DNA of 64,000 nucleotides. Origin: a virus. Every line of letters starts with the position of its first letter. Position 1 is the first letter of the stretch. The stretch is taken from positions 1 through 64,000 of IMG/VR virus record IMGVR_UViG_3300013233_000137. One strand, written 5' to 3'. Below, piece after piece: positions 1 through 64,000 of this stretch. The translations under genes were made by a program, and so were the position numbers. The notes beneath the pieces are model-generated. The model had not been told where the DNA came from, made no database searches, and saw only the letters and a program-made list of their open reading frames with translations.

Positions 1-86
1 ACCCAAGACCCAAGACCCAAGACCCAAGACCCAAGACCCAAGACCCAAGACCCAAGACCCAAGACCCAAGACCCAAGACCCAAGAC
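1..86. repeat. tandem 7-bp repeat (ACCCAAG), about 12 copies
   Basis: Twelve nearly perfect head-to-tail copies of the heptamer ACCCAAG start at the first base of the window, so the array may continue beyond the left edge. It ends at ACTC just before a copy of the dispersed palindrome (89-103). No gene covers it. Such arrays arise by replication slippage; a role cannot be read from the sequence. Confidence 0.95.
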
Positions 87-107
87 TCTGATTTAGTAAA
101 TCAATAT

Positions 108-230
108 CGCCCATCGGGCGGGCTTACTGGCCAAATAAAAAGGCCACCCATCCAAAGGACAGGTGGCCAAGTCAAAGGGCGTAGCCCAAAGGCCACCCCG
201 AAGGGTGGCCGGGCTGCCGCCCATCGGGCG
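108..230. repeat. cluster of GC-rich hairpins
   Basis: Two identical 13-bp palindromes CGCCCATCGGGCG (108-120 and 218-230) flank a GGCCACCC-cgaa-GGGTGGCC hairpin (191-210) and the terminator stem at 142-168. They belong to the GC-rich hairpin family that recurs beside the AT-rich palindromes elsewhere. The interval has no gene. Confidence 0.8.
132..168 (-). terminator. rho-independent terminator of the left operon
   Basis: Read on the minus strand, a GGCCACC/GGTGGCC stem with a 13-nt loop (142-168) is followed by TTTTTATTT. It lies about 70 bp after the stop of the last leftward gene and is the natural end of the leftward operon. Confidence 0.7.
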
Positions 231-238
231 ACTGCGAA

Positions 239-589
239 TCAAGCTGAAGGCGGTAGCTCTGCGAGCATGAAAGGCGCGGTCACTTCCATGTCGTCAGGTA
301 TTCGTTTCAACCCCAGGACCTCGAACACGGAGCAAGGTACTAAGGCCCCGGCGAAGATCATATTCATGTCCTCGCGCCCAGCTAATGTAACTCCCAATCC
401 CCGACCCAAGATCCCAGCTCGACGTAAAGCGCCCTTAGCCGAGACCCCATACTTCACGATGATGAACGCCCCGACATCGGACCATTCCAGCCTACCACGA
501 ACAGTGGTGGTCACCTTCTTCCCCATAACACGAACCAACTCCGCCGATCCCGTGGGACCGACCCATTTGCCTCTCCAACGGTAGTACAT
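239..589 (-). CDS. hypothetical protein, last gene of left operon
   Basis: A 116-aa protein rich in Val, Gly and Arg with no family I recognise. GGAGGGCTTATGCC precedes the ATG. An open frame of similar length on the plus strand is its shadow; the minus frame is preferred because it has a ribosome site and fits the operon direction. The repeat at about 610-703 forms its upstream region. Confidence 0.55.
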   Translation of the reverse strand: MYYRWRGKWVGPTGSAELVRVMGKKVTTTVRGRLEWSDVGAFIIVKYGVSAKGALRRAGILGRGLGVTLAGREDMNMIFAGALVPCSVFEVLGLKRIPDDMEVTAPFMLAELPPSA

Positions 590-609
590 GGCATAAGCCC
601 TCCGCCCGC

Positions 610-703
610 GCTTCGCGCGCTAATAGGGCCATAGGGCAAACGCCGCGCGGCAAACGCCATATGGCCGACCAAAATGAATTGCCCAATGGCACATGCCATT
701 GGT
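610..703. repeat. long dispersed repeat, copy 1
   Basis: A GC-rich hairpin (GCGCGCTTCGCGCGC-type) is followed by a segment from CAAACGCC through AATTGCCCAATGGC to ACATGCCAT that recurs with few changes at about 2783-2850. Both copies sit just upstream of a leftward gene. On the minus strand each copy opens with an ATG-initiated frame beginning MACAIGQF, which may be a leader peptide or chance. Confidence 0.85.
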
Positions 704-728
704 TTACGCCTTCCGGCCAATAAACGTC

Positions 729-1031
729 CTAGCAATAACGGCGCCGCCAATCGGATATCGTAGCCATGGGAACAGAATGGCGCCGCGCAATCTCCGCCCC
801 AGGCACACCCTCACGCAGCAAGGCCACAACGGTAGCTTTGGCCTCGGGCGTCCAGCGATTATGCCAGAACGCCCCGAAATACTCCTTACAATCTCTGCAA
901 TACATATAGTCGTAATGGAGAACCTTAACCTCCCCATCCAAATGCCGTAGCTTCTTACGACGGCGCGAATGGACAACCCCGACAGCGCCACATAGGGGGC
1001 AAGGCACGCCTTGATTTAGTAAGTCACTCAT
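729..1031 (-). CDS. zinc-ribbon and helix-turn-helix protein (transposase N-terminus-like)
   Basis: 100 aa. Residues 9-45 hold two cysteine pairs (CPLCG and CRDCK), as in the zinc ribbons at the start of IS1/IS-type transposases. Residues 60-97 look like a helix-turn-helix (REGVPGAEIARRHSVPMATI then WRR). No catalytic domain follows, so a stand-alone DNA-binding protein or regulator is more likely than a transposase. Start chosen from GGAGGACATAGGCC before the ATG; it overlaps the upstream stop by 8 bp. A slightly altered palindrome copy encodes residues 3-7 (DLLNQ), directly after MS. Confidence 0.7.
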   Translation of the reverse strand: MSDLLNQGVPCPLCGAVGVVHSRRRKKLRHLDGEVKVLHYDYMYCRDCKEYFGAFWHNRWTPEAKATVVALLREGVPGAEIARRHSVPMATISDWRRRYC

Positions 1032-1398
1032 GGCCTATGTCCTCCTCCAACATACGGATGATATTTGTGAGATGTACGACTTCCTTCTCATGGATGCTAA
1101 TCATACGGGCGTAAGTCAGGAACCGAGTCCCACATAGCTGCTGACCATCTGCCAATACGACGTGGAGTATTTCGTGTAGGGCCACATCGCGCATATCTCG
1201 AACCTCGCAATCCACGACCTTATTCAACCAGATATGGGCTATGCGGTTCTCGATATCTGGCGAACAGGTAGCCCACGTGGTCACCACATCTAGCCGCTCC
1301 CACATGGGAGCTATACGCCAATCTCGTAGCCCAAACAAATCGCGGTAATGTTGGAGCCATTTACAAAACGTCTTATACTGCCTTGCTGTAGTCTTCAT
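1024..1398 (-). CDS. putative zinc metallopeptidase-like protein (HExxH)
   Basis: 124 aa from a start preceded by AAAGGAGGTTACCT. The centre contains ALHEILHVVL, a classic HExxH zinc-peptidase motif, after a stretch (DIENRIAHIWLNK) typical of small SprT- or ImmA-like proteins in phages. The C-terminal third is helical. Whether it cleaves a protein, or only keeps the fold, cannot be told. It sits between the zinc-ribbon gene and a nucleotide-enzyme-like gene. Confidence 0.6.
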   Translation of the reverse strand: MKTTARQYKTFCKWLQHYRDLFGLRDWRIAPMWERLDVVTTWATCSPDIENRIAHIWLNKVVDCEVRDMRDVALHEILHVVLADGQQLCGTRFLTYARMISIHEKEVVHLTNIIRMLEEDIGHE

Positions 1399-1825
1399 AG
1401 GTAACCTCCTTTCCACTAGACCTGGCATATGCCAATTCCCAATTAACCCCTACCGATGATGACCAACCAGGTAATTTGAGCACTCGAACCCCACAACTAC
1501 CGTCAATAAGCGCCCCGTCCAGGCGCTTCCAGAATGAGAAACCCCCAGACAACCCCAAAAGCGCCATCTGATGACCATAGACAATAGGTGATAGCAACAA
1601 CTCCCCAGCCCCAAGGCCCCGCATCACGTAGCGAAGAACAGCTTGGAACCGCTGCTCCCGAATAAGCGCCGATGACGAGGAGTAAGGGCTGGCGACGTAG
1701 ATGTAGCCGCGACTAGCGCCCCGGCTATCGCCGGGTTGATTTACGCCTTCTGGCCTTTGATTTAGGCCGCTCTGCGGCCTTTGATTTAGGCCGCTCTGCG
1801 GCCTTTGATTTACTAAATCAGTCAT
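1373..1825 (-). CDS. DUF1937-like (nucleoside deoxyribosyltransferase-like) protein with repeat-built N-terminus
   Basis: 150 aa; start set by GGAGGATAAT before ATG. From about residue 38 it reads like the DUF1937 family, related to nucleoside 2-deoxyribosyltransferases: GYIYVASPYS, SPIVYGH, GCGVRVLKLPGWSSS-like and GVNWELAYA segments. Residues 3-32 are not part of that fold. They are the in-frame translation of a palindrome copy followed by two 24-bp hairpin repeats (RPQSGLNQ twice), then RPEGVNQ. The protein therefore shows a recent N-terminal extension by repeat expansion. Likely role by family: nucleotide or base salvage or modification; activity unproven. Confidence 0.65.
   Translation of the reverse strand: MTDLVNQRPQSGLNQRPQSGLNQRPEGVNQPGDSRGASRGYIYVASPYSSSSALIREQRFQAVLRYVMRGLGAGELLLSPIVYGHQMALLGLSGGFSFWKRLDGALIDGSCGVRVLKLPGWSSSVGVNWELAYARSSGKEVTYEDYSKAV
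1741..1820. repeat. hairpin repeat array inside a gene (24-bp units)
   Basis: Two identical 24-bp units with a GGCCGCTCTGCGGCC hairpin plus one diverged unit end in an exact palindrome copy (1806-1820). Each unit starts with GATTTA, i.e. the left half of the palindrome, so the units look like palindrome halves joined to GC hairpins. 24 is a multiple of three, so the frame of the host gene is kept. Confidence 0.9.
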
Positions 1826-1848
1826 ATTATCCTCCAAATGGCCAGGCC

Positions 1849-2757
1849 CTAGCGGTCACGATCACCCTCCCAATCCACAACACGATCCATCAATCGGCAT
1901 CTGGACTGGGAGTCCTCTAACGAGAGCGAAGGGTAGAAATGCCCAGACTTGCAACGCCGCCACAATGCACAAGCCGAGGACCATAGCTCCAGCTGAAATT
2001 GCGATCCAATTGTTGTGCGGTGCTGAGCAACGCCATGTATAACGCCGGCCCCGCAGACCAGTTGATCAATGGCTACAATGAACTCGCCCCCAATGGGCGC
2101 CCCCAGAAGCCAGCCGTAGATCGCAAGTTGACGGCCCCAGTCCAGGTTTGCCTGTTCCAAGGGGTGGACCATGTTGACCAGCACCCCATGTAACTCCCGT
2201 GTTATTACATCCTTATGCCGCCTCGACCGGAAATCCCCAAGCGTGTTGATATACCCCTTGCAAGGTGACGGTCGCCTCTTGGACATGTAGCCGTTGACCT
2301 TCCAGTCCAGGATTATTTGAACGCCGTTGTACTCGAAGAACAAGTCAGGCTTGCCAAGTAAGGTACATGAACAATCATCAAGAGTCAACGACGACTGCAA
2401 ACTGAACTCGAACCTGACGTTGGTTCCAGCGGCCAACATTACCATGAGGTCGGCTGCCGCCCCTAGCGCTACGTACTTCTTTAGAAGTACGTCCCCAATC
2501 GGCCACACCTCGTCCCGATTCTGTTCCTCAACCTGGTCCTCGAACAAACCCCGGAGGTCAAACGACCCTGCCGATCCGAGCAGTTCCCGTGACAGATAAT
2601 GTTTGATGTAGGCGTCGAATGCCGATCCCACAGCCATGGCCGGGGTTTGAGGTGGTCGTGGTGGTCGTTCATCGGCCAGATAACGTTCATAGAATTCTTC
2701 GGGCGACTTCTCGAACAGCTTAATCGAAGTCGGTGACAAGTAAGCAATATCTCGCAT
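1849..2757 (-). CDS. PD-(D/E)XK nuclease, RecB/Cas4-like
   Basis: 302 aa. The N-terminus (LSPTSIKLFEKSPEEFYERY) is typical of RecB/AddB/Cas4-like nucleases where a short helix precedes the fold. The core shows GKPDLFF followed about 12 residues later by IILDWKVNG, the PD-(D/E)XK catalytic pair, then a helix with QLAIYGWLL. Likely a DNA exonuclease used in recombination or host DNA degradation. Start ATG has GGAGGGCC upstream. Copy 2 of the long dispersed repeat forms its leader. Confidence 0.75.
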   Translation of the reverse strand: MRDIAYLSPTSIKLFEKSPEEFYERYLADERPPRPPQTPAMAVGSAFDAYIKHYLSRELLGSAGSFDLRGLFEDQVEEQNRDEVWPIGDVLLKKYVALGAAADLMVMLAAGTNVRFEFSLQSSLTLDDCSCTLLGKPDLFFEYNGVQIILDWKVNGYMSKRRPSPCKGYINTLGDFRSRRHKDVITRELHGVLVNMVHPLEQANLDWGRQLAIYGWLLGAPIGGEFIVAIDQLVCGAGVIHGVAQHRTTIGSQFQLELWSSACALWRRCKSGHFYPSLSLEDSQSRCRLMDRVVDWEGDRDR

Positions 2758-2782
2758 GGGCCTAGGCCCTCCGCACGGACCA

Positions 2783-2850
2783 AGGGCGCGCTTCGCGCGG
2801 CAAACGCCTTATGGCCAACCAAAATAAATTGCCCAATGGCACATGCCATG
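2783..2850. repeat. long dispersed repeat, copy 2
   Basis: About 65 bp matching 640-703 (GCGCGCTTCGCGCGG hairpin, then CAAACGCC, AATTGCCCAATGGC and ACATGCCAT), with a handful of substitutions. It lies immediately upstream of the nuclease gene. The minus strand again carries an ATG frame starting MACAIGQFILVGH, which runs into the nuclease gene out of frame. Confidence 0.85.
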
Positions 2851-2861
2851 GGCCCTACCGC

Positions 2862-3146
2862 CTAAGACTCGAAAACAACCTGAATAGGAACTCCACGCTC
2901 ATAGACAATGCTGTCGAACCCTACGATGCTGGTGGCTTCATGCAGTTTATATCTTTTATCGTGATGACGAAAGTGCCAGCACCCTTTCTCCTCATAGACA
3001 TTGGCTTGACCCTTAGCCTCCACAACTTCCCAGCCCTCGACAATATCGTTATCGAGTGTAATGGCATCCCCAAGTTGCAATTTGGTGCCCTTATGTTCCA
3101 TCTTGGCACCTTGCTTCATGTTTCTAATAGCTTCGATGATGTCCAT
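2862..3146 (-). CDS. hypothetical phage protein
   Basis: 94 aa, start preceded by GGAGAGATATGG-type sequence. The opening (MDIIEAIRNMKQGAKM) resembles the start of many small phage proteins including the DUF2829/Tad2 anti-defence family, but the later part lacks features I could use to confirm this. Function not assigned. An exact palindrome copy (3166-3180) lies in its leader. Confidence 0.6.
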   Translation of the reverse strand: MDIIEAIRNMKQGAKMEHKGTKLQLGDAITLDNDIVEGWEVVEAKGQANVYEEKGCWHFRHHDKRYKLHEATSIVGFDSIVYERGVPIQVVFES

Positions 3147-3199
3147 ATCTCCTCTCCAACCAAAATGATTTAGTAAATCAAACCTATAATGTGGGCATC

Positions 3200-3259
3200 T
3201 TATAGCATCTCCTCAAGAACTCGGCTACAGCCACAAACTGTGCGTAACATGATTAACAT
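3200..3259 (-). other. very short ORF, possible gene remnant
   Basis: A 19-codon frame (MLIMLRTVCGCSR...) starts just after the stop of the frameshifted gene upstream and ends before the palindrome at 3166. It could be a truncated zinc-ribbon gene or noise. No independent support. Confidence 0.2.
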
Positions 3260-3260
3260 G

Positions 3261-3565
3261 TCAAGCCCTCTCATTGAAAATCGTCTCCAACACATCCTCA
3301 TGGGACATATCAGGCTGCTTAACATACTCCCACCATTCCGAGCCATCATACTCTGCACGATGGAGCCAAGTACCGTCGCTGAAGCAGATTACCAATTCGC
3401 TCAAGATAATTTGATATCCAAAACTAGCATCGTAATCTACATCTGCTAGTCTCTTAAATCGGAACCAGGAGCAGGCTGCCCATGTCCATCGCCGATGTAC
3501 ACAGCATCTTTTATCTTGTGCCCTGTACTTGTGATCATCTTCTTAGTTTCTTTAAGTAGGTTCAC
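3261..3565 (-). pseudogene. frameshifted small phage gene (SDGTW / EYDGSEWWEY family)
   Basis: Two overlapping frames make one protein of about 101 residues. Frame one starts at a GTG (3563-3565) with GGAGGAAATA upstream and runs TSTGHKIKDAVYIGDG to DLRD-stop (3446). A -1 shift continues as LADVDYDASFGYQII, then CFSDGTWLHRAEYDG and SEWWEYVKQP to a stop at 3261. The second part matches a common small phage family with the FSDGxW and EYDGSEWWE motifs, and the first part matches its usual N-terminus. The total length of 305 nt (not divisible by 3) fits loss of one base near 3446. It may be a mutation, a sequence error or, less likely, recoding. Confidence 0.65.
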
Positions 3566-3783
3566 ACTATTTCCTCCATATCCATGGGCTCCAAGGTGGC
3601 GCCCTCGGTCAACCAGTGTTGGCCGCGTAGACAAAGCCCCAAGGCAGCGCACAAATTGCCACGATAGTGAATCAGTGATTCGTCGCAAGAGGCGTCGAGA
3701 CTCTTATCCGTGATGACGACCACCGTGTCGAAGCGCTTACCAAGTTCTGTAACCAATTCTTCGGTTGTGAGTAGCTCAATCAT
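3562..3783 (-). CDS. hypothetical protein
   Basis: 73 aa from the inner ATG (TTGGAGGGCCAA upstream), which overlaps the previous stop. It contains an alternating hydrophobic segment (RFDTVVVITDK) and acidic ends; no family recognised. Its stop overlaps the GTG start of the next gene as GTGTGA, so translation is probably coupled. Confidence 0.6.
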   Translation of the reverse strand: MIELLTTEELVTELGKRFDTVVVITDKSLDASCDESLIHYRGNLCAALGLCLRGQHWLTEGATLEPMDMEEIV

Positions 3784-4100
3784 TTGGCCCTCCAATATTT
3801 GCTTGTCAATTGATCATTGGTGAAGGTCACTTGAATACCTCCTCCATTCCATTCCCAAAACTCAGAGGTATCTTCTAGGATCTGCATTTCTGAGGTCTTA
3901 ACTCCTTCTTCCCCCAAGATGGCCTTAACCTGGAAGTATAACATTCCGCGCTTCAATTTGTCATACTTCGCCTTGGGGATTGCCTGAATAGATTTCGGGG
4001 CCTGGGCCTGGGCCCGAACCTCAACCCGCGGCTTAAAAGCCGAGGACCCTATGACATAGACCGCGTAGCCTATAATAATGTAGAGTACTATTCGTCGCAT
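3780..4100 (-). CDS. membrane-anchored BamE/SmpA-like protein
   Basis: 106 aa. A hydrophobic N-terminus (RRIVLYIIIGYAVYVIGSSAF) is a signal anchor. Residues about 45-105 have the pattern of the BamE/SmpA fold: KYDKLKRGMLYFQVKAILG, then FWEWNGGGIQVTFTNDQL. In bacteria this fold occurs in outer-membrane assembly lipoproteins and in small inhibitors; phages carry short versions of unknown role. Suggests a Gram-negative host envelope. Confidence 0.6.
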   Translation of the reverse strand: MRRIVLYIIIGYAVYVIGSSAFKPRVEVRAQAQAPKSIQAIPKAKYDKLKRGMLYFQVKAILGEEGVKTSEMQILEDTSEFWEWNGGGIQVTFTNDQLTSKYWRAK

Positions 4101-4101
4101 C

Positions 4102-4446
4102 TCATTCCCTCCATTGGTAGTAGGTCCAGGGGCCTAGACCCCTGATCTGATTTACTAAATCACAAAGGAGATAAATAGCTACGCTATTTATCTTAACATA
4201 ATGTGCAAGATACCCCGGAACCAAGATCCCAGAGCAACCAATAGAGCGCAACCATCCCTCGCCAATGGACCCCACGATCCAACGTTCTGGTAACTGGATG
4301 ATCAGGAACTCATATCGCGTACAATCGCCTGGTTCCAAGATCATCAATGCATTACCTGTAAGCCCTGCCAAGATAGTCTCTAAATAAAGCTGGTAGTTCC
4401 GTGTGAACAGGAAGTCACTTCGTGGCGCTGTCTCAAGGACCCTCAT
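4102..4446 (-). CDS. hypothetical protein with DLVNQ insertion
   Basis: 114 aa, start preceded by GGAGAGAAG. Hydrophobic middle part and a palindrome copy (4148-4162) near the C-terminus read as CDLVNQIRG. No family recognised. Packed 1-4 bp from both neighbours. Confidence 0.55.
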   Translation of the reverse strand: MRVLETAPRSDFLFTRNYQLYLETILAGLTGNALMILEPGDCTRYEFLIIQLPERWIVGSIGEGWLRSIGCSGILVPGYLAHYVKINSVAIYLLCDLVNQIRGLGPWTYYQWRE

Positions 4447-4640
4447 CTTCTCTCCTTATGCATTGTGCACCCAAAGGCATCTTGCACGGTTAGATAGGAC
4501 TTACTCCAAAGTACACTATTCTCGATAGCCAGAACACGTAGCAATACTTCACAGGTCCCACTATGGCGCGGCTTCTCCTCGGGATCAATGGTTTTGTGCC
4601 AAGTGCCCCGTTTGAAGTATTTACACGTTTTGCAGTTCAT
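4443..4640 (-). CDS. small cysteine-cluster protein
   Basis: 65 aa from the ATG with GTGGAGGCCGTGG upstream. MNCKTCKYF opens with a CxxC and two more cysteines follow (GTCEVLL and GCTMHKERR), a layout common in small phage zinc-binding proteins. Overlaps both neighbours by a few bases. Confidence 0.6.
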   Translation of the reverse strand: MNCKTCKYFKRGTWHKTIDPEEKPRHSGTCEVLLRVLAIENSVLWSKSYLTVQDAFGCTMHKERR

Positions 4641-4824
4641 CCACGGCCTCCACAGTAAGCCCGATAATCGGGAGCCCTTTAATAGAGGCTGGGCAACCTT
4701 TGGCTGCGGCCCGGAGGGCATCGGGTAAGGTCGGGAAGTCGTAATCTTCAGTAATAGGTAACCACGACCCGTCGCTAGCTTGATCATTGGCTACTGCTAA
4801 TTTAACATGTATTTTGTATTTCAT
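4621..4824 (-). CDS. hypothetical protein
   Basis: 67 aa starting MKYKIHVKLAVAND with GGGAGGAACT upstream. Contains DALRAAAKG and VEAVDEL helices; resembles small beta-alpha proteins that phages use as inhibitors, but no family is assigned. Start overlaps the upstream stop (ATGA). Confidence 0.55.
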   Translation of the reverse strand: MKYKIHVKLAVANDQASDGSWLPITEDYDFPTLPDALRAAAKGCPASIKGLPIIGLTVEAVDELQNV

Positions 4825-5123
4825 AGTTCCTCCCTAGCATTATCTGCTTCCCAATTACGGATATCGTCATCAATATCATAGGCGAACATAATCTTGTCAA
4901 TAGCAGCGTGGACCGCCTCCCCAAGGGACTCGTTACTGAGGTTACTGAGGTCAATCCCCTCATCATCCAGGTAGAGAACTATCCCAGTAAGCTCCCTATC
5001 GTCTTCACATTCCGGTGGATCGTCATAGGTCGCAGGGATATTACAACCAGTAGCCTGGAACTTTAGTCCAATAGCGGCCTCGATATCCACCTCAATAGGT
5101 ACATTCCATTTCTTAATCATCAT
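4821..5123 (-). CDS. hypothetical acidic protein
   Basis: 100 aa, strongly acidic (many Asp and Glu). GGAGAAATG precedes the start. The C-terminal half is helical (ESLGEAVHAAIDKIM). No family recognised. A palindrome with centre GGT (5130-5144) separates it from the upstream gene. Confidence 0.55.
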   Translation of the reverse strand: MMIKKWNVPIEVDIEAAIGLKFQATGCNIPATYDDPPECEDDRELTGIVLYLDDEGIDLSNLSNESLGEAVHAAIDKIMFAYDIDDDIRNWEADNAREEL

Positions 5124-5141
5124 TTCTCCTGATTTGGTAAA

Positions 5142-5348
5142 TCACTCTATCTCAAAAATATTTTCCTGTGGAAAACACTTCAGCCAAACTTTCCCGAGCC
5201 TTTCATTGTATCTAAAAGCTGGACACCAGTTCCCGCACATAATCTTGCGGTTCTTCTTATGAGGCTGGAATGGACACATGAAAGGTAAGTAACGCTCCTT
5301 TGCCAACATCGCTTTAGTCGCTTCATAATCATCGTCATATATTTTCAT
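5142..5348 (-). CDS. small MCGNWCP-motif protein, paralogue of 29641-29832
   Basis: 68 aa. Contains CPFQP, then MCGNWCPAF and KCFPQ. The MCGNWCP block, its aromatic flank and the C-terminal CFPQE segment recur in the rightward gene at 29641-29832, so the two are paralogues. The cysteine spacing suggests a small metal-binding or disulfide protein. Unknown function. Confidence 0.6.
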   Translation of the reverse strand: MKIYDDDYEATKAMLAKERYLPFMCPFQPHKKNRKIMCGNWCPAFRYNERLGKVWLKCFPQENIFEIE

Positions 5349-5773
5349 CTCTCAAACCTCACGGCTATGGGCCTCACGGCTTTATATCCCTCTTTCCAGT
5401 AGCAATGGTACATTCTGCGCCCTGGCTCAAAGTAACGCACCAACAGATTAGTTACTTCACCATCCTTATACACATATCCGATGAGTTTGAACCTTGGGGC
5501 AATGTCAAGTCTCGACTTTTTGCCCTGATATGAAAATTGTGCTAGGCCATTCCTCCATTCAATCGGACAATCCACGTAATCAGACTCCATCTCCGGCTCT
5601 TCAATTGTCCAGTCATTGAGCGTAAAATCACGGATGCAAACTCGTGTACCCTCGTCTTTCCAGCGTAGTTGCCCCTCTAGGTAGACAACTGCTTCTTCCA
5701 TTTCTCCATCATGAATATGCTTTATTATTTTACCATTATCTAACGCCTCATACGCCTCTGCTAATGTACTCAT
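5345..5773 (-). CDS. hypothetical protein
   Basis: 142 aa from MSTLAEAYEAL, chosen because AAGGAGAAATGAA precedes it; a longer frame would only add the translated palindrome at 5793. Begins with a pattern (EAYEALDNGKII) shared by small phage proteins of the DUF2829-like type, then beta-rich sequence with LRWKDEGTRVCI. Function unknown. Confidence 0.6.
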   Translation of the reverse strand: MSTLAEAYEALDNGKIIKHIHDGEMEEAVVYLEGQLRWKDEGTRVCIRDFTLNDWTIEEPEMESDYVDCPIEWRNGLAQFSYQGKKSRLDIAPRFKLIGYVYKDGEVTNLLVRYFEPGRRMYHCYWKEGYKAVRPIAVRFER

Positions 5774-5807
5774 TTCATTTCTCCTTGGCCATTGATTTAG
5801 TAAATCA

Positions 5808-6041
5808 TTAATCCATATATCCAACACCCTCTTCCTGCTCAATCAGCATATACCAAGTTCCTTCACTGGCTACGCGTCCACCTCCCGCCAGTATCCACTT
5901 CCAAGGGTCACTGGTTCGAGGTACTATACCAGTAGCTTTGAGTTCTTTGACGTTGGGTTTGTGACTCCATGCCGCAACAAAGTACTTTCCGAACTGGTCG
6001 TATTCGTTCTCTTCACGTAACAAGACCCAGAGTGTAGCCAT
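5808..6041 (-). CDS. hypothetical protein
   Basis: 77 aa, MATLWVLLREENEYDQFGKYF. This pattern of hydrophobic strand, then EYDQFGxYFV, is common among phage early proteins of unknown role. AAGGATAAATGAA precedes the ATG, 2 bp after the previous stop. Confidence 0.6.
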   Translation of the reverse strand: MATLWVLLREENEYDQFGKYFVAAWSHKPNVKELKATGIVPRTSDPWKWILAGGGRVASEGTWYMLIEQEEGVGYMD

Positions 6042-6042
6042 T

Positions 6043-6219
6043 TCATTTATCCTTTCTCAACCTGTTCCAGATTTTGATTGCCTTTTTTGGCGTACTCCGA
6101 AAAGGACCACATAACGCACACTCAGCCTCGCGGCATCGTGCGTAATATGATGTATCAATACCGCCGATACATACCTCAGTGTATTTGGCCCCACACACCG
6201 GACACTTTTTAATCTTCAT
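6043..6219 (-). CDS. Lar-like zinc-ribbon protein (restriction alleviation family-like)
   Basis: 58 aa. Translation gives MKIKKCPVCGAKY, CREAECALCGPF and a C-terminal AIKIWNRLRK. The two cysteine pairs followed by AI-x-x-WN match the Lar restriction-alleviation family layout (CPFCG ... C..C ... AI..WN). Lar of the Rac prophage modulates type I restriction; that role is only suggested here. Start overlaps the upstream stop as ATGA. Confidence 0.65.
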   Translation of the reverse strand: MKIKKCPVCGAKYTEVCIGGIDTSYYARCREAECALCGPFRSTPKKAIKIWNRLRKDK

Positions 6220-6467
6220 TTTTCATCCTCCTGCTCCACCTCAACGACACAAACCTCGTTTTCCAGCTTAACAGTCTTGTATTTCTTGTCGGGATCAAGT
6301 TCAAAAACCGTGCATAAATCTTTCCAAAACTCTTCCCTCTGCTTTTCAATTTCGACAAGCCGATTGCTGTAATAGTCCATGGCTTGCATAAACACTCTCT
6401 GCGCTGCAAGTTTATCCCTGCCGACAGATTGCATCCAATCAATTTGCCTCGCTGATAATTTTTTCAT
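6216..6467 (-). CDS. hypothetical coiled-coil protein
   Basis: 83 aa, mostly helical and charged (RLVEIEKQREEFWKDL), with an acidic tail EVEQEDEK. GGAGGATGCGAG precedes the ATG. No family recognised. Confidence 0.6.
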   Translation of the reverse strand: MKKLSARQIDWMQSVGRDKLAAQRVFMQAMDYYSNRLVEIEKQREEFWKDLCTVFELDPDKKYKTVKLENEVCVVEVEQEDEK

Positions 6468-6721
6468 CTCGCATCCTCCTCAATCTCCAAAACCCATCCT
6501 CTGGATTTCACCTGCGCCACAATGCCCCTCAGTATCGGGGATTGTCCATTTGATCTCAACATGCCGTCGCGGTCCACCGGCGCCGTGGCGAATATTGCTT
6601 TGCCATCTGCATCGCGGATCAAATTAAATTTGCCCCTGTATAGCTCCCAGTGTACGGCGTCACCAGGCTTGCCGTGTGCCACTTGGGGCTGCTCAGGGTA
6701 GGTGTTTCTGATTATTTTCAT
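6464..6721 (-). CDS. hypothetical protein
   Basis: 85 aa from MKIIRNTYPEQPQ, with GGAGGATGCAGG upstream and the ATG overlapping the previous stop as ATGA. Beta-rich (ELYRGKFNLIRDADGKAIFAT). Unknown role. Confidence 0.6.
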   Translation of the reverse strand: MKIIRNTYPEQPQVAHGKPGDAVHWELYRGKFNLIRDADGKAIFATAPVDRDGMLRSNGQSPILRGIVAQVKSRGWVLEIEEDAR

Positions 6722-7101
6722 CCTGCATCCTCCATAGCTTTGCTCAACCAATCAGAACCATATTCCTGCTCCCAGCGTTCCTGAATTTCGGCGCGGCTGA
6801 AAGCCGATTCTTCCCATGTGTCACATTCAAAGTCGATCTTAATATTAAGCCAGACGCCTGTACTAACCCACGTCTCATGGCGCACTTTTGGCGCCCAAAG
6901 ACAACAGCCCCAATTCGTATACCGATCCATTGCAATCCCCCACCAGTCAATAGGTATCCGCAACGGATTAACCAGCGGCACGATGCGCTTGAACAGGGGC
7001 TCTGCTTTGGTTTTGCTCGGGCAGTACACGCCGCTTTCATAATCATGCGTCCAACCGATAGGCGTTTTATGTATCGCCTCACCACAATGTTTACATATCA
7101 T
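6718..7101 (-). CDS. hypothetical zinc-finger-headed protein
   Basis: 127 aa from the ATG after TTTAGGAGAAGAA. Opens with MICKHCGEAIHK, then YCPSK, a single zinc-ribbon. The rest is rich in Trp and aromatic residues. No assigned family. Codon use here is more GC-rich than the adjacent AT-rich gene at 7245. Confidence 0.6.
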   Translation of the reverse strand: MICKHCGEAIHKTPIGWTHDYESGVYCPSKTKAEPLFKRIVPLVNPLRIPIDWWGIAMDRYTNWGCCLWAPKVRHETWVSTGVWLNIKIDFECDTWEESAFSRAEIQERWEQEYGSDWLSKAMEDAG

Positions 7102-7143
7102 TTCTTCTCCTAAAAAGCTCAGCGGCTGGCCGGGATTTCTCAT

Positions 7144-7248
7144 TCAGCATACTGCTTTTGTGAGCACCAAATCCACGGTAAATCCTCCATGCTGAATGTC
7201 GCAGCCGCCAAGCAAAGATTGATTTACTAAATCACTTATTCTCTTCAC
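7144..7248 (-). CDS. possible small gene carrying DLVNQ
   Basis: A 34-codon frame begins at a GTG that overlaps the previous stop as GTGTGA, the same coupling seen at 3562-3565. It reads MKRISDLVNQSLLGGCD and ends at 7144. The palindrome at 7220 is in the usual DLVNQ frame. No clear ribosome site, so support is moderate. A 10-bp inverted repeat (7141-7150 and 7189-7198) lies at its end. Confidence 0.4.
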   Translation of the reverse strand: MKRISDLVNQSLLGGCDIQHGGFTVDLVLTKAVC

Positions 7249-7535
7249 ACAAAAGTAAGCCCCAGATTACTTAACATATGTTGATTTACTTTATGTGCAG
7301 ATATAATTCTTTTGTAGAGGGACGTGGCCTTGTCAATCTCCTGGCTCTTAAAAAACTTATCCATAAGACAATCATCCATACCACGAACAACAACAAGATG
7401 ACATCCATTTGGAAGATTTATATCACATCTAACCAAAACTTGTTTATTAGGATAACACGGATACCAATCATCATCTGTATCTTTGAGCTGTTCATACTTG
7501 CAGTAAGCATTTTCTTTACAAATATCACATCTCAT
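7245..7535 (-). CDS. hypothetical cysteine-rich protein
   Basis: 96 aa; MRCDICKENAYCKYEQ holds a cysteine cluster, and three more cysteines follow (YPCYP, VRCDI and NGCHL). AAAGGAGAACAGAA precedes the start. Likely metal binding; unknown role. Confidence 0.6.
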   Translation of the reverse strand: MRCDICKENAYCKYEQLKDTDDDWYPCYPNKQVLVRCDINLPNGCHLVVVRGMDDCLMDKFFKSQEIDKATSLYKRIISAHKVNQHMLSNLGLTFV

Positions 7536-7547
7536 TTCTGTTCTCCT

Positions 7548-8072
7548 TTACTTCAAAATCCGTGAACCAGGTAATTTGCCGGAAGGTTCACGTAACCATT
7601 CCAGAATGGCCTTCATAATTTGTCCAATAGCACTTGGACTAACACTATACTTTTTTGCGAGATCCTTCTTCTGGACGCCATGAATATGGTGCGCTACAAC
7701 CAGCTCCTTATAAACAGGTGGCAATTGTCTAAGAAGGTACTCCACTTGATCCTTACATATTAGCTCCTTGACGAAGGACTCCGTAGCCCACCACTCTTCG
7801 ACCTGGTCTAAAGCCACAGGCTCATTAGTTGTATCCTGACGGGTCTTGAGATGCCAACGTATGTAGTCGGTGAACGCCCCCATTATAGCTGGAGCACAGA
7901 ATGTAGTGAACTTGACCCTACGCCCTTCATCGAAGTTCCTTGAACATCTAAACATGGCGTAACGACCTTCGGCCTCTAGCTCCACGGCCAAATACCTATA
8001 ATTCTCATGGTCCTTCAGGTAACGTATCAGAAGTATTTCAACGAAGTTTAGATGCTCAGAGGTCAGTAGCAT
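7548..8072 (-). CDS. RNA polymerase sigma-70-like factor (short)
   Basis: 174 aa. Residues about 20-75 look like sigma region 2 (AEGRYAMFRC, KFTTFCAPAIMGAFTDYIR; normally GLIRAV..FD...KF.TYA...I). Residues about 115-165 form region 4 with a helix-turn-helix (LPPVYKELVVAHHIHG, KKDLAKKYSVSPSAIGQI). A phage factor of this kind would direct host RNA polymerase to phage promoters. A second one lies at 17205. Target promoters unknown. Confidence 0.75.
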   Translation of the reverse strand: MLLTSEHLNFVEILLIRYLKDHENYRYLAVELEAEGRYAMFRCSRNFDEGRRVKFTTFCAPAIMGAFTDYIRWHLKTRQDTTNEPVALDQVEEWWATESFVKELICKDQVEYLLRQLPPVYKELVVAHHIHGVQKKDLAKKYSVSPSAIGQIMKAILEWLREPSGKLPGSRILK

Positions 8073-8859
8073 TAGGTGGTAGCTCCTGATTTAGTAAATC
8101 AATATAGCAAGAGATAAACAGGGCAGCTACTTGTGGCACTATAGCATTGCCGTATGCAGCAATTTCAGATGAATATCTGGGTACCCCATAAGCCACTGGA
8201 TGAAGGCCGGATTTAGTTGGGCGGAGTTTTCCATCTCGACATTTAAGCCAGTCACAATTATACCAAGAATTTGGCGTGGAAGGGAGTCTAATCTTTTTTG
8301 CTTTATCCAATAACTGGTATTTATATTGTCCTTCCAATCTCTTGCACAAGGAGTTATCCATCCTTTCAGCAATAAACCAGAGTCTGGATCTTTTATGTGG
8401 CGCTCCGATACTTGCAGCGCATATATCCACCGCCGCAATGGCGTAGCCTTCATCTTCCAAGTTAGTCGATACAATATCGAACCATGCGAGCCCACCCTTC
8501 GACGCAACTTGCTCGCCAAAGATGATTGGAGGTAAGCACTTCTTGATGAGATCGTACCAGATAGGCCACAAGTGTCTTTCATCTTTAACTCCTTTCCTTT
8601 TTCCTGCCCTACTAAAAGGTTGACAAGGGCAAGAACCTGTCCATACCGGGATATTTGGCCAGTTAGCCATTCGTAATGCTATACTCCACCCTCCTATTCC
8701 AGCGAAAAAATGACATTGCTCATAATGGATTAAATCTTTAGCTTTGACATCTAATATACTTCTATTATCTATTACGCCTGGTTTGATAACATTAGCTTGA
8801 GCAAGATACCGTAAAGCTGCTGAACATTTGAGGTTGTTCTCATTGTAATATGCTGCCAT
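8056..8859 (-). CDS. DNA cytosine-C5 methyltransferase
   Basis: 267 aa. Shows the order of C5-MTase motifs: FAGIGGWSIAL (motif I), GSCPCQPFSRAGKRKG (motif IV with the catalytic Cys), IFGEQVAS (motif VI-like), then IGAPHKRSRLWFIAERM (motif VIII). The N-terminal 50 residues precede motif I, and the target-recognition part is short. No restriction partner is adjacent, so an orphan phage methylase protecting DNA from host restriction is likely. A palindrome encodes IDLLNQELPP at the C-terminus. Confidence 0.85.
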   Translation of the reverse strand: MAAYYNENNLKCSAALRYLAQANVIKPGVIDNRSILDVKAKDLIHYEQCHFFAGIGGWSIALRMANWPNIPVWTGSCPCQPFSRAGKRKGVKDERHLWPIWYDLIKKCLPPIIFGEQVASKGGLAWFDIVSTNLEDEGYAIAAVDICAASIGAPHKRSRLWFIAERMDNSLCKRLEGQYKYQLLDKAKKIRLPSTPNSWYNCDWLKCRDGKLRPTKSGLHPVAYGVPRYSSEIAAYGNAIVPQVAALFISCYIDLLNQELPPNATDL

Positions 8860-9106
8860 GGCTCTCCAATTCCTGATTTAGTAAATCAATAATTGCCATA
8901 AGGTCCTCATCCTTGCCTTCGGCAAGGCCATGTCGCGTCTCCCTGATCAATGTTTTGATACTAAGGATATTGCATTCATCTTCGGCTTCCGCGAGATGAC
9001 CAACAGCTACCCACTTATGAAGTGGGTAGCCTTTCGGAACCTCGCAAAGTAGCACAAGGGCTTGGGCAACGTGCTTCAAGGCACATTCCAAACAGTGTTT
9101 TCTCAT
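8840..9106 (-). CDS. conserved phage protein with HCLECALKH motif
   Basis: 88 aa from MRKHCLECALKHVAQA, after GGAGGCCCCA. The CLEC pair, followed by GYPLHKWVAVGHLAEAEDE, is a pattern I associate with a widespread uncharacterised family in phages and mobile elements. Ends in IIDLLNQELES from a palindrome copy. The C-terminal parts of this protein and its neighbour (IDLLNQEL in both) are alike only through the palindrome. Confidence 0.6.
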   Translation of the reverse strand: MRKHCLECALKHVAQALVLLCEVPKGYPLHKWVAVGHLAEAEDECNILSIKTLIRETRHGLAEGKDEDLMAIIDLLNQELESHGSILQ

Positions 9107-9336
9107 TGGGGCCTCCAATTGTATGTACTATCACATTCATCACAGAGCCAATAGTCAGCATGCCATGGCTCCAATATTCCTTTCTTGCAATGTGGGCATG
9201 TTGGTGGTAGATATGACACTCGGATCTCGGAAGTTCCCAAAGATACTGCACCATAATACTTCTCCACCTTGAACCGATGAAGCCGTAATTTCTTGTCCCC
9301 ACATATGAGAGTTACATAACCATCGTCATCATACAT
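9103..9336 (-). CDS. zinc-ribbon protein
   Basis: 77 aa from the ATG after GGGAGGAGTGGT. C-terminal half has CPHCKKG and LCDECDSTY, a two-pair zinc ribbon. N-terminal half is beta-rich. Start overlaps the upstream gene. Confidence 0.6.
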   Translation of the reverse strand: MYDDDGYVTLICGDKKLRLHRFKVEKYYGAVSLGTSEIRVSYLPPTCPHCKKGILEPWHADYWLCDECDSTYNWRPQ

Positions 9337-9559
9337 ACCACTCCTCCCACAATTCCGCCATCTCTCTACGGATCTTGGCATTCCATAGCTCCTTGATATC
9401 CCTCTGCATAGCCAAGGACTCCTCGTAGTCAGCCGGTTGTTCATATGGCCAAAGACCTAAGAGCATGCCCAATAGTACGATGTCCAACATGGCATTACCG
9501 TCAGGTGGCTCCACGTAATCAATATCTGGTAATTCCAATTCTCCCCAGTCTAGGTCCAT
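9329..9559 (-). CDS. hypothetical acidic protein
   Basis: 76 aa, rich in Asp, Glu and Trp (MDLDWGELELPDIDY), with a helical C-terminus (RREMAELWEEWYV). Overlaps the upstream gene by 10 bp. Its own end supplies the ribosome site of the next gene. Unknown function. Confidence 0.55.
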   Translation of the reverse strand: MDLDWGELELPDIDYVEPPDGNAMLDIVLLGMLLGLWPYEQPADYEESLAMQRDIKELWNAKIRREMAELWEEWYV

Positions 9560-9987
9560 GGTGCAATAACTCCTACAAAACCACCATTCTTATACAACTT
9601 AATAGCCTTGCCCTTGCCCATATACATGGGGGCGAAGGGTTTTACAGCACTTCGATACTTCTTATCGATCTTGACCTTAACCCGGAATGCAGTAACCCAG
9701 GTATCAAGTCCATTTCGTGTGCCACTGTATGTGAGGGCTTCTCCAGGGCCTTCTCCTCTTACTGCACCAATAGCATCTCCAATACTCAGAATCTCATTAC
9801 GATAATCAAGGGGTTCGTCCTTGATGATGTTGATAACTTGCCTAGCCAGCAGTAACTTATTGAGTCGTACAGAGTTGAAGCAGAAGTTCTTCTTGAAGAA
9901 CCTACGGATGAAGGCCCAATGACCATTGGTCACCCAGGTATCATCCATTTGAATGCAGTCGCTCGCTCCATATCCTATCCTGATCAT
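9550..9987 (-). CDS. hypothetical protein
   Basis: 145 aa. AAGGAGAACAATC precedes the ATG. No family recognised; beta-rich with basic stretch (RRFFKKNF). Upstream lies an array of GGCCTT/GGCCTC hexamers. Confidence 0.55.
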   Translation of the reverse strand: MIRIGYGASDCIQMDDTWVTNGHWAFIRRFFKKNFCFNSVRLNKLLLARQVINIIKDEPLDYRNEILSIGDAIGAVRGEGPGEALTYSGTRNGLDTWVTAFRVKVKIDKKYRSAVKPFAPMYMGKGKAIKLYKNGGFVGVIAPWT

Positions 9988-10001
9988 GATTGTTCTCCTT
10001 G

Positions 10002-10051
10002 GCCTTGGCCTTGGCCTCGGCCTTGGCCTCGGCCTTTGATTTAGTAAATTA
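10002..10051. repeat. GGCCTT/GGCCTC array ending in a palindrome copy
   Basis: Six near-hexamer GGCCTy units run into TTGATTTAGTAAATTA, a palindrome copy with one changed arm base. Same architecture as 10578-10667 and 61165-61290. Confidence 0.85.
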
Positions 10052-10062
10052 AATTAGATCGA

Positions 10063-10554
10063 CTAAAGTCTCATAAGTACCTCGCCCTCTGGTAATGGGC
10101 AGTTCTTTATCCATACCATATTCTCTTTCACTTTCCAACCTTGGGTGTTGACCCCGTCCAAATTAACTCCTTGGAAGACGTTAAGTCGAAGGGATTTATT
10201 TGCCTGTGGATGCAGCAAGAGTATATTTTGTAGACTTATATAAGGCCCTACATCTCGCTGCTCGTGTAATGTCAAGGTCACACCATCGAGGAGACTAAGA
10301 ACCGCTAAAAAAGCCAGATACTCATCACATTTAGCCGAGTACATTATGACCTTGGCACTTGTCTCTTTTCTTATTTTGCAGATGGTACTGATGACCCATT
10401 TTTGCCTTAGCATTGGCTCCCCACCGGTTAGGTAGATTTCACTATAACCCTCATAGCTATCAATAATAGGAAGGGAAGAGAGGTCCCAATCTTTATTGCA
10501 GCATCCAGCGCAATTCCTATTACATAGTTCAAACATCAAGAGTCGAAGTTTCAT
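10063..10554 (-). CDS. short radical SAM protein
   Basis: 163 aa from the ATG preceded by GAGGAGTTCAAA. FELCNRNCAGCCNKDW supplies a CxxxCxxC iron-sulfur motif, and YLTGGEPMLR is the GGE motif that binds S-adenosylmethionine. The protein is about half the usual radical SAM core length and lacks an obvious second cluster domain, so it is a minimal or truncated member (compare QueE/NrdG-like activases). Substrate unknown; no queuosine-type genes are nearby. Confidence 0.7.
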   Translation of the reverse strand: MKLRLLMFELCNRNCAGCCNKDWDLSSLPIIDSYEGYSEIYLTGGEPMLRQKWVISTICKIRKETSAKVIMYSAKCDEYLAFLAVLSLLDGVTLTLHEQRDVGPYISLQNILLLHPQANKSLRLNVFQGVNLDGVNTQGWKVKENMVWIKNCPLPEGEVLMRL

Positions 10555-10577
10555 TTTGAACTCCTCGGCCTTGGCCA

Positions 10578-10667
10578 TTGATTTGGCCTACGGCCTTTGA
10601 TTTGGCCCATGGCCTTTGATTTGACCTCGGCCTTTGATTTGACCTCGGCCTTTGATTTAGTAAATCA
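10578..10667. repeat. tandem TTGATTT-GGCC array upstream of the radical SAM gene
   Basis: TTGATTT half-sites start at 10578, 10597, 10616, 10634 and 10652 (spacing 19, 19, 18, 18 bp), each followed by a GGCC/GACC hairpin-like spacer. The last one completes the exact palindrome at 10653. The stretch 10555-10718 contains no gene; this array fills most of it, directly upstream of the radical SAM gene. Confidence 0.9.
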
Positions 10668-10718
10668 CTCAATATAAGTACCGTAAACAGTGATACCCTT
10701 TCCTGTTAGTATTAGTTC

Positions 10719-10892
10719 CTAGGTGGCTCTGTCGCCCTTCTTAAGCATCTGCCAAACACGGCCATAGTAGCCGTGGTCGATCCACCGTTGGATCTTGCGA
10801 TACATGTACCAGCTAACATCCTCGTACCGATATATCTTGTCATTTGCCAGGATTTTCAGCTCCCCGTAATCGTTCCACATCAGTACTCGCAT
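10719..10892 (-). CDS. hypothetical protein
   Basis: 57 aa from MRVLMWNDYGELK, with AAAGGAGGAGCC upstream. Rich in Trp and Tyr, basic C-terminus. Unknown role. Confidence 0.55.
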   Translation of the reverse strand: MRVLMWNDYGELKILANDKIYRYEDVSWYMYRKIQRWIDHGYYGRVWQMLKKGDRAT

Positions 10893-10903
10893 GGCTCCTC
10901 CTT

Positions 10904-11128
10904 TCAATCCATAGCATCCATTAAAAGATTTATTTGCCTTTGGGACATTACGAGTAACTCATCGCATATTTCTTCCGCTTCTTTGTCCTTGTTTTTAATA
11001 CTAACTTCCCTGCAAAACTTTATTGTATGTTTTTCTGGATTGCCATCTAAAAAGCAATGTAAACTTGGATGGCTATCTCTTTGAGTTTTAAGCTCATAAG
11101 CAAGTAATCTTTTTAATATAGAGGTCAT
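10904..11128 (-). CDS. hypothetical protein
   Basis: 74 aa, charged and helical; AAGGAGAAAAGATCACA precedes the ATG, which overlaps the previous stop. No family recognised. Confidence 0.55.
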   Translation of the reverse strand: MTSILKRLLAYELKTQRDSHPSLHCFLDGNPEKHTIKFCREVSIKNKDKEAEEICDELLVMSQRQINLLMDAMD

Positions 11129-11514
11129 TGTGATCTTTTCTCCTTAGGGCGGCTCTGCCTCCTCTCAATATGCGTCTTACCCCAAACCCGTAGATTCTTG
11201 AGGTCCCCATCGACCAACTCCCCTGTACCCTTTTGACCTGTTACCTTGGTTACTATCCCTTCACCGTAGTAGAAGATCGTGGGGTTGTCGAGCTCCACTC
11301 CTTGGCCATCATCACTACGGGCTTCGTCGGCGAATATCTCGCAAACCAATTTGCCCCGGAATACCGGGATACGTAACTTGGATACATTCCAAGTGACAGT
11401 TGGCTTCCCCCGTCTTGGGACGGTGATGTGAACCTTGTCTACTTGCTTACAGGAAAGTAGATATGCACACCATAGCAGTAGGGCTATGAGAACTGCAATT
11501 AAGGCCTTAGTCAT
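11125..11514 (-). CDS. putative lipoprotein
   Basis: 129 aa. The N-terminus (MTKALIAVLIALLLWCAYLLSC) is a signal peptide ending in a lipobox-like LLSC, so the mature protein would be a lipidated envelope protein. The rest is beta-rich and basic at its C-terminus (RRQSRPKEKRSQ). Could act in superinfection exclusion or at the cell surface; this is speculation. Confidence 0.6.
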   Translation of the reverse strand: MTKALIAVLIALLLWCAYLLSCKQVDKVHITVPRRGKPTVTWNVSKLRIPVFRGKLVCEIFADEARSDDGQGVELDNPTIFYYGEGIVTKVTGQKGTGELVDGDLKNLRVWGKTHIERRQSRPKEKRSQ

Positions 11515-11648
11515 AGTCTCCTTCCTCTAGGCCGAAGAATCTGGCGGCCTTCGTCATCAAACAGAATCCCCACCTTCCGTACTTTGCCTTTGGAATCCGG
11601 TACAAGCTTCGTGGTCGGGCACAATTTGTTCATTGGTTTATTATTCAT
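11511..11648 (-). CDS. hypothetical short protein
   Basis: 45 aa from MNNKPMNKLCPTTK after TTTTGGAGGGATGGA. A longer upstream frame exists but lacks a ribosome site. Basic C-terminus (RQILRPRGRRL). Unknown role. Confidence 0.5.
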   Translation of the reverse strand: MNNKPMNKLCPTTKLVPDSKGKVRKVGILFDDEGRQILRPRGRRL

Positions 11649-11841
11649 TCCATCCCTCCAAAATATCGACAAATTCTGAGACCGTATAGACCTCATCCAA
11701 GACCGAACCAACCATGAATCGGACCCTACCCGTACCACATAAATGGACTGAGACAGGGTCATGCTCATCTACTTTCCCCAGTATAGCCACTACATACTCC
11801 AAGCATTCTCTCATTTTCTGCTTGTCATAGGTTATGGTCAC
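11641..11841 (-). CDS. hypothetical protein (GTG start)
   Basis: 66 aa from a GTG placed just after AAAAAGGAGAATAAG; the open frame extends further upstream but that part overlaps the previous gene. Helical N-terminus (MRECLEYVVAILGK), then a strand with VHLCGTGRVRFMVG. Unknown role. Confidence 0.5.
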   Translation of the reverse strand: MTITYDKQKMRECLEYVVAILGKVDEHDPVSVHLCGTGRVRFMVGSVLDEVYTVSEFVDILEGWNE

Positions 11842-11854
11842 CTTATTCTCCTTT

Positions 11855-12013
11855 TTAATTGAATACACGTTTGAGCATCTTCCTCTTGCCATTTACTTCT
11901 TGCCAAACAGTTCCCCGCCAAAGGTTGATACCCCTGGCATGGTAGAAATTACTTGTCACTGTCTTGAAGCGCTTACCATCCCTATCTATACCTGTTATGA
12001 CGTAGCTCACCAT
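11855..12013 (-). CDS. small hypothetical protein
   Basis: 52 aa, read from the sequence: MVSYVITGIDRDGKRFK, then FYHARGINLWRGTVWQ and KMLKRVFN. GAGGAGAAC precedes the ATG. The start (ITGIDRDGKRFK) resembles a common small phage protein whose members open with a beta hairpin. Fills the gap between the neighbours. Confidence 0.6.
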   Translation of the reverse strand: MVSYVITGIDRDGKRFKTVTSNFYHARGINLWRGTVWQEVNGKRKMLKRVFN

Positions 12014-12031
12014 GTTCTCCTCTATTCTGTC

Positions 12032-12262
12032 TTAGGATTTAGCTTGTGAGCGATGAGTAAAAGTCGAAATGATCACATAACTAGGGAGTAAATCTTTCTC
12101 CTTTCTGCAACATCTGGGTCTCTTGCAGTTTTTTATTATTTTAATTTTATGTCCAATATCCCTTCCATTGACTATTTTACTGCCAACCTTTCTTAATCCC
12201 AAACAATCACAATCAAATTCTAATATCTCCATCTCAGTTTTTATAAGATCTTTTATCACCAT
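12032..12262 (-). CDS. hypothetical cysteine-containing protein
   Basis: 76 aa with cysteines at CDCLG and CKRPRCCRK; basic. GGAGAAC precedes the ATG. AT-rich codon use. Unknown role. Confidence 0.5.
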   Translation of the reverse strand: MVIKDLIKTEMEILEFDCDCLGLRKVGSKIVNGRDIGHKIKIIKNCKRPRCCRKEKDLLPSYVIISTFTHRSQAKS

Positions 12263-12498
12263 GTTCTCCTTATCGCAATTTCTCCTGAATGAAATTGACT
12301 TACTAAATCAAATTCTTCTTGATACTCACAGATTACAGCTGGGAGCCCTGTATCTGGACCACTGAAATACCTGGCCAAATATCCCATGCCATCAACACTA
12401 CTACCGTCGATAGCCGTGAACTCAATATCCTGGCTCTCCAAGACCTCTTTCAACTCCTGACAAGCTCCACACATTGCTCTGGTTATTATCGTCATCAT
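12256..12498 (-). CDS. glutaredoxin/thioredoxin-like protein
   Basis: 80 aa. TRAMCGACQELKEVLESQ places a CGAC redox pair at the start of the first helix, and GLPAVIC supplies the cis-proline loop of the thioredoxin fold. Phage glutaredoxins usually feed electrons to ribonucleotide reductase, but none is seen in the window. A palindrome copy with one changed arm base reads DLVSQ. Confidence 0.7.
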   Translation of the reverse strand: MMTIITRAMCGACQELKEVLESQDIEFTAIDGSSVDGMGYLARYFSGPDTGLPAVICEYQEEFDLVSQFHSGEIAIRRTW

Positions 12499-13226
12499 AG
12501 TCCTCCTTGCAGATAAGAACAGATCAGCTCACAAATCGGTGTATACTCTATAACCGGGTCCCCACGCCTGAAGTACATCTTGTTCGGCCTATTCTTGGCA
12601 GGCCAAGATCCTGGTGCTCTTTGACTGAAGGCCACTGGGTTGGTGGTCTTCTGTACTTCTCCTCCACTCATCTTCGGCCCAGGAAAGTTGCCCTCCCACT
12701 TCTCGCCATATATCCAGAGATAGAAGGGGTTATCATAGGCCAACCATTTCATAGAGGCCGGTGGACGCTTCCTCAGAACCATATAGGCCATGAATATGCT
12801 ATTCATATGTTGATTTAGTAAATCAAACCTGTTCAACCAGCCGAATAGCCAACCAAACTTCACCATGAACTCCGCTTGTGGTATTGGATTGAAGGGTAGA
12901 GGCAGCTCTGTATACTCACTGGCCCACCATAGTGCCGCCGGTCCAGCAAAGGACTGCTTCTTACGTTTTATCCACCATCCGTCACAGGGCTCCCAGTCAG
13001 GACCAACTTGAATAGGGGCGAAGTTCCTGGCCTCATCACTAAGCTCAAGGAGCTGGGTTATCCACTTCTTTGAAGCTGACCAAACTACTTTATCCCCTAC
13101 TATATGTGCAGCTCCACATAGCATTGAGATGTGGAATAAGCCGTCGATATAGTTAGAATACCTGAAGGGTATCACCTGACTATATCCGGTCTTGAAACTG
13201 CTTAGAACCTTTTCCCTAATACTCAT
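12495..13226 (-). CDS. hypothetical protein
   Basis: 243 aa, rich in Trp and aromatic residues (WLFGWLNRFDLLNQHMN). The palindrome at 12811 encodes DLLNQ. No family recognised. It overlaps its neighbours by 4 bp each, so it belongs to the same transcript as the sulfotransferase-like gene. Confidence 0.55.
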   Translation of the reverse strand: MSIREKVLSSFKTGYSQVIPFRYSNYIDGLFHISMLCGAAHIVGDKVVWSASKKWITQLLELSDEARNFAPIQVGPDWEPCDGWWIKRKKQSFAGPAALWWASEYTELPLPFNPIPQAEFMVKFGWLFGWLNRFDLLNQHMNSIFMAYMVLRKRPPASMKWLAYDNPFYLWIYGEKWEGNFPGPKMSGGEVQKTTNPVAFSQRAPGSWPAKNRPNKMYFRRGDPVIEYTPICELICSYLQGGL

Positions 13227-13729
13227 GGTGCCCTTTCCATATCAAAAGGAAAACGTCTACGAATAGCTTCTATCTCCTTCGCTGTGAAGATGTGCTTACG
13301 CTTGGCCGCAGTGATGTTGAGATGTGGTAACTTATAGTGAGTAACATCGAGGCACTCAAGTAGAATGTCAAAGTCTCGTTGGAAATGGTAGTAGTTAATA
13401 AGCTGTATACAATCCTCCAAATGGAAATGTATACGATCCTGGAAATAGGTATGCCGATATTGATTTATGAAATCAAGCATACCATATCGCCACCATTCAC
13501 GATTCAAGTAATACCAGGACGTTATCACGTCGAAGATACATCGAGTATTGGATACGATGATCTCCCCTCCTATAATGGCCTTCTGGACTTCTTCACTACC
13601 ATATCTAATATGGTGTTCCTCCGTTACGATGGCTTCGGGGTAGATATCATTGAGAGCCGTTTGAACGGATGTCGAGCCTGTGCGCGGTGTACAGAGGTAG
13701 ACCACTTTCCCTGGGACAATCAGTGCCAT
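13223..13729 (-). CDS. sulfotransferase-like P-loop protein
   Basis: 168 aa from the ATG spaced correctly behind AGGAG. VVYLCTPRTGSTSVQTAL matches the phosphosulfate-binding loop (P-R-x-G-S/T-x-x) and IIVSNTRCIFDVITSWYY the second PAPS-binding segment of sulfotransferases. Shorter than typical (about 250 aa), so it may be a minimal enzyme or relative. Would transfer sulfate from PAPS to a sugar or other acceptor. Palindrome variant with centre ATG gives DFINQ. Confidence 0.6.
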   Translation of the reverse strand: MALIVPGKVVYLCTPRTGSTSVQTALNDIYPEAIVTEEHHIRYGSEEVQKAIIGGEIIVSNTRCIFDVITSWYYLNREWWRYGMLDFINQYRHTYFQDRIHFHLEDCIQLINYYHFQRDFDILLECLDVTHYKLPHLNITAAKRKHIFTAKEIEAIRRRFPFDMERAP

Positions 13730-13887
13730 TGGCATCTCCTACATAGACCAGAATATTGGAACTCCTCCACCTCTTCGGAGTTACGGAAGCTTGAGATCTT
13801 TACCCAGCTTCCACATTTCACACATGGTTTACCTTTGTCCTTAATCCTGACGCGTTCTCCAGAATCGCGCTTCTTGCGGGATGCCAT
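13720..13887 (-). CDS. small zinc-finger protein overlapping ligase and sulfotransferase genes
   Basis: 55 aa, read from the sequence: MASRKKRDSGERVRIK, GKPCVKCGSWVK and LCRRCQWH. Two CxxC pairs indicate a zinc ribbon. GAGGAGTAACTAAAG precedes the ATG. It overlaps the ligase 3' end by 47 bp and the next start by 10 bp. Confidence 0.65.
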   Translation of the reverse strand: MASRKKRDSGERVRIKDKGKPCVKCGSWVKISSFRNSEEVEEFQYSGLCRRCQWH

Positions 13888-14902
13888 CTTTAGTTACTCC
13901 TCTATATCTAAACGTTATAATCATGCCACGTGGGAAGTGGACCGCTTCCACTTCTTCAGGGCATATCGTCTCGGGGTGCTCAATAGCCCACTCCGTGTCA
14001 TTGAGCACTCGCTCCTCATCAGTGAATCCTGATAATTCAAGCCTCTTACCATTGGAGAGCTTCACGATCATGGCCCCCATTTTCCCAAGGAGCTTCGACC
14101 CCTTATTCGTTTGCCTACCAGTGATGTAGCCGATAACCGTACCTTCCGCGTCCTCGGTCTTCTTCATCTTAAGCAGATCATGGCTTCTAATGGACCCCCA
14201 CATGCTTTCTGGTTTGCGAAGCATGACACCTTCTCCTCCGGCTTCGCTAATCTCGTCAAGTGTTTGATTTACTAAATCAAGGGCCGCTGAACTCTGGAAC
14301 GGTAGTTGCATTTGTGGATGTGGCCTGGTAACAGCACTTCTGGCGTATTTCTGTAGCAGCCTATAGACACTTGTGAAAGGCGTCCCCCGCTTCGGGATGT
14401 AGACCAAGCTCGAGATATCCGTATCCTCATAGATCCATTTCTGAATATCGGTGAATCGCTTTTGGAAGTTGATTACATCTATTAGTCCATCGTCGAAGAC
14501 CACATCCAAACAGGGCATATCAAAGGCCCGAAGGGTGATGCCATCCCAATTAACGCCATGGGTATTCTTGACCTTGCTCATGAGATCCTGACGCTTCATA
14601 TTTCCATAAAGTTCCCCGTCTAAGGGAACTTTGGGCATAAGATCCAGATAATCAGGAGGAGCATGGATAACATTGCCATAGCGTGACCACAAGCCAGTAG
14701 CAATTGGTTTAGCAACATACCGTTCATCCTTATCCGTATTAGCCCAAGGCACATTCTCCTTGAGCATCCCGCGAGTTAACCCGCCGTCCCAAAAGCATCT
14801 CATACCGTCGAGCTTCTCCGATAGGAACCAACCACCTAGACTTGGGGCTCTAGGCCCGGCTTTATAGGTTTGGGCGAGCATCAGGAATTGTCGTTTAGCC
14901 AT
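13841..14902 (-). CDS. ATP-dependent DNA ligase
   Basis: 353 aa; start after CTAGGAGAACCA. SEKLDGMRCFWDGG is motif I with the AMP-accepting lysine (EKLDGMR), DGELYGN is motif III, EGVMLRKPES motif IV, then VIVKLS-type motif V region near the OB fold. Seals nicks during phage replication. A palindrome encodes LDLVNQTLDE between motifs III and IV, a surface loop in known ligases. Confidence 0.85.
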   Translation of the reverse strand: MAKRQFLMLAQTYKAGPRAPSLGGWFLSEKLDGMRCFWDGGLTRGMLKENVPWANTDKDERYVAKPIATGLWSRYGNVIHAPPDYLDLMPKVPLDGELYGNMKRQDLMSKVKNTHGVNWDGITLRAFDMPCLDVVFDDGLIDVINFQKRFTDIQKWIYEDTDISSLVYIPKRGTPFTSVYRLLQKYARSAVTRPHPQMQLPFQSSAALDLVNQTLDEISEAGGEGVMLRKPESMWGSIRSHDLLKMKKTEDAEGTVIGYITGRQTNKGSKLLGKMGAMIVKLSNGKRLELSGFTDEERVLNDTEWAIEHPETICPEEVEAVHFPRGMIITFRYRGVTKDGIPQEARFWRTRQD

Positions 14903-14910
14903 TGGTTCTC

Positions 14911-15456
14911 CTAGTAAACTGGATTGCAAAACTCCACGGTACAACCACACTCACATAGATAATCCCCATCGGCATCGGGTTCGAGCCGTTTGATAACATC
15001 GCACTCTGGACATTGGATCTCAATGACATCATCCATAAGAATATCTTCAGGTTCTGAGAGTACCTCACCCTCAACAGTCTTATCCTTGGGAGCCTCTTGC
15101 ACGCGCTGAGCCAATTTGCTCCCACAACTAAGGGCCACGGGTGCAGCATTGAGCTCGAAATGTTCTTGACACATATAGCCCCATCGTCCACTTGTAGTCG
15201 GGGCGTCATAAACTGCTGGCTTGTTACAAAAGGTGCACTTCGGTATGGTGTTGAGTCTTACGATCTTCATTTTTGGTCTCCTGAGTTTGCTTCCACAAAT
15301 AGACGCCCATGGTAGGGCATTAAGATTGAAATGCTTTTGACATAGGTTTTGCCACTTTATACCTTTCACAGGGGCATTATAGAGTGCAGGCTTATTGCAA
15401 AAGGTACATCTCGGTATTGTGCTAACAATAAAGGTACTCATCTCACCAGTGCTCAT
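14911..15456 (-). CDS. tandem-duplicated zinc-finger protein
   Basis: 181 aa. Two similar units, CTFCNKPALYNAP...LCQKHFNLNA and CTFCNKPAVYDAP...MCQEHFELNA, are followed by a different ribbon (CPECD ... CECGC). Between units an internal ATG at 15268-15270 has a good site (AGGAGACCAAAA), so the second unit may also be made alone as a 119-aa protein. Looks like a gene duplication fused by loss of the first stop. Confidence 0.6.
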   Translation of the reverse strand: MSTGEMSTFIVSTIPRCTFCNKPALYNAPVKGIKWQNLCQKHFNLNALPWASICGSKLRRPKMKIVRLNTIPKCTFCNKPAVYDAPTTSGRWGYMCQEHFELNAAPVALSCGSKLAQRVQEAPKDKTVEGEVLSEPEDILMDDVIEIQCPECDVIKRLEPDADGDYLCECGCTVEFCNPVY

Positions 15457-15495
15457 CCTGTTCTCCCTGGGCAGGGCCGCCTCTGATTTAGTAAA

Positions 15496-16305
15496 TCATT
15501 TGAAATACCATTTCCATTTGGAGGGGAACTTTTCCATCCGCTTGGTAATGAGTTCTTTCTCTTCCCCAGGGATAGAACCTTGCCAACCGAAGTATAGCTC
15601 ATGGGAATGATCATACCAAATTACGTTGTCAATTGGTACATGATTATCAATAAGCCACTTAAAGATATTATACTCCATTTTAGCATCTTCGACCTTCATT
15701 GAGAGACACTCTAACTTCTTTTCATAACTTGCTTCAAGATGTTTGAGTTCGGCCTCTTTACTAATAGCCAAGTAACGATCAATAAACTCCTTTGAAGGCA
15801 TCTTATCCCTCTTGACCTTGTACTCATTGACTATAGCAATAAGTTGTAGAAGTGGCAAGTCGGCTTCCTTTAGGTACGAGACACCTAAACAAGCCTCGCA
15901 CCACTCCCCTTCCTTACGATCTGTATATTGCTTTCCGCAATAACCACACCTTACTGTTTGTGAACGGGTCTCAACCATCTCAGATGTTTGTTCTAACCAG
16001 TAACCGGTGTAGGTTAGGCCATGAGAATCACGGTAGTGCCGCCAGTCAAAGATACGTGCACCAGATTCAGCGATGCAACCATCTACAGTATTCCATTGAT
16101 CTTGGAATAGGAACAAGGGATCGAGCTCGACATCTTTGCCGTCATACTCTTTAACTTGTGCATGAAACTCATAGTGACTCGGATCCATATCATAGGCGTC
16201 GAACTCATGTAGGCCCATGCCTTTGAGTTTGGTACGCAATTCTTTATACCCTTCTTTGGTTGCGAAGTCGAACCAATGTAGCTTAGTCCTTAAGATTGTT
16301 TTCAT
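15496..16305 (-). CDS. hypothetical protein with zinc ribbon
   Basis: 269 aa. Centre has CGYCGKQYTDRKEGEWCEACLG, a four-cysteine ribbon, followed by a long helical region. The N-terminal part (YDGKDVELDPLFLFQDQW) resembles other large uncharacterised phage proteins. GGAGAACGTT precedes the start. Confidence 0.6.
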   Translation of the reverse strand: MKTILRTKLHWFDFATKEGYKELRTKLKGMGLHEFDAYDMDPSHYEFHAQVKEYDGKDVELDPLFLFQDQWNTVDGCIAESGARIFDWRHYRDSHGLTYTGYWLEQTSEMVETRSQTVRCGYCGKQYTDRKEGEWCEACLGVSYLKEADLPLLQLIAIVNEYKVKRDKMPSKEFIDRYLAISKEAELKHLEASYEKKLECLSMKVEDAKMEYNIFKWLIDNHVPIDNVIWYDHSHELYFGWQGSIPGEEKELITKRMEKFPSKWKWYFK

Positions 16306-16320
16306 AACGTTCTCCTGATT

Positions 16321-16358
16321 GATTTAGGCGGCTCTGCCGCCATTGATTTACTAAATCA
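16321..16358. repeat. GC hairpin joined to palindrome
   Basis: GATTTA, then GGCGGCTCTGCCGCC (16327-16341), then the exact palindrome (16344-16358). Same build as the units at 1741-1820 and placed between genes, overlapping only the last bases of the next one. Confidence 0.85.
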
Positions 16359-16559
16359 CACATGTAGAAAAAGTCTTTGTCCTTTGGACTCGATCCAATA
16401 GGATGCGACATTGGAGTAACAGGTGGCATATACCCTATACCATCTGTTACTATGGAAAGCCTTTTGATTGGTGGCTATCCTTTTCCCATATCCATAGTGA
16501 GTACGAGGAGCCGGATCGGCCTTTATCTCTGTATCGTATGGCAAATATTTGATGCCCAT
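16356..16559 (-). CDS. hypothetical protein
   Basis: 67 aa, rich in Tyr (MGIKYLPYDTEIKADPAP, RWYRVYATCYSN). GGGGAATAAG precedes the ATG. Unknown role. Confidence 0.5.
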   Translation of the reverse strand: MGIKYLPYDTEIKADPAPRTHYGYGKRIATNQKAFHSNRWYRVYATCYSNVASYWIESKGQRLFLHV

Positions 16560-16568
16560 CTTATTCCC

Positions 16569-16760
16569 CTAAATCATTGATTCCACGAGATCCACAACGC
16601 CTTTGATTGCTTTCACCTCTGCATAACTAAGGATCGTGAAGCACCAGAAAGTGACTTGATTACTTTCCATAAGCAACTTAAAGTTCTTGTCCTTACGTCT
16701 AATGCTCCTCTGTACACCTTCCTTGCAGTACATCTTCGTTCTGATTGCATACTTGTTCAT
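16569..16760 (-). CDS. hypothetical protein
   Basis: 63 aa from MNKYAIRTKMYCKEG, with AGGAGGGCCAATC upstream. Overlaps the upstream gene by 62 bp. Ends VVDLVESMI. Unknown role. Confidence 0.5.
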   Translation of the reverse strand: MNKYAIRTKMYCKEGVQRSIRRKDKNFKLLMESNQVTFWCFTILSYAEVKAIKGVVDLVESMI

Positions 16761-16929
16761 GATTGGCCCTCCTGTAGCCATAGAACTCGTCAATATAGTC
16801 TACCTCCTCATCTTCAATCAACCCATCCAGGGCTTCCTCGATGAGGCATACCATACAATTTAATTCCAATTGCAACTCTAAGACTGTCATTGGTCCCTCA
16901 TTCAATAGACTCAGGATCTTTGCTCTCAT
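16699..16929 (-). CDS. winged-helix-like DNA-binding protein
   Basis: 76 aa from MRAKILSLLNEGPMTVLELQLELNC, with TGGAGGCTTGCC upstream. The helix - PMTVLELQLEL - VCLIEEALDGLIEDEEVDYID pattern is a winged helix-turn-helix with the beta wing at DEFYGYR. A possible transcription regulator in the first part of the left operon. Confidence 0.55.
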   Translation of the reverse strand: MRAKILSLLNEGPMTVLELQLELNCMVCLIEEALDGLIEDEEVDYIDEFYGYRRANHEQVCNQNEDVLQGRCTEEH

Positions 16930-17080
16930 GGCAAGCCTCCAGGAATTTCGTGACATTGAATCTCCAATTTTGACAAGCAAACCATTGTGCAAAATGGGAT
17001 ACTAGTCTATCCTTTGCAGGACTACTCTCCTCTTCACTGAAGATCTTTGTTATTTCTTTGAGGTGTTTTCTTGTAAGCAT
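16898..17080 (-). CDS. hypothetical protein
   Basis: 60 aa, helical and charged (MLTRKHLKEITKIFSEEE). AAGGAGATACT precedes the ATG. Pattern HLKEITKIF..... DRLVSHFAQWF is seen in other small phage early proteins; function unknown. Confidence 0.5.
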   Translation of the reverse strand: MLTRKHLKEITKIFSEEESSPAKDRLVSHFAQWFACQNWRFNVTKFLEACHESKDPESIE

Positions 17081-17232
17081 AGTATCTCCTTAGCGATTGA
17101 AATGTGTTTACAGGTTCCTCTGTAGAAGAACCCACGGCAAGTGCAACTGAACTCGCTATCAATAACTCGTACAATATACTTCTGCCCCTCACCACTTGGT
17201 CTACTTATTTCAACCCATGTTTTCTCTCCCAT
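17050..17232 (-). CDS. SWIM zinc-finger protein
   Basis: 60 aa. FSCTCRGFFYRGTCKHISIAK is arranged as CxC...CxH, the SWIM zinc finger, which binds DNA or protein. AGGAGGTGGCTATGAT precedes the ATG. Overlaps the sigma-factor gene by 28 bp. Confidence 0.7.
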   Translation of the reverse strand: MGEKTWVEISRPSGEGQKYIVRVIDSEFSCTCRGFFYRGTCKHISIAKEILCLQENTSKK

Positions 17233-17882
17233 ATCATAGCCACCTCCTTTAGAATTTGTCCAATACGTGAAGCAGTCAATCCAATCTTGCTCGCAATCTC
17301 TCGGTCAGTATATCCTTCCATCTTCATTTGTACTATCTTGGCTTCCCGTTTTGATAAATGATTTAGGAAATCAGTTACCACTAACTTGTCATCATCAACA
17401 GTAAAAGGTAATATAGATATAGGCCCACTATATACATAAGCTGTATTATCTTCGTCCTCCTTACCATACTCCATACTAAAGTAGGAATGGAAATAGTGCT
17501 TAACATCTGAACTTCTCGGTATATGGATTAGCTTATTCTCTCTGAGGAAGTTCGCAATGTGACCATGTATATGGCTGACGATCCATCCCGATATCCCATT
17601 GTCCTTCAGCCGATCGACTTTGCCTATGGCATCGAGAATACCGCAATACATCTCTGCTAAGATGTCCTCTCGACTATCAGGGAAGTAAGATGCGTATCTT
17701 GCTGCTATTGTCACGCCTAGACGCATGTGTCCCATGATAATAATGTCTCGGGCATGTATGTCGCCCTCACGTAGCTTTTTGATTTGGTAAATCAATTCTT
17801 GTTCTGGGAGTGGCGATGGTAGGTTCCCCAGTTCGTGCGCTATGCCATATTTCTTATGTCCCTTAATACCCCCTAAATACAT
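17205..17882 (-). CDS. RNA polymerase sigma-70-like factor, first gene of left operon
   Basis: 225 aa. Region 2 lies at about 55-130 (HMRLGVTIAARYA, EDILAEMYCGILDAIGKVD, GWIVSHIHGHIANFLREN; the usual form is HLRLVVSIA...DLIQEG..GLI.A...FD) and region 4 at about 178-220 (LSKREAKIVQMKMEGYTDREIASKIGLTASRIGQI). As the promoter-proximal gene it could switch host polymerase to phage promoters. Two palindrome variants lie inside: centre GGT read as ELIYQIK, and centre AGG read as DFLNH. Confidence 0.8.
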   Translation of the reverse strand: MYLGGIKGHKKYGIAHELGNLPSPLPEQELIYQIKKLREGDIHARDIIIMGHMRLGVTIAARYASYFPDSREDILAEMYCGILDAIGKVDRLKDNGISGWIVSHIHGHIANFLRENKLIHIPRSSDVKHYFHSYFSMEYGKEDEDNTAYVYSGPISILPFTVDDDKLVVTDFLNHLSKREAKIVQMKMEGYTDREIASKIGLTASRIGQILKEVAMIWERKHGLK

Positions 17883-17926
17883 TCTATTCTCCTGGTTGAT
17901 TGATTTGGTAAATCACTGCTCTCTAA

Positions 17927-17978
17927 TTGATTTGTGTAATTGATTTCCTATATTGAGTAAATCAAAATTCTGAATCAT
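17927..17978. promoter_or_regulatory. 13-bp phased half-site array A
   Basis: TTGATTT at 17927 and 17940, TTGAGTA at 17953, then the inverted half-sites AAATCAA at 17959 and GAATCAT at 17972. Direct half-sites are exactly 13 bp apart. The array sits in the leader of the sigma-factor gene, downstream of a probable leftward promoter. A further palindrome with centre GGT is at 17901-17915. Confidence 0.85.
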
Positions 17979-18022
17979 CCACACCTGGTTGACATAATAA
18001 TGTAAAAGGTAAATACATTATT

Positions 18023-18051
18023 ATTATACCACAATAACCGTAATATGCAAC
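18023..18051 (-). promoter_or_regulatory. probable leftward promoter for the left operon
   Basis: Minus strand: TATAAT at 18028-18023 with TTGCAT 16 bp upstream (or GTTGCA at 17 bp). It would start RNA near 18016, ahead of array A and the sigma-factor gene. The -10 is perfect, the -35 weak. The AT-rich interval 17883-18195 has no gene. Two plus-strand TTGACA hexamers (17989, 18114) lack a clear -10. Confidence 0.5.
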
Positions 18052-18143
18052 TAAAAAATTTTATAATTCGTGTAACCTATTGGTATATAAGGAATAGAAA
18101 AATAAAATTTTACTTGACAAGATTTTGGAATAATAATTGCATA

Positions 18144-18195
18144 TTGTTTTGATATCTTGATTAAATCAAAATTCTAAATCAATTACGTAAATCAA
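18144..18195. promoter_or_regulatory. 13-bp phased half-site array B
   Basis: TTGTTTT (one mismatch) at 18144, TTGATTA at 18157, AAATCAA at 18163, 18176 and 18189; spacing between like half-sites is 13 bp throughout. Inner palindrome TTGATTAAATCAA (18157-18169). It lies between the promoter region and the 3' end of the peptidase-like gene. Confidence 0.85.
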
Positions 18196-18609
18196 TTAAG
18201 AACTCTCTATAATCCAGAACTCCTCCCAGCCATATTTGATTTGATAAATCAATCCAGAAGGATCATAGATTTGTTTACCATCCCAAGCAACGACATGCTG
18301 AGATTCCGCATACATGAATATACCGGTATGGCTTAAAGCCTCATAGCAAATTGGAATGTCAATAACTTTGCCATTGATATATGTCTTAGCGAAGAACGGC
18401 ATTGCCCAATATCCCTTCTTATATATTACAGGTAGGAGGTCTTCGATCTGGATACCACGATACTTCCTAGGTCCAATTGCATTGGGCCAGGTCACCTCAT
18501 GTGGGTCATGGTCTATTTGATTTCGTAAATCAGAAACCTGTATATCCATACACATTGCAACCGATGTCAACACACATCCGTATACCTCGCTTTGTTTTTG
18601 AAGCTCCAT
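18196..18609 (-). CDS. C39-like cysteine peptidase-fold protein
   Basis: 137 aa from the ATG after GGAGGAGAA. SEVYGCVLTSVAMCMDI has the Gly-Cys pair at the start of the first helix, AESQHVVAWDGKQIYDPSG gives the His and Asp positions of a C39/papain-like fold. Such stand-alone domains in phages may cleave peptides or peptidoglycan crosslinks, or be inactive. Two palindrome variants lie inside: centre CGT read DLRNQ, centre GAT read LIYQIK in the second permitted frame. Confidence 0.6.
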   Translation of the reverse strand: MELQKQSEVYGCVLTSVAMCMDIQVSDLRNQIDHDPHEVTWPNAIGPRKYRGIQIEDLLPVIYKKGYWAMPFFAKTYINGKVIDIPICYEALSHTGIFMYAESQHVVAWDGKQIYDPSGLIYQIKYGWEEFWIIESS

Positions 18610-18618
18610 TTCTCCTCC

Positions 18619-18645
18619 AAAAGAAAAGGGCGGGTTGCCCCGCCC
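18619..18645 (-). terminator. rho-independent terminator
   Basis: On the minus strand GGGCGGG-GCAA-CCCGCCC is followed by TTTTCTTTT. It lies 13 bp after the stop of the 18658-18858 gene and just before the ribosome site of the peptidase-like gene, so it should end or attenuate the replication operon here. Confidence 0.8.
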
Positions 18646-18657
18646 CGGGATCAAGAA

Positions 18658-18858
18658 CTATTTGATGGCCAAATACTCTTCGATAAGGCCATAGACTTCA
18701 TCAGTTGTATGGACTCTGGACAGGGTGACGACATTCTCACGCTTACTAAGCCATTTAATGAAGCCAGTGATGATATCCTTCTTGCTTTGGGCAGGCTGCG
18801 GCTTAGATTTGGACTGGGACTCAGATGTGGACTGGGATGGGAACTTCTTTGTATCCAT
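18658..18858 (-). CDS. hypothetical protein with Ser/Gln/Lys-rich start
   Basis: 66 aa from MDTKKFPSQSTSES after TTTAGGAGAGAAT. A low-complexity Ser/Gln/Lys region of about 25 residues is followed by a helical segment (DIITGFIKWLSKREN). Unknown role. Confidence 0.55.
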   Translation of the reverse strand: MDTKKFPSQSTSESQSKSKPQPAQSKKDIITGFIKWLSKRENVVTLSRVHTTDEVYGLIEEYLAIK

Positions 18859-18872
18859 ATTCTCTCCTAAAA

Positions 18873-19220
18873 TCAGTGTAAGTAGAACATCCAATTACAT
18901 GGCTTATGTAACCGTAGGAATTCCAGATCATTATTGCCGGTTAAAATCCATACCCCACTCCCGAAAGCGCACAACTTCGGAAAGGTTTCGATCTGGGCAG
19001 GTGTGAATCGAGAGCCTTTCATGTCAGGAAGTTTGACTTCGATCCAACGATGCCCATATCTAGTATGGGTTGCAAACAAATCTGGGAACCCCGATTGATA
19101 CATATTGCCATGTGTTACCAAGACAAACCAATTCTCCTTTCTAAGTCTATTGACTATTTTTTGTTGGATAACTGCTTCTGGCCCTTTTGTACCGTACTTC
19201 TTAAATTTTGTTGTTCGCAT
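18873..19220 (-). CDS. VRR-NUC type nuclease
   Basis: 115 aa. GPEAVIQQKIVNRLRKENW then GNMYQSGFPDLFATHTRYGHRWIEVKLPDMKGSRFTPAQ: the G-x-PDL and E-V-K residues form a PD-(D/E)XK core of VRR-NUC domains, found alone in phages as Holliday-junction or flap-type nucleases. Placed among replication genes, so a recombination role is likely. Confidence 0.75.
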   Translation of the reverse strand: MRTTKFKKYGTKGPEAVIQQKIVNRLRKENWFVLVTHGNMYQSGFPDLFATHTRYGHRWIEVKLPDMKGSRFTPAQIETFPKLCAFGSGVWILTGNNDLEFLRLHKPCNWMFYLH

Positions 19221-19450
19221 TTTGCCCTCACTATATTCAGAAGTATCTGAGCCATTTTCAATTTCTCGTTGACCAATTTACCAAGGGACATGTCCAGACA
19301 ACCCGTTATCAACTCCTTGGCACGTAGTAAATAGTATGCCTCATTATCCGCATCAAGAATCACTTGTAGTTGAGGGTTTTCTTTTCCTCTTACTACACAC
19401 TCTCTTAGTAATTTTTGCTGAACCTTTATTGGTAGTTTTCTTTTTGGCAT
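19154..19450 (-). CDS. hypothetical basic protein
   Basis: 98 aa, basic and helical. AAAAGGAGATAGGAG precedes the ATG. Overlaps the nuclease by 67 bp and the upstream gene by 98 bp, unusually long overlaps, but the ribosome sites are good. Unknown role. Confidence 0.55.
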   Translation of the reverse strand: MPKRKLPIKVQQKLLRECVVRGKENPQLQVILDADNEAYYLLRAKELITGCLDMSLGKLVNEKLKMAQILLNIVRAKCEQQNLRSTVQKGQKQLSNKK

Positions 19451-19727
19451 CTCCTATCTCCTTTTGACGTTTGGCTTCGGCCCTCAAATCCTTTAATGCC
19501 TTACGAAGCATCACTTGTTCTCTTAAATCTTTGACTCCTAGCAATACGTAGTTCTGCCACATGACTTCGGGTATTAGCGATCTTACTGCTATATACCTAT
19601 CGTAATATTTTACCAATGGCTTAATTGGTAGGCTCTTACGATAACGAATGCCAAGTGACCTGATCCCTTGCCTAACAGATTCTTCATCGTGCTCTCGAAC
19701 TCTCATTGGCTCTGGTGCCTCTCGCAT
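19353..19727 (-). CDS. hypothetical basic protein
   Basis: 124 aa from MREAPEPMRVREHDEE after AAAGGAGAACGAT. The first half contains SVRQGIRSLGIRYRKSLPI; the C-terminus is strongly basic (KKKTTNKGSAKITKR, KRKRKPS), suggesting nucleic acid binding. No family recognised. Confidence 0.55.
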   Translation of the reverse strand: MREAPEPMRVREHDEESVRQGIRSLGIRYRKSLPIKPLVKYYDRYIAVRSLIPEVMWQNYVLLGVKDLREQVMLRKALKDLRAEAKRQKEIGDAKKKTTNKGSAKITKRVCSKRKRKPSTTSDS

Positions 19728-20055
19728 ATCGTTCTCCTTTTTCGATAAAATCCCCAAGAATACTATCTTGGTGTTTTATGGCTATAACTAAATCTTCTCG
19801 GCTTAATTGGGAATACCTTGGAATACGTAGCTTACATCCAAGGGTCTTCAACGTGGTATATGCTATAGGTCTTGAGTCCTTTCCTTCCTCGATGATCAGG
19901 TCAATAAAACAATCACTAACAGATATTCTAAGCATCTTGGAGATTGACTCGACGGCTTCTTCCGGTACATCATTGACCTCTAGGAAGTAATCCAGCCGCC
20001 TTAACTTCTTAATCAAATTTCCAAGGGCAATACGTAAATCTATTTTTCCCCCCAT
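19684..20055 (-). CDS. hypothetical protein
   Basis: 123 aa from MGGKIDLRIALGN; AAGGAGGG lies 9 bp upstream, inside the end of the polymerase gene. Helical pattern EEAVESISKMLRISVSDCFIDLI. Translationally coupled to the polymerase; a replication accessory is possible. Confidence 0.55.
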   Translation of the reverse strand: MGGKIDLRIALGNLIKKLRRLDYFLEVNDVPEEAVESISKMLRISVSDCFIDLIIEEGKDSRPIAYTTLKTLGCKLRIPRYSQLSREDLVIAIKHQDSILGDFIEKGERYARGTRANESSRAR

Positions 20056-22217
20056 GATTGGATGCCCTCCTTCCATTTTATCTTAAGAAGTGGAATTATT
20101 TCCTTGTTCTTCTTCACAAATGTCTCCACGATGTTGGTAGCTTGATTTACTAAATCAGGAAGCATAGGTGCCATTATCTCATCATGGACATTCATAGGCA
20201 TTATATGCCACTTACAAATGCCTCTTGGCTGTAACTCCCATAACTCATACTGTAGTTGCTTGGTCAGTGTCGCTCCTGGAGACTGGATAACATGGTTACC
20301 AGCAGCCCGCATATTAGCACTTTGAATCTGGAAGGCCGCGCCGTATAGGGCACTTTGCAATGCCCCTACAGCCGTTTGTTGGCGGTCACGCCTAGTGACC
20401 TTGAGCTTGTAGCGCTTCCACTCTTTAGGTGGCTCTTGGGCCAGATCATATAGGGCTTTACAAATCTTATTCTCAAGGGTGAAGTATCTCTTGAAGCCAA
20501 ACATACTTTCAATATATTCTTTGGGTTCATGCCATTCCACGGCGGTGCCGATGCCATTAGGCTGACGCATACTGCAAAACATGTCAAAGATCTTTTGCCT
20601 AGCGGCGGCCACCCCAGTGTAATCTTTACCGAAGTCCTCGAAAGCCTTGACCGCGATGTCATGCGGTATGCCAAGCTTCGACTCTAAAGTAAACTCTGTA
20701 CCCCCATAACCCATACCAAATATACCTTGCTTACCATCTTTATACCGCGTTCCGTTGATGTACTTGTTATTGAATACTCCGGCCTTCTCCTCGGCCATCA
20801 CCTCCTCATATGTGCATCCGGGATACAACTTCGTGGCGAAGATCGCATGGATCTTCTTACCAGATAGTAATTGCTCTCGGAGGTTCTTATCTTTCCACTC
20901 CGCCTCCATAAGACTTACCTCAAAGGAGGAGAAGTCGCCTCCACATAATACCATGCCGTCAGGGGACAGAGGGAATTTCGATCGAACCTTACCATCTTTC
21001 TTGATACCTTGGGGGTTGAGACCATCGGAACCGGACATCCTTGTACTTTTGGTGCCGATGATTCGGAAGCCGGCGTGGAACTTTCCAGCTTTGATAAGCT
21101 TGTCATATAATTCAACTTCCTTTTGGGCTTCACGGGCATTCATAACTTCTCTAGCGGCCTTAGCAGCGGGGTGGTCGCCCCACTTCATTACCTCTTGTAG
21201 TATGACCTTCCCCGTTCCTTTCATCACGATCTTCTCGGTATCACTCATATTCATAGTGATATACTTCATAACCATATTGGGGGCAGTAGGGGTACCCTCG
21301 AAGGCCAAATGTGCTTGCTTCCTTAGTTCCTTCAGGCCTGAGATATCGACCTTATAGCCTTTCCATCTTACGGCGGCAACCATACAAGCTAATTCGGAAT
21401 CTACATCCCCAGTAGGAGGGGAGCCAAAGTATTTATACAAATCCCTGGTGTAGATAACATCGTTCTCAGCGTACATCTTACCGAAACGATTGAAGGCCCA
21501 GTAGGAGATATGGTGCCTAATGACCTCTGGCCAGTTGCTACCATAGGGAACGTACTTATCCTCCTTTGGATACCAGGTCTTGTCGATACCAATGTCCCCT
21601 AGCAGTAGTATTCGATCTTCCTCAATACCAAGCGCATGTAAGGCCAAGGCTTTCAGGGCTGTACTTGGCTCGAACTTCATCTCCAAATCCTTGAACATCG
21701 GATCATCGGTGTCTCGGACTTGCCATTGTGGAGCCTTGCGTTTACGTCTTGCAAAGTAAATATTATTAAGCGGTATAAGTTCCTCAAGCTTCTTGGCCAG
21801 GTTCTCTGCCAATATAGTTGGTATACGTTTAATACGTATTGGCTTACGATTCATCGTCGATTGAAAAGGACCTTTACGAGCATGGAGCATTAGGTCTAAG
21901 GCAGCTTTAGGACGTAAGCATGGTCCCTCTTGAGATGGCACTTCTTGATTCGCTAAATCAATTATGATATCTTCAGGATATGCGTCGTAATCATGGTGCA
22001 GACGTAACATATTATAGATCTTGGAGAGCTGGAACTGGTCGAAGACCAGATTGAAGCCACATACCTCATTAGCCATCATATCCTCGATGAGAGTTAAGGT
22101 ATCTATAATCGGCAGCTTCCAAATGTTATGGAGGACAACTGGGCCATCATCAATGGCATACTGGATTAAGACTGCTGGACCGTGGAGACCGCAGGTTTCG
22201 GTGTCATAGAAGTACAT
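20040..22217 (-). CDS. family A DNA polymerase with 3'-5' exonuclease
   Basis: 725 aa; start at MYFYDTETCG because it carries the Exo I motif (DTETCG) and AGGAGAGGAGT precedes it. Exonuclease occupies about 1-230. Polymerase motifs: A GGDFSSFEVSLMEAEW, B region GKQGIFGMGYGGTEF, C MNVHDEIMAP (HDE). Motif A has DFSSFE instead of the usual DYSQIE, as in several phage lineages. Replicates the phage genome. A palindrome just after motif C reads LPDLVNQATN; a variant in the exonuclease reads IIIDLANQEVP. Confidence 0.9.
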   Translation of the reverse strand: MYFYDTETCGLHGPAVLIQYAIDDGPVVLHNIWKLPIIDTLTLIEDMMANEVCGFNLVFDQFQLSKIYNMLRLHHDYDAYPEDIIIDLANQEVPSQEGPCLRPKAALDLMLHARKGPFQSTMNRKPIRIKRIPTILAENLAKKLEELIPLNNIYFARRKRKAPQWQVRDTDDPMFKDLEMKFEPSTALKALALHALGIEEDRILLLGDIGIDKTWYPKEDKYVPYGSNWPEVIRHHISYWAFNRFGKMYAENDVIYTRDLYKYFGSPPTGDVDSELACMVAAVRWKGYKVDISGLKELRKQAHLAFEGTPTAPNMVMKYITMNMSDTEKIVMKGTGKVILQEVMKWGDHPAAKAAREVMNAREAQKEVELYDKLIKAGKFHAGFRIIGTKSTRMSGSDGLNPQGIKKDGKVRSKFPLSPDGMVLCGGDFSSFEVSLMEAEWKDKNLREQLLSGKKIHAIFATKLYPGCTYEEVMAEEKAGVFNNKYINGTRYKDGKQGIFGMGYGGTEFTLESKLGIPHDIAVKAFEDFGKDYTGVAAARQKIFDMFCSMRQPNGIGTAVEWHEPKEYIESMFGFKRYFTLENKICKALYDLAQEPPKEWKRYKLKVTRRDRQQTAVGALQSALYGAAFQIQSANMRAAGNHVIQSPGATLTKQLQYELWELQPRGICKWHIMPMNVHDEIMAPMLPDLVNQATNIVETFVKKNKEIIPLLKIKWKEGIQSWGEK

Positions 22218-22684
22218 ACTCCTCTCCTCCAAACCCCTACAAGATACCATGGACGCTCGACTTTGTGTAGTTCAAAATCTGGCAGATCAGCTTTACCCCA
22301 TAGACTACGGTGACGATTGTAGATATTACCATAGTAGAAAGAGTTAGGGCCTATATTCAAATTCTGTGACCATTTATAAGGCGTTAAGAGGATTATCTCC
22401 TTATCGCATATCTTCTTGGCCTGCTCAAGAACCTGGAAGCCACGTGGCTTAGTGAGATGCTCAATAAAGTCCAGCATTAGAATAATATCGAACTTCCATG
22501 ACATGTCCAAATCTCCGAACTCCATATTACGGACAATGGTGGGGCTATATGACTCCTCGACATCAATGGTAGTAACCCTATTGAAATGCTTCGAGATCTT
22601 CTTGTCACCACAACCTATATCAAGTATTGTGGGATTCTCATATAAGGCAACACGTTGATTTACGAAATCAGCTAGACTTTTCAT
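22166..22684 (-). CDS. SAM-dependent methyltransferase (class I)
   Basis: 172 aa. PTILDIGCGDKKISKHF is motif I, TTIDVEES motif II, DIILMLDFIEHL motif IV. No DPPY/PCQ, so the target is not likely to be DNA bases by the classical enzymes; a small molecule, sugar or protein is possible. Palindrome variant (centre ACG) near the start gives ADFVNQ. It overlaps the polymerase start by 52 bp. Confidence 0.7.
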   Translation of the reverse strand: MKSLADFVNQRVALYENPTILDIGCGDKKISKHFNRVTTIDVEESYSPTIVRNMEFGDLDMSWKFDIILMLDFIEHLTKPRGFQVLEQAKKICDKEIILLTPYKWSQNLNIGPNSFYYGNIYNRHRSLWGKADLPDFELHKVERPWYLVGVWRRGVCTSMTPKPAVSTVQQS

Positions 22685-23577
22685 ACGCTCTCCATACCTG
22701 ACATGCTTGAGACGCTTTCATGTGGAACAATATAGGGTCGTCCTAGTTTCGCAGCTTGTGCACGGATTTCCTGGTAGACTGAATTATCGCTGATCTCCCC
22801 AGAGGCCCAGGCTAAGCAGCGAGTACCGAAGTTATTGCCAATGGACTTCTGAATATGGTCCATCATGCAGAAGATCTCATTACGTTTACGATGCCGTTTG
22901 ATTAAGGAGTTCTCACTATGTTTTTTCTTGATTATTGGAGCGCGATTGCCCTTCTCCTTGGCATTTTTAATTTGCCTTACTGCCTCGAACTGCATCTCCT
23001 TCGTTGGCAGTTTCGAGATGTCCCGAATATTGTATTGGGTCAGAACTCCAGCGGCAGCTTGCTGCTGAATCTCATGTGGGAGTTCCAGGAGTTTTATACG
23101 CATCTGGACCCAAGTTGTGGACTTCCCTAACTCATTAGCTATTTGCTGATAGGTTAGTTTGAAGGAGGCCAAATGTTCAACAGCTTTGGCCTCCTCCATG
23201 ATGTTGAGGTCTTTACGTAGGAGGTTCTCCCGGAGGTTGATAAGCCTAGCATCGCATTCATCAGCAGAGGTAGTCACCGTTGCACGAATGGTTGCCCAGT
23301 TAAGGATCTTATGACAGGTGAACCTCCGGAACCCCGCTATAAGACGGTATTTGTATTTCTTACCGAAGTGATCCCCAGAATGTCTCTGAACAATAACAGG
23401 TGATAGTAGGCCATTGTTGCTGATATCCCGAACAAGATCCTGTACATCTATTGGGGCTATTGCACCACGGCAGTTCAGACCCTCATCCATGAGAATCTCC
23501 TTGAGTGGAATATCTAGTATCTCATTACTTGTTTGCTGACCTTTTAGTGGTACGCCAATGTCTGCGCTCTTAGTCAT
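22681..23577 (-). CDS. ParB/KorB-like DNA-binding protein 1
   Basis: 298 aa. ParB N-terminal domain at about 20-130: IPLKEIL, NGLLSPVIVQ, KYRLIAGFRRFTCHKIL (CTP/phosphate box, usually GERRxRA) and NLRENLLRKDLNIMEEAKAVEHL (usually ENLQREDL.P.EEA). KorB-type helix-turn-helix at about 135-175 (LTYQQIANELGKSTTWVQMRIKLLELP). This is the complete binding half of a ParB. Family members bind short palindromes (parS, KorB operators), so this is the best visible candidate for binding the dispersed palindrome. Overlaps neighbours by 4 bp. Confidence 0.8.
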   Translation of the reverse strand: MTKSADIGVPLKGQQTSNEILDIPLKEILMDEGLNCRGAIAPIDVQDLVRDISNNGLLSPVIVQRHSGDHFGKKYKYRLIAGFRRFTCHKILNWATIRATVTTSADECDARLINLRENLLRKDLNIMEEAKAVEHLASFKLTYQQIANELGKSTTWVQMRIKLLELPHEIQQQAAAGVLTQYNIRDISKLPTKEMQFEAVRQIKNAKEKGNRAPIIKKKHSENSLIKRHRKRNEIFCMMDHIQKSIGNNFGTRCLAWASGEISDNSVYQEIRAQAAKLGRPYIVPHESVSSMSGMESV

Positions 23578-25499
23578 GATTTCTCCCAGGTTATTATGTC
23601 CTCGGTTCTCTTAGCTCGTTCATTCCAATGGTACTTGAAGTCCCCAAGGCTTATGGCCTGTAGCTTACGCTTGGCCTTGAGGTTCTTCATAATCATATAG
23701 TCCGTTTCCAAATGTACCAAATCAATGATTGTTGCTCCTCGGTTAGTATCCATCCCTGTACGGTGAATACGATCTTCACTTTGTATTCGGGACTCCGCGT
23801 TGAAATCATTACTGTAATAGATGATTACCGGTGAAGCCGTAAGGTTCAGACCCATGCCAGCTGCCCCTGGTTGACCAACAAATGCTAAGCGGGGATATTG
23901 ATTTAGTAAATCAATTCTTTTGGGATGGGTTCTATCGAAGGCTTCAAGGTATTCTCCGGAATCACCATCTCCTATTGTATGCCAACCACGTCCATCAACA
24001 CGTAGTACGTCCCATTTCTGCTTTTGGCAGACTTTGACAATACGGTCTATAGAACCAGTAAACCCACCATAGATTACTACACGGCCTTGCTCACTATATT
24101 CATCAAGCAGGTCAATAAGCACATCTTCCTTCGGACAAGGAACCTCTGTAGTCACGCGTTGGAACTTCGGTATCTTCTTGAACCCACCGCATTTATCGCA
24201 GATGACGTTTTCAGTCTCGGCTTCCGCCCCGTCGAACTCAGCTGTATTCTCTGGTTTCTCATATATCGGTACGTCAATACGGCCAGTACCCTTGCATAAT
24301 GGACATTCCTCCATACCTATCTGCTCCTCGGAATACTGGAATCCATCACTCAACTCCCTCATGGACTCAAGACCCGTGATGACCCTCGGAGCTGTATCCA
24401 CTAGAACCTGTGCCACTCTCAATATCTCATCAGAAGGCTTACACTCGATAACCTTATAGGTCTTCTCTGGAAGGTCGAGGCAATCCTTCTTGAAGAATAC
24501 CTTAACCAATCCAGTCATTCGTCTATATAGGGTTTCAACCTCGTTTATCGAGGTCTTAAAGAGATGATCGGCTATGGTCACATGGTCAGCTTCATATAAT
24601 CCGCACTTAGCGCACTTCTTCTCGTCATCAAGCCAAGTTACTAGATGAGGATATACTCCACCAGTTATGGGTTGCTCACGCTGTTCAACTATCGACATGC
24701 GATTCTTGAACTTATGTATATCGCCTTCACGGAGATACCCTGGACAAGCTATAGAACATTGCATCCACCAGTCAGCAGGGGATTTCGGAGCCGGTGAGCC
24801 TGACATCAATATTACGAATCCCTTATCTCCCCAGTCTTCGCGGACACCTTCTGCTAACTGCATAGCGGCTTGACTACGTAGGGCTGTAGGGGTTTTGACA
24901 CGGCTTGACTCATCGAAGATCACGACATGTGGGGCTTTACGACCTTCAGGCCATTTATCTATAACGCCCCTTAATTTGGCGTATGTCATGAACTCGGGCC
25001 TTACGTCACATCCCCATTTCCTGAACTCCAATTTCACGGCTTGAAGCGCACTTCGTGGACCTATCCAGAATACATCTTCAAAACCACTTTCCTCGATAAG
25101 TTCAATGGCAGCCAGAGTTTTACCACATCCCATCTCGGCAGCCCAAATTCCGTAGTGAACAAGGAGCCCATGGGCTACCATCTCAAGCTGATGTTTGAAT
25201 AATGTTCTTGTAGTGATATAAGGGGCAGGAGCCTGGTCATAGATCTCAAATGGATCGTTACCCATGAGGTAATTGAGTTGGAACCAATTATGTCTACAAT
25301 CCTTTACTGACCAGACCTTACGGGGTGGGGCCTCGAAGCCATGCCATTTGGCACCTTGCATAGCTTTGACTTCGTCTTTTAGCACTTCATTATATGGGAA
25401 GGACAAGAATAATCTGTCTCCTTCTTTCGCTATCTTAGTAGTCACCCAACGATTTCCTCCTCGCAACTTACATTCTCTAACATCGGTAGGCATGTTCAT
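23574..25499 (-). CDS. SNF2-type DEAD/DEAH helicase
   Basis: 641 aa. WAAEMGCGKTLAAIELI (Walker A), VIFDESSRVKT (DExx), LMSGSPAPKSPADWW (motif III), FVGQPGAAGMGLNLT (motif V) and QSEDRIHRTGMD (motif VI, arginine finger). Two zinc clusters are inserted (CAKCGLYEADH; CPLCKGTGRI...CDKCGGF). SNF2 enzymes remodel or unwind DNA during replication and recombination; phage versions are common beside family A polymerases. A palindrome reads RIDLLNQYPRL just before motif V. Confidence 0.9.
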   Translation of the reverse strand: MNMPTDVRECKLRGGNRWVTTKIAKEGDRLFLSFPYNEVLKDEVKAMQGAKWHGFEAPPRKVWSVKDCRHNWFQLNYLMGNDPFEIYDQAPAPYITTRTLFKHQLEMVAHGLLVHYGIWAAEMGCGKTLAAIELIEESGFEDVFWIGPRSALQAVKLEFRKWGCDVRPEFMTYAKLRGVIDKWPEGRKAPHVVIFDESSRVKTPTALRSQAAMQLAEGVREDWGDKGFVILMSGSPAPKSPADWWMQCSIACPGYLREGDIHKFKNRMSIVEQREQPITGGVYPHLVTWLDDEKKCAKCGLYEADHVTIADHLFKTSINEVETLYRRMTGLVKVFFKKDCLDLPEKTYKVIECKPSDEILRVAQVLVDTAPRVITGLESMRELSDGFQYSEEQIGMEECPLCKGTGRIDVPIYEKPENTAEFDGAEAETENVICDKCGGFKKIPKFQRVTTEVPCPKEDVLIDLLDEYSEQGRVVIYGGFTGSIDRIVKVCQKQKWDVLRVDGRGWHTIGDGDSGEYLEAFDRTHPKRIDLLNQYPRLAFVGQPGAAGMGLNLTASPVIIYYSNDFNAESRIQSEDRIHRTGMDTNRGATIIDLVHLETDYMIMKNLKAKRKLQAISLGDFKYHWNERAKRTEDIITWEKS

Positions 25500-25993
25500 T
25501 TCTCCTCTAAGATGAAAGTCCCATCGGGTAACATCGTCTTGGCGTAGGAGTCCCAGATTAAGCCATAACCATGGGCCTCGAACTCCAATAGTAATGTACC
25601 AAATAGTGTCCGTCTAACTTGTTCCTCATCTTCTTTGAAGATCAAATTAGTACGTATGGTGTCCTTCCACTTCCTAAGTGTCCCATATAATAAGTAAAGT
25701 TGATTTGATAAATCAATTTTACTTATCGAGGCGTACCATCCTTTGTTGATCTCATCAACCAATATTGAAATGTTTATCGCCTCCAAAAATAAATGGCCAT
25801 TACGTATAGTACGCATTGGCTCCTCGGTCCTACCTGTTAATTCGTTTAATGTCAGAGCATAAGTTAGTGGCTCATTGAACTTTAGACTAGAGTTATCTAG
25901 TGTTCTGGTTGGATATCCATTATTGGAGGTCTTGCAGAACTCCAAATATTTTGGCCAGTTGATTCGAGATTCACTAACCCATACTATTTCCAT
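25496..25993 (-). CDS. hypothetical protein
   Basis: 165 aa; opens EIVWVSESRINWPKYLEFCKTSNNG. Palindrome with centre GAT reads IDLSNQLYLLYG. No family recognised. Located between the helicase and a probable ssDNA-binding protein, so a replication accessory is plausible. Confidence 0.55.
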   Translation of the reverse strand: MEIVWVSESRINWPKYLEFCKTSNNGYPTRTLDNSSLKFNEPLTYALTLNELTGRTEEPMRTIRNGHLFLEAINISILVDEINKGWYASISKIDLSNQLYLLYGTLRKWKDTIRTNLIFKEDEEQVRRTLFGTLLLEFEAHGYGLIWDSYAKTMLPDGTFILEEK

Positions 25994-26011
25994 GTGTTCT
26001 CCAAGAAATAA

Positions 26012-26078
26012 CTAGGGGAGAGGCAATCAGGTTCAGGAGGAACCTTGTGGGCCTCACAGCTACCACCCTCTCCCCTAG
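26012..26078 (-). terminator. long-loop stem, possible attenuator
   Basis: A perfect 12-bp inverted repeat, CTAGGGGAGAGG (26012-26023) and CCTCTCCCCTAG (26067-26078), sits between two genes. On the minus strand it is followed by TTATTTCTT. The 43-nt loop is longer than normal for a terminator, so an RNA control element is an alternative. Confidence 0.5.
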
Positions 26079-26090
26079 TGAGCGATTGCA

Positions 26091-26723
26091 CTACCGATCG
26101 CGTTTGTCGTCCTCGGCTACCTCTTCACTCTCGGCGCTTGCGAACTTTAGTGCCTGCTTCTTGATCTCCTCCATAGGCGGTGTCTCGAGAGGCGTTGAAC
26201 ATTCAACGACCAACGGACCATACCATGAGTACTTCTTCGTCTCGATGAAATGAGTCTTAAACGTGGCGGCTTTGTGCATCAGCTTAAAGATGTTCTTAGC
26301 CTCACGTCTTGCGGTGATACTGCAACAGAAATATGTTGCAAAGGTCTTGGCAGTGGGGATGTATACCAGGAACTCTGGGCCCCACAGGCACCCTGAATCC
26401 TTTACCGTGGAATTATCGGCAATAGTCTTGAAGGTATCGCTCTCTTTCTCATGTGAGAATATAGGTTTCTCACCATTGGTATCTAATGCTGTCCAGCGCA
26501 TATGAATAATCAAGATATCTACTTGATTTGATAAATCAACGACATCATCTTCATTACGAACCAGGCCCCAATTACCGGCCTCAACTTGTTTTCTTTTACA
26601 GATTTTGGAATTCGTATCTGCGACTTGCAGACGGGGAAGAAACTCCCCACTCGAAACTTCTTCATTAAATGCCTCTTGGGTCACTGGCAATGCTGGCATG
26701 TCCTCGAATTTAACAACGTCCAT
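26091..26723 (-). CDS. putative single-stranded DNA-binding or replication protein
   Basis: 210 aa. Beta-rich centre (FLVYIPTAKTFATYFCCS) and an acidic C-terminal tail (SAESEEVAEDDKRDR), a layout common to phage ssDNA-binding proteins. Sequence identity to a named family was not recognised. Palindrome with centre GAT reads VVDLSNQVDI. Confidence 0.5.
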   Translation of the reverse strand: MDVVKFEDMPALPVTQEAFNEEVSSGEFLPRLQVADTNSKICKRKQVEAGNWGLVRNEDDVVDLSNQVDILIIHMRWTALDTNGEKPIFSHEKESDTFKTIADNSTVKDSGCLWGPEFLVYIPTAKTFATYFCCSITARREAKNIFKLMHKAATFKTHFIETKKYSWYGPLVVECSTPLETPPMEEIKKQALKFASAESEEVAEDDKRDR

Positions 26724-26806
26724 TTGAGCTCCTTGAGATTAGTATGGCCTGGGACCATCACTAGGCCCCAGGCTGATTTAGTAAATCACTTCCAAGCCAT
26801 ACAATG

Positions 26807-26995
26807 CTATCCTATACCATATCTTACGAGATTATGGGCATGTAGAAAACTAGCCCACCCTCGTTTAAGGCCCTCTGCAATTATCCATGAAAGAAATTCC
26901 TCTTCATGTTGTTTACAAAGCCAGATAGGATTGCCCTGGATATAGACCTTTTCTGCTGGTAATTTGAAGTAACGATCACAGGCTATACAGTCCAT
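26807..26995 (-). CDS. small zinc-binding protein
   Basis: 62 aa. MDCIACDRYFKLP, then PIWLCKQHEEEFLSW gives a CxxC...CxxH site. AAGCCATACTTATATGGGGATACT precedes it. Its leader and trailer hold a GCCTGGG/CCCAGGC hairpin and a palindrome copy (26774). Confidence 0.6.
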   Translation of the reverse strand: MDCIACDRYFKLPAEKVYIQGNPIWLCKQHEEEFLSWIIAEGLKRGWASFLHAHNLVRYGIG

Positions 26996-27031
26996 AGTAT
27001 CCCCATATAAGTATGGCTTAAACGTTTGTCA

Positions 27032-27982
27032 CTATGCTACGGCTTCGGCGGTCTTCTCTGCTGCCGCTGCCGCTTTCTTTGCCTCACGCTCGGCCTTACG
27101 CTTGGCCTTAAGCTCATCCTGTTCAGCCTTCTTCTGTTCCCAGGTTGCCTTGGCAACCTCGATAGTCTCGGGGTCCATACGCAGAACCCACTTCATCGCC
27201 ATACCAAATCCCTCTTCAGGCGTTGACAGGGAATGAGCTGCACAGAGTGCGCTTGCTGTGGTGCCACCTGCCAGTTCCTCTTTCAGTTCAGCGAGAGGAC
27301 GAAGACGCGGGGCTGCAACGAACTCCTCGGGCTTCGCATCCCGGCCTTCACGCTTGGCAGCACGGATCTCGGCCAGACGGGCTTTGACCTCTGGAATGAA
27401 CTTCTGGGGCGTATCAGTCTGGGCGCGATCCAGGAAGTTTTCCTGCTCATCTTCAGGGAGCTTTGCAAGGTGGTTAGCATTGCTGACACAAATGTCACCA
27501 TCATCTACCAATGCCGCAATCTTCTCATTGAGCTTAACCAGACCCAAACGATCATGCAGCCATCCGGTACTTACGGAGAGCTTCTCGGCCAGTGCTGACA
27601 TGGAGAGGAACGGATCAATACTCAGAAGGCGGTTAAGCTGCTTGGCATACTCCGCCGGACGGGTTTCGATCTTATGCAGATTGGTAGCCAACTGAGCTTC
27701 CAGAACACCTGCTTCATCCATGTCCTTCATAAGCATCGGGATCTCATTCAGGCCAGCATCCTTCGCTGCATTGAATCGCTGCAAGCCATCAATAAGGCCG
27801 ATGTACTCTTCCCCAGTTTCCGGGTCCTTACACATACGGCCCAGAGGCGGATTCAAAATACCTTTGGTACGTATGGAGTCCACCAACTCCAGATAGCCTT
27901 CGCTGTCACGCTTCACCTCGCGCAATGCTGATGGATTCTCACGAATCCGATGCAAAGCAACCATTTCCATCGTTTCTGCCAT
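27032..27982 (-). CDS. ParB-like nuclease-domain protein 2
   Basis: 316 aa. ParB fold at about 8-115: VALHRIREN, LVDSIRTKGILNPP, YIGLIDGLQRFNAAKDAG (box usually GERRxRA), TNLHKIETRPAEYAKQL (usually ENLQR..L.P.E). A helix-turn-helix follows (SMSALAEKLSVSTGWLHDRLGLVKL). The last 45 residues are Ala/Lys/Glu coiled coil. It differs from its neighbours in being GC-richer and in carrying no palindrome copy, which may mean more recent arrival. Second candidate binder of the palindrome. Confidence 0.8.
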   Translation of the reverse strand: MAETMEMVALHRIRENPSALREVKRDSEGYLELVDSIRTKGILNPPLGRMCKDPETGEEYIGLIDGLQRFNAAKDAGLNEIPMLMKDMDEAGVLEAQLATNLHKIETRPAEYAKQLNRLLSIDPFLSMSALAEKLSVSTGWLHDRLGLVKLNEKIAALVDDGDICVSNANHLAKLPEDEQENFLDRAQTDTPQKFIPEVKARLAEIRAAKREGRDAKPEEFVAAPRLRPLAELKEELAGGTTASALCAAHSLSTPEEGFGMAMKWVLRMDPETIEVAKATWEQKKAEQDELKAKRKAEREAKKAAAAAEKTAEAVA

Positions 27983-28036
27983 TTTGTTTCTCCTATATTA
28001 AAACGACTATCAATCTACATAGATTGATTTGATTTA

Positions 28037-28723
28037 CTAAATCAACGTAAATAACTTCTCGATATTCTTCTTATTTCCAATGGCTAGATCAAGGGTCGAA
28101 TACATCTGCCTTGAGAATATGCACTTGAAATCCTCTGGAGCATTGTACTCCGAGATGTATACCTTATGCCCTTCTGCTGTTTTAGCCCTACACCACTTCC
28201 AGAAGGCACTATGATCAAATGTCATACCATATCCCTGTGTACCTTGATAAGGTGGATCGCAATATATTATACTATTGGATGGGATATCCAAATAGCAATA
28301 ATCTTGGAATATTAATTGGGCACCTTGTAATTTCTTAGATTGCTTTACCGCTGATCTGTATGCCTCTGCCACCTCATCTATACCCTTACCTCTACGCCAC
28401 CCACCAAAGAACTTACCACCAAAGGATAAGGCGAACCCCACATATGAGGCCAAAGGGCCCAAGGAGTATTGTAGCATACCATATTGGTATTCATTTAACT
28501 CTGCTTCGCTCTTAGGTATAAGATCAATATGATCACGAATGAGGCGCAAGGCTGCTATGGCATGACTATTTACGTCTGCTCCTATTCGTGGGCCGGTGAC
28601 TTGGCAGATACTATTCCCGCCTCCAACGAAGGGCTCTACATAGTATTGTCCTGGTTTACGGGACCTCAATATCTTAGGAAGGATGAGCCTAGCTATTCTA
28701 GTCTTACTGCCGATGTACTTCAT
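28037..28723 (-). CDS. Dam-type DNA adenine-N6 methyltransferase (D12 class)
   Basis: 228 aa. KYIGSKTRIARLILPKI (motif X), YVEPFVGGGNSI (motif I, FxGxG) and IIYCDPPYQGTQGYG (motif IV, DPPY). The order X-I-IV defines the Dam/D12 class. No endonuclease partner is adjacent, so it is an orphan methylase for restriction protection or regulation. A palindrome (28030) overlaps its stop, and another (28736) its leader. Confidence 0.85.
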   Translation of the reverse strand: MKYIGSKTRIARLILPKILRSRKPGQYYVEPFVGGGNSICQVTGPRIGADVNSHAIAALRLIRDHIDLIPKSEAELNEYQYGMLQYSLGPLASYVGFALSFGGKFFGGWRRGKGIDEVAEAYRSAVKQSKKLQGAQLIFQDYCYLDIPSNSIIYCDPPYQGTQGYGMTFDHSAFWKWCRAKTAEGHKVYISEYNAPEDFKCIFSRQMYSTLDLAIGNKKNIEKLFTLI

Positions 28724-28780
28724 TCTCTGTCCTTATGATTTACTAAATCAGGGCCGGGTGTGAGCCATATATACATGGGT

Positions 28781-28925
28781 TTAAGGGTCTTCGCCCTCCC
28801 ATAGCTTGTATACTTGGGTCAGATATACAACGGCGACATAGGCCACTACGGGGTACTTCCTTCCTCGTATATTAGGATGCCCGGTCTTTGCCTCCCATGA
28901 CTCGCGGCCCTGATTTAGTAAATCA
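28781..28925 (-). other. open frame without clear start (possible gene fragment)
   Basis: On the minus strand an in-frame stretch reads DLLNQGRESWEAKTG, then RKYPVVAYVAVVYLTQ and VYKLWEGEDP-stop. No ATG exists in frame; an internal GTG would give 23 residues. Since it begins with the palindrome in the usual frame it may be a decayed gene or a short gene with an unusual start. Confidence 0.3.
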
Positions 28926-28938
28926 CCCTCTTCTCAAA

Positions 28939-28977
28939 TTGATTTGGTATCTTGATTAAATCAAAATAGTAAATCAA
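28939..28977. promoter_or_regulatory. 13-bp phased half-site array C
   Basis: TTGATTT at 28939, TTGATTA at 28952, AAATCAA at 28958 and 28971: a 39-bp near-palindrome with 13-bp phasing. It lies about 33 bp downstream of the predicted start of the leftward transcript, a position suited to blocking elongation. Confidence 0.9.
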
Positions 28978-29016
28978 TTTGAGACTTGTGCCACTGTCAC
29001 TTGTCGCGCACCTTAC

Positions 29017-29045
29017 ATTATAGGTATTTAGCCCCTAGAAGTAAA
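29017..29045 (-). promoter_or_regulatory. sigma-70 promoter for the leftward replication operon
   Basis: Minus strand TTTACT (29045-29040), 17-bp spacer, TATAAT (29022-29017). RNA would begin near 29010 and read array C, then the Dam-type methylase and the replication genes. Confidence 0.75.
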
Positions 29046-29306
29046 ATGGTTTTCAGAATTATTTTCAAAAGGCCCAAGTGTAACGTTTCGTTACACTGTA
29101 ACATATCTTTACCTACTACTAGGGCCCTTAAACTTCTCTCTATAGGGATTTTTTTTCTTTTTTTCTCTATAGAGCAACTTAATATATAAAAATAGTAAGT
29201 TGTAAGTGACTATATACCAACATGTTACAAGGGCCTATTTACTGTTTTCTGGAAAACCTGGTAACCGGCTTGTAACATGTTGTCATATAACGACTTAGAA
29301 AAACGC

Positions 29307-29335
29307 TTGACTTACTGCTTTGAAATGCCTATAAT
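29307..29335 (+). promoter_or_regulatory. consensus sigma-70 promoter for the rightward operon
   Basis: TTGACT (29307-29312), exactly 17 bp, TATAAT (29330-29335). Transcription would start near 29342, 20 bp before array D. Together with the promoter at 29017-29045 it makes a divergent pair in an otherwise gene-free 28926-29470 interval. Confidence 0.85.
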
Positions 29336-29361
29336 ACATTATACAGCAAGGGGTTATGGGA

Positions 29362-29414
29362 TTGATTTGATATTTTGATTTGAATCAAAATACTAAATCA
29401 ATTATAGAAATCAA
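29362..29414. promoter_or_regulatory. 13-bp phased half-site array D
   Basis: TTGATTT at 29362 and 29375, GAATCAA at 29382, AAATCAA at 29395 and 29408. Like half-sites are 13 bp apart and the first 40 bp form a palindrome. It lies at about +20 to +73 of the rightward transcript, followed by a standard palindrome copy at 29443 before the first gene. Confidence 0.9.
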
Positions 29415-29470
29415 ATAGGAAGACGTATTAGTCGCTGGAAATTGATTTAGTAAATCAGAAAGGAGGACCA

Positions 29471-29644
29471 ATGATAAAACGTCAATGTGATACGTGTTTC
29501 TCTTGGATAGATTTCTGCCAATTTTATGACGATCCGGAGGAACCAAGGGACCATGGGTTTTGTCAGAACAGAAAAGTGGAAACGGAAATCACCCATGGGG
29601 ATGAGAGTTGTGAGTTCTGGATGTATTATAAGGAGGACCAATGA
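29471..29644 (+). CDS. small cysteine-rich protein, first rightward gene
   Basis: 57 aa: MIKRQCDTCFSWIDFC, then HGFCQNRK and ESCEFWMYYKED. Four to five cysteines in CxxC and spaced pairs suggest a zinc knuckle. AAGGAGGACCA precedes the ATG, and the same string lies at its end before the next gene, with an ATGA overlap. Confidence 0.7.
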   Translation: MIKRQCDTCFSWIDFCQFYDDPEEPRDHGFCQNRKVETEITHGDESCEFWMYYKEDQ

Positions 29645-29832
29645 AACTGTATACGAGTTTTGAGGCAGCAAGAAACAGTATTGAGCCAGTGTTTTTACCT
29701 AAATTCTGTTACCTAAAGGACAATGAGGCGATGTGTGGAAACTGGTGCCCACACTTCCATATCATTAAAACCGGTAGTGTGAAGATAACATGTAGTCCAC
29801 AAGAGGTTTTCATTAAAGTCGAGGAGCAATGA
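29641..29832 (+). CDS. small MCGNWCP-motif protein, paralogue of 5142-5348
   Basis: 63 aa. Shares MCGNWCPHF, a preceding FCYLKD and a following TCSPQEVFIKV with the leftward gene at 5142-5348 (MCGNWCPAF ... KCFPQENIFEI). Probably a small metal-binding or disulfide protein of unknown role. ATGA overlaps on both sides. Confidence 0.65.
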   Translation: MKLYTSFEAARNSIEPVFLPKFCYLKDNEAMCGNWCPHFHIIKTGSVKITCSPQEVFIKVEEQ

Positions 29833-32516
29833 TGCCCACAAGAACTGAAGCCATTAAACGCTTTCTCACCGCCAAAACCCATGCCGATCTGGCAGGTCTG
29901 TACTCCCATGATATGGAATGTCAGGTCAACGTGGCCCAGGATGATGGCGAACGTGTAGAAGGTGACTACCAAGGTAGGCAGTGGCATGGTTGGAGTAATG
30001 GTTTGGAGACCTGGAAGAGCTTCCGAATACCGTATAAAGCAAACTCCAAGCCAGAGTATACCGATAAGGAGATGTCCTTTGATTTAGTAAATCATTCCGA
30101 AGGTATAGGGATGACTGGATGGAACTGGAAACTAGGAGTTAGTAAGTGGGTTGCCTTCGACTTCGATGCCATCACGGGTCATAGTGATAAGCATGCCAGT
30201 AAACTAACCCCCAATGAGCTTGAGGAGATCAAAAATGTTACAATGGCTGTGGATTGGATTACAATTCGTAAGAGTACATCGGGAAAGGGGTTACACCTAT
30301 ACGTTTATCTTGATGACATTAGGACGGTTAATCATACGGAGCATTCAGCATTGGCAAGGGCCATTCTCGGGAAGCTCTCCGCTATAACAGGATATGATTT
30401 CCAGTCAAAGGTCGATGGGTGCGGGGGTAACATGTGGGTATGGCACCGTAAGATGACCAACACCGATGGCCTAACACTTATAAAGAAAGGTATAAAACTC
30501 TATGACATACCTCCGAATTGGCGTGATCACCTGCAAGTAGTTACCGGAAAAAGGCGAAAGGTCAACATCCCGGATGTAGACAATATCGATGATTTCGAGG
30601 AACTACTGGGGCAGGGTACGTATGTCACTTTGGATGAGGAGCATAAGGCACTAATCACCTACCTCACGGAGAAGAACCTCTTCTACTGGTGGGATCAAGA
30701 CCATCATATGTTGGTTACCCATACGCTTAACCTCCAGGACGCCTACGATGATCTGAATATGAAGGGGATCTTCAAGACCAATTCCCCTGGGACTAATCGT
30801 GATGAGCAGAACTGCTTTGCCTATCCGATCAAGAACGGCGGCTGGGTGGTAAGGCGATTCACGAAGGGGATCAATGAGGACCTATCATGGGAGCAAGACG
30901 GCAATGGCTGGACGAAATGCTTTCTAAACCGTTCTCCTAACCTCAAGATCGCAGCTGTGAGTTCCGGTGGTCTTGAAAATGAGAGAGGGGAGTTCATCTT
31001 CCGCCACGCTCAGATGGCCCAAGACGCCGCTCTCAAGCTGAATGCCAATGTGACCTTGCCTCCTTGGGCACTTGGACGTAAGGCCAGTATTAAACAACAT
31101 AAAGACGGTAGGCGAATCGTATTGGAGATGGATCATCAGGCCGAGGATAGTATGGAGAAGGGCTTACAAGGTTGGCTACTGGAAAAGGGTAAGTGGAAGA
31201 GGATCTTCGACGTGGCAGCTACGGAAACCCGTGCTGAGCTTACTAACTATGATGATTTAGTAAGACATTTAGTGACCGAGGGATCAGATGACGCAGGATG
31301 GGTGATTAAAACCGATGAGGAATGGCAGCAAGAGCCTTACCAGCATATCAAGGTCGCCGTGGAAAGCCTTGGCTTCAAGGCCACAGAGGTTCGCGGGATA
31401 CTTGGGGCCAGTATCTTCAAGCCCTGGAAACTGGTTAATCAGCCATTTCAACCGGAATACATCGGTGATAGGCAGTGGAATCGGGACGCCTCCCAATATC
31501 GTTTTATGCCTACTCTAAACCGCGATGACTTGAGCTACCCTTGTTGGATGGCTATTCTAGATCACATAGGTAAGAATCTCCAAGAAGCCGTAGCCAACAA
31601 TGGTTGGGCCAAGGCCAATGGCATTCTCACTGGTGCTGATTATCTCAAATGCTGGATAGCTTCCCTACTGCAAGAGCCATTACAGCCACTACCTTACCTG
31701 TTTCTCTACGGTCCGCAAGGTAGTGGTAAATCCATTCTACCCGAGGCGCTGAGTCTGTTGTTCACCAAGGGCTACGCTAGAGCAGACATGGCCTTGAAAT
31801 CTAAAGATGGTTTTAATGGCGAACTACGTAGTGCTATATTGTGTTCTATTGAGGAGACGGACTTAAACCGTAATAAGCAAGCATCGTCACGTATCAAGGA
31901 CTGGGTGACCAGTCTTCAACTACCTGTTCATGTGAAGTGTAAAACCCCGTTCTTAGTACCGAACTCCACACATTGGATTCAGACTGATAACGACCAGGCG
32001 GCATGTCCAGTATTTCCGGGCGACACCCGTGTCGTGGTGATCTACGTTGAGAGCGTCGATCCCATTAAGTTAATCCCAAAGAAGAAGTTGATACCAATGC
32101 TAGAGAAGGAGGCCCCGGACTTCTTATCAAGTTGTCTTGGCATCGAATTACCGGCCTCCCCTGATAGGCTTAACATCCCAGTTGTGACAACGGCGGAGAA
32201 ACACTCCATCGAACTAGGTAACCGTACAATGCTTGAGGTCTTCATCGAAGAACAATGCCACCATGTCCCCGGGGAGATGATCAAGTTCTCAGCGCTTTAT
32301 GACCGATTTCGAGAATGGTTAGAACCAAGTGACGTCAATAGCTGGTCGAAAATACGTTTTGGCCAATACTTCTCTGCCAATATGCATAAGTACCCCAAGG
32401 GCCGTTCAACTAAGAATGGGCAATGGCATATCGGTAATATAAGTTTAACTAAGGTTCCAGTCACAGGGGCTCCCTATATTGTTCAAGATGATATGCTTAG
32501 GGAGGGTAAACTATGA
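29829..32516 (+). CDS. primase-helicase (AEP-like primase plus D5-type helicase)
   Basis: 895 aa. N-terminal primase-like part: KWVAFDFDAITGHSDKH (acidic pair) and TIRKSTSGKGLHLYVYLD (SGxGxH), as in archaeo-eukaryotic primases. C-terminal superfamily 3/D5-like helicase: YLFLYGPQGSGKSILPEAL (Walker A), SAILCSIEETDLNR (Walker B with acidic pair), then a sensor region VPNSTHWIQTDN. Primes and unwinds DNA for the family A polymerase. A palindrome gives FDLVNHSEG; a weaker one at 31252 gives DDLVRHLV. Confidence 0.85.
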   Translation: MMPTRTEAIKRFLTAKTHADLAGLYSHDMECQVNVAQDDGERVEGDYQGRQWHGWSNGLETWKSFRIPYKANSKPEYTDKEMSFDLVNHSEGIGMTGWNWKLGVSKWVAFDFDAITGHSDKHASKLTPNELEEIKNVTMAVDWITIRKSTSGKGLHLYVYLDDIRTVNHTEHSALARAILGKLSAITGYDFQSKVDGCGGNMWVWHRKMTNTDGLTLIKKGIKLYDIPPNWRDHLQVVTGKRRKVNIPDVDNIDDFEELLGQGTYVTLDEEHKALITYLTEKNLFYWWDQDHHMLVTHTLNLQDAYDDLNMKGIFKTNSPGTNRDEQNCFAYPIKNGGWVVRRFTKGINEDLSWEQDGNGWTKCFLNRSPNLKIAAVSSGGLENERGEFIFRHAQMAQDAALKLNANVTLPPWALGRKASIKQHKDGRRIVLEMDHQAEDSMEKGLQGWLLEKGKWKRIFDVAATETRAELTNYDDLVRHLVTEGSDDAGWVIKTDEEWQQEPYQHIKVAVESLGFKATEVRGILGASIFKPWKLVNQPFQPEYIGDRQWNRDASQYRFMPTLNRDDLSYPCWMAILDHIGKNLQEAVANNGWAKANGILTGADYLKCWIASLLQEPLQPLPYLFLYGPQGSGKSILPEALSLLFTKGYARADMALKSKDGFNGELRSAILCSIEETDLNRNKQASSRIKDWVTSLQLPVHVKCKTPFLVPNSTHWIQTDNDQAACPVFPGDTRVVVIYVESVDPIKLIPKKKLIPMLEKEAPDFLSSCLGIELPASPDRLNIPVVTTAEKHSIELGNRTMLEVFIEEQCHHVPGEMIKFSALYDRFREWLEPSDVNSWSKIRFGQYFSANMHKYPKGRSTKNGQWHIGNISLTKVPVTGAPYIVQDDMLREGKL

Positions 32517-32719
32517 TAGCAGATATCCTTAATGCCCTTGAACCAGAACAGCATAGTCAACTTATGTATGCCTTCGAGCAGGGGTTCTCCCAGATTATTA
32601 TCTATGAACCTGGACGATTCATAGGGGTCAACATCTCGAATATTAAGAATCTTGATTTAGTAAATCAGGAAGGAGACTGGTCATGCGGAACGGTAAGAAA
32701 TACGACACGGGGAAACTGA
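32513..32719 (+). CDS. hypothetical protein with DLVNQ
   Basis: 68 aa, overlapping the helicase stop (ATGA). Helical start then the palindrome-encoded NLDLVNQEGDW. Its end overlaps the next gene by 37 bp. Unknown role. Confidence 0.5.
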   Translation: MIADILNALEPEQHSQLMYAFEQGFSQIIIYEPGRFIGVNISNIKNLDLVNQEGDWSCGTVRNTTRGN

Positions 32720-33045
32720 GGTGGTGCCTACTGCCCTGGAAGCAAGTAGGTAAGATCGTAGGGGTACTCAACTTCGGTGCTGAGAAGTACGGCGATGACA
32801 ATTGGAAGGAGGTTGAAAATGGCCGGCAACGGTACTTCTCCGCTGCCATACGTCATCTGAGCGCATGGTGGGAAGGGGAGTCTAAGGACCAGGAATCTGG
32901 GCTCCACCATCTCGCCCATGCAGGTTGTTGTATACTTTTTCTTTTATGGATGGAGGATTGCGATGAGACTATTAGCAATAGCCATGGTCATGACTATGGC
33001 TCTGATAGGGTGCCAGAATCAGGGTCAGAGGGCGTTGCCCTCTGA
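32683..33045 (+). CDS. dATP/dGTP diphosphohydrolase-like (MazG-related) protein
   Basis: 120 aa. KYDTGKLRWCLLPWKQVGKIVGVLNFGAEKYGDDNW then RYFSAAIRHLSAWWEGE, ESGLHHLAHAGCCILFLLW: this is the all-alpha dATP/dGTP diphosphohydrolase N-terminal family, with the E..K and HL..H residues that bind metal. It would adjust the nucleotide pool in infected cells. GGAAGGAGACTGGTC precedes the start. Confidence 0.75.
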   Translation: MRNGKKYDTGKLRWCLLPWKQVGKIVGVLNFGAEKYGDDNWKEVENGRQRYFSAAIRHLSAWWEGESKDQESGLHHLAHAGCCILFLLWMEDCDETISNSHGHDYGSDRVPESGSEGVAL

Positions 33046-33184
33046 GCAGTTCCAAATCATCAAAGGGGTTACGACCCTTGCCCAGCATGGCACTGAGATA
33101 GTGGAGCTGACCCTGCCCAAGGGATGTGTGATAACTGTTGAAGCCAAGAAGGAAAGGAGCAAACAATATGCCTCCATACGCTAA
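32963..33184 (+). CDS. putative small lipoprotein
   Basis: 73 aa from MRLLAIAMVMTMALIGC after GGAGGATTGCG; the lipobox LIGC gives a mature lipoprotein. The remainder is beta-rich (EIVELTLPKGCVITVE). Nested 82 bp into the preceding gene, as in some phage lipoprotein genes. Function unknown. Confidence 0.55.
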   Translation: MRLLAIAMVMTMALIGCQNQGQRALPSEQFQIIKGVTTLAQHGTEIVELTLPKGCVITVEAKKERSKQYASIR

Positions 33185-33773
33185 GGTAGATTACTATATG
33201 TATAAGAACCCGATCTTCGCCGTGGATGTGGAGACCACAGGTCTCGACCCCAAGAAGCAGGATGTCATCCAAGTTGCTATACTGCCTTTGGATAGGGCAT
33301 ATAGACCAGATAAGTCCTATATGCCTTTCAATATGCATATAAAACCAATGAGACCGGAGAATGCCACGGTACGTGGCGTATATAAGGAGAAGCTCAACCA
33401 TGCCATCGTCAATGGTCTTGACGCCTTCCAAGCCGCCGACCTCTTGGATGAATGGTTTGATAAATTGCATCTTGGTAATGGGGTCAAGATCACACCCTTG
33501 GGACATAATTATGGCTTCGATAAAGCCTTCCTAGAGGAATGGATGGGTAAGCTTAGTTACGATCGCATCTTCCACTATCAGTACCGCGATACCATGCGCA
33601 CAGCTATATACCTAAATGATAAGGCAACGAGCAATGGTGACTCGTTGCCTTACACTCGATTCTCGCTTAACGTCGTATCCAAGAGGCACTCGGTAACTAA
33701 CCAACAAGCTCATGATGCCCTTAGTGATTGCGTCACGACTGCTGAGGTTTATCATCGGATGATGGGTTACTAG
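33168..33773 (+). CDS. DnaQ-like 3'-5' exonuclease
   Basis: 201 aa, start after GGAAAGGAGCAAACAAT. PIFAVDVETTGLDPKKQDVIQVAILPLD is Exo I (DVET), TPLGHNYGFDKAFLEEW is Exo II (H-N-x-x-FD), QAHDALSDCVTTAEVY is Exo III (H-D-A-x-x-D): a DEDDh exonuclease. Likely proofreading or recombination. The coding region overlaps the convergent gene by 41 bp. Confidence 0.85.
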   Translation: MPPYAKVDYYMYKNPIFAVDVETTGLDPKKQDVIQVAILPLDRAYRPDKSYMPFNMHIKPMRPENATVRGVYKEKLNHAIVNGLDAFQAADLLDEWFDKLHLGNGVKITPLGHNYGFDKAFLEEWMGKLSYDRIFHYQYRDTMRTAIYLNDKATSNGDSLPYTRFSLNVVSKRHSVTNQQAHDALSDCVTTAEVYHRMMGY

Positions 33774-35019
33774 TGGCCGGGATCACCCACTCCGGACTAT
33801 AACGTCTTAGGTCTGTATCAAGCATCTTACGGTGACGTAAGAAACGTTCGGGCTTACCATGTTCTTCAGGTTTACTGCCTACGCATTCCGCGTAGGCAGT
33901 TTTCTTGTTGACACAGGCATCAAAGCATACCATACGAATCTTCGTAATGCCGAATACCTTACACAAACCAATAGCTATCTGGGCAGATAGACTAGAATCC
34001 CGTAGACCGAGGCTCACTGCCTTGTAGACCACGCGATTGGCGAAGTCCTTACCACATTGGCTTGCCATAGTGCTTATGAACATCTTGGTCTTGGTCTTAC
34101 TGGGAACACACTTCTCACCTAAATGGGAATCCTGCTGAACTACTATAGTGCTATTAGGTAGGTCCAAGGACTCTACCTTATGGATCGCCTCGTTCAGGGC
34201 GATGATTGGGCCATCGACGATATCGGCAGCGGTAAGGTTGTCAAGACTAGGCCCTTTACCGATGATATTAGCTGTTTGTCCTTTGAAGATATCACGTAGC
34301 AGATCGAGGTCGGTATCCTTGACATCTGGATACCACTTCCGCTCATTGGGGTATCTGGTGAGGTTGCTATCCATATATTCCTCGATAGCTTTATCTCTAC
34401 GAACCAGATAAAATGTCCCATCAGCTAAGATACGTATCTTACTGGGCAATACAAATCCGGTACTCATAATTTTCTCCTTAACCTTGTTTTTACGATATTT
34501 CCTACTTGCCTGGTAATGTGTTATCACGGGGTCCTTGATCTTTCGCATGAGGTCGAAGATCTTGATATACTTATCTGGCAATGGCTTGATACTCATCTGG
34601 GACTGGAACTTCGGGATCAAGGTCGCCATGACTTCCTGATCGAAGACCCTAGTATGCTCCTTCTGGAGCATTACCCATGCCTCAATGAACGGCATAGCAT
34701 TACGGTTGAAGTATAGCGTCCCGGAAAGAGGCTCCTCACCGCGAAACTTGTAGTAGTGCATATCTCCGGTGAAGATATCCTCGGGCTTCCGATCGAAGAT
34801 CGCATCGGCATCGACGTACAGTATCTTCTCGAAACGTTCGAGACAATGTAGTATGAACTCGGGCTTTATAGCGCAATTCTCAATCCATAGTCCACGACTT
34901 GGATACTTCTTGATATAATGCTCGATGTCAAGATGTTTAAGACTCTCTTGAAGTGGCTTAACTACCTCCTCATAGTCTCCTTCCGTGTAGTAGGCACACA
35001 CTGTATATGGTACGGTCAT
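33733..35019 (-). CDS. two-part glycosyltransferase-like / DUF115-like protein
   Basis: 428 aa. Residues about 40-170 look like a nucleotide-sugar enzyme: ERFEKILYVDADAIFDRKPEDIF has the DxD motif. Residues about 250-420 start with ANIIGKGPSLDNL, IIALNEAIHKV and EKCVPSKTKTKMFISTM, a pattern of DUF115/6-hydroxymethylpterin pyrophosphokinase-like or glycan-modifying domains. The fusion suggests surface sugar addition. The rightward operon terminator lies inside this gene. Confidence 0.6.
   Translation of the reverse strand: MTVPYTVCAYYTEGDYEEVVKPLQESLKHLDIEHYIKKYPSRGLWIENCAIKPEFILHCLERFEKILYVDADAIFDRKPEDIFTGDMHYYKFRGEEPLSGTLYFNRNAMPFIEAWVMLQKEHTRVFDQEVMATLIPKFQSQMSIKPLPDKYIKIFDLMRKIKDPVITHYQASRKYRKNKVKEKIMSTGFVLPSKIRILADGTFYLVRRDKAIEEYMDSNLTRYPNERKWYPDVKDTDLDLLRDIFKGQTANIIGKGPSLDNLTAADIVDGPIIALNEAIHKVESLDLPNSTIVVQQDSHLGEKCVPSKTKTKMFISTMASQCGKDFANRVVYKAVSLGLRDSSLSAQIAIGLCKVFGITKIRMVCFDACVNKKTAYAECVGSKPEEHGKPERFLRHRKMLDTDLRRYSPEWVIPATSNPSSDDKPQQS
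33874..33905 (+). terminator. rightward terminator inside convergent gene
   Basis: ACTGCCTACGC-attcc-GCGTAGGCAGT followed by TTTTCTTGTT on the plus strand: an 11-bp stem, 5-nt loop and U-rich tail. It lies 101 bp past the exonuclease stop and inside the coding sequence of the leftward gene, where it encodes part of NKKTAYAECVG. It would end the rightward transcript while costing only an in-frame peptide. Confidence 0.8.
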
Positions 35020-35948
35020 TAGATGAACTCCTTATGCTGTAACTCCTCGGTCATATGCTGCAAACAGATGTTATAGTCATTATAGTAACACTTACTACAA
35101 ATACTGCCATCGAAAACTATGCCAGGGGCATAGTCTTTCCACTTCATCATACGGAATCGTTCTGGCATTGTGCGTTGTTCCTCGGTGGCATATTGAACAC
35201 CACAACAGGGGTATACATACCCATCGACGTTGATCACTGGTTTCACCTGCCCAATTAGACAACGTTCTGAGCCTTGGGTGAAGATGTTGCGATACTGGAA
35301 TATACCTTTATTAGATGTACAAACGCGTTTGACCTCGTCCATAGCTTGCATTGTATCTACATTATTGGCTGTCAGGATATCTGTCACGAAGCGTATATGT
35401 GTTATATTCGGGGTCAGCTTCGCGAGTTTATCAATAGCAATGACTGTAGTCATATTGACATCTGGTGTTATGGTGAAGCTGACGCCTATATCGCATGTTA
35501 GATACTCACTTATCTTCGCTATTATCTCCGCGTCATAATAACCTTGGGTATTGAACACGGATATTCTTAGCCAAGTTAATGTTTGATTTAGTAAATCAAA
35601 ATCTATGTGACCTTTCGAGATCTCAATACCATTTGTTACCATACCAATCTTGTAACCGCGATGCTCAGCGGTGATGAGAATACGATCGAAATCCTTATGC
35701 ATCGTCGGTTCGCCACCACCTGTGATCGTGATGGCCTCGGCACCTAGCTTCTTGAAATGTGTCAAACAGTCCCTAATCTCGATTATGCCCATCTCAAGGG
35801 ACCTATCGACCTCTGAGCAAGAACACCAAGAACATTTACCATTGCAATGATTAGTTGGTATCAACTGTATATGATACGGGCGAGGGACGAAGTCCTTAGA
35901 AACTAATTTCCAAGGCATCGTTCCGGCAGCCGTGTAATTCGTTAGCAT
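35019..35948 (-). CDS. radical SAM enzyme with SPASM-like C-terminus
   Basis: 309 aa. IPTNHCNGKCSWCSC is the CxxxCxxC cluster site and ITITGGGEPTMHKDF the GGE/SAM motif. The C-terminal part has RCLIGQVKPVINVDGYVYPCCG and ICSKCYYNDYNIC, cysteines as in SPASM/twitch auxiliary cluster domains. Such enzymes modify peptides or sugars. Overlaps the glycosyltransferase genes on both sides, so they probably act together. The palindrome reads FDLLNQTLTW. Confidence 0.8.
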   Translation of the reverse strand: MLTNYTAAGTMPWKLVSKDFVPRPYHIQLIPTNHCNGKCSWCSCSEVDRSLEMGIIEIRDCLTHFKKLGAEAITITGGGEPTMHKDFDRILITAEHRGYKIGMVTNGIEISKGHIDFDLLNQTLTWLRISVFNTQGYYDAEIIAKISEYLTCDIGVSFTITPDVNMTTVIAIDKLAKLTPNITHIRFVTDILTANNVDTMQAMDEVKRVCTSNKGIFQYRNIFTQGSERCLIGQVKPVINVDGYVYPCCGVQYATEEQRTMPERFRMMKWKDYAPGIVFDGSICSKCYYNDYNICLQHMTEELQHKEFI

Positions 35949-36636
35949 ATTGGGCTCCTGGCCTGTTATTCCTAACTATAATACCCCTTCTAGCCTCGAA
36001 TAATCTCTTATTATATTGCAAGGCCCTATGATTCCGTGAAGGGGCTCGACGGTCATGGAAGAGGTGGACGACCTGTTCTGGGATGGCACGGTAACTAGCT
36101 CCCAGGTCTAGGAGTCTAGTTACGAAGTCATCGTCATCATATCCTTGACCGGTGAAGTCCTCGTCATATCCACCTATCTCCTGGTATAGGGTCTTCTTCA
36201 GGGCCATACAGAATGGCAGTTTGGTATTCAATTGTGGTAGGAAGCTATAAGCTTCGGGGCATCCCTTCTTATATCTCTGGACATAGGCTAGGTACATGCC
36301 GTTATCATCCCTACCATTTGGGATCACCATCTCTAGGTCACCGACCTTGAGGTCGGCGAGCACATCTGTGGTGTGGTAGATCTCTGCACAACTGAGGACC
36401 ACGGTCTCCCCGTCCGAGGCCGCGACACCCAGGTTGAAGGCCCAAGCTGGGCATCTCCACTTCGTATTACCGGTGTAGAGGTAAGTGCAATCATACTTCT
36501 TAGCTATGGCTTCCGTGGACCCAGGAGGCCCGTCGTTAACCAATACTATTTGACCTTGGAAGTATTCACGAATCCTCGGCAATGTTAGGTGTAGCAGATG
36601 ATCTCGGTTGTGTGTCGTCAATACTATACTTATCAC
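35896..36636 (-). CDS. family 2 glycosyltransferase-like protein (GTG start)
   Basis: 246 aa. MISIVLTTHNRDHLL opens a GT-A fold, QIVLVNDGPPG and ASDGETVVLSCAEI follow, with GGYDEDFTGQGYDDDDFVTRL as the acceptor-side motif (E/D-D-x-D). The first codon is GTG with GGGAG about 9 bp upstream. Likely transfers a sugar to host surface or virion component. Neighbour: radical SAM enzyme. Confidence 0.7.
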   Translation of the reverse strand: MISIVLTTHNRDHLLHLTLPRIREYFQGQIVLVNDGPPGSTEAIAKKYDCTYLYTGNTKWRCPAWAFNLGVAASDGETVVLSCAEIYHTTDVLADLKVGDLEMVIPNGRDDNGMYLAYVQRYKKGCPEAYSFLPQLNTKLPFCMALKKTLYQEIGGYDEDFTGQGYDDDDFVTRLLDLGASYRAIPEQVVHLFHDRRAPSRNHRALQYNKRLFEARRGIIVRNNRPGAQYANELHGCRNDALEISF

Positions 36637-36838
36637 AGTTCGTACACTCCCTATTATGGAGACTACATAGTAGCCTCCTAACCTTTCGGCAACATCCCTT
36701 TGTTACTATTTTGCTAACAGAATATTTACACTTACGAAGTGTAAAGACAAATGGGTCTTTCGTTGGCTGATAACCATCGGGACAAGCTGGTGGCTTGCCC
36801 CGATGGGGGAAGAATGCCTTATCACCTATTACTCGCAT
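36566..36838 (-). CDS. cysteine-rich small protein
   Basis: 90 aa, MRVIGDKAFFPHRGKPPACPDGYQP, followed by cysteine-rich CRKVRRLLCSLHNRECTNC. AAAGGGATGCT precedes the ATG. Several phages carry short proteins with this CPDGY opening and later cysteines next to lysis genes. Overlaps the glycosyltransferase by 71 bp. Confidence 0.5.
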   Translation of the reverse strand: MRVIGDKAFFPHRGKPPACPDGYQPTKDPFVFTLRKCKYSVSKIVTKGCCRKVRRLLCSLHNRECTNCDKYSIDDTQPRSSATPNIAEDS

Positions 36839-37109
36839 CTAGCATCCCTTTCAAATCCTGGGCCTTGATAGCATAGTAACCGCCGAGGTCCATTGTCGTG
36901 TCGATATCCTTCTTGCCCTCGATAGTTACGGGGATCTTCTTATTCGTTGCTATCTTGATCGCACCATGTAGTTCCTTGGGAATCTTATACTGACTGACGT
37001 AGATTACTCTAACCTTCTCCTTGATCCCGACGGTGCATCCAATCGCCATACTGACTATTGATAGCATCGCTAGAGCTAGAAGGCATTTCCTTAGTACCGG
37101 TATCTTCAA
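36822..37109 (-). CDS. outer-membrane spanin-like lipoprotein (TTG start)
   Basis: 95 aa. Start is TTG, chosen because AAAGGAGGTCACAG lies directly before it. Signal LALAMLSIVSMAIGC ends in a lipobox Cys at about residue 25. The mature part is beta-rich (VRVIYVSQYKIPKE) and resembles lipoproteins that follow phage holin genes. It overlaps the previous membrane gene by 101 bp in another frame, as Rz/Rz1 pairs do. Confidence 0.55.
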   Translation of the reverse strand: MKIPVLRKCLLALAMLSIVSMAIGCTVGIKEKVRVIYVSQYKIPKELHGAIKIATNKKIPVTIEGKKDIDTTMDLGGYYAIKAQDLKGMLDASNR

Positions 37110-37203
37110 CTGTGACCTCCTTTGCTGGGGTTGATAGTGCCGCCATGATGACCTTGGCTATGATGCCCTTGAAGAAGTTAAGTACCGCTAGGATAACTGG
37201 CAT
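37009..37203 (-). CDS. small membrane protein, spanin-like partner
   Basis: 64 aa. N-terminal amphipathic/membrane segment (MPVILAVLNFFKGIIAKVIMAAL), then a hydrophilic Ser-rich tail. AAGGAGGAAGTAACT precedes the ATG. Overlapping lipoprotein gene suggests a two-part lysis accessory; not proven. Confidence 0.5.
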   Translation of the reverse strand: MPVILAVLNFFKGIIAKVIMAALSTPAKEVTVEDTGTKEMPSSSSDAINSQYGDWMHRRDQGEG

Positions 37204-37205
37204 AG

Positions 37206-37403
37206 TTACTTCCTCCTTAGCTTCCTTAGCGTCTTGGCGAGGTTGACACGCCTTGCCAAAGTGGTGTTACCAGTTTTCTTTGCCCTAGCAGCCAACTTCG
37301 TGAGGTTGAGCGTACCATTCTTATTGATCTCCTTCTTCTTAGCTGAACGTCGAAGGGCTCCGGGGTTCTTTATTGCTTGTTTGATGAAGTTCTTCTTAGC
37401 CAT
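37206..37403 (-). CDS. small basic protein
   Basis: 65 aa, nearly a quarter Lys/Arg (KNPGALRRSAKKKEINKNG, LARRVNLAKTLRKLRRK). ATG preferred over an upstream GTG because of spacing to AAGGAAA. May bind nucleic acid. Confidence 0.55.
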   Translation of the reverse strand: MAKKNFIKQAIKNPGALRRSAKKKEINKNGTLNLTKLAARAKKTGNTTLARRVNLAKTLRKLRRK

Positions 37404-37405
37404 GA

Positions 37406-37786
37406 TCACTTTCCTTTATGCTTAGACAACAACTGCTTCACAAGACTACTTACCTTACGGGTGGTCCATGCCATAACGACATCTTTAGCGGGACCAGTGG
37501 CAGCTTCCTTAGCTATATTCCAAGCTGCCTGCTCAAGGTTCTTGGCCTCTTCCTTAGTGATCTTACCATCTGCTGCCGCTTTCTTCATGCCATTAGCGAA
37601 GGGCTGTTGCTCAGCCATACCCTCAAGCAGGGCCTCGATAGCCTTACGCTCTGCTTCATCGGCACCTAACTTGGTAAGCAATACTCCGATGTACTTCCTA
37701 ACCAGCAACCACATGCCGCCAATAGCAAAGGCCATGATAACACTTGCACCCTGTACCCACCATCCTTGTACGATTGTTTCTTCCAT
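37406..37786 (-). CDS. putative holin-like membrane protein
   Basis: 126 aa from MEETIVQGWWVQGASV after CTGAGGAGAATGTC. One membrane helix near the start (VIMAFAIGGMWLLV), followed by a long charged helical tail (ERKAIEALLEGMAEQQ). A holin or other membrane lysis protein is suggested by position beside the lipoprotein pair. No endolysin was recognised in the window. Confidence 0.5.
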   Translation of the reverse strand: MEETIVQGWWVQGASVIMAFAIGGMWLLVRKYIGVLLTKLGADEAERKAIEALLEGMAEQQPFANGMKKAAADGKITKEEAKNLEQAAWNIAKEAATGPAKDVVMAWTTRKVSSLVKQLLSKHKGK

Positions 37787-37796
37787 GACATTCTCC

Positions 37797-38312
37797 TCAG
37801 AATTCCAAACAATACAGATCGCCATCGACCTGTCTAGAAGTTATTGATGCCCCTAATAGCTGTTCATAATCAACTATACTACGTCTGATATAGTATACAT
37901 CATACTGACTACCATCTCCAATGTCCTCGTAGATAAAGATCTTCTTCCCCACTCGAAGCATCTCGGTACAAAGGATATCTGGGGCTACTGTAACGTGCTG
38001 TAAACAGGTTACTGTGAATACGATATCGAATTGATCAGTAATGTATGGCAGAAGATTATCGGAAATGATATCTACATTAGGTTCTTCGACCTCAGATAAG
38101 GCAACCATATTTGGGGAGATATCGCATCCCTTGGTATTAGGATATATCTTGAGGTTAATACCAGCTCCACATCCTACTTCAAGTATCTGACCTGTCCATC
38201 CTTGATTTAGTAAATCAGTTTGAACAATAGCTCTACGCTCAGAGGTGCCTCCGACCTTACCACCTGCTACGCAACTAGCTGCATAATCATCCCAATATTC
38301 TTTTGGTGTCAT
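37797..38312 (-). CDS. SAM-dependent methyltransferase (class I)
   Basis: 171 aa. GQILEVGCGAGINLKIY (motif I), GCDISPNMVALS (motif II), DQFDIVFTVTCLQHV (motif IV). No DNA-methylase signature; it resembles sugar or lipid-type methyltransferases. Beside glycosyltransferases on the same transcript. Palindrome gives TDLLNQGWTGQ just before motif I. Confidence 0.75.
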   Translation of the reverse strand: MTPKEYWDDYAASCVAGGKVGGTSERRAIVQTDLLNQGWTGQILEVGCGAGINLKIYPNTKGCDISPNMVALSEVEEPNVDIISDNLLPYITDQFDIVFTVTCLQHVTVAPDILCTEMLRVGKKIFIYEDIGDGSQYDVYYIRRSIVDYEQLLGASITSRQVDGDLYCLEF

Positions 38313-39103
38313 TATACTAGTCCTAACTGTTGAAATTTTACAACATGTTCAAGGTTATTATCTTTAATAACCTGATGATAACAAGTTCTTAATGATTGTC
38401 CAGGCGCAAGCTCATTATCATCATTAGAACTAGCTCGAACATATTGTAAATTTCTGAAGAAATCTTCACGTTCATATCTGTGTTTATATGCTAAAAGAAT
38501 CTCCATTATTAGAGAAGTAGTCTTTCTATCCTTACTTCTAAATCTCTTAAAAGTTGTTTTGCCACCAGTATGTCTGAAGTAAGAGGATGCGCATCTAAGT
38601 ATTTTTCCTCCCTTGGCTTTTACCTTATAGGCCCAATCCACTTCTTCAAAATCACCCCCTAGCCAACCATTTCGTAGTCCTATATTGTAATCCCATTTTG
38701 ATTTAGTAGCTGAATGATGGGTATCTATTAGCATACAAGCTGCTGGTCCATAAGGTATTTCATTATCTTGATTAGGATTTAATTCCAATTCTTGCATTGA
38801 ATGAATAACTTCTTCCTCAGTACCCCATAACTCTTGTCCAAATACTAAGGCTGCATTATTATTTTGCATGGTGGCTAGCATTTTAGGTAGCCACTCTGGA
38901 TCAATCATCTCACTATCATAATCAAGAAAACATACGTATCTGGTATCAATCTTTGAAAGAATCTTCTCTCTTGCTTCAGCAACATTGATTGATGGATCAA
39001 TATCTATGAGGAGTTTGAAGCCCTTAGTATATTGATTTACTAAATCAACAGTTCTATCTAACTGTATAGACTCTTTCTCAACTGGAATTGCTATAGTAAT
39101 CAT
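38312..39103 (-). CDS. glycosyltransferase-like protein (GT-A fold)
   Basis: 263 aa. ITIAIPVEKESIQLDRTVDLVNQYTK, then YVCFLDYDSEMIDPEWLPKML holds the DxD-type motif (DYDS), and GWLGGDFEEVDWAYKVKAKGG the acceptor motif ED-like. The palindrome gives VDLVNQYTKG at the usual first helix end. AT-rich compared with the GTs at 33.7-36.6 kb. Likely modifies a surface or virion sugar. Confidence 0.6.
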   Translation of the reverse strand: MITIAIPVEKESIQLDRTVDLVNQYTKGFKLLIDIDPSINVAEAREKILSKIDTRYVCFLDYDSEMIDPEWLPKMLATMQNNNAALVFGQELWGTEEEVIHSMQELELNPNQDNEIPYGPAACMLIDTHHSATKSKWDYNIGLRNGWLGGDFEEVDWAYKVKAKGGKILRCASSYFRHTGGKTTFKRFRSKDRKTTSLIMEILLAYKHRYEREDFFRNLQYVRASSNDDNELAPGQSLRTCYHQVIKDNNLEHVVKFQQLGLV

Positions 39104-39111
39104 ATTTGTCC

Positions 39112-39762
39112 TTAATACCAGAGATGGAGATTTGCCATAGATGCCCTAAAAAGTCTATGTCCTTTGTCTATATATGGAAATGTAACATTTCCATAGGTCA
39201 ACCAAGTTAATAATTGAGTACCTGATAATGAGTTAATAACTGATGGATCAAGATCAAGCATATAGTAATCTGGGGAACTATATTTATAAGGGTTTGAAGC
39301 AGCAAAAGGTATCTGCATGTCTATAGGAGCGGCTTCTAATGCACTTCCACTTCCAAAACTAACAGTCTCTGTAAATTTAAGATTTAACACATTTTCATTG
39401 ATATCTGACCAGCCTGAACCTTGAATATATAAAGAATGATATCCTCGTATAGATAACTTAGCTACTTGAGTATTACCTATTGCTGCTGGGGGTATATTGT
39501 ATATACTATATCTACTAGACCTCTCACAAAATGCAAAATTATACCCTAATCCAGTGTATAAATTTAATAAATCACTATTGGCTCCGACCAAAGTAGTATC
39601 TGCTAAATAGGTATTGTAGGCATTGACCTGAGCATTAAGGGTATCAGCAGTTTGGTTCCCTGTTTCCTCTGTGTCTACGCCATAGTATTCCTGTGCAGTA
39701 GTAATACTTATATTGGAATACGTTAATCCTATAGATGAGTTTACGCTTCCTGATAACATCAT
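39112..39762 (-). CDS. tail-associated protein
   Basis: 216 aa, beta-rich with many Ser/Tyr/Asn; no family recognised. Overlaps the tail-tip gene by 4 bp and so probably is a tail or fibre component. Partial palindrome at 39564 gives SDLLNLYTG. Confidence 0.5.
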   Translation of the reverse strand: MMLSGSVNSSIGLTYSNISITTAQEYYGVDTEETGNQTADTLNAQVNAYNTYLADTTLVGANSDLLNLYTGLGYNFAFCERSSRYSIYNIPPAAIGNTQVAKLSIRGYHSLYIQGSGWSDINENVLNLKFTETVSFGSGSALEAAPIDMQIPFAASNPYKYSSPDYYMLDLDPSVINSLSGTQLLTWLTYGNVTFPYIDKGHRLFRASMANLHLWY

Positions 39763-42700
39763 ACCTCCTGTGCTGTTAGAGTGAATCCCTTATTGCCTGT
39801 TCCACCAGATAAGGTGATGCTTACTATCTTCCTACCATTAGTCCATCCAGTATTATCAGTTGAGGAAGGAGTAAGAATCTCTCCATTAAGTCCAGTACCA
39901 GATAGAGTGAAGTTTATATTCCCTGCAAATGTAGTATTAGCAGAGCCATCTCCATTTATAGCTTGAATATCTAGACTAAAGGCAGACCCTCTTGATATTG
40001 AACCTGGCATAGTCATGGCAAGATAAGGAGTCTCAACACCAACTACTACCGAGTCATTGAAGCGCGTCTCCTGATATAAGACCTCAGCATTGATGCGAAT
40101 ATTGGTTGCCAATCCGACATCGATCTCACATGTCGAGCAGGTCCACTCCCCATTCTGCATATCGGCATAGAGGAACCCACCATAGTTACTGGCATTGGGG
40201 CCACCATCTAGCCAAGATAACAGGGTATTGGTGTCATCATCATAAGCCTCAACACGAATAGTCTCGATATAACTGGTGTCTACCGTATCATCGGGGTTCA
40301 GAATCTGGATGGTGAGGGCGAAGTCCGTGGTATCCTCGATAGCACTTGGAGGAGTGATCTTAAGATAATCCTCATCGGCTGCCGACGTCTGACTGAAGGC
40401 CACGGTTGTTACCACCGTTACAGCAGATAACCCGGAGAGGGCGAACTGACTACTCTGCTTGAAGACGTATTTATTCTGAGTTGTATCAACGGCAGTTAGA
40501 GTACCAACATCGGCACCATTACCGCCTTTGATATATGTACCTGAGAAGGTGTAACTACCAGAGCCATCAAGGGTCACTTGGGTTATGACACTGTCACTGC
40601 TATCATATAAGATGTCGGCACCATCTGAACTGGCGAGGATGATATCAATAATCTCTCCAGCAGCTCCGCCTGTGAGGGTGTAATTGGCTATCACCACATC
40701 CCGGACCACGGTAGCAGGGGTGCCAACCCATGCTAAGGTATCCATCCTAGCGTCTATAATCGTGAAGCTCGAAGTCGTAGCCCCGGTATACCCGCCAGCA
40801 GCTACGGATATCGTACCGGCATCTGAGCCTGCTCCCGTGTTGATCTGCACAGCGGAGCTTGACCAAGTGCCATTGACGATGCTGATGTTAATGGTGTTGA
40901 GCACATCCCCGCCATCTGTGGAGGTAAGTCCAAGAGTAGCAGAGGTGCTTTCATAGACAGTATTCCCAAGGCTATCTTTGATCCTAACGGCGAGATCGAA
41001 GGCGACTCCACGCTGTACCTCAGTAGGTTGAGAAGTGAACTCCAGTTCATAGACATCGGGGTCTCCTTTTCCAGTACCAGTTCCAGTCTCGGGTTCACTA
41101 GTAGTCTGACCCTGAGTAGGTACGGTATAGTCAATCTGACTACGCCCAGCACCTACATCACTTGGCATTGGGTTGCCATTGATAGCATGACTTGGGTCAC
41201 CGGTGAAGTAGTTTAGATTCTCGGTCGGCTCCCCACTACTTGCATCCCCTGCTCTGGAGGCCATTTGCGCTTGGAGAGCAATCTCATTGTCAATTGGATT
41301 ATGATTTACTAAATCAATAACGCCACGTATGGTATTCGCGCTGAAGATGCTTACACCCATAGCTATGGGGTCGAAGGCCTCCAGAGCCAACTCCTCAAGG
41401 AAAGCTGTGAATGCCACGATACGCCAGGAATTGCTATAACGATAACCCCAGAAGGCTGCTGAGAGAATGACTAAGGACTCGATATTATAGATGTAGAAGT
41501 CCTTCTCCAGCTCTCGAAGGCCATAGGTGCTGACGTTATTGCTATAGAGATATTGGGGCGTGGGTTCAGCCTCATAATCACGTTGCCATTTGGCGATGAG
41601 TTTGGTGTAGATATCCTCCGTAGAGGTGAAGCTAAGCTTCATGCTCTTCAGCAGGATGCTACTCTCATTGAGAGTAGCCACAGCAGTGGGTGTCTCACTG
41701 AGGTACTTAATAAACACCTCGCCATTAACGATATATAGAGCACAACGTGCTTGCCATGCGGTCTCCTCAATAAGGTCCAGAACTTCCCGCAAGTCGAATA
41801 GCGTGAAGCCCACTGGGTATCGACTGGTCTTGCTGGCAACGGTGTTGAAGCTATTACTATCGGCGGTCAGCGTCGACCAGTTATTGATCAGATACTCGAT
41901 GACCCTAGCGACATTTGGTCCAACTGTAGATCGCAAGGACACATAGACATCGGCCTCCCACGCCTCGCCGACGTAATCTTCAAGAGCAGTTGTGAACTCG
42001 ATGCTCGTGACATTATAACCTGCCAAGGAGTTCGAGAGGTTGACCGTATAGTAACTACTCGGTATTGGTGCGAAGATCCTCTGTCCTCGATAAGTACGAT
42101 GTCCATATACCTCTAGGACCTCTGTACTTGGAAGCAGATTCGCGATGTAGAGGTTATTGAAGTCAGCCATGTACTTGACCTCTGTACTAACAGGTATCAC
42201 CCAACTACCCCGTAATACTACAGTAATACCTACAAGCTGCTCGTAGTCAATACCATACCAAGTCGAATTATCCCATTTCGCTATGTGTTCGACAACATAG
42301 TTGACAGCCCATGAACCCCTAACTACTGGACATACCTCAGATATCGTGGAGCCAAAACTGAGTTTCACCTCCAAGGTTGTACTCTGAGGCCTCCAGGGCT
42401 GGATGAAATAACATTTATTACCTTCCTGCTTATAGCAGAGGTTGACCATCCATCCATAGGTTGCATGGTTGACTATGCAGTATAGTCCAGGGAGCCTAAC
42501 AGTGGTACCGGCAGTAAGCCAAATGACACTGGAATCATTATAGTTGGCGTCATTCATTGGCCTATTGGCGATGACGACATTAGTATAGTAGGGAATGTTG
42601 CCCTCGGTGATCGTGAATATGTCATCGGTGAAACTACCATTGAAACGGATAGCTCCGACCTGAACCTGTATCGGCGTACTCTGAATAAAGGTCTCACCCT

Positions 42701-43310
42701 TCTCGACCTGGAACTGGGTGAAATTGGCATTGATGCCATAGGTCAAGGTTCCGAGTTGACGATTACGAACACGAACTGCTGGGCTCTTCAGCACTGTTCC
42801 GAAAGCCATTGGCCAGGGGACGTCGATAGCCTCTTCCCAGAGGTTCGTTATATCCCCGGCTTTCGGGGCGTAGCCTACAATACCATCTGCTGTCAAGGAT
42901 TCCAGGTCGAAGGATAATTGACGTAGCCCTTCACTCCAAGATATATCTCCAGCTATACGGCCTTTGAGTATCGTGGTTAGATCACCAGTGCTTAGCCCCT
43001 CGTAATGATGATATAGTGTTACTGACCTACCTTCGATAACCTCGGTATTCACCTTGGATTTGATCAAACCCTCACTATCATCGAGCGTTATCCCGATACT
43101 GGATACCTCACCAGTGACTTCCTGCTTAAGCTGTGAGACTATCGACGAGGCGTCGAGAATCCCACCTTGAACACTCCACGCCCCAAGGGTAAACGTCTTA
43201 TAGCCGTAATACTCCGTGCCACCGGCCCAATTGATTTGTAAAATCAATTGGGGTTCGGTCCCCAGGGCCGTATCCAATTTAATCTGAGTTGATGAGGTTA
43301 TGGAACGCAT
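39759..43310 (-). CDS. tail tip / baseplate hub protein with Ig-like C-terminus
   Basis: 1183 aa. N-terminal 300 residues (SVTLYHHYEGLSTGDL, GRIAGDISWSEGLRQLSF) and the central part (GYAPKAGDITNLWEEA) are those of tail tip or central hub proteins. A middle helical domain (LREVLDLIEETAWQA) follows, and residues about 770-1183 are repeated Ig-like beta domains (e.g. VYELEFTSQPTEVQRGVAFDLAV and later repeats). Binds the tail end and probably the receptor. Two palindromes: centre GTA reads LILQIN, and exact reads VIDLVNHNP. Confidence 0.7.
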   Translation of the reverse strand: MRSITSSTQIKLDTALGTEPQLILQINWAGGTEYYGYKTFTLGAWSVQGGILDASSIVSQLKQEVTGEVSSIGITLDDSEGLIKSKVNTEVIEGRSVTLYHHYEGLSTGDLTTILKGRIAGDISWSEGLRQLSFDLESLTADGIVGYAPKAGDITNLWEEAIDVPWPMAFGTVLKSPAVRVRNRQLGTLTYGINANFTQFQVEKGETFIQSTPIQVQVGAIRFNGSFTDDIFTITEGNIPYYTNVVIANRPMNDANYNDSSVIWLTAGTTVRLPGLYCIVNHATYGWMVNLCYKQEGNKCYFIQPWRPQSTTLEVKLSFGSTISEVCPVVRGSWAVNYVVEHIAKWDNSTWYGIDYEQLVGITVVLRGSWVIPVSTEVKYMADFNNLYIANLLPSTEVLEVYGHRTYRGQRIFAPIPSSYYTVNLSNSLAGYNVTSIEFTTALEDYVGEAWEADVYVSLRSTVGPNVARVIEYLINNWSTLTADSNSFNTVASKTSRYPVGFTLFDLREVLDLIEETAWQARCALYIVNGEVFIKYLSETPTAVATLNESSILLKSMKLSFTSTEDIYTKLIAKWQRDYEAEPTPQYLYSNNVSTYGLRELEKDFYIYNIESLVILSAAFWGYRYSNSWRIVAFTAFLEELALEAFDPIAMGVSIFSANTIRGVIDLVNHNPIDNEIALQAQMASRAGDASSGEPTENLNYFTGDPSHAINGNPMPSDVGAGRSQIDYTVPTQGQTTSEPETGTGTGKGDPDVYELEFTSQPTEVQRGVAFDLAVRIKDSLGNTVYESTSATLGLTSTDGGDVLNTINISIVNGTWSSSAVQINTGAGSDAGTISVAAGGYTGATTSSFTIIDARMDTLAWVGTPATVVRDVVIANYTLTGGAAGEIIDIILASSDGADILYDSSDSVITQVTLDGSGSYTFSGTYIKGGNGADVGTLTAVDTTQNKYVFKQSSQFALSGLSAVTVVTTVAFSQTSAADEDYLKITPPSAIEDTTDFALTIQILNPDDTVDTSYIETIRVEAYDDDTNTLLSWLDGGPNASNYGGFLYADMQNGEWTCSTCEIDVGLATNIRINAEVLYQETRFNDSVVVGVETPYLAMTMPGSISRGSAFSLDIQAINGDGSANTTFAGNINFTLSGTGLNGEILTPSSTDNTGWTNGRKIVSITLSGGTGNKGFTLTAQEV

Positions 43311-43675
43311 TGAAACTCCAGGCTAAGATCGTAAGTATCACTACACTCGTCACTACCAGTTGTGGTGGCTTCTATGGGGTTGGTGAAGATGATTCCCTTC
43401 CAAAGTACGGCCTCATGGTCATTATATCCTACTATACTTCCACTACTTGTACCCAGGAAGGTGAGGAAGTTCTCAACATCCGTTTTACTAAGGTTCTTGA
43501 AGCTAAGCAGTAGCCGCTGGTTCATTGGTGTTCGCTTATGACTATGCACACTTCCATCCATGGCTATCTTGAACATGGTCTTCACATCTACCTGCTCATT
43601 ATTGCCTAACTCCGGATTACGTAAGGTCACGGTAGTAGTTGGAGTGGTATAGGGATATTGGAAGCTTACACTCAT
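43298..43675 (-). CDS. tail protein, paralogue of 49567-49998
   Basis: 125 aa. LRNPELGNNEQV, then GYNDHEAVLWKGIIFTNPIEA and DTYDLSLEFQ. The gene at 49567-49998 has IRNPEYGD, DSNDELWDGYIISNPSDI and YDVDFEM in the same order, so both come from one ancestor. Probably tail-tip assembly proteins. Confidence 0.6.
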   Translation of the reverse strand: MSVSFQYPYTTPTTTVTLRNPELGNNEQVDVKTMFKIAMDGSVHSHKRTPMNQRLLLSFKNLSKTDVENFLTFLGTSSGSIVGYNDHEAVLWKGIIFTNPIEATTTGSDECSDTYDLSLEFQCVP

Positions 43676-44160
43676 ATCACTACTTTCTTTAGCTTATCGA
43701 AAACAGGTTTGTGCTTCACTATGTCATCATATTTGGAAGTGGCATTGATACTTGCTTCATTAGTAAGGATATCTGCCCGAATCTGATCACGTTCAGCAGC
43801 GATGTCTGCCGGTATTGGGGTCCCCTTCTCCGCTTTCCGAATAACATAGTAATCAGTTTGATTTAGTAAATCACGAGCTATAGCATTAAGTTCCTCGACA
43901 CGGTTAGCTTTGGCATCTGCTACCGTGTCTTTGGGTTCGGTGGTATGGGTACGGACTACAGTACCATTAACATCTTCAGAATCGGTATATCCTGTGCTCT
44001 TGTAACCTTCAGTAATTTGGGCCTCATGGAAGGGCTTGACTCCGATCTCTGCCAAGGCTTCTTTGCTCCACTTCACCAGAACCGCACCTCTACGCCTCTG
44101 GCCATTGCCGTCTGTGAAGTCCTTCTGGCGATTGATAACTTGACCATTGACTATCCACAT
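43672..44160 (-). CDS. putative tail fibre assembly/accessory protein
   Basis: 162 aa, MWIVNGQVINRQKDF opening and an alpha-helical C-terminal half (AAERDQIRADILTNEA). Sits between the LamG fibre gene and tail-tip genes, the usual place of fibre assembly factors. Palindrome gives ARDLLNQTDYY. Confidence 0.5.
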   Translation of the reverse strand: MWIVNGQVINRQKDFTDGNGQRRRGAVLVKWSKEALAEIGVKPFHEAQITEGYKSTGYTDSEDVNGTVVRTHTTEPKDTVADAKANRVEELNAIARDLLNQTDYYVIRKAEKGTPIPADIAAERDQIRADILTNEASINATSKYDDIVKHKPVFDKLKKVVI

Positions 44161-44175
44161 ATGTTTCTCCTTAAG

Positions 44176-46341
44176 TTAGCGTGCCCTAGCATAAATAAAC
44201 GGGCTTTCTGCGAATGCAGCGTAAATATATGTGCCACCGTTGGTGTTATATGATGAATCATTTAATCTTATTTTAAAGCCATTTGATACATAATCAAGAT
44301 AATCAAATGTAGTTTCTGCATTAGATGTGTTTGCAAGAAGTGACTTATTATTGGCATTATAACTACCTCTTCTTGCATCTGACATATACCAATCAGCTGG
44401 GGCATCAATCTTCTTCACCATAACATAAGCAGGACGGAATCCGCACCAGATGAATGGACCATCTGCGCTGCCATTCCCTGTGTACTTACCGAACTTACTG
44501 AAGCCTGGTACACTGGTAAAGAGGTAGGCTATGAAATTGTCTGTATTAGTATTGACAAGTCCATTAGAACCAAGACTAAATACAGTACTTGTTGGAGCAG
44601 TGCTATTCCACATTGTGGCATCCGTTTGCTCTGCCTGAGTTCCATCCAAATATAAGAATTTTGTAAGAGCTGTTAAATCCTTATGGTAAACAGCCCAATC
44701 AAATGCTGTTGTCCTATCTTTTATAATCATCATCTCAAGCACAGCACCAAGACTATGGGCTATCGTTCTATTTGTGGCATTACCAGTATAACTAACGATG
44801 TCGAAGCCTGGGATTGCACCTTTCTTCCAGCACCATGCTGCATATGTTTCGCCACTATTATTATAGTCAGTAGTTGTGCCTACAGTGAAGCCATTAGTAT
44901 CAAAAGATGTCAGGCCATTGGGATCAGTTGCTTCAGCTACCATTAAGTCTGATGACAATCTTTTGGTAGCACCTCGTACCGTGTCTGTGAGCATATGACT
45001 ACGAGCATTACTGCGATCCTTAATCCAGGCTAAATCAGGCGAGAAGTCCAAAGCAGCACGAGCCAACGTAGCACCAGTACCAGTGTAGAGGTCAACATCA
45101 AAATAATCACTTGGCTTCGTGATTGCTGGAGTAGATAGATTACTGGTGCTGAGTGCCGAGCCAGAGGCCGTCCCTGCGAAGGTGCTGGCCCCGAAATTCC
45201 AAGTCGTAGCTTGAGCAGTACCATAAGGGAACCATAAGCCTGTTAGTGAAGTAGCGATACTGGTCCATGACCCTGCATCCGTGATGTTGATATAGTCAAG
45301 ATTCCCCGCCGCAGTCATGCGAAAACCAAAGGTTTTATTGGCGGTTACAGTCGTAGTATGAGTGGTACCGCCATCCTCACTAATTACTCCGCAGGTTGGC
45401 GCACTTGCCCCAGCAGTTACTTCCCAATAGCTGGCGAAGGCATTAGCATCAAATGTGCCTTGACATGTTCCAGTTGCCTTCAAATTTCCATCACTCAAAG
45501 TGCTAACACTTGGATGAACACCATTGAGAACAGCATAATTATCCTCAGGGCTATCACTCACTTGACTCGAAGTCGTCAGCCCACTGGTCGTGTAATTATT
45601 ACCATTACCACTAACATCTGTACCAAGTGCCCCTGAGTTGGCGTAGTCCATCCTGAAACCATTTGTTCCAAACGTTCCAGTGTACCCCTGTGGACGCCAG
45701 TTACCATTAGTGTCAAACTGTCCGAAGCTGGAGGGAGTTAAAGCCTGGCCGTCAACCAGAATTGTCTCAGCGAGGTAGCCGTCGAATAATGAGCTACTAG
45801 ATAATACGTACCTACCTATATAATGTACAGTCGTATTATTTACACTATAGTCAACATTGGCAGGTTGCGCACCTGTTGCAGCCGCCTCTATCCCATTAAT
45901 ATATATTTTAATATTGGTGTTTGCTGCATCAAAGGCTACCACAATATGCATCCAGGCACTTATGTCTCTAAATACCGCAGAAGTTACACGATTAAAGGGG
46001 TTAGCATTTCCAGGGTCATTTGTTACAGATATTTTATCTGTATCAGTGCTATTTGAGAATGCAATCATCGTACCCTTTTCAGTTCCTGATTTATATGCAT
46101 TAAATAGTATTCGTCTTGTAGCACTCAAATCTCCCCTCTTCACCCAAGTAGAAAAAGTCCAAGCCTTACGATTGCCAGCAACACTAGGAGTACGTGACAT
46201 ATAGTCACTATTGCCACTGTCGAAGAGCACAGAATTGGGAATGTTAAGATAAGATGACATGGCAGTATCGCTACCATTCGGGCCATTACGCACGAACTTC
46301 TTCAGATAGTCATTTTGAGTTACAGTTGATCGTCTAATCAT
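44176..46341 (-). CDS. LamG-like (concanavalin-fold) tail protein
   Basis: 721 aa. RKAWTFSTWVKRGDLSATRRILF, then IKIYINGIEAAATG and VHYIGRYVLSSSSLFDGYLAE is the LamG/concanavalin pattern of carbohydrate-binding sheets. The second half is repeated beta structure (DLYTGTGATL, SYNANNKSLLAN). Common as receptor-binding or decoration protein in phages. No palindrome copy inside this 2.2-kb gene. Confidence 0.65.
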   Translation of the reverse strand: MIRRSTVTQNDYLKKFVRNGPNGSDTAMSSYLNIPNSVLFDSGNSDYMSRTPSVAGNRKAWTFSTWVKRGDLSATRRILFNAYKSGTEKGTMIAFSNSTDTDKISVTNDPGNANPFNRVTSAVFRDISAWMHIVVAFDAANTNIKIYINGIEAAATGAQPANVDYSVNNTTVHYIGRYVLSSSSLFDGYLAETILVDGQALTPSSFGQFDTNGNWRPQGYTGTFGTNGFRMDYANSGALGTDVSGNGNNYTTSGLTTSSQVSDSPEDNYAVLNGVHPSVSTLSDGNLKATGTCQGTFDANAFASYWEVTAGASAPTCGVISEDGGTTHTTTVTANKTFGFRMTAAGNLDYINITDAGSWTSIATSLTGLWFPYGTAQATTWNFGASTFAGTASGSALSTSNLSTPAITKPSDYFDVDLYTGTGATLARAALDFSPDLAWIKDRSNARSHMLTDTVRGATKRLSSDLMVAEATDPNGLTSFDTNGFTVGTTTDYNNSGETYAAWCWKKGAIPGFDIVSYTGNATNRTIAHSLGAVLEMMIIKDRTTAFDWAVYHKDLTALTKFLYLDGTQAEQTDATMWNSTAPTSTVFSLGSNGLVNTNTDNFIAYLFTSVPGFSKFGKYTGNGSADGPFIWCGFRPAYVMVKKIDAPADWYMSDARRGSYNANNKSLLANTSNAETTFDYLDYVSNGFKIRLNDSSYNTNGGTYIYAAFAESPFIYARAR

Positions 46342-46682
46342 ACTTGACTCCCAAATATCTGGATAGTAACCTTATTGGCATTACTTGTCGCCGCCTGAAT
46401 CGTGTCATTCGTATTTTCAAGTACCAAGCCAATCTTGGGAACTTCCACAAAGACCGTTTCATTTGCTGCAAGGTCATCAGCCCAAAAACGATTAGCATCA
46501 GCAGCAGTACCAGCTGATCCAGCATTATCTGGTACATTCCAAAGTTCTACACTCTCAGTGACACTATTCGTATTATGCAATACGATTAGCGTCACATAAG
46601 AGGTCTTGGAAGCGGGATTAGCGAAGACCGAAGCGGCAGCAGCCGCTATAGTCGTAATCTCTGTAAGCCTTTTATAATCCAT
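46338..46682 (-). CDS. small virion/tail accessory protein
   Basis: 114 aa, beta-rich (TSYVTLIVLHNTN, VFVEVPKIGLVLENTND). Small proteins of this type often precede LamG fibre genes. Overlaps it by 4 bp. Confidence 0.5.
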   Translation of the reverse strand: MDYKRLTEITTIAAAAASVFANPASKTSYVTLIVLHNTNSVTESVELWNVPDNAGSAGTAADANRFWADDLAANETVFVEVPKIGLVLENTNDTIQAATSNANKVTIQIFGSQV

Positions 46683-46705
46683 AGTATCTCCTTTGATTTA
46701 CTAAA

Positions 46706-48436
46706 TCAAGCGAAGTTCCATGCTTGTAATTGAGTAATATCATCCAATATCCTACCCCCAATGATCTTCCAGCCAACAGAGGCATCTACATAAACCAATC
46801 CGAAAGTGGCGCCATTCGTTGCGATGATGATATCCTTAGCAAGGCTCTCGATATTCTGACCATTCCTAGCTATCGTAAGGACATATGTAGAGGCCATTAG
46901 GGCAGCGTCCGAGAACCATACCTCATCACCTACTGAAGGGGCAATAGGCAGTGTCAATGTCAGATCAGTAGCGGCCACAGCAGCATATCCATTACCTACT
47001 AATGCCGTGGTATCTCCAGTTATCTTCGACCAGGTTAAACCTCCGCCGCCTCCCCCTCCAACGGCGTAGAGCTGGTTACTGCCATTCTCTTTGATTGTGA
47101 CGTTATCGATCTTGATCGCCACGCCATTCGTATTAACACTAACAGCCGTAGCCAAATTAGCGCCGCCAACGGCATCGGGCTTCACACTAAGGGAAGCACC
47201 AGCCCCGCCTGTAATGCCATTACCTTGTGTGGCTAGACGCAAATTAGCGGAGCCATCGGCCTCAATACCAGTACCTGCAATGGCATTGACATCGAGACCA
47301 GCGCCATCTGCTGTGAGGTTAACAGGTTGCACGTCGCCACCAGTGATGGCATCAGCTTTCACACTTACAACACTACTCGTTATGTCGATGCCATTACCAG
47401 CGAATAGACCGCCACCTTGATTTATGAGGTTCCAAGAACCAGTTGGCACCGTGCCATCGAAGGAATACTGGTTATTGCTATTCACACCTAGACGAACTAC
47501 TATGGCATTGCCATCTGTGGCATCTGTCCCTGCAGTACCAGTGAGACTTGTACCATCGAAGTCTACGACCTTACCATCATCTGTGGCATCGGTATACGGG
47601 GCGATCAGTGCAGTTGTCGTAGATAACGATGCCCGTGTCCCCGAGGCCACGAACCCGCCACTACCAGTTACAAGTTCAATCCAGCTAGTACCATCGAATT
47701 CCGCAACACTACCTGCTACAAGGGCATCTGAGGCTCCAATAGTTGGAGTACCAGCATCAGTACATACGTAACAATCGCCTGAACTAGGTGTAAGGCCATT
47801 CAGTGTTGCTATCGTGGCATTACCAATGAGGTTGACACTCTCCAAAGGGAGCTTCCAACTTGTGCCAGCTACCGCATTGGCAATGGCCACTGCTACCTTG
47901 CTGGCGGTCCAAAGTTCGGAAGTCGTAGTACCTGTGTCATCGACGGTTACCCCTGCATCCTGGGGATGCCCATTGGCGTCGATACTAACGAGATTGTCTT
48001 GTGTACCGGAGATGTCACTGATAGCAGCTTTGGTCCAGACAGCGCCAGTATCGTAGTATATGTCATCGGTATCTGTGGCTATGAAAAGCCGGCCCCTCTC
48101 TGCCGCAGCAGGGAGATTAGCTATAACATCCAATAGTACTTTGCCAACTAAGATATTGCTGACTCCATCCCCGACGTAGATCTCCTTCTCATTATCAGTA
48201 GTGAAGTACATCTCACCGGAAGCCAAGGTGATACTGCCAAGGGCTACTTTCGAGCCCCGTCTAACTTGGACTGTAGTTGTATCGCCATCAGTCCCAGCAG
48301 TATCGAGCTTCCCCTTGATGTAGATATAAAGAGAAGCCAACGTACTCTTAAACGAGGACAAGGCATTGACGATATACATCTCGGAGGCATCATTTGGTGC
48401 ACCTACTGAGAGGTCTGATAATTTTTGATCAGCCAT
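46706..48436 (-). CDS. tail fibre-like protein
   Basis: 576 aa. DIYYDTGAVWTKAA, a short repeat-type motif of phage fibres, appears near residue 130, with many small beta repeats (DTGTTTSEL, TLTLPIAPSVGDEVW). Gly-rich segment GGGGGGGL near residue 465. Ends with the palindrome (46694) touching the stop. Partial palindrome at about 47420 gives NLINQ. Confidence 0.6.
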   Translation of the reverse strand: MADQKLSDLSVGAPNDASEMYIVNALSSFKSTLASLYIYIKGKLDTAGTDGDTTTVQVRRGSKVALGSITLASGEMYFTTDNEKEIYVGDGVSNILVGKVLLDVIANLPAAAERGRLFIATDTDDIYYDTGAVWTKAAISDISGTQDNLVSIDANGHPQDAGVTVDDTGTTTSELWTASKVAVAIANAVAGTSWKLPLESVNLIGNATIATLNGLTPSSGDCYVCTDAGTPTIGASDALVAGSVAEFDGTSWIELVTGSGGFVASGTRASLSTTTALIAPYTDATDDGKVVDFDGTSLTGTAGTDATDGNAIVVRLGVNSNNQYSFDGTVPTGSWNLINQGGGLFAGNGIDITSSVVSVKADAITGGDVQPVNLTADGAGLDVNAIAGTGIEADGSANLRLATQGNGITGGAGASLSVKPDAVGGANLATAVSVNTNGVAIKIDNVTIKENGSNQLYAVGGGGGGGLTWSKITGDTTALVGNGYAAVAATDLTLTLPIAPSVGDEVWFSDAALMASTYVLTIARNGQNIESLAKDIIIATNGATFGLVYVDASVGWKIIGGRILDDITQLQAWNFA

Positions 48437-48445
48437 GATTTATCC

Positions 48446-48616
48446 TTACAGAAGTAAACTATCTCCGGATTCAAGTAGTAATCCACCACCATCTTCCTTC
48501 AATAACCTGCCAACAGTGGCTATAATCTCCTCCCCAAGTATAGGGAGTAGGATATTATCTCGAATCGGAGAGCCAAGAATAACGTCCCTTATTATACCTT
48601 TGAAACGCTTGAACAT
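48446..48616 (-). CDS. small protein with LLLES-type end
   Basis: 56 aa: MFKRFKGIIRDVILG, ending GGGLLLESGDSLLL. The ending with repeated LLLES is common in phage tail-fibre neighbours. TTTAGGAGACGAC precedes the ATG. Confidence 0.6.
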   Translation of the reverse strand: MFKRFKGIIRDVILGSPIRDNILLPILGEEIIATVGRLLKEDGGGLLLESGDSLLL

Positions 48617-48624
48617 GTCGTCTC

Positions 48625-49479
48625 CTAAACAGTATATACTAATCTCAATCCCAGAAGAGAATGTGTGTTGACGCTATTATTCGTAATCTTAACCCCTACA
48701 ATATCTCCAGCAGCAAGTGACCCCAATTGACTTGATAAATCAATTTCAAAAAGCTGATCTAGGGTTACATTATAAGTAGTAGTGGTATCACTTCCAGTAT
48801 TGGTATTCTTTGCCTCACCAACTGCCGCATACTGGAGGTCATAGTCTATATTCTCGGTACCACCAGTTGCTCCACCAATTAGAACTAATTTGGCAGATGT
48901 TAAAATGGCGAAGTCATAAGGCACATTGAAACTTAGGTACCCTACTCCAGCAGCGGCAATATCCTGGGATGCATAGTCTCCATTATTATTACCAGTATTA
49001 CAAGAGATCCAAGTTTCCTTCTTTGGGGCTGCCCACTTCACACCAGCAGCCTGGGCTGAATCCGCCACCAGCAATTGGTTATTGGCTCCAACACCTAAAC
49101 GGGCTAAGGCATTGGCACCAGTGGCTGCGAGGATATCCCCCTTAGTCGTTGCCAAGGACTGCATAACAGCGCCAGCGGAAGCCACATTAGTGGCATCGGT
49201 GACATCGGCTAAAGCCTCGACAGCATCAAGCTTCGTGATCTGTGCAGCAGTTGCTAGGCCCTTCTGTGCGGCGGTAGCATCCTGGATATCATCGGTACCA
49301 TCTGTATGATTAGCAGCATGTGTTGAACCGGCCTTGAGGTCCAGAGCATCACGGATAGCTTTCTCAGTTGCTAAAGCAGTATCAACACCTGGAGTACCTA
49401 CTGCTGTATTAGCATCGTAGCCATCCTGTATATGGTCCGCACTTGCGGCCTTTGGTATTTTTCCAGCAGTAAGTCCCAT
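48625..49479 (-). CDS. tail fibre or collar-type protein
   Basis: 284 aa from MGLTAGKIPKAAS after AAGGAGCAAAG; a longer upstream frame would only add the translated palindrome (49526) and hairpin. N-terminal half has HAANHTDGTDDIQDATAAQKGLA, an ATAA-QKG style repeat typical of fibre proteins; the rest is beta-rich. Palindrome variant gives EIDLSSQLGSL. Confidence 0.55.
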   Translation of the reverse strand: MGLTAGKIPKAASADHIQDGYDANTAVGTPGVDTALATEKAIRDALDLKAGSTHAANHTDGTDDIQDATAAQKGLATAAQITKLDAVEALADVTDATNVASAGAVMQSLATTKGDILAATGANALARLGVGANNQLLVADSAQAAGVKWAAPKKETWISCNTGNNNGDYASQDIAAAGVGYLSFNVPYDFAILTSAKLVLIGGATGGTENIDYDLQYAAVGEAKNTNTGSDTTTTYNVTLDQLFEIDLSSQLGSLAAGDIVGVKITNNSVNTHSLLGLRLVYTV

Positions 49480-49566
49480 CTTTGCTCCTTGCGGCAGGGC
49501 CGCTTGATGCTGGCCTTGCCAGCTTTGATTTACTAAATCAATGGCCACGGGCCAAATCAATGGCCG

Positions 49567-49998
49567 CTAAATCACCTTAACAGTGTCCTCATCGCCATTA
49601 TATACTTGTGCACCAACATCATTTAGTAGGAGTTGTGCAACTCCTGAATAAATGGCCATCATCTCGAAGTCAACATCATAGTTACAATCATCCTTGATGG
49701 TGACGATATCGCTAGGATTCGAGATTATATAGCCATCCCAAAGCTCATCATTAGAATCACTAATTGTCACTTGTAATCCGGCAGCAGCTTGCAGAGCTGA
49801 TCGGAAGGTGACCATCTGGGCACGACGTAAAGACCTGAAGGTGAAAACCCTAAATTGCTTATCGGGCCAGTCATCAACCGTCTTATACTCCCCTCCAACT
49901 GTTGGACGGTTCTCGACATTGGTATCCAAACGGCGTATATCCCCGTATTCGGGGTTACGTATTGTTAGATATCCGCCTGGATAGAATAGTGTGAACAT
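49567..49998 (-). CDS. tail protein, paralogue of 43298-43675
   Basis: 143 aa. Begins with FTLFYPGGYLTIRNPEYGD and contains DSNDELWDGYIISNPSDI. Duplicate of the gene at 43298-43675 (IRNPEYGD versus LRNPELGN, DELWDGYIISNP versus EAVLWKGIIFTNP). Probably tail-tip related. Confidence 0.6.
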   Translation of the reverse strand: MFTLFYPGGYLTIRNPEYGDIRRLDTNVENRPTVGGEYKTVDDWPDKQFRVFTFRSLRRAQMVTFRSALQAAAGLQVTISDSNDELWDGYIISNPSDIVTIKDDCNYDVDFEMMAIYSGVAQLLLNDVGAQVYNGDEDTVKVI

Positions 49999-50007
49999 AG
50001 TGATCCC

Positions 50008-50505
50008 TTAACCAGCAGCGCCAGTAACAGTATATGTCACATTGAGAGTATCGCCAGATACGGCGGAGACATCTCCATCCGTGAAAAGCCCAGTGGCCCA
50101 AAGTGTCCCAGCAGTTCCACCCTTGGTGCTATCGCTACAGCAGAATAGTCCACTTATAGTTACAGTGGCATTGATGCTGTAGACTACGTAAGCCGCATTG
50201 GTGACGCTCTTACTTGCAGCAGCTCCAACAGTCCATGTCTGCCTGACCGCTTCGGTATAGCTCTGTTCCTCAGTCCAACCAGCATGGCTTGCCATAGTAT
50301 CACCATCTACCAAATCCCCAGCAACAGCACTTCCTATAAGGCCCAAATACCATGTTGCTACTTGGGCAGAGGAGTTGAAATATGTATCCAGAATGGCATT
50401 GACACCTTCAGCTACAACGGCATTGTCAATATGTTTGGTAGCAAGTAGCTTACCATCTCGATGATGTTCGACAACAAAATGTCCTTTGAATTTTAGTTTG
50501 TTCAT
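50008..50505 (-). CDS. tail protein
   Basis: 165 aa, beta-rich (WTVGAAASKSVTNAAYVVYSINATVTIS). Position right after the tape measure suits a distal tail or tail-tip protein. AGGAGAAT precedes the ATG. Confidence 0.5.
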   Translation of the reverse strand: MNKLKFKGHFVVEHHRDGKLLATKHIDNAVVAEGVNAILDTYFNSSAQVATWYLGLIGSAVAGDLVDGDTMASHAGWTEEQSYTEAVRQTWTVGAAASKSVTNAAYVVYSINATVTISGLFCCSDSTKGGTAGTLWATGLFTDGDVSAVSGDTLNVTYTVTGAAG

Positions 50506-50515
50506 ATTCTCCTCC

Positions 50516-53500
50516 CTAATTCAGCTTCAATGTTCCTCGGCGTATTTGCCTTCTAAGTAATTTTCCGAATTTCGTCACATCATAATTCTCATTACCACTG
50601 CTCTGCATGGAGACATTAACATCTCCAACATTATTGTTTACAAGTCCGCCTCTAGCAAAAGGAGTGGCGTTCATGGCTACCAGTTGACTATAGAAACGCT
50701 TCGAGGAACGGGCGTTCATCACGAACTCGCCAGGACTAAGCATAGCGGGTATTGAGTCCATACCTATCTGGCCCCCATGGGCTTTGCCTATTGTCTTAGG
50801 ATTAGTCCCATTAAACTTTTGCAGCTCTTGCAGGATCTTTACAAGGGTCAAGGTCTGCTTGGGTAGTTCTTCCTTTATAACATTACTAAATCCTAGCTTT
50901 TTCTGTATGGCTTCGATCTTCTTCAAAGTTCTAGCAGACTCCCTGCCTTTCTCTAGAGTTTTCTTCTGGGCCTCTACAACCTTATTTTGAAGTGCATGTA
51001 AAGATACAATAGCCTTCCCTATCAAATCTACTGAAGGCAAAGATGTAGCCCCTATTGCCCCAGTCGCCCTCTCAAATTTACGGAGATTATCTTGCAAAGC
51101 CCCAATATTCGTGGCAGTGATGTCTTCAAATGTAGACTGGAGTTGTTTTAGTGCATCCTTTTTAACAGTTACTGGCACCACTGCCCTATCCAATAAAGTT
51201 TTAACGCTCTCAGTTATAGCATTCTTTACCCCTTCAACTCTGGCTATTGCATCTGCACCTTGAGTTTTAAGGGCCTTTTTCTCCTTGGCAATGATCTCAA
51301 GGCGTTTCTTCAATTGATCATCAAGACCACGGAGTTTTTGCTCATTGTCATTTGCTGTAAGAAGAGCATTGAGTTGTCCTCGACGATCTGCAAGCTTCTG
51401 TTCAAGTCTAAAGCGTGTAGCCTCATCGAGTCCAGCGCCCTTCTCTGCGAGGGTCTCTCTGAAGGCTTTAATACTCTTTAAGGAGTCTTCGATATTTTTC
51501 TTCTGCTTCTTGAGATCATCTTCCTTAACAAGTCCCGTAGCAGTGATGTTGGCTACTTCAACATAGGCATCTTGGATATCAGCAATATTCTTCCTCTGAA
51601 TAGCTGCTGCAGCTTCACGCTCTTGGGTAACTTTCTTAGCCTTAATACGTAGTTCTTCCTCAAACTTAATTTGGTCCTTTAGAAGTTTGAGACGCGCACT
51701 CTGAATATTGAATAATTTGACCCCTATTCCTATTTCCTTCTTCTTGGTCTTGGTCAATTGATTTACTAAATCATTTCTCTTTTTAACCAGATTAGCGATC
51801 CGTTGTTCCGAATCTGCTTGTTTCTGAAGACGGGCAGCATCAGCGGCCTGGGCTCTGGTGTTAGAGGTATCTACTATAGTCTTACCATTCTTAGTGGTAA
51901 TCCCTACAGCTTCACCAGATTTACTGGCTCTACGGATTTTATCAAGGGCCTTGAGTTCATCAGAATGCTGCTTCCGACGTACTTTAGCTATATCTTCATC
52001 GGCCCGTTTTATCTTCTCACGGAGTTCCAGTTCACGTTTAGAGTTCTTGTTCGCGCCCTTCTGAATATTATCGATAAGAGTTTGAAGAGTGGCAATCTCC
52101 TTATAAGCATTTCGAGCGTCATCTACAGCCTGCTTATCGACCCCAACGTTAATCGTGCGTAACTTCAGATTCTTGATACGGGCTTTGATGGCTTCTATCT
52201 GCCTAGTGGGATCTTCTATCTTACCAAGGACGCCTTCAAACAGTTTACGTTCAAGCTCACGGCGTAAGTCTACAATCCTATTTGCAGCATCATCCGCGAG
52301 TTTGTTGGCTTCTTTAATGGAGTCCGTGATGCCCTTTAGACCTGCTTTCAAGGACTTCTTGACCTCGCCATATGCACTGGCAATTCCTTTACCGATGTTC
52401 TTATCTAGAGCTATTTGATCATCTGAGAGTTTGAAATTCGCTGAACGTATAGCTGCAATGGCTTTAAGAGCAATAGTTTTGATCTTATCATAAGATTTGA
52501 AGGCATTGTTAACAAGTGCATCAGTGATCTTCTTGGCATCTTCAATTTGTCGTAGTCGGAATTTCTCTGAGGCCTTTGCAGCTTCCTCTAGAGATGAGGT
52601 ATATGAATCTATAGCTACTTTTAATACCCCTCCAATTATGGATGCGACCACAACAGCAATATTTAAAGAGGTAAGAGCACGTTTTAATGTCTTAGTTGCT
52701 GCTATGGCTAAGAAAATAGCTGGAACTAAAACTATCTCAAAAGCACTAGCAAGAGTCTTCACAATGGTTGTTAAAGAAATTAGTTTCCTATTCACTAAGG
52801 ATAGAACTTCGACTACATCCTTACCAAAATCATTTGTGAAAAAGTTCTTGATCTTATTGACTTCAACCTGAATATTTTTACCAGCACTTTGGAAGATGAT
52901 CTTCTGAGCATTTGCAAAGGATTTTCCTGCATTTTCAATCTTCTTGAAGTTCTCTCGGTAGTCCTTCAGTCCTTTACCTGCAAAGACCATATCACCAACC
53001 GTACCACGAATACGCCTAAAGAACTTCGCAATCTCGGTACTACTTCCCTTAGTTCGTTTCTCAATTTCAGCTAGGGCCCCGCCGAATCCTAGGGCAGCAA
53101 TCATTGCCTCGCCAGAGGAGAATCCCAATTCCCTAATTAGACCTTTCATCGTATCCGTAGGACGAATGAGGCTTAGCATAACGTTACGAAGTAAGGTCTG
53201 GGCCTCATTAAAAGGTATACCTCGTTTAGTTATGGTATCAACAGCCGCACCTAATTCACTGAAACGGATATTCAACTGCTTTGCAGGTACTGCAAGTTGA
53301 CCTATAGTCTGGGACATCTCATTCAGACGCACGCGGCCTAGTTCTACGATCTTAAATGCCTTGGCAGCATTCTTACCAGTTTCCTCTAAAGAGAAATTGT
53401 AAGCATTCTGAATAGCTGTTAAGAACTGCACAGCGGTTGCCGAGTCGGAGACCGTAGCCAGTGCCAATCTATTGGCCTGCTCAAGGAAACCAAAGACCTC

Positions 53501-54526
53501 TGCACCATGGGCAACCTGATTTGAGAGAGTCTGATAGGCCGCTTCAGTTTGATTTAGTAAATCAATTCCAAAGGAATCACTAAGCTCCCTCAATCCTCTG
53601 GCCCATTCCTCTGTAGACAATTGGTTCTGCTGGGAGATCGTACGAACCTCTGCTATCTTAATACTGAATTCCGTGGCCCTTGTTATAGACTCCTTTAACT
53701 GACTAATAAAGGTGAAGAGCACACGGCGAATAGCCTGAGCCGCAATAATACGCAGCATAGACTTCCAAGATAACGTGAACTCCGCAAGCCGTTTACCGGT
53801 TTTCTGTAGACTTCGATCTAAGGTCGGAAGGTTACCAGAAATATTAGTTATCCGGCCATTAGTTCTTGTTATTGTAGCATTGAAAGTCTTACCTTGTGCA
53901 TCTAAGCCTTTCCAGGTCTCGATAAGCCTATTATTACTTGTACTAATCCTCGGAATGATCTGTAGATTCTTGAGCAATCCGCGATTACGTAAATCAGTAA
54001 GTGCAGCAAATTGAGCAGTAGCCCTAGCTACCTGGGCTTCCAACTTCTTCTGGGCATTGATTTGGGCGTGAGTGGCAAATATTTCTTTGGTCTTGACACC
54101 GAGCAATTTACCTTCTGCATCGGCATCAATAGTGATCTTCTTTGCGGCACTATCAAGACCTTTTATTTGTTGTTTAACTAATCTATTTTGTTCATCATAT
54201 GCTTTATTTTGTTCCAGAATTGTCCCTATTAGCTTCTTCCGGATAGCATTGGCATTTGCAGCTTCCTTATTGCCCTTACCAGTTGAGGGACCTAATTTAG
54301 CTTGAGTCGCAAGAAGTTGCTCAATAGTTTTTATGAGATTAGAGAGGTTAGCAGTTTTATTCACTGATTCATTAAACAGAGCTGCTTGCTTAGTGAATAC
54401 CTCCATAGCGGAGTTTACAGCTATTAAGGCATCTCTTAATGTATTTAATTTCGTAGCAGAGTCTCCGACATTGAAAACAATGTCGGCTCCAAACTGCTCA
54501 ATGCCATACCATAATCTATATCTCAT
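50516..54526 (-). CDS. tape measure protein
   Basis: 1336 aa, mostly long helices and coiled coils (RNDLVNQLTKTKKKE), with hydrophobic segments about residues 590-640 (AFEIVLVPAIFLAIAA, IAVVVASIIGGVLKVAI) and a MALS-type ending. The Phe/Ile-rich membrane segments and length fit a tape measure that sets tail length and reaches the host membrane. The N-terminus is MRYRLWYGIEQF, the shared R-x-W-Y-G motif. Several palindromes: RNDLVNQLTKT, GIDLLNQTEAA. Confidence 0.85.
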   Translation of the reverse strand: MRYRLWYGIEQFGADIVFNVGDSATKLNTLRDALIAVNSAMEVFTKQAALFNESVNKTANLSNLIKTIEQLLATQAKLGPSTGKGNKEAANANAIRKKLIGTILEQNKAYDEQNRLVKQQIKGLDSAAKKITIDADAEGKLLGVKTKEIFATHAQINAQKKLEAQVARATAQFAALTDLRNRGLLKNLQIIPRISTSNNRLIETWKGLDAQGKTFNATITRTNGRITNISGNLPTLDRSLQKTGKRLAEFTLSWKSMLRIIAAQAIRRVLFTFISQLKESITRATEFSIKIAEVRTISQQNQLSTEEWARGLRELSDSFGIDLLNQTEAAYQTLSNQVAHGAEVFGFLEQANRLALATVSDSATAVQFLTAIQNAYNFSLEETGKNAAKAFKIVELGRVRLNEMSQTIGQLAVPAKQLNIRFSELGAAVDTITKRGIPFNEAQTLLRNVMLSLIRPTDTMKGLIRELGFSSGEAMIAALGFGGALAEIEKRTKGSSTEIAKFFRRIRGTVGDMVFAGKGLKDYRENFKKIENAGKSFANAQKIIFQSAGKNIQVEVNKIKNFFTNDFGKDVVEVLSLVNRKLISLTTIVKTLASAFEIVLVPAIFLAIAATKTLKRALTSLNIAVVVASIIGGVLKVAIDSYTSSLEEAAKASEKFRLRQIEDAKKITDALVNNAFKSYDKIKTIALKAIAAIRSANFKLSDDQIALDKNIGKGIASAYGEVKKSLKAGLKGITDSIKEANKLADDAANRIVDLRRELERKLFEGVLGKIEDPTRQIEAIKARIKNLKLRTINVGVDKQAVDDARNAYKEIATLQTLIDNIQKGANKNSKRELELREKIKRADEDIAKVRRKQHSDELKALDKIRRASKSGEAVGITTKNGKTIVDTSNTRAQAADAARLQKQADSEQRIANLVKKRNDLVNQLTKTKKKEIGIGVKLFNIQSARLKLLKDQIKFEEELRIKAKKVTQEREAAAAIQRKNIADIQDAYVEVANITATGLVKEDDLKKQKKNIEDSLKSIKAFRETLAEKGAGLDEATRFRLEQKLADRRGQLNALLTANDNEQKLRGLDDQLKKRLEIIAKEKKALKTQGADAIARVEGVKNAITESVKTLLDRAVVPVTVKKDALKQLQSTFEDITATNIGALQDNLRKFERATGAIGATSLPSVDLIGKAIVSLHALQNKVVEAQKKTLEKGRESARTLKKIEAIQKKLGFSNVIKEELPKQTLTLVKILQELQKFNGTNPKTIGKAHGGQIGMDSIPAMLSPGEFVMNARSSKRFYSQLVAMNATPFARGGLVNNNVGDVNVSMQSSGNENYDVTKFGKLLRRQIRRGTLKLN

Positions 54527-54529
54527 AAT

Positions 54530-55048
54530 TTATCCTACACTTATGACTGTTTTAAGAAGAGGTTTCTGATTTAGTAAATCACGTAGAACAGGGAATAAAG
54601 TGCTTACAATATACTTCTCTGTTTCTTCTCCTGCTTCATCCAGTGTTTGCCAAGGTGTATTCTTTATCTCTGTAGCCTCTTCCTCATTCTCAAGTAAGTA
54701 GTTAATCCCATTATGTTTATTCAGATCTTCGACCCATGATCTAAGAGAAAAACCATATTCCTTAGAGTCCTTGAAAAATCTAGCAGAGCCTTGTCCTATG
54801 CCTGTCTGTCTGGTTTTCCCTTTACGGTTAGGTTCTTGAATGTCTGGATACTGAATAGTTACACCTACAATTATGGCTGCACGTGTTAAAGAGGCTCTAG
54901 CTTGGCCAGTCCAAGTAGGTATTGAATAGGCAACCCCTTGAACAAAATATTGTGCTGCATCTTTTAACATGAAACGAATAACTTCATCTAAAAGATTTGG
55001 AAACTCAGGATTTATACTTGGCATCTTAGATCGAACTATCCACTTCAT
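54530..55048 (-). CDS. tail completion-type protein
   Basis: 172 aa. AAQYFVQGVAYSIPTWTGQARASLTRAA is a pattern of head-tail or tail-completion proteins (compare HK97 gp10-like). C-terminus EKYIVSTLFPVLRDLLNQKPLL. Start overlaps the stop of the frameshift extension as ATGA. Confidence 0.5.
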   Translation of the reverse strand: MKWIVRSKMPSINPEFPNLLDEVIRFMLKDAAQYFVQGVAYSIPTWTGQARASLTRAAIIVGVTIQYPDIQEPNRKGKTRQTGIGQGSARFFKDSKEYGFSLRSWVEDLNKHNGINYLLENEEEATEIKNTPWQTLDEAGEETEKYIVSTLFPVLRDLLNQKPLLKTVISVG

Positions 55049-55712
55049 ATCTGAACCCCTTGAGAATTGGCCAAGATCTCCATCTCCTCATGCTCCCTGA
55101 TCTGATTATATGCTATCAGGAGAGCTTGTGCCCATACATTACAGTCTTCCCACTTATTATCAATACCTGTTGGCAAAACCGCAAAACGTTCACAGGCCCT
55201 CCATTCAGCATATGCCTCTTTCCGGAACTGGGGGAAGATAGCTTTCCTTACTCCTTCCCCTGACCAGCTAAAAAATGTTTCAGTGCCTCTTGAATCTTGA
55301 CATCATTAAGACCTTGAGCCTGGGAGATCGCAGCCACAATGCGGAATATCTCGGACTCAGTGAAGAACGAGGCTTTAAGCTCTTCCTCGAACTTATCCCA
55401 AGTCTCTGGTTTCCCCATATCAATGGTGTTCCATTCCAGCCCCTCAGTGGCCTCAAGACTCTTTAGGCACATCCAGTTATATTTCAAAGTAGAATGCCTA
55501 TTAACCTTCTCTAAATAGTCTTTGTCATTGATGTCTACAGACTTATCCCCACCTGGACGAATAACCTCTGGAGGTTTAGGACTCGGGCAGAGTTTCTCGA
55601 ATTCTGAGTAATCTAATACGGCCTGTGCTCTAAGGAAGAACTCCTCACCATTACGAATGAAAGGAATAACTTCAACATTCGGACACTTAAACTCTGTACC
55701 ATTAATCTTCAT
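55045..55712 (-). CDS. tail assembly chaperone GT product by -1 frameshift
   Basis: The short chaperone frame (55248-55712) contains CAT TTT TTA near its end; T TTT TTA is a canonical -1 slippery heptamer. After slippage the ribosome reads SWSGEGVRKAIFPQF and continues for 74 residues to a stop at 55045-55047. The extension has no start of its own and follows the chaperone without a gap, exactly as lambda gpG-gpGT. The full product is 222 aa. This is a strong prediction from sequence only. Confidence 0.85.
55248..55712 (-). CDS. tail assembly chaperone G-like protein
   Basis: 154 aa from MKINGTEFKCPNVEVIPF after GAGGAAATAAT; an upstream ATG at 55796 lacks a ribosome site. Ends FFTESEIFRIVAAISQAQGLN, then HFLAGQGKE-stop just after the slippery site. 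Its position ahead of the tape measure and the slippery site mark it as the tail chaperone. A terminator-like hairpin lies between it and the tail tube. Confidence 0.8.
   Translation of the reverse strand: MKINGTEFKCPNVEVIPFIRNGEEFFLRAQAVLDYSEFEKLCPSPKPPEVIRPGGDKSVDINDKDYLEKVNRHSTLKYNWMCLKSLEATEGLEWNTIDMGKPETWDKFEEELKASFFTESEIFRIVAAISQAQGLNDVKIQEALKHFLAGQGKE
55269..55275 (-). other. -1 programmed frameshift site (U-UUU-UUA)
   Basis: Read 5'-3' on the minus strand: T TTT TTA in the zero frame CAT TTT TTA GCT. Slippage by one base leads to AGC TGG TCA, the frame of the 74-residue extension. Same slippery heptamer type as in retroviral gag-pol sites. Confidence 0.85.
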
Positions 55713-55736
55713 ATTATTTCCTCGGCTAGATAAAAT

Positions 55737-55776
55737 CCCTCCCAGAAATTGATTTACTAAATCAATCCTGGGAGGG
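55737..55776 (-). terminator. terminator-like hairpin built around a palindrome copy
   Basis: CCCTCCCAG (55737-55745) pairs with CTGGGAGGG (55768-55776); inside it ATTGATTTA pairs with TAAATCAAT around a single C. The result is an 18-bp stem with a one-base bulge asymmetry, followed on the minus strand by ATTTTA. It sits right after the tail-tube stop and before the chaperone start, where it would lower downstream expression. Confidence 0.75.
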
Positions 55777-55782
55777 TTAAAA

Positions 55783-56301
55783 TTACTGTCGGACATCTAC
55801 CGCTTGAGTAGCATTACACTGACCAGTCACCGCTACAGTACCTGCACGCAGATCATGTGCCAAACTTGTATAACGGAAATCTGGCAAAGTAATAACCTCA
55901 TCAAGTTCTCCACCACAAGGAGGCACATAGTGGACCTCTACGTCCACAGCAAAGGGCTCACAAGGGTCACTTGAGCTACTAACCCAGGCTGAAGCCTCAC
56001 CGCGCTGTTTAAGTACGTCTTCGATAGTTGGGGTACCAGCACCCGTGGTACTAACTGCCTTCAGAAATTCCCATGTGAAGTCAAAACGAACATCCATGGG
56101 CTCCTCATCCCCCTCTTTAACGGTATCAAGAACACTACGATTGAGAACGTAGTTGATATTCCGTTTCTCGTCATAGGTGAGATTTCCTTCACCAATCTTT
56201 ACCTCGAGGGACTGCTGGGCAGAACCAGTGCCACCATCTTTAAGGTATACTGTGGCATTCTTCAAATCAATCTGTGCCCCATACCAATTTCTAATTCGCA
56301 T
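55783..56301 (-). CDS. major tail tube protein
   Basis: 172 aa from MRIRNWYGAQIDLKNA after AAGGAGTAAGAAT. N-terminal MRIRNWYG is a variant of the R-x-W-Y-G motif. The rest is beta-rich (KNATVYLKDGG, VRFDFTWEFLKAV), as in tail tube proteins. Position between terminator gene and chaperone and the following hairpin support this. No sheath gene seen. Confidence 0.65.
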   Translation of the reverse strand: MRIRNWYGAQIDLKNATVYLKDGGTGSAQQSLEVKIGEGNLTYDEKRNINYVLNRSVLDTVKEGDEEPMDVRFDFTWEFLKAVSTTGAGTPTIEDVLKQRGEASAWVSSSSDPCEPFAVDVEVHYVPPCGGELDEVITLPDFRYTSLAHDLRAGTVAVTGQCNATQAVDVRQ

Positions 56302-56305
56302 ATTC

Positions 56306-57091
56306 TTACTCCTTCGCAAGAACCATATGATAATGTCTCTCAATACTTGCCATGAGGATATCATCTGATGGTTGTAATTGTCCAAAATGACTTATTTGAA
56401 GCCGTCTTCTGAAACCATCCATAGCATGTAAACATTCTATGAATGTGCTGTCATCGAGAACTCCATTGCCATACTTATACACCTCAATATCATTAGTAAA
56501 AATTGCAGCTACAGCATCGGTAACTCGTCTAATAGCATGGAAATCTTGATCACTTTTAGCCACTGTGACAATGGTGTTCACCTCAACAATCAAATCCCAC
56601 CATCCCTTCTGATATTGCGTATAAAATGGCCCATCTACACGGAGTTCAAAGAACTGTTGGAAATCTTGAGTCTGACGCTGTTCCCCTTCGAGAAACATAT
56701 GTAGACTACCTCGATTTGCCTCGAAGTGTTGACAAATTGAAGCATAGCACCATCGGCCCCAATTAGGGTCGATACCGCCACTCAAAGTACCCCCTGATAT
56801 TACGAAGTCTACGGAGTCACTAACTGTCCCAGGTGAACCAGTGAGCATTATACGTGCCGTATAATTCCCAGCAGCTAATCCTGTTATCTCAATAATACCG
56901 TCCCCAATTCTTGATCCAATTTGTCTCCATACACTCTTCCCCTGAAGAGTTATAAGAAGACTATTGGTATAAATTGGTCCGGTATTGGATATTGTAGCAG
57001 TCGTACCTACGATATTAAGAATGGGAGTAGGTATGCTCGTGCCACTTTGACCTATAGCACGTAAGATTTGACCAAAGGTTGTAGGCATCAC
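56306..57091 (-). CDS. tail terminator-type protein with Ig-like domain
   Basis: 261 aa. A beta-sandwich-like region of about 100 residues (ILNIVGTTATISNTG, ITGLAAGNYTARIML) is followed by a mixed domain with MFLEGEQRQTQDFQQFFELRVDG, which resembles neck/terminator proteins. Adjacent to the tail tube. Exact role inferred from place only. Confidence 0.45.
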   Translation of the reverse strand: MMPTTFGQILRAIGQSGTSIPTPILNIVGTTATISNTGPIYTNSLLITLQGKSVWRQIGSRIGDGIIEITGLAAGNYTARIMLTGSPGTVSDSVDFVISGGTLSGGIDPNWGRWCYASICQHFEANRGSLHMFLEGEQRQTQDFQQFFELRVDGPFYTQYQKGWWDLIVEVNTIVTVAKSDQDFHAIRRVTDAVAAIFTNDIEVYKYGNGVLDDSTFIECLHAMDGFRRRLQISHFGQLQPSDDILMASIERHYHMVLAKE

Positions 57092-58128
57092 TACTCCAAG
57101 TAATTTCCAATTAAGTCATTGACACTAACTACATTAGTACCATCTGCCTGTGTCAAGTTCTTACGGTATAATTCAACGGCTGTTCCTCGCTGGTAATAGA
57201 CGGCTTGCCAAGGTGTGGCCGTGGTATCTACTCCAACATCGCACTCTACCGACTTCTGAATGGTACCTTGGTTGGCAAGCACCGTGGTTTGGTTTGCTGC
57301 GGTTGCGTATTCTGAAGCAAGCAAAGTCCTTGCTGTCATTTCCGCATTGGTCGGTCCATCGTATGAAAGCAAAGCAGAAGAACATTGTGCCAAAACGTCC
57401 GCAGTGGAAATATCATTAAGACCATTTACCAATGCAGCATTAGCAAGCACATTATTATTGATAGTGGTCTGATTTGCATCAGTGGCGTAGTTTGCTGCCA
57501 GCAAAGTTCGTGCAACCATCTCAGCATTGGTCGGACCATCATATGTATTAAGCGCGGATGAGCATTGTGCTAAGACATCGCCGGTTGAAATATCGTTCAA
57601 TGCATTTATCAAAACAGCATTGGCAAGAACATTGCCGTCTATTGTGGATTGCCCTGCTGCAGTCGCGTAACTAGCCGCAAGCAGAGTTCTGGCATTCATC
57701 TCTGCATTAGTTGGCCCATCGTACGTGTTCAATGCTGAGGTGCATTGTGCTAGGACATCGCCTGTGGAGATATTATTCAATGCATTTATCAGAACTGCAT
57801 TCGCGGCAATCGAAGCATCAACATTGGCGCCTGGGAATGCGGTTGAGTCAGAAAGAATGGCATCCCGAATATCCGTCCTAAAACTATCATTCCCTGCAAA
57901 CACATATCGGTCTGGCGCTGTCAATGCGGCAGTACCATCACACCGAATGGCGTAATCCAAGGTTGGGTCGTACGTAGTAAAATCATACTTATACCAACCG
58001 TCACCAATCTCGGTCATTGCAGCATCCGTCACCACCAATGCACCAGTAGCCACATTACGAATTCTGATAGTGGGCGATAATCCTGTAGCCGGTGTGCCTG
58101 TATTAGTAAAGTATGCGACTATATTCAT
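57091..58128 (-). CDS. fibre-like protein with three 55-residue repeats
   Basis: 345 aa. After an 85-residue beta domain, the unit ANAVLINALN-DISTGDVLAQC...TYDGPTNAEM-ARTLLAA occurs three times (about residues 110-270) with small changes, repeats also visible at DNA level. The PTNAEM element is common in phage host-recognition and head-fibre proteins. AT-rich and without any palindrome copy. Repeats of this kind are prone to length change. Confidence 0.6.
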   Translation of the reverse strand: MNIVAYFTNTGTPATGLSPTIRIRNVATGALVVTDAAMTEIGDGWYKYDFTTYDPTLDYAIRCDGTAALTAPDRYVFAGNDSFRTDIRDAILSDSTAFPGANVDASIAANAVLINALNNISTGDVLAQCTSALNTYDGPTNAEMNARTLLAASYATAAGQSTIDGNVLANAVLINALNDISTGDVLAQCSSALNTYDGPTNAEMVARTLLAANYATDANQTTINNNVLANAALVNGLNDISTADVLAQCSSALLSYDGPTNAEMTARTLLASEYATAANQTTVLANQGTIQKSVECDVGVDTTATPWQAVYYQRGTAVELYRKNLTQADGTNVVSVNDLIGNYLE

Positions 58129-58134
58129 ATCAAA

Positions 58135-58314
58135 TTACCTCGCAATAAAAGATACCTGTGGGACATTGCCTTGCTGACAAATCAGCATTGAGACGTTGAG
58201 CAGGATGCCGTCCGCTTCGGCTTCAGCCACCAACTTCTTGAGCCTGGCTGTATATTCATCAACCAATTTTTGCTTCTGCTCCTGGATTATTTCTGTAGGT
58301 TTTTTCTCGCTCAT
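58135..58314 (-). CDS. small helical protein
   Basis: 59 aa: MSEKKPTEIIQEQKQKLVDEY, then AEAEADGILLNVSMLI and the end VPQVSFIAR. Start by position; the upstream gene ends immediately before. A short coiled coil followed by a strand. Confidence 0.55.
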   Translation of the reverse strand: MSEKKPTEIIQEQKQKLVDEYTARLKKLVAEAEADGILLNVSMLICQQGNVPQVSFIAR

Positions 58315-58733
58315 ATGTCTATCGCTCCTGAGAATTTGTTGGCGTCGATCTGCTTCTTGGTGACGTCAACTTCAGCACCATCGACCAAAACATACACAGT
58401 CCCATCCGCGCGTTGAGTGCCTTGCTCAACTGGATATTCATTGGCGTTGACATCAACCCAGATGATATTATTAGATGCGTCAATAGCATCGGTCATCTGA
58501 GGTTTTTTGATCTCTGTGTATACGTCCGACATAGCAACCAATTCTGCAACGGGAAACGTCACAACCTGCTCACTATAGATAATAGCATTGAGATCCGCTT
58601 GGCGGGTTGCAGAATCTTTATACAGATCAAGACGAACTGTAAGACTGCCTGCAAACCGGTCATAAACAATCAGGCCAATTCTCCAATAGTTTGCGATAAA
58701 CCCCTTGATTGTTTCCTGTAATTGCAATGCCAT
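58311..58733 (-). CDS. structural/fibre-associated protein
   Basis: 140 aa. ETIKGFIANYWRIGLIVYDRF, then LTVRLDLYKDSATRQ and a beta-rich rest. Likely a virion accessory protein of the fibre cluster. AGGAGATAAA precedes the ATG. Confidence 0.5.
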   Translation of the reverse strand: MALQLQETIKGFIANYWRIGLIVYDRFAGSLTVRLDLYKDSATRQADLNAIIYSEQVVTFPVAELVAMSDVYTEIKKPQMTDAIDASNNIIWVDVNANEYPVEQGTQRADGTVYVLVDGAEVDVTKKQIDANKFSGAIDI

Positions 58734-58741
58734 TTTATCTC

Positions 58742-59734
58742 CTATACAATACTGGTTATTAGGCCATTGGTGACCGTGACAGTTTTGCCGTCAGTCGTTG
58801 TGAATGTTCCACTTGCTCCAGCCACACCGCCAACTTGATATGCCACAGCATTTGCAGTACCGAGTATGTCTGCAATACCTGTGCCGACTTCTTTTGGATT
58901 TATCTTGAGGTCAGTGCCATCATAATAAATTGAGGCATCTGCATTCTGCCCAAACATGACTTTGGCGTTATCTGTAAAATATGCACCACCCCATTTACCA
59001 GTTACAAGATCTCCTGTATGTTTTCCAAGTTTTCCTGTTATGGCTTGAGGGTATATTGAGGCCCCATAGGTAGTATCCTCATAAAAATGGAACATATTCA
59101 TTGCACCACTTGACCGCCCAAATATAATATCAGCAGGATTCGCATCAGTGCCCGTAGCCTCTGTCATAAACTGAGGTCCACTGGGAAGAATACCTAACCT
59201 TGTCCCAGTGGCACCTGCAGTGGTTTGAAACCAAATCACACCAAGTGTATTTGTCTGTAGTACCCCGCCTGCAAATATTCCACCAGTCCCCGAATTCGAG
59301 AAATCCAGCATGCCAATATCGGCACCAAAAGACCCCAATCCAGTAGCAACATTAAAGCTGCATATCTCATTGACGCCGGATTTGATCCTCACTACCTTGG
59401 CGCCGGTAGTCCCTAGATTATTAGTTGCAATTAAATCAAAACCAATTGCACTCGCGCCATCAACTACATCTGTCCTGGCCTGGAATGTATATGCACCTGC
59501 TTGGATTGCACCCGCTTGATTCGATACTTGAATCGGGTCTGACGCAATGATTAACCCACGTGTTGCATGAGCAGTGGATTGTAGCGTAAGATTCTCGCCT
59601 GCTGCAATGCCGCCAATCTGTACTTGCCCTCCTGCTCGTCCTGCAAGCAGAGTATATTGAGTATGGTCATCATCAGCCAAACCAATGAGCACGCCATGGT
59701 CAAGATTAGATGTAGGCTTTCGCGTGATTATCAT
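58742..59734 (-). CDS. tail fibre-like protein
   Basis: 330 aa. Begins TSNLDHGVLIGLADDDHTQYTLLAGRAGG, a typical collagen/fibre N-terminal pattern (GLADDDHTQY), followed by Gly-rich beta repeats (LTLQSTAHAT, ITSIV end). Likely attaches to a virion and binds host or to capsid. Lacks palindromes. Confidence 0.65.
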   Translation of the reverse strand: MIITRKPTSNLDHGVLIGLADDDHTQYTLLAGRAGGQVQIGGIAAGENLTLQSTAHATRGLIIASDPIQVSNQAGAIQAGAYTFQARTDVVDGASAIGFDLIATNNLGTTGAKVVRIKSGVNEICSFNVATGLGSFGADIGMLDFSNSGTGGIFAGGVLQTNTLGVIWFQTTAGATGTRLGILPSGPQFMTEATGTDANPADIIFGRSSGAMNMFHFYEDTTYGASIYPQAITGKLGKHTGDLVTGKWGGAYFTDNAKVMFGQNADASIYYDGTDLKINPKEVGTGIADILGTANAVAYQVGGVAGASGTFTTTDGKTVTVTNGLITSIV

Positions 59735-60156
59735 TACACCACTCCAAGAGAGTCTATTAAAGCTATTTTTGATATGTCAGACATCACATTCATATGAGGA
59801 TATTTTCTTTTATATTCCTTACGTATCTTCTCGCTCCTTGAGTAGGCTACATACGGAATATTCGTATCTTCTATCTCCTCTACTACTCTTTGATTTACTA
59901 AATCAATATTAACTAGGGCACAAATTATATCTTTTTGATTGCGGCGTAAAACAAAGATCGCATCTTCATTGGTATCGGCACATTTACTATCCATATTGCG
60001 GTAGCTAAGAGCCTTCCTTAAATAGGAACTTACGCTCCAATCATTATCTACTATAAGGCAAAATCCTTCTGTGCAAGTCATCTGACGAATTATTACACGC
60101 GTATTTTGAGCCTTCAAGAAATAGGAGTCCACGATCTTTTTATCAAGCATCTTCAA
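59734..60156 (-). CDS. response regulator receiver-like protein
   Basis: 140 aa. FCLIVDNDWSVSSYLRKALSYRN, then CALVNIDLVNQRV and NIPYVAYSRSEKIRKEY: the order acidic pair, central Asp in strand 3, and a Ser/Lys at the expected places is that of CheY-like receiver domains. The phospho-acceptor aspartate would be in VNIDL. Rarely seen among virion genes. A palindrome encodes DLVNQ right after that strand, so it must be tolerated in a surface loop. Confidence 0.6.
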   Translation of the reverse strand: MKMLDKKIVDSYFLKAQNTRVIIRQMTCTEGFCLIVDNDWSVSSYLRKALSYRNMDSKCADTNEDAIFVLRRNQKDIICALVNIDLVNQRVVEEIEDTNIPYVAYSRSEKIRKEYKRKYPHMNVMSDISKIALIDSLGVV

Positions 60157-60367
60157 CCCTCGTGCAAGCAGTCATAACATCTTTAACTTCTACCATAAGG
60201 CCATTACAAGCGCGTACTAACTCAGCTAAACTCCCCATTAATTCTTTACTCTCGGAGAGTAGGGACTCGACTTGACCTTGTTGGCGAATATTTTGTTTAT
60301 ATAAAACCCCTATTGTTGCGGCCAGAGCACCTACAACAGAGAGTATAACTGATAAAGGTATCATCAT
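60143..60367 (-). CDS. small membrane protein with coiled coil
   Basis: 74 aa. N-terminal membrane helix (LSVILSVVGALAATIGVLY), then a helical hydrophilic tail (QVESLLSESKELMGSLAEL). Could be a holin accessory, i-spanin or membrane anchor; position among structural genes leaves this open. Confidence 0.5.
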   Translation of the reverse strand: MMIPLSVILSVVGALAATIGVLYKQNIRQQGQVESLLSESKELMGSLAELVRACNGLMVEVKDVMTACTRVEDA

Positions 60368-60382
60368 GATGGTCGTTCCTTA

Positions 60383-60667
60383 TTATTGGCTAATACGTAC
60401 AACTGCATTTCCACTGATGTACTCCCCGGACTTGAAACCTATACGGTAATGTATACCTTGTTCTGGATCATCACCTACTTTTTGACCACTGGCAGTGAAT
60501 TGGTATATATCATACCAGTTTGCCCCATCGAAAGAACGTTGGAGGGTTATTGTTCCAGCCCATGTTCCAGCTACAGAAACATTAAAGGTCGAAGCAGGTA
60601 ACTGTACTACGGCCCACTGATCTGCACCAGTAAGCGTGGCTTCAACCTCTGCAATTGCATTACTCAT
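60383..60667 (-). CDS. small beta-rich virion protein
   Basis: 94 aa. STFNVSVAGTWAGTITLQRSFDGANWYDIYQF then ISGNAVVRISQ: a compact beta sandwich typical of phage decoration or head/tail accessory proteins. Overlaps the upstream gene by 4 bp. Confidence 0.55.
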   Translation of the reverse strand: MSNAIAEVEATLTGADQWAVVQLPASTFNVSVAGTWAGTITLQRSFDGANWYDIYQFTASGQKVGDDPEQGIHYRIGFKSGEYISGNAVVRISQ

Positions 60668-61152
60668 GATTGTGCTCCCTCGAAAAATGTTATTTGGGCA
60701 TTCATTGTTTTATTATGCCATTCAAATGGCAAGGCATTCTCTGTCTCATTGGCGGTGAAGTACACCGCAAGTCTATGGTCATAGAAGTTTATTTCCTTCA
60801 TCTCAAAACGTCTATGCTCATATACTACGCTCCAACCAAGGTCGATAGTTTTATCTTTTGGGACATCACGCAGTTCAATAATGAAATCTCTAACTCCTAA
60901 GTCATAATAAGCACCATATTGGAAGTTCTTATTTGCCGCCAAGAAAGTTAAGTCATACGAGAATTTACGCGTAAGTCTTTTCGGAAGCAAAATAGCTCGC
61001 TTTACAGGTATGACCTCATAGGACTTAACTACCTCTCCAGTCTTTACATCATTACTAACACTTGTGACCTTATACAGATATACCTTTGTGCCATACTCTC
61101 TCTTGAGTCGGTACAAAACGCGTCGCATTTGGATTTTGCCTGTATAAGACAT
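60664..61152 (-). CDS. head-tail joining type protein
   Basis: 162 aa from MSYTGKIQMRRVLYRLKREYG after AAAAGGAATAGT. The region upstream is non-coding repeat, so a longer frame is rejected. Beta-rich (VYEHRRFEMKEINFYDHRLAVYF). Position after the coat protein suggests a head completion or neck protein. No family named. Confidence 0.5.
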   Translation of the reverse strand: MSYTGKIQMRRVLYRLKREYGTKVYLYKVTSVSNDVKTGEVVKSYEVIPVKRAILLPKRLTRKFSYDLTFLAANKNFQYGAYYDLGVRDFIIELRDVPKDKTIDLGWSVVYEHRRFEMKEINFYDHRLAVYFTANETENALPFEWHNKTMNAQITFFEGAQS

Positions 61153-61164
61153 ACTATTCCTTTT

Positions 61165-61290
61165 GATTTGGCCTCGGCCTTCTTTTGATTTGGCCTTGGC
61201 CTTCTTTTGATTTGGTAAATCAATGGCCGCGTAGCGGCGTAAATCAATGGGCCGCGTAGCGGCGTAAAGAAACGCCGCGTAGCAGAAAAT
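61165..61290. repeat. GC-hairpin and TTGATTT array after the coat gene
   Basis: Two TTGATTTGGCC(T/C)-type units are followed by the palindrome with centre GGT (61208-61222), then GGCCGCGTAGCGGCG twice, each with TAAATCA between. Same mosaic as near 1741 and 10578. The 61153-61330 interval has no gene. Confidence 0.9.
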
Positions 61291-61293
61291 GGT

Positions 61294-61319
61294 GGGAGGC
61301 CGACCTGGGCCGGCCTCCC
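61294..61319 (-). terminator. rho-independent terminator after the coat gene
   Basis: Minus strand: GGGAGGCCG-gcccaggt-CGGCCTCCC, then ACCATTTTCT. It lies 11 bp after the coat-protein stop and should cap its transcript. Confidence 0.75.
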
Positions 61320-61330
61320 AGCCGATGGCA

Positions 61331-62713
61331 CTAGCCGAGGAGCACAGCACCAAGATTCGTATCCAGAACCTTCACGCCACCCAGCAGATCGACAGTAACC
61401 AAATGACCCTGGTTATTGCCATCATAGGTGATGGTGGTACGAATTGCAATATTATTGTAATTCGCAACAGCAGAAAGGGCACCAGCACCAGGACGCGGAG
61501 TCGCAAGAGGCCGACTGACAAAGGCAATGGCATTCCGATGGAAAGCGAAGTTATAGCTTCCAGCAGGACCAATATTCACGGTGACATTATCAGCAATAGC
61601 AGCTTCCAGAGGACGATCAAGAGTGATACCAGTAGTACCAGTAACATCAATAATCGTGTATACAGCAGTCGCAGTTGAAGTACCGAATGCCACAAACTGT
61701 CCAACCTGTGGAGCAACTGAGAACCCGTCAACGACAATTTCCTTGGCCCAATTAGCAGCATAGCCCGCTACCAAATTAACTGCCCCAGGGGTATAGATGG
61801 TGATGACTGCATTATCTACAACCGCAGTCTTCAGACCAGTCAGAACAGTAATGGCAGTCGGGGTAGCACCACCAACGGTGGACACAACTCGCAGAGGAGT
61901 CATATCGCCTGCAATGGTGATATAGCTACCTGCCGAGATCGCTGCACTGAAACCATCAACCGTAAAGGTCTTGACTCCAACTGCATACCCTGCAGCATTG
62001 TTAATTGCCCCGGTAACAGTGGTATTACCAATTGAGACATAAGGCATATTCTGAGCCATGAAGTTATTAAAGCCCAGTTTACGCCCCATGCTCGCTTCCC
62101 GCAATGCCGTACCATTGTCTCCAACCTTATCAGCGGTGAGGAAGATATCGGTATTAAGGGCTTCAGTCTCGCCATCAGAGTTCCAAATGAGGTTACGGCC
62201 ATTGACAAACGCCTTATTCTCATTCATAACCTTACGAGTATCAAGCATATACTGCTTAGCAGTGGTACTTGAAAGGCCACCAAGAATACCTGCACTGTTC
62301 GCAAGGAACTGAGGATACTGACCAAGCACGACCTGATCAAGGGCACTGGCAATGGAGATGACCGCGGGCTCCAAATGGGTGGTGACCAGGTCCTTCATGG
62401 ACTTCGATTCCTCACCGTCATAAATCATGAAACTGGTATGGAAATGCTGGTCCAACTTGACCTGAATATCAGTGGTATTCGCAGCCTGAACGGTGACCGA
62501 ATCTGAATCAGTTTTCCGTTTAGCAGTAAAAGACCCGGGTTGACTGGTGTGAACCATATCGCCAAACCTCGCAATCTCATCAGAGAAATCGCGGTGAACC
62601 AAATTGGTAACCACCATATTCTCAGTCAGAATTGCGAGTGCCTCATTCGACCAGATCTCCGGAATGAGGGCATCATTAGAGTTACCATACCACAGTCTGT
62701 TACGTTTGAACAT
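61331..62713 (-). CDS. major capsid protein (P22 coat family-like)
   Basis: 460 aa. IWSNEALAILTENMVVTNLVHRDFSDEIARFGDMVHTSQPGSFTAKR is the characteristic start of the P22-gp5-like coat family, followed by a VTLD-type repeated beta domain with PRPGAGALSAVANYNN near the end. N-terminal MFKRNRLWYGN carries the R-x-W-Y-G motif. AGGAGAGCAAC precedes the ATG. Capsid shell protein. Confidence 0.85.
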   Translation of the reverse strand: MFKRNRLWYGNSNDALIPEIWSNEALAILTENMVVTNLVHRDFSDEIARFGDMVHTSQPGSFTAKRKTDSDSVTVQAANTTDIQVKLDQHFHTSFMIYDGEESKSMKDLVTTHLEPAVISIASALDQVVLGQYPQFLANSAGILGGLSSTTAKQYMLDTRKVMNENKAFVNGRNLIWNSDGETEALNTDIFLTADKVGDNGTALREASMGRKLGFNNFMAQNMPYVSIGNTTVTGAINNAAGYAVGVKTFTVDGFSAAISAGSYITIAGDMTPLRVVSTVGGATPTAITVLTGLKTAVVDNAVITIYTPGAVNLVAGYAANWAKEIVVDGFSVAPQVGQFVAFGTSTATAVYTIIDVTGTTGITLDRPLEAAIADNVTVNIGPAGSYNFAFHRNAIAFVSRPLATPRPGAGALSAVANYNNIAIRTTITYDGNNQGHLVTVDLLGGVKVLDTNLGAVLLG

Positions 62714-62722
62714 GTTGCTCTC

Positions 62723-63532
62723 CTATATTTTACTGAGGTCAATCTTGCCCTCTTTACGGGCCTTAAGATATTCCTCTGTAGTCATCTTCGCGGGGTTTAC
62801 ACTACCTCCGCCAGTATCACCCTGAGTATTCATTCCCAAGCCACCTTTGACATTGGATTTGAAGAGGTTACCATACTTCTCAGGCATCTTCTTCATTACT
62901 TCCACTGCCTCATTGACTTTAAGATCCAACTCAGTATCTTTACCATCTTGATCTTTACCAGTGATCTTGACCCGTGAGACCAAGTTCCCTGTGGGATTAC
63001 CGTCCTTATCCAATTCATCAGTTAAGGTCGTATTTGGACGCAAGATCGCAACAATTTGTTCAGGGGAAAACGCATCACTTGCAACAGCTGCATCCGTTAT
63101 AGTTCGTTGAATAGTCTCTCCAGTGTATCTATTTTGGAGAGACTCTAATTGATTTTGTAAATCAGAAATCTTCTTCTCATTCTCGGCTTTGATTGCTTCC
63201 TCATTCTGTTTGGCCAGCTCCTCTTTGGTCTTGAGGCTATCTGAGAGCTCCTTAACACGCTTCTGAAGGGTGATCTTCTCTTCAGCGGTTAGAGAACCTG
63301 ACTTGGCCTCTGAGAGTTGTCCTTCAAGCTCTGTAACCTTCGTCTGCAAATTACGACGATTCTTTGCCATAATTGCATTGACTTCATCCTGAGTGAAGGT
63401 CTTAACTGGCGGATCTCCTGCTGGCGGATCTCCTGCTGGCGGATCTCCTGCTGGCGGATCTCCTGCTGGCGGATCTCCTGCTCCAGTATCCTCACCATAC
63501 CACAAACGGCTCCTCGGCATTTCCTCGTACAT
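62723..63532 (-). CDS. scaffold protein
   Basis: 269 aa from MYEEMPRSRLWYGEDTGAGD, chosen because AGGAGAATAGGA lies ahead of it. Residues about 17-40 repeat AGDPP five times from a 15-bp tandem repeat, followed by long coiled coils (LQKRVKELSDSLKTKEELAK). Its place directly ahead of the coat gene and its helical, repeat-rich nature mark the scaffold. Carries the R-x-W-Y-G motif. Palindrome variant gives SDLQNQLESL. Confidence 0.8.
   Translation of the reverse strand: MYEEMPRSRLWYGEDTGAGDPPAGDPPAGDPPAGDPPAGDPPVKTFTQDEVNAIMAKNRRNLQTKVTELEGQLSEAKSGSLTAEEKITLQKRVKELSDSLKTKEELAKQNEEAIKAENEKKISDLQNQLESLQNRYTGETIQRTITDAAVASDAFSPEQIVAILRPNTTLTDELDKDGNPTGNLVSRVKITGKDQDGKDTELDLKVNEAVEVMKKMPEKYGNLFKSNVKGGLGMNTQGDTGGGSVNPAKMTTEEYLKARKEGKIDLSKI
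63409..63483. repeat. 15-bp tandem repeat, five copies, in the scaffold gene
   Basis: Five perfect copies of GGCGGATCTCCTGCT, encoding AGDPP on the minus strand. In frame, so copy number may vary without breaking the protein. Confidence 0.95.
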
Positions 63533-63542
63533 TCCTATTCTC

Positions 63543-63989
63543 CTATGTTGCCCTATTAACCTGCATCGTCTCTGGGTCATCTAAATACGGCTTCAAATAT
63601 TGCCAAGCTAAGGAGCTAGGAATACCGGCCAAAAGATGCTCTGGAACGAATGAACGGTCATAGGTAGACCTCGCACTTGCGAGTCCTTGTGATTTCATAC
63701 TTAATAATTCCACTTCACGCTCAGGCTCGATACCATCAAGCAATGCAAATGCGGCTTCGGCGCAGGCATACTGGATATCGTCGGGGATCGTGGTGTCGTC
63801 ATAGCGCGGAAACTGATTTGCTTGGGTATCACTATTCTTCCTACCAACGAAATTCAGTCTATCAATACGTATCGTGGACTCTGCGAGGGCTTTGGTCTTA
63901 TCGGCATCACTAGCATTATCCCAGGAATCCACATTATATCTGGAAGTGAAATAGGTATCGGCATCAGCTACGGTAATATATGCAGTCAT
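63543..63989 (-). CDS. head-tail connector / DnaT-like protein
   Basis: 148 aa. MTAYITVADADTYFTSRYNVDSWDNASDADKTKALAESTIRIDRLNFVG then FPRYDDTTIPDDIQYACAEAAFALL matches the DnaT-like family of phage head-tail adaptor proteins. Present just upstream of the scaffold; portal and terminase should lie beyond the right edge. Confidence 0.7.
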   Translation of the reverse strand: MTAYITVADADTYFTSRYNVDSWDNASDADKTKALAESTIRIDRLNFVGRKNSDTQANQFPRYDDTTIPDDIQYACAEAAFALLDGIEPEREVELLSMKSQGLASARSTYDRSFVPEHLLAGIPSSLAWQYLKPYLDDPETMQVNRAT

Positions 63990-64000
63990 TTCGCACTCCC

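Follow-up and report, generated by a model that had tools for sequence, protein, structure and literature searches.

Proteins of the ParB/KorB/Noc family read dispersed palindromes of 13 to 16 bp, as described for KorB with its O_B operators (PMC11790492) and Noc with its NBS sites (PMC8429893). KorB of plasmid RK2 is a ParB-family CTPase with both promoter-proximal and distant palindromic operators, and it acts as a sliding clamp over distances of up to 1.5 kb (PMC11790492). The Noc protein of Bacillus subtilis is a ParA-less ParB paralogue, and its dispersed sites are 16-bp palindromes (PMC8429893, PMC7383237). In the temperate mycobacteriophage L5, asymmetric 13-mer sites are oriented with transcription and are read by a monomer (PMC9283540). 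In SPbeta, one repeated 15-bp element, SPBRE, is found in many intergenic regions and is read by the master repressor MrpR (PMC10516654).

The phage DNA described in this study shares features with each of these systems. As in the KorB/O_B system, a ParB-like protein with CTP-binding motifs (ParB1) accompanies several palindromic putative operators over the replicon, some of which are linked to promoters; however, the phage has no detectable ParA, its sites occur at approximately 1 per kb, and it has additional arrays of directly repeated half-sites after promoters. A ParB-like protein unaccompanied by ParA and a set of dispersed palindromes, the two features of the Noc system, are both found, whereas the site sequence differs from the NBS and drifts between lineages, and promoter arrays are present. 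The sites are dispersed phage-wide and also lie at early promoters, as in L5, but because they are palindromic and unoriented and no integrase was found in 8 genomes, this is not an L5 stoperator system. MrpR differs in its recombinase fold and in its far fewer sites, and neither in-gene sites nor spaced arrays are described for SPBRE in the accessible text (PMC10516654). The phage system appears to work like the KorB/Noc-type or stoperator-type systems, and it is a candidate member of the former.

Genome context

The window analysed in this study is a 64,000-nucleotide stretch corresponding to positions 1 to 64000 of a 69,052-bp viral record (G000) with 45% GC. The INPHARED phages include no near relative of this record, and a tblastn search of INPHARED with its 895-aa primase-like protein gave no match. 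The genes around the arrays are mostly leftward. A sigma-70-family factor (17205 to 17882, minus strand; phrog_351, 1.4e-21) lies downstream of array A, and its homologues in relatives lie near the corresponding arrays. DNA polymerase A (20040 to 22250) is followed by ParB1 (22681 to 23577, minus strand), which has ParB_N and HTH_ParB domains with intact GxRR and ENxxR motifs and has Noc as its nearest solved relative, and by a large protein read as a helicase (23574 to 25499). Further along are a protein conserved in most relatives (26091 to 26723), a second ParB-like protein with degenerate ParB_N motifs (ParB2; 27032 to 27982, minus strand), and a D12-class adenine methyltransferase (28037 to 28723). 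Two small proteins are encoded rightward from 29471, and the primase-like protein is also rightward (29829 to 32516). The order of ParB1, ParB2, and the 26091-type protein is repeated in nearly all the relative loci that cover them, and both ParBs are present in nearly every such relative.

Structure of the arrays

The original prediction placed four arrays of one half-site at an exact 13-bp period in the window, and direct reading of the sequence confirms both their positions and their spacing. With TTGATTT denoted F and AAATCAA denoted R, array A (17927 to 17978, minus strand) contains F at 17927 and 17940, a degenerate F at 17953 (TTGAGTA), R at 17959, and a degenerate R at 17972 (GAATCAT). 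Array B (18144 to 18195, plus strand) is the mirror partner of A, with a degenerate F at 18144 (TTGTTTT), F at 18157, and R at 18163, 18176, and 18189. Array C (28939 to 28977, minus strand) contains F at 28939 and 28952 and R at 28958 and 28971, and array D (29362 to 29414, plus strand) contains F at 29362 and 29375 and R at 29382 (GAATCAA), 29395, and 29408. Like half-sites are 13 bp apart throughout, and the inner step from F to R is 6 in arrays A, B, and C and 7 in array D; i.e., the inner palindrome, predicted to be 13 to 14 bp, is 13 bp in the first three and 14 bp in the last. The 14-bp centre of array D (TTGATNNNNATCAA) was considered as an FNR-type site, and this reading was rejected because the centres of the other arrays are 13 bp.

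Aligned in the transcript sense over their length, the four arrays are directly seen to share the order F-13-F-(6/7)-R-13-R-13-R, from which only the final R is absent in C. One oriented element is therefore present four times, reading leftward in A and C and rightward in B and D; the prediction had not noted that A and C are reverse-oriented copies.

TTGATTT occurs 95 times in the window, compared with 13.3 expected. A search for chains of at least four half-sites in 13-bp register, each with at most one mismatch, found arrays B, C, and D and no others in the genome, and none of 200 genome shuffles gave any chain. Array A keeps the register, yet two of its five half-sites have two mismatches, which places it outside the threshold. 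The pattern TTGATTTAAATCAA as such is not enriched. An array-specific DNA pattern was also searched for in viral contigs, and its matches, which lacked dispersed sites, were judged to be due to chance.

Promoters around the arrays

The arrays form two pairs, one around the promoter region of the sigma-factor gene and the other around the divergent ParB2 and primase promoters. Each of arrays A, C, and D is preceded by a TATAAT box whose end lies 44, 39, and 26 bp, respectively, before the array, so these arrays begin near +37, +32, and +19. On its leftward transcript, array A lies within the 5' leader of the gene for the sigma factor. A sigma-70-like promoter on the minus strand (TTTACT-17-TATAAT, 29017 to 29045) reads into array C, at about +32 in the methyltransferase/ParB2 operon, and another on the plus strand (TTGACT-17-TATAAT, 29307 to 29335) reads into array D, at about +19 in the primase operon. 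These distances agree with the predicted location of C and D shortly after the starts of a divergent promoter pair.

The same arrangement bears on whether the array pairs flank replication origins, in which case the arrays would be iterons and their reader an initiator or an origin-silencing protein. Both pairs do flank A+T-rich segments, and the segment between ParB2 and the primase gene, which it adjoins, has further conserved repeats of the GTAAGTC type. However, both pairs are built around promoters whose TATAAT boxes lie 26 to 44 bp upstream, the cumulative GC skew has no origin signal, and approximately 55 palindromes elsewhere would be left unexplained; we consider an origin function unlikely.

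Arrays in related phages

Two syntenic relatives, G001 (84.4 kb) and G003 (59.7 kb), share approximately 55 to 70% protein identity with the record for most core proteins. Half-site repeats are directly observed at the corresponding four places in both, which supports the predicted promoter linkage and operator-like character of the arrays. The form of the repeats differs, since G001 has doublets of half-sites 5 bp apart that are spaced 13, 14, or 25 bp, and G003 has an 18-bp unit (AATAATTTAATTCAGTAA). A search based on the primase yielded 248 viral relatives, and 80 were retained. The usual form in the gap between ParB2 and primase is a doublet with an offset of 5 to 6 bp (TGATTTGATTT), facing outward on each side; it is present in 27 of 55 non-redundant ParB2-primase regions, compared with 0.19 expected per shuffled set, and in both orientations in 18 of them. 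Among 19 whole contigs, 12 have the exact doublet in 1 to 6 copies each, mostly in this gap and beside the sigma gene.

Judged by sequence comparison, it is the placement of the arrays and the identity of the half-site that are conserved across the family, not the exact 13-bp period, and the 13-bp geometry in the window is the form that a more general leader array takes in one lineage. The importance that the original prediction attached to the period is therefore not upheld, with 13, 14, or 25 bp in G001, 18 bp in G003, and 5 to 6 bp in most of the family. Spacing variation in close relatives, which it had named as telling against the proposal, is found for the period, while the arrays themselves persist.

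Dispersed palindromes

In addition to the arrays, approximately 55 sites of the form TGATTT-NNN-AAATCA (at most one mismatch) are scattered over genic and intergenic parts of the 69-kb record, a density of approximately 1 per kb; the dispersed sites with 10-bp inverted spacing that had been predicted are found as 47 pairs. The sites are 3- to 4-fold enriched within 60 bp upstream of gene starts, and their spacing is more even than chance (CV of 0.65 to 0.74 in three phages, compared with approximately 0.97 for random placement). For example, the palindrome at 29443 to 29457 (plus strand; TGATTTAGTAAATCA) lies just ahead of the Shine-Dalgarno sequence of the first gene after array D, and two minus-strand palindromes, at 28736 to 28750 and 28911 to 28925, bound a segment closed by a conserved inverted repeat. 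The positions of the palindromes are also visibly conserved. For sites inside genes, the orthologue has a site at the matching position in 11 of 24 cases (46%) in G001 and 13 of 25 (52%) in G003, compared with 3% and 2% for random placement, and one at 25701 to 25715 occupies the same codon in G000, G001, and G003. Such in-gene sites are evidently under strong selection as a DNA element inside coding sequence.

The centres of the sites have no strand bias, with AGT and ACT in a ratio of 19:19 in the transcript sense in G000, which is the behaviour expected of a symmetric DNA site. This bears on two rival explanations. In an immunity system of the L5 type, a lysogen would be kept silent by a repressor that prevents initiation at the arrays and halts elongation at dispersed stoperators. 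The combination of promoter operators with numerous dispersed sites that are concentrated shortly before gene starts would suit such a system, as would the difference in half-site specificity between lineages, but the L5 sites are asymmetric and transcription-oriented (PMC9283540), whereas those described here are symmetric and unbiased. Moreover, no integrase (PF00589) and no above-cut-off match to an HTH_3 repressor (PF01381) were found in 8 genomes, whose records may be incomplete, and the relatives of the genome are all in MAG contigs. This explanation is improbable. It is less probable still that the sites are RNA hairpins in 5' leaders and ahead of genes that control translation or decay. 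The four arrays share a transcript-sense order and can form long A+U hairpins, and many sites lie just ahead of Shine-Dalgarno sequences; on the other hand, the AGT/ACT centre shows no strand bias, many sites are deep within long genes, and the usual form in the family is a direct repeat, which does not fold. No RNA family in Rfam matched at the arrays.

A role as parS-like partition sites of a ParABS system also has to be considered, given the two ParB proteins and the resemblance in form of the 15- to 17-bp palindromes to parS and NBS. Since no ParA was found in the 8 genomes, this is not a ParABS system, and the sites, which extend over the entire genome, do not cluster; of all the explanations weighed, it is the one that we hold least probable.

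A half-site shared by arrays and palindromes

The half-site word differs between lineages. It is TGATTT in most, TGAGTT in L168 (G011) and L207 to L209, TGATTC in L223 (G020) and L189 to L192, and TGATAT in L204 and L210. Wherever a lineage has dispersed palindromes as well, these are observed to use the same word as its arrays; thus, the palindromes of G011 are TGAGTT-3-AACTCA, and G020 has 32 exact TGATTCNNGAATCA palindromes and 75 with one mismatch. Inverted sites keep a centre of 0 to 4 bp, and direct repeats are 5, 6, or 13 bp apart, so one half-site serves several geometries. The parallel change of word in arrays and palindromes suggests that one DNA-binding domain probably reads both. 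The original prediction allowed for either one oligomerizing protein or two proteins, and this parallel change favours a single domain over the second option.

Candidate readers

The reader is most likely the ParA-less, Noc/KorB-like ParB1, with ParB2 as the second choice. ParB1 matches PF02195, PF17762, and PF08535, and its GxRR and ENxxR residues are invariant in 28 homologues. Noc and Spo0J are its nearest solved relatives, and KorB (8qa8) is matched with an E value of 1e-15. ParB2 has lost part of the GxRR/ENxxR motifs. Lys171 of Caulobacter ParB contacts parS DNA (PMC7383237), and Lys152 of ParB1 appears to align with this residue via the conserved GKS motif. Within the HTH of ParB1, K152R alone is confined to the two TGAGTT lineages; with 2 exclusive columns in approximately 300 and few independent lineages, the link to specificity is weak and suggestive only. 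ParB2 has no column exclusive to the TGAGTT lineages, and a two-sequence ParB2 alignment used as a query found no viral relative.

Two kinds of case count against ParB as the reader: phages in which ParB is present and the sites are absent, and a phage that has the same palindrome but lacks ParB. G004 carries both ParBs and the sigma factor, yet it has neither arrays nor palindromes, and G015 almost lacks dispersed palindromes although it has arrays, so that ParB and the sites are not tied one to one. The second case is G024, an unrelated 144-kb phage that has 36 TGATTCNNGAATCA sites and no ParB. These observations, together with the fact that most small phage proteins match no family, leave a modest chance that the same operator system is read by an uncharacterised phage protein or a host DNA-binding protein. 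A single host factor is difficult to reconcile with the persistence of TGATTT doublets across phages of 32 to 60% GC. In addition, G024 shares no protein with G020, and its site belongs to a longer, 24-bp palindrome (AAATTTGATTCCGGAATCAAATTT); the resemblance may therefore be a coincidence, which is conceivable given 4^7 possible 14-bp palindromes.

Two other proteins were considered and set aside. The recognition helix of the sigma factor varies widely among phages sharing TGATTT, which makes it an unlikely reader of a constant half-site; it has a weak, sub-threshold match to a KORA profile (0.075). The protein at 26091 to 26723 has a confidently predicted model consisting mostly of strands, with no HTH fold, and its weak structure matches include several single-stranded-DNA-binding proteins, none of which reaches an E value of 0.001.

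Proposed mechanism

The reading that we favour, which we put at just short of an even chance, is that the arrays are operators in the 5' leaders of four early transcripts, where they share a reader with the palindromes, most likely ParB1, that blocks initiation or early elongation. We infer both the identity of this binder and the sign of the regulation, and every step beyond a reader common to arrays and palindromes is conditional. The four early transcripts would emerge from two control regions, each of them bidirectional; the first is at the sigma-factor gene, and the second separates the ParB2 operon from the primase operon. The reader would cover the leaders of the sigma-factor, post-B rightward, ParB2-operon, and primase-operon transcripts. 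Bound to an array, it may act as a repressor or roadblock that stops initiation, promoter escape, or early elongation, with the outcome that early, replication, and sigma-factor genes would be shut down or timed, and that negative feedback would act on ParB2 itself as well as on the early and replication genes. A lone palindrome may bind one dimer and load the reader along the genome, where the loaded protein could damp transcription locally; the palindrome density matches the 1.5-kb reach reported for KorB.

A wider proposal is more doubtful, although we rate it slightly above a non-ParB reader: a widespread uncultured phage lineage with no detectable integrase may regulate its transcription across the genome with a ParA-less ParB/Noc-like clamp, which would load at palindromes approximately every kb, many of them fixed in genes, and read the leader arrays of sigma-factor and replication transcripts, its word having switched repeatedly with the arrays and approximately 50 to 75 sites in concert. 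If true, this would extend ParB/KorB/Noc biology to phages as genome-wide gene control and offer a natural series of switches in specificity, each requiring a protein, promoter arrays, and dozens of sites to change together. The evolution of dispersed operators and the recurrence of sites at about 1 kb would then be directly testable.

The rightward transcript after array B could be antisense. The promoter ahead of B is weak by sigma-70 criteria, and there is no same-strand gene on its rightward side; both facts tell against the favoured reading. A sigma-54-like element with 2 mismatches (TGGAATAATAATTGCA; 18126 to 18141, plus strand) lies directly upstream of B. At the matching site in G001 and G003, TGGCAC-N5-TTGCT is exact, and this place upstream of the array B position is the only one in either genome with an exact TGGCAC-N5-TTGCW.

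The region of arrays A and B contains a sigma-54-type promoter sequence at positions 18126-18141 of the window, and the corresponding sequences in the syntenic relatives G001 (at 74916) and G003 (at 10175) and in locus L249 (at 4136) are likewise on the (+) strand. In both G001 and G003, the exact sigma-54-type consensus in this region is the sole exact match in the genome; an exact consensus is also present in the phage genome G005, where it points in the opposite direction. The window encodes a second small sigma-factor-like protein at 7548-8072 on the (-) strand (phrog_351, 1.9e-10), which is without a match in G001. The tmRNA and tRNA genes of G001 are both on the (-) strand, at L124 1900-2284 and L127 3965-4050, respectively.

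Two dispersed palindromes bound a segment at 28736-28925 in the window, at 4165-4290 in L124, and at approximately 2260-2358 in locus L144. The two ends of this segment are inverted copies of each other over 21 bp, and this inverted repeat shows compensatory changes across the three phages; it is possibly a structured leader RNA or paired DNA sites. Many relatives carry repeated GTAAGTC/AAGTCSTT-type inverted repeats, which are possible replication origin elements, in their ParB2-primase gap; these repeats are located at 29000-29340 in the window and between ParB2 and primase in loci L168, L208, L210, and L171.

The 24-bp palindrome AAATTTGATTCCGGAATCAAATTT occurs in approximately 38 copies in the unrelated 144-kb phage IMGVR_UViG_3300031950_000001 (L546-L553), which has no ParB. 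The 12-mer ACCCAAGACCCA, which is unrelated to the half-site, occurs 11 times in the record of the window. Further tandem TTGATTT half-sites, spaced at 18-24 bp, are located close to gene starts at 1736-1820, 10578-10667, 16319-16358, and 61163-61247 of the window; they alternate with GGCC-type GC hairpins, and a full palindrome comes last.
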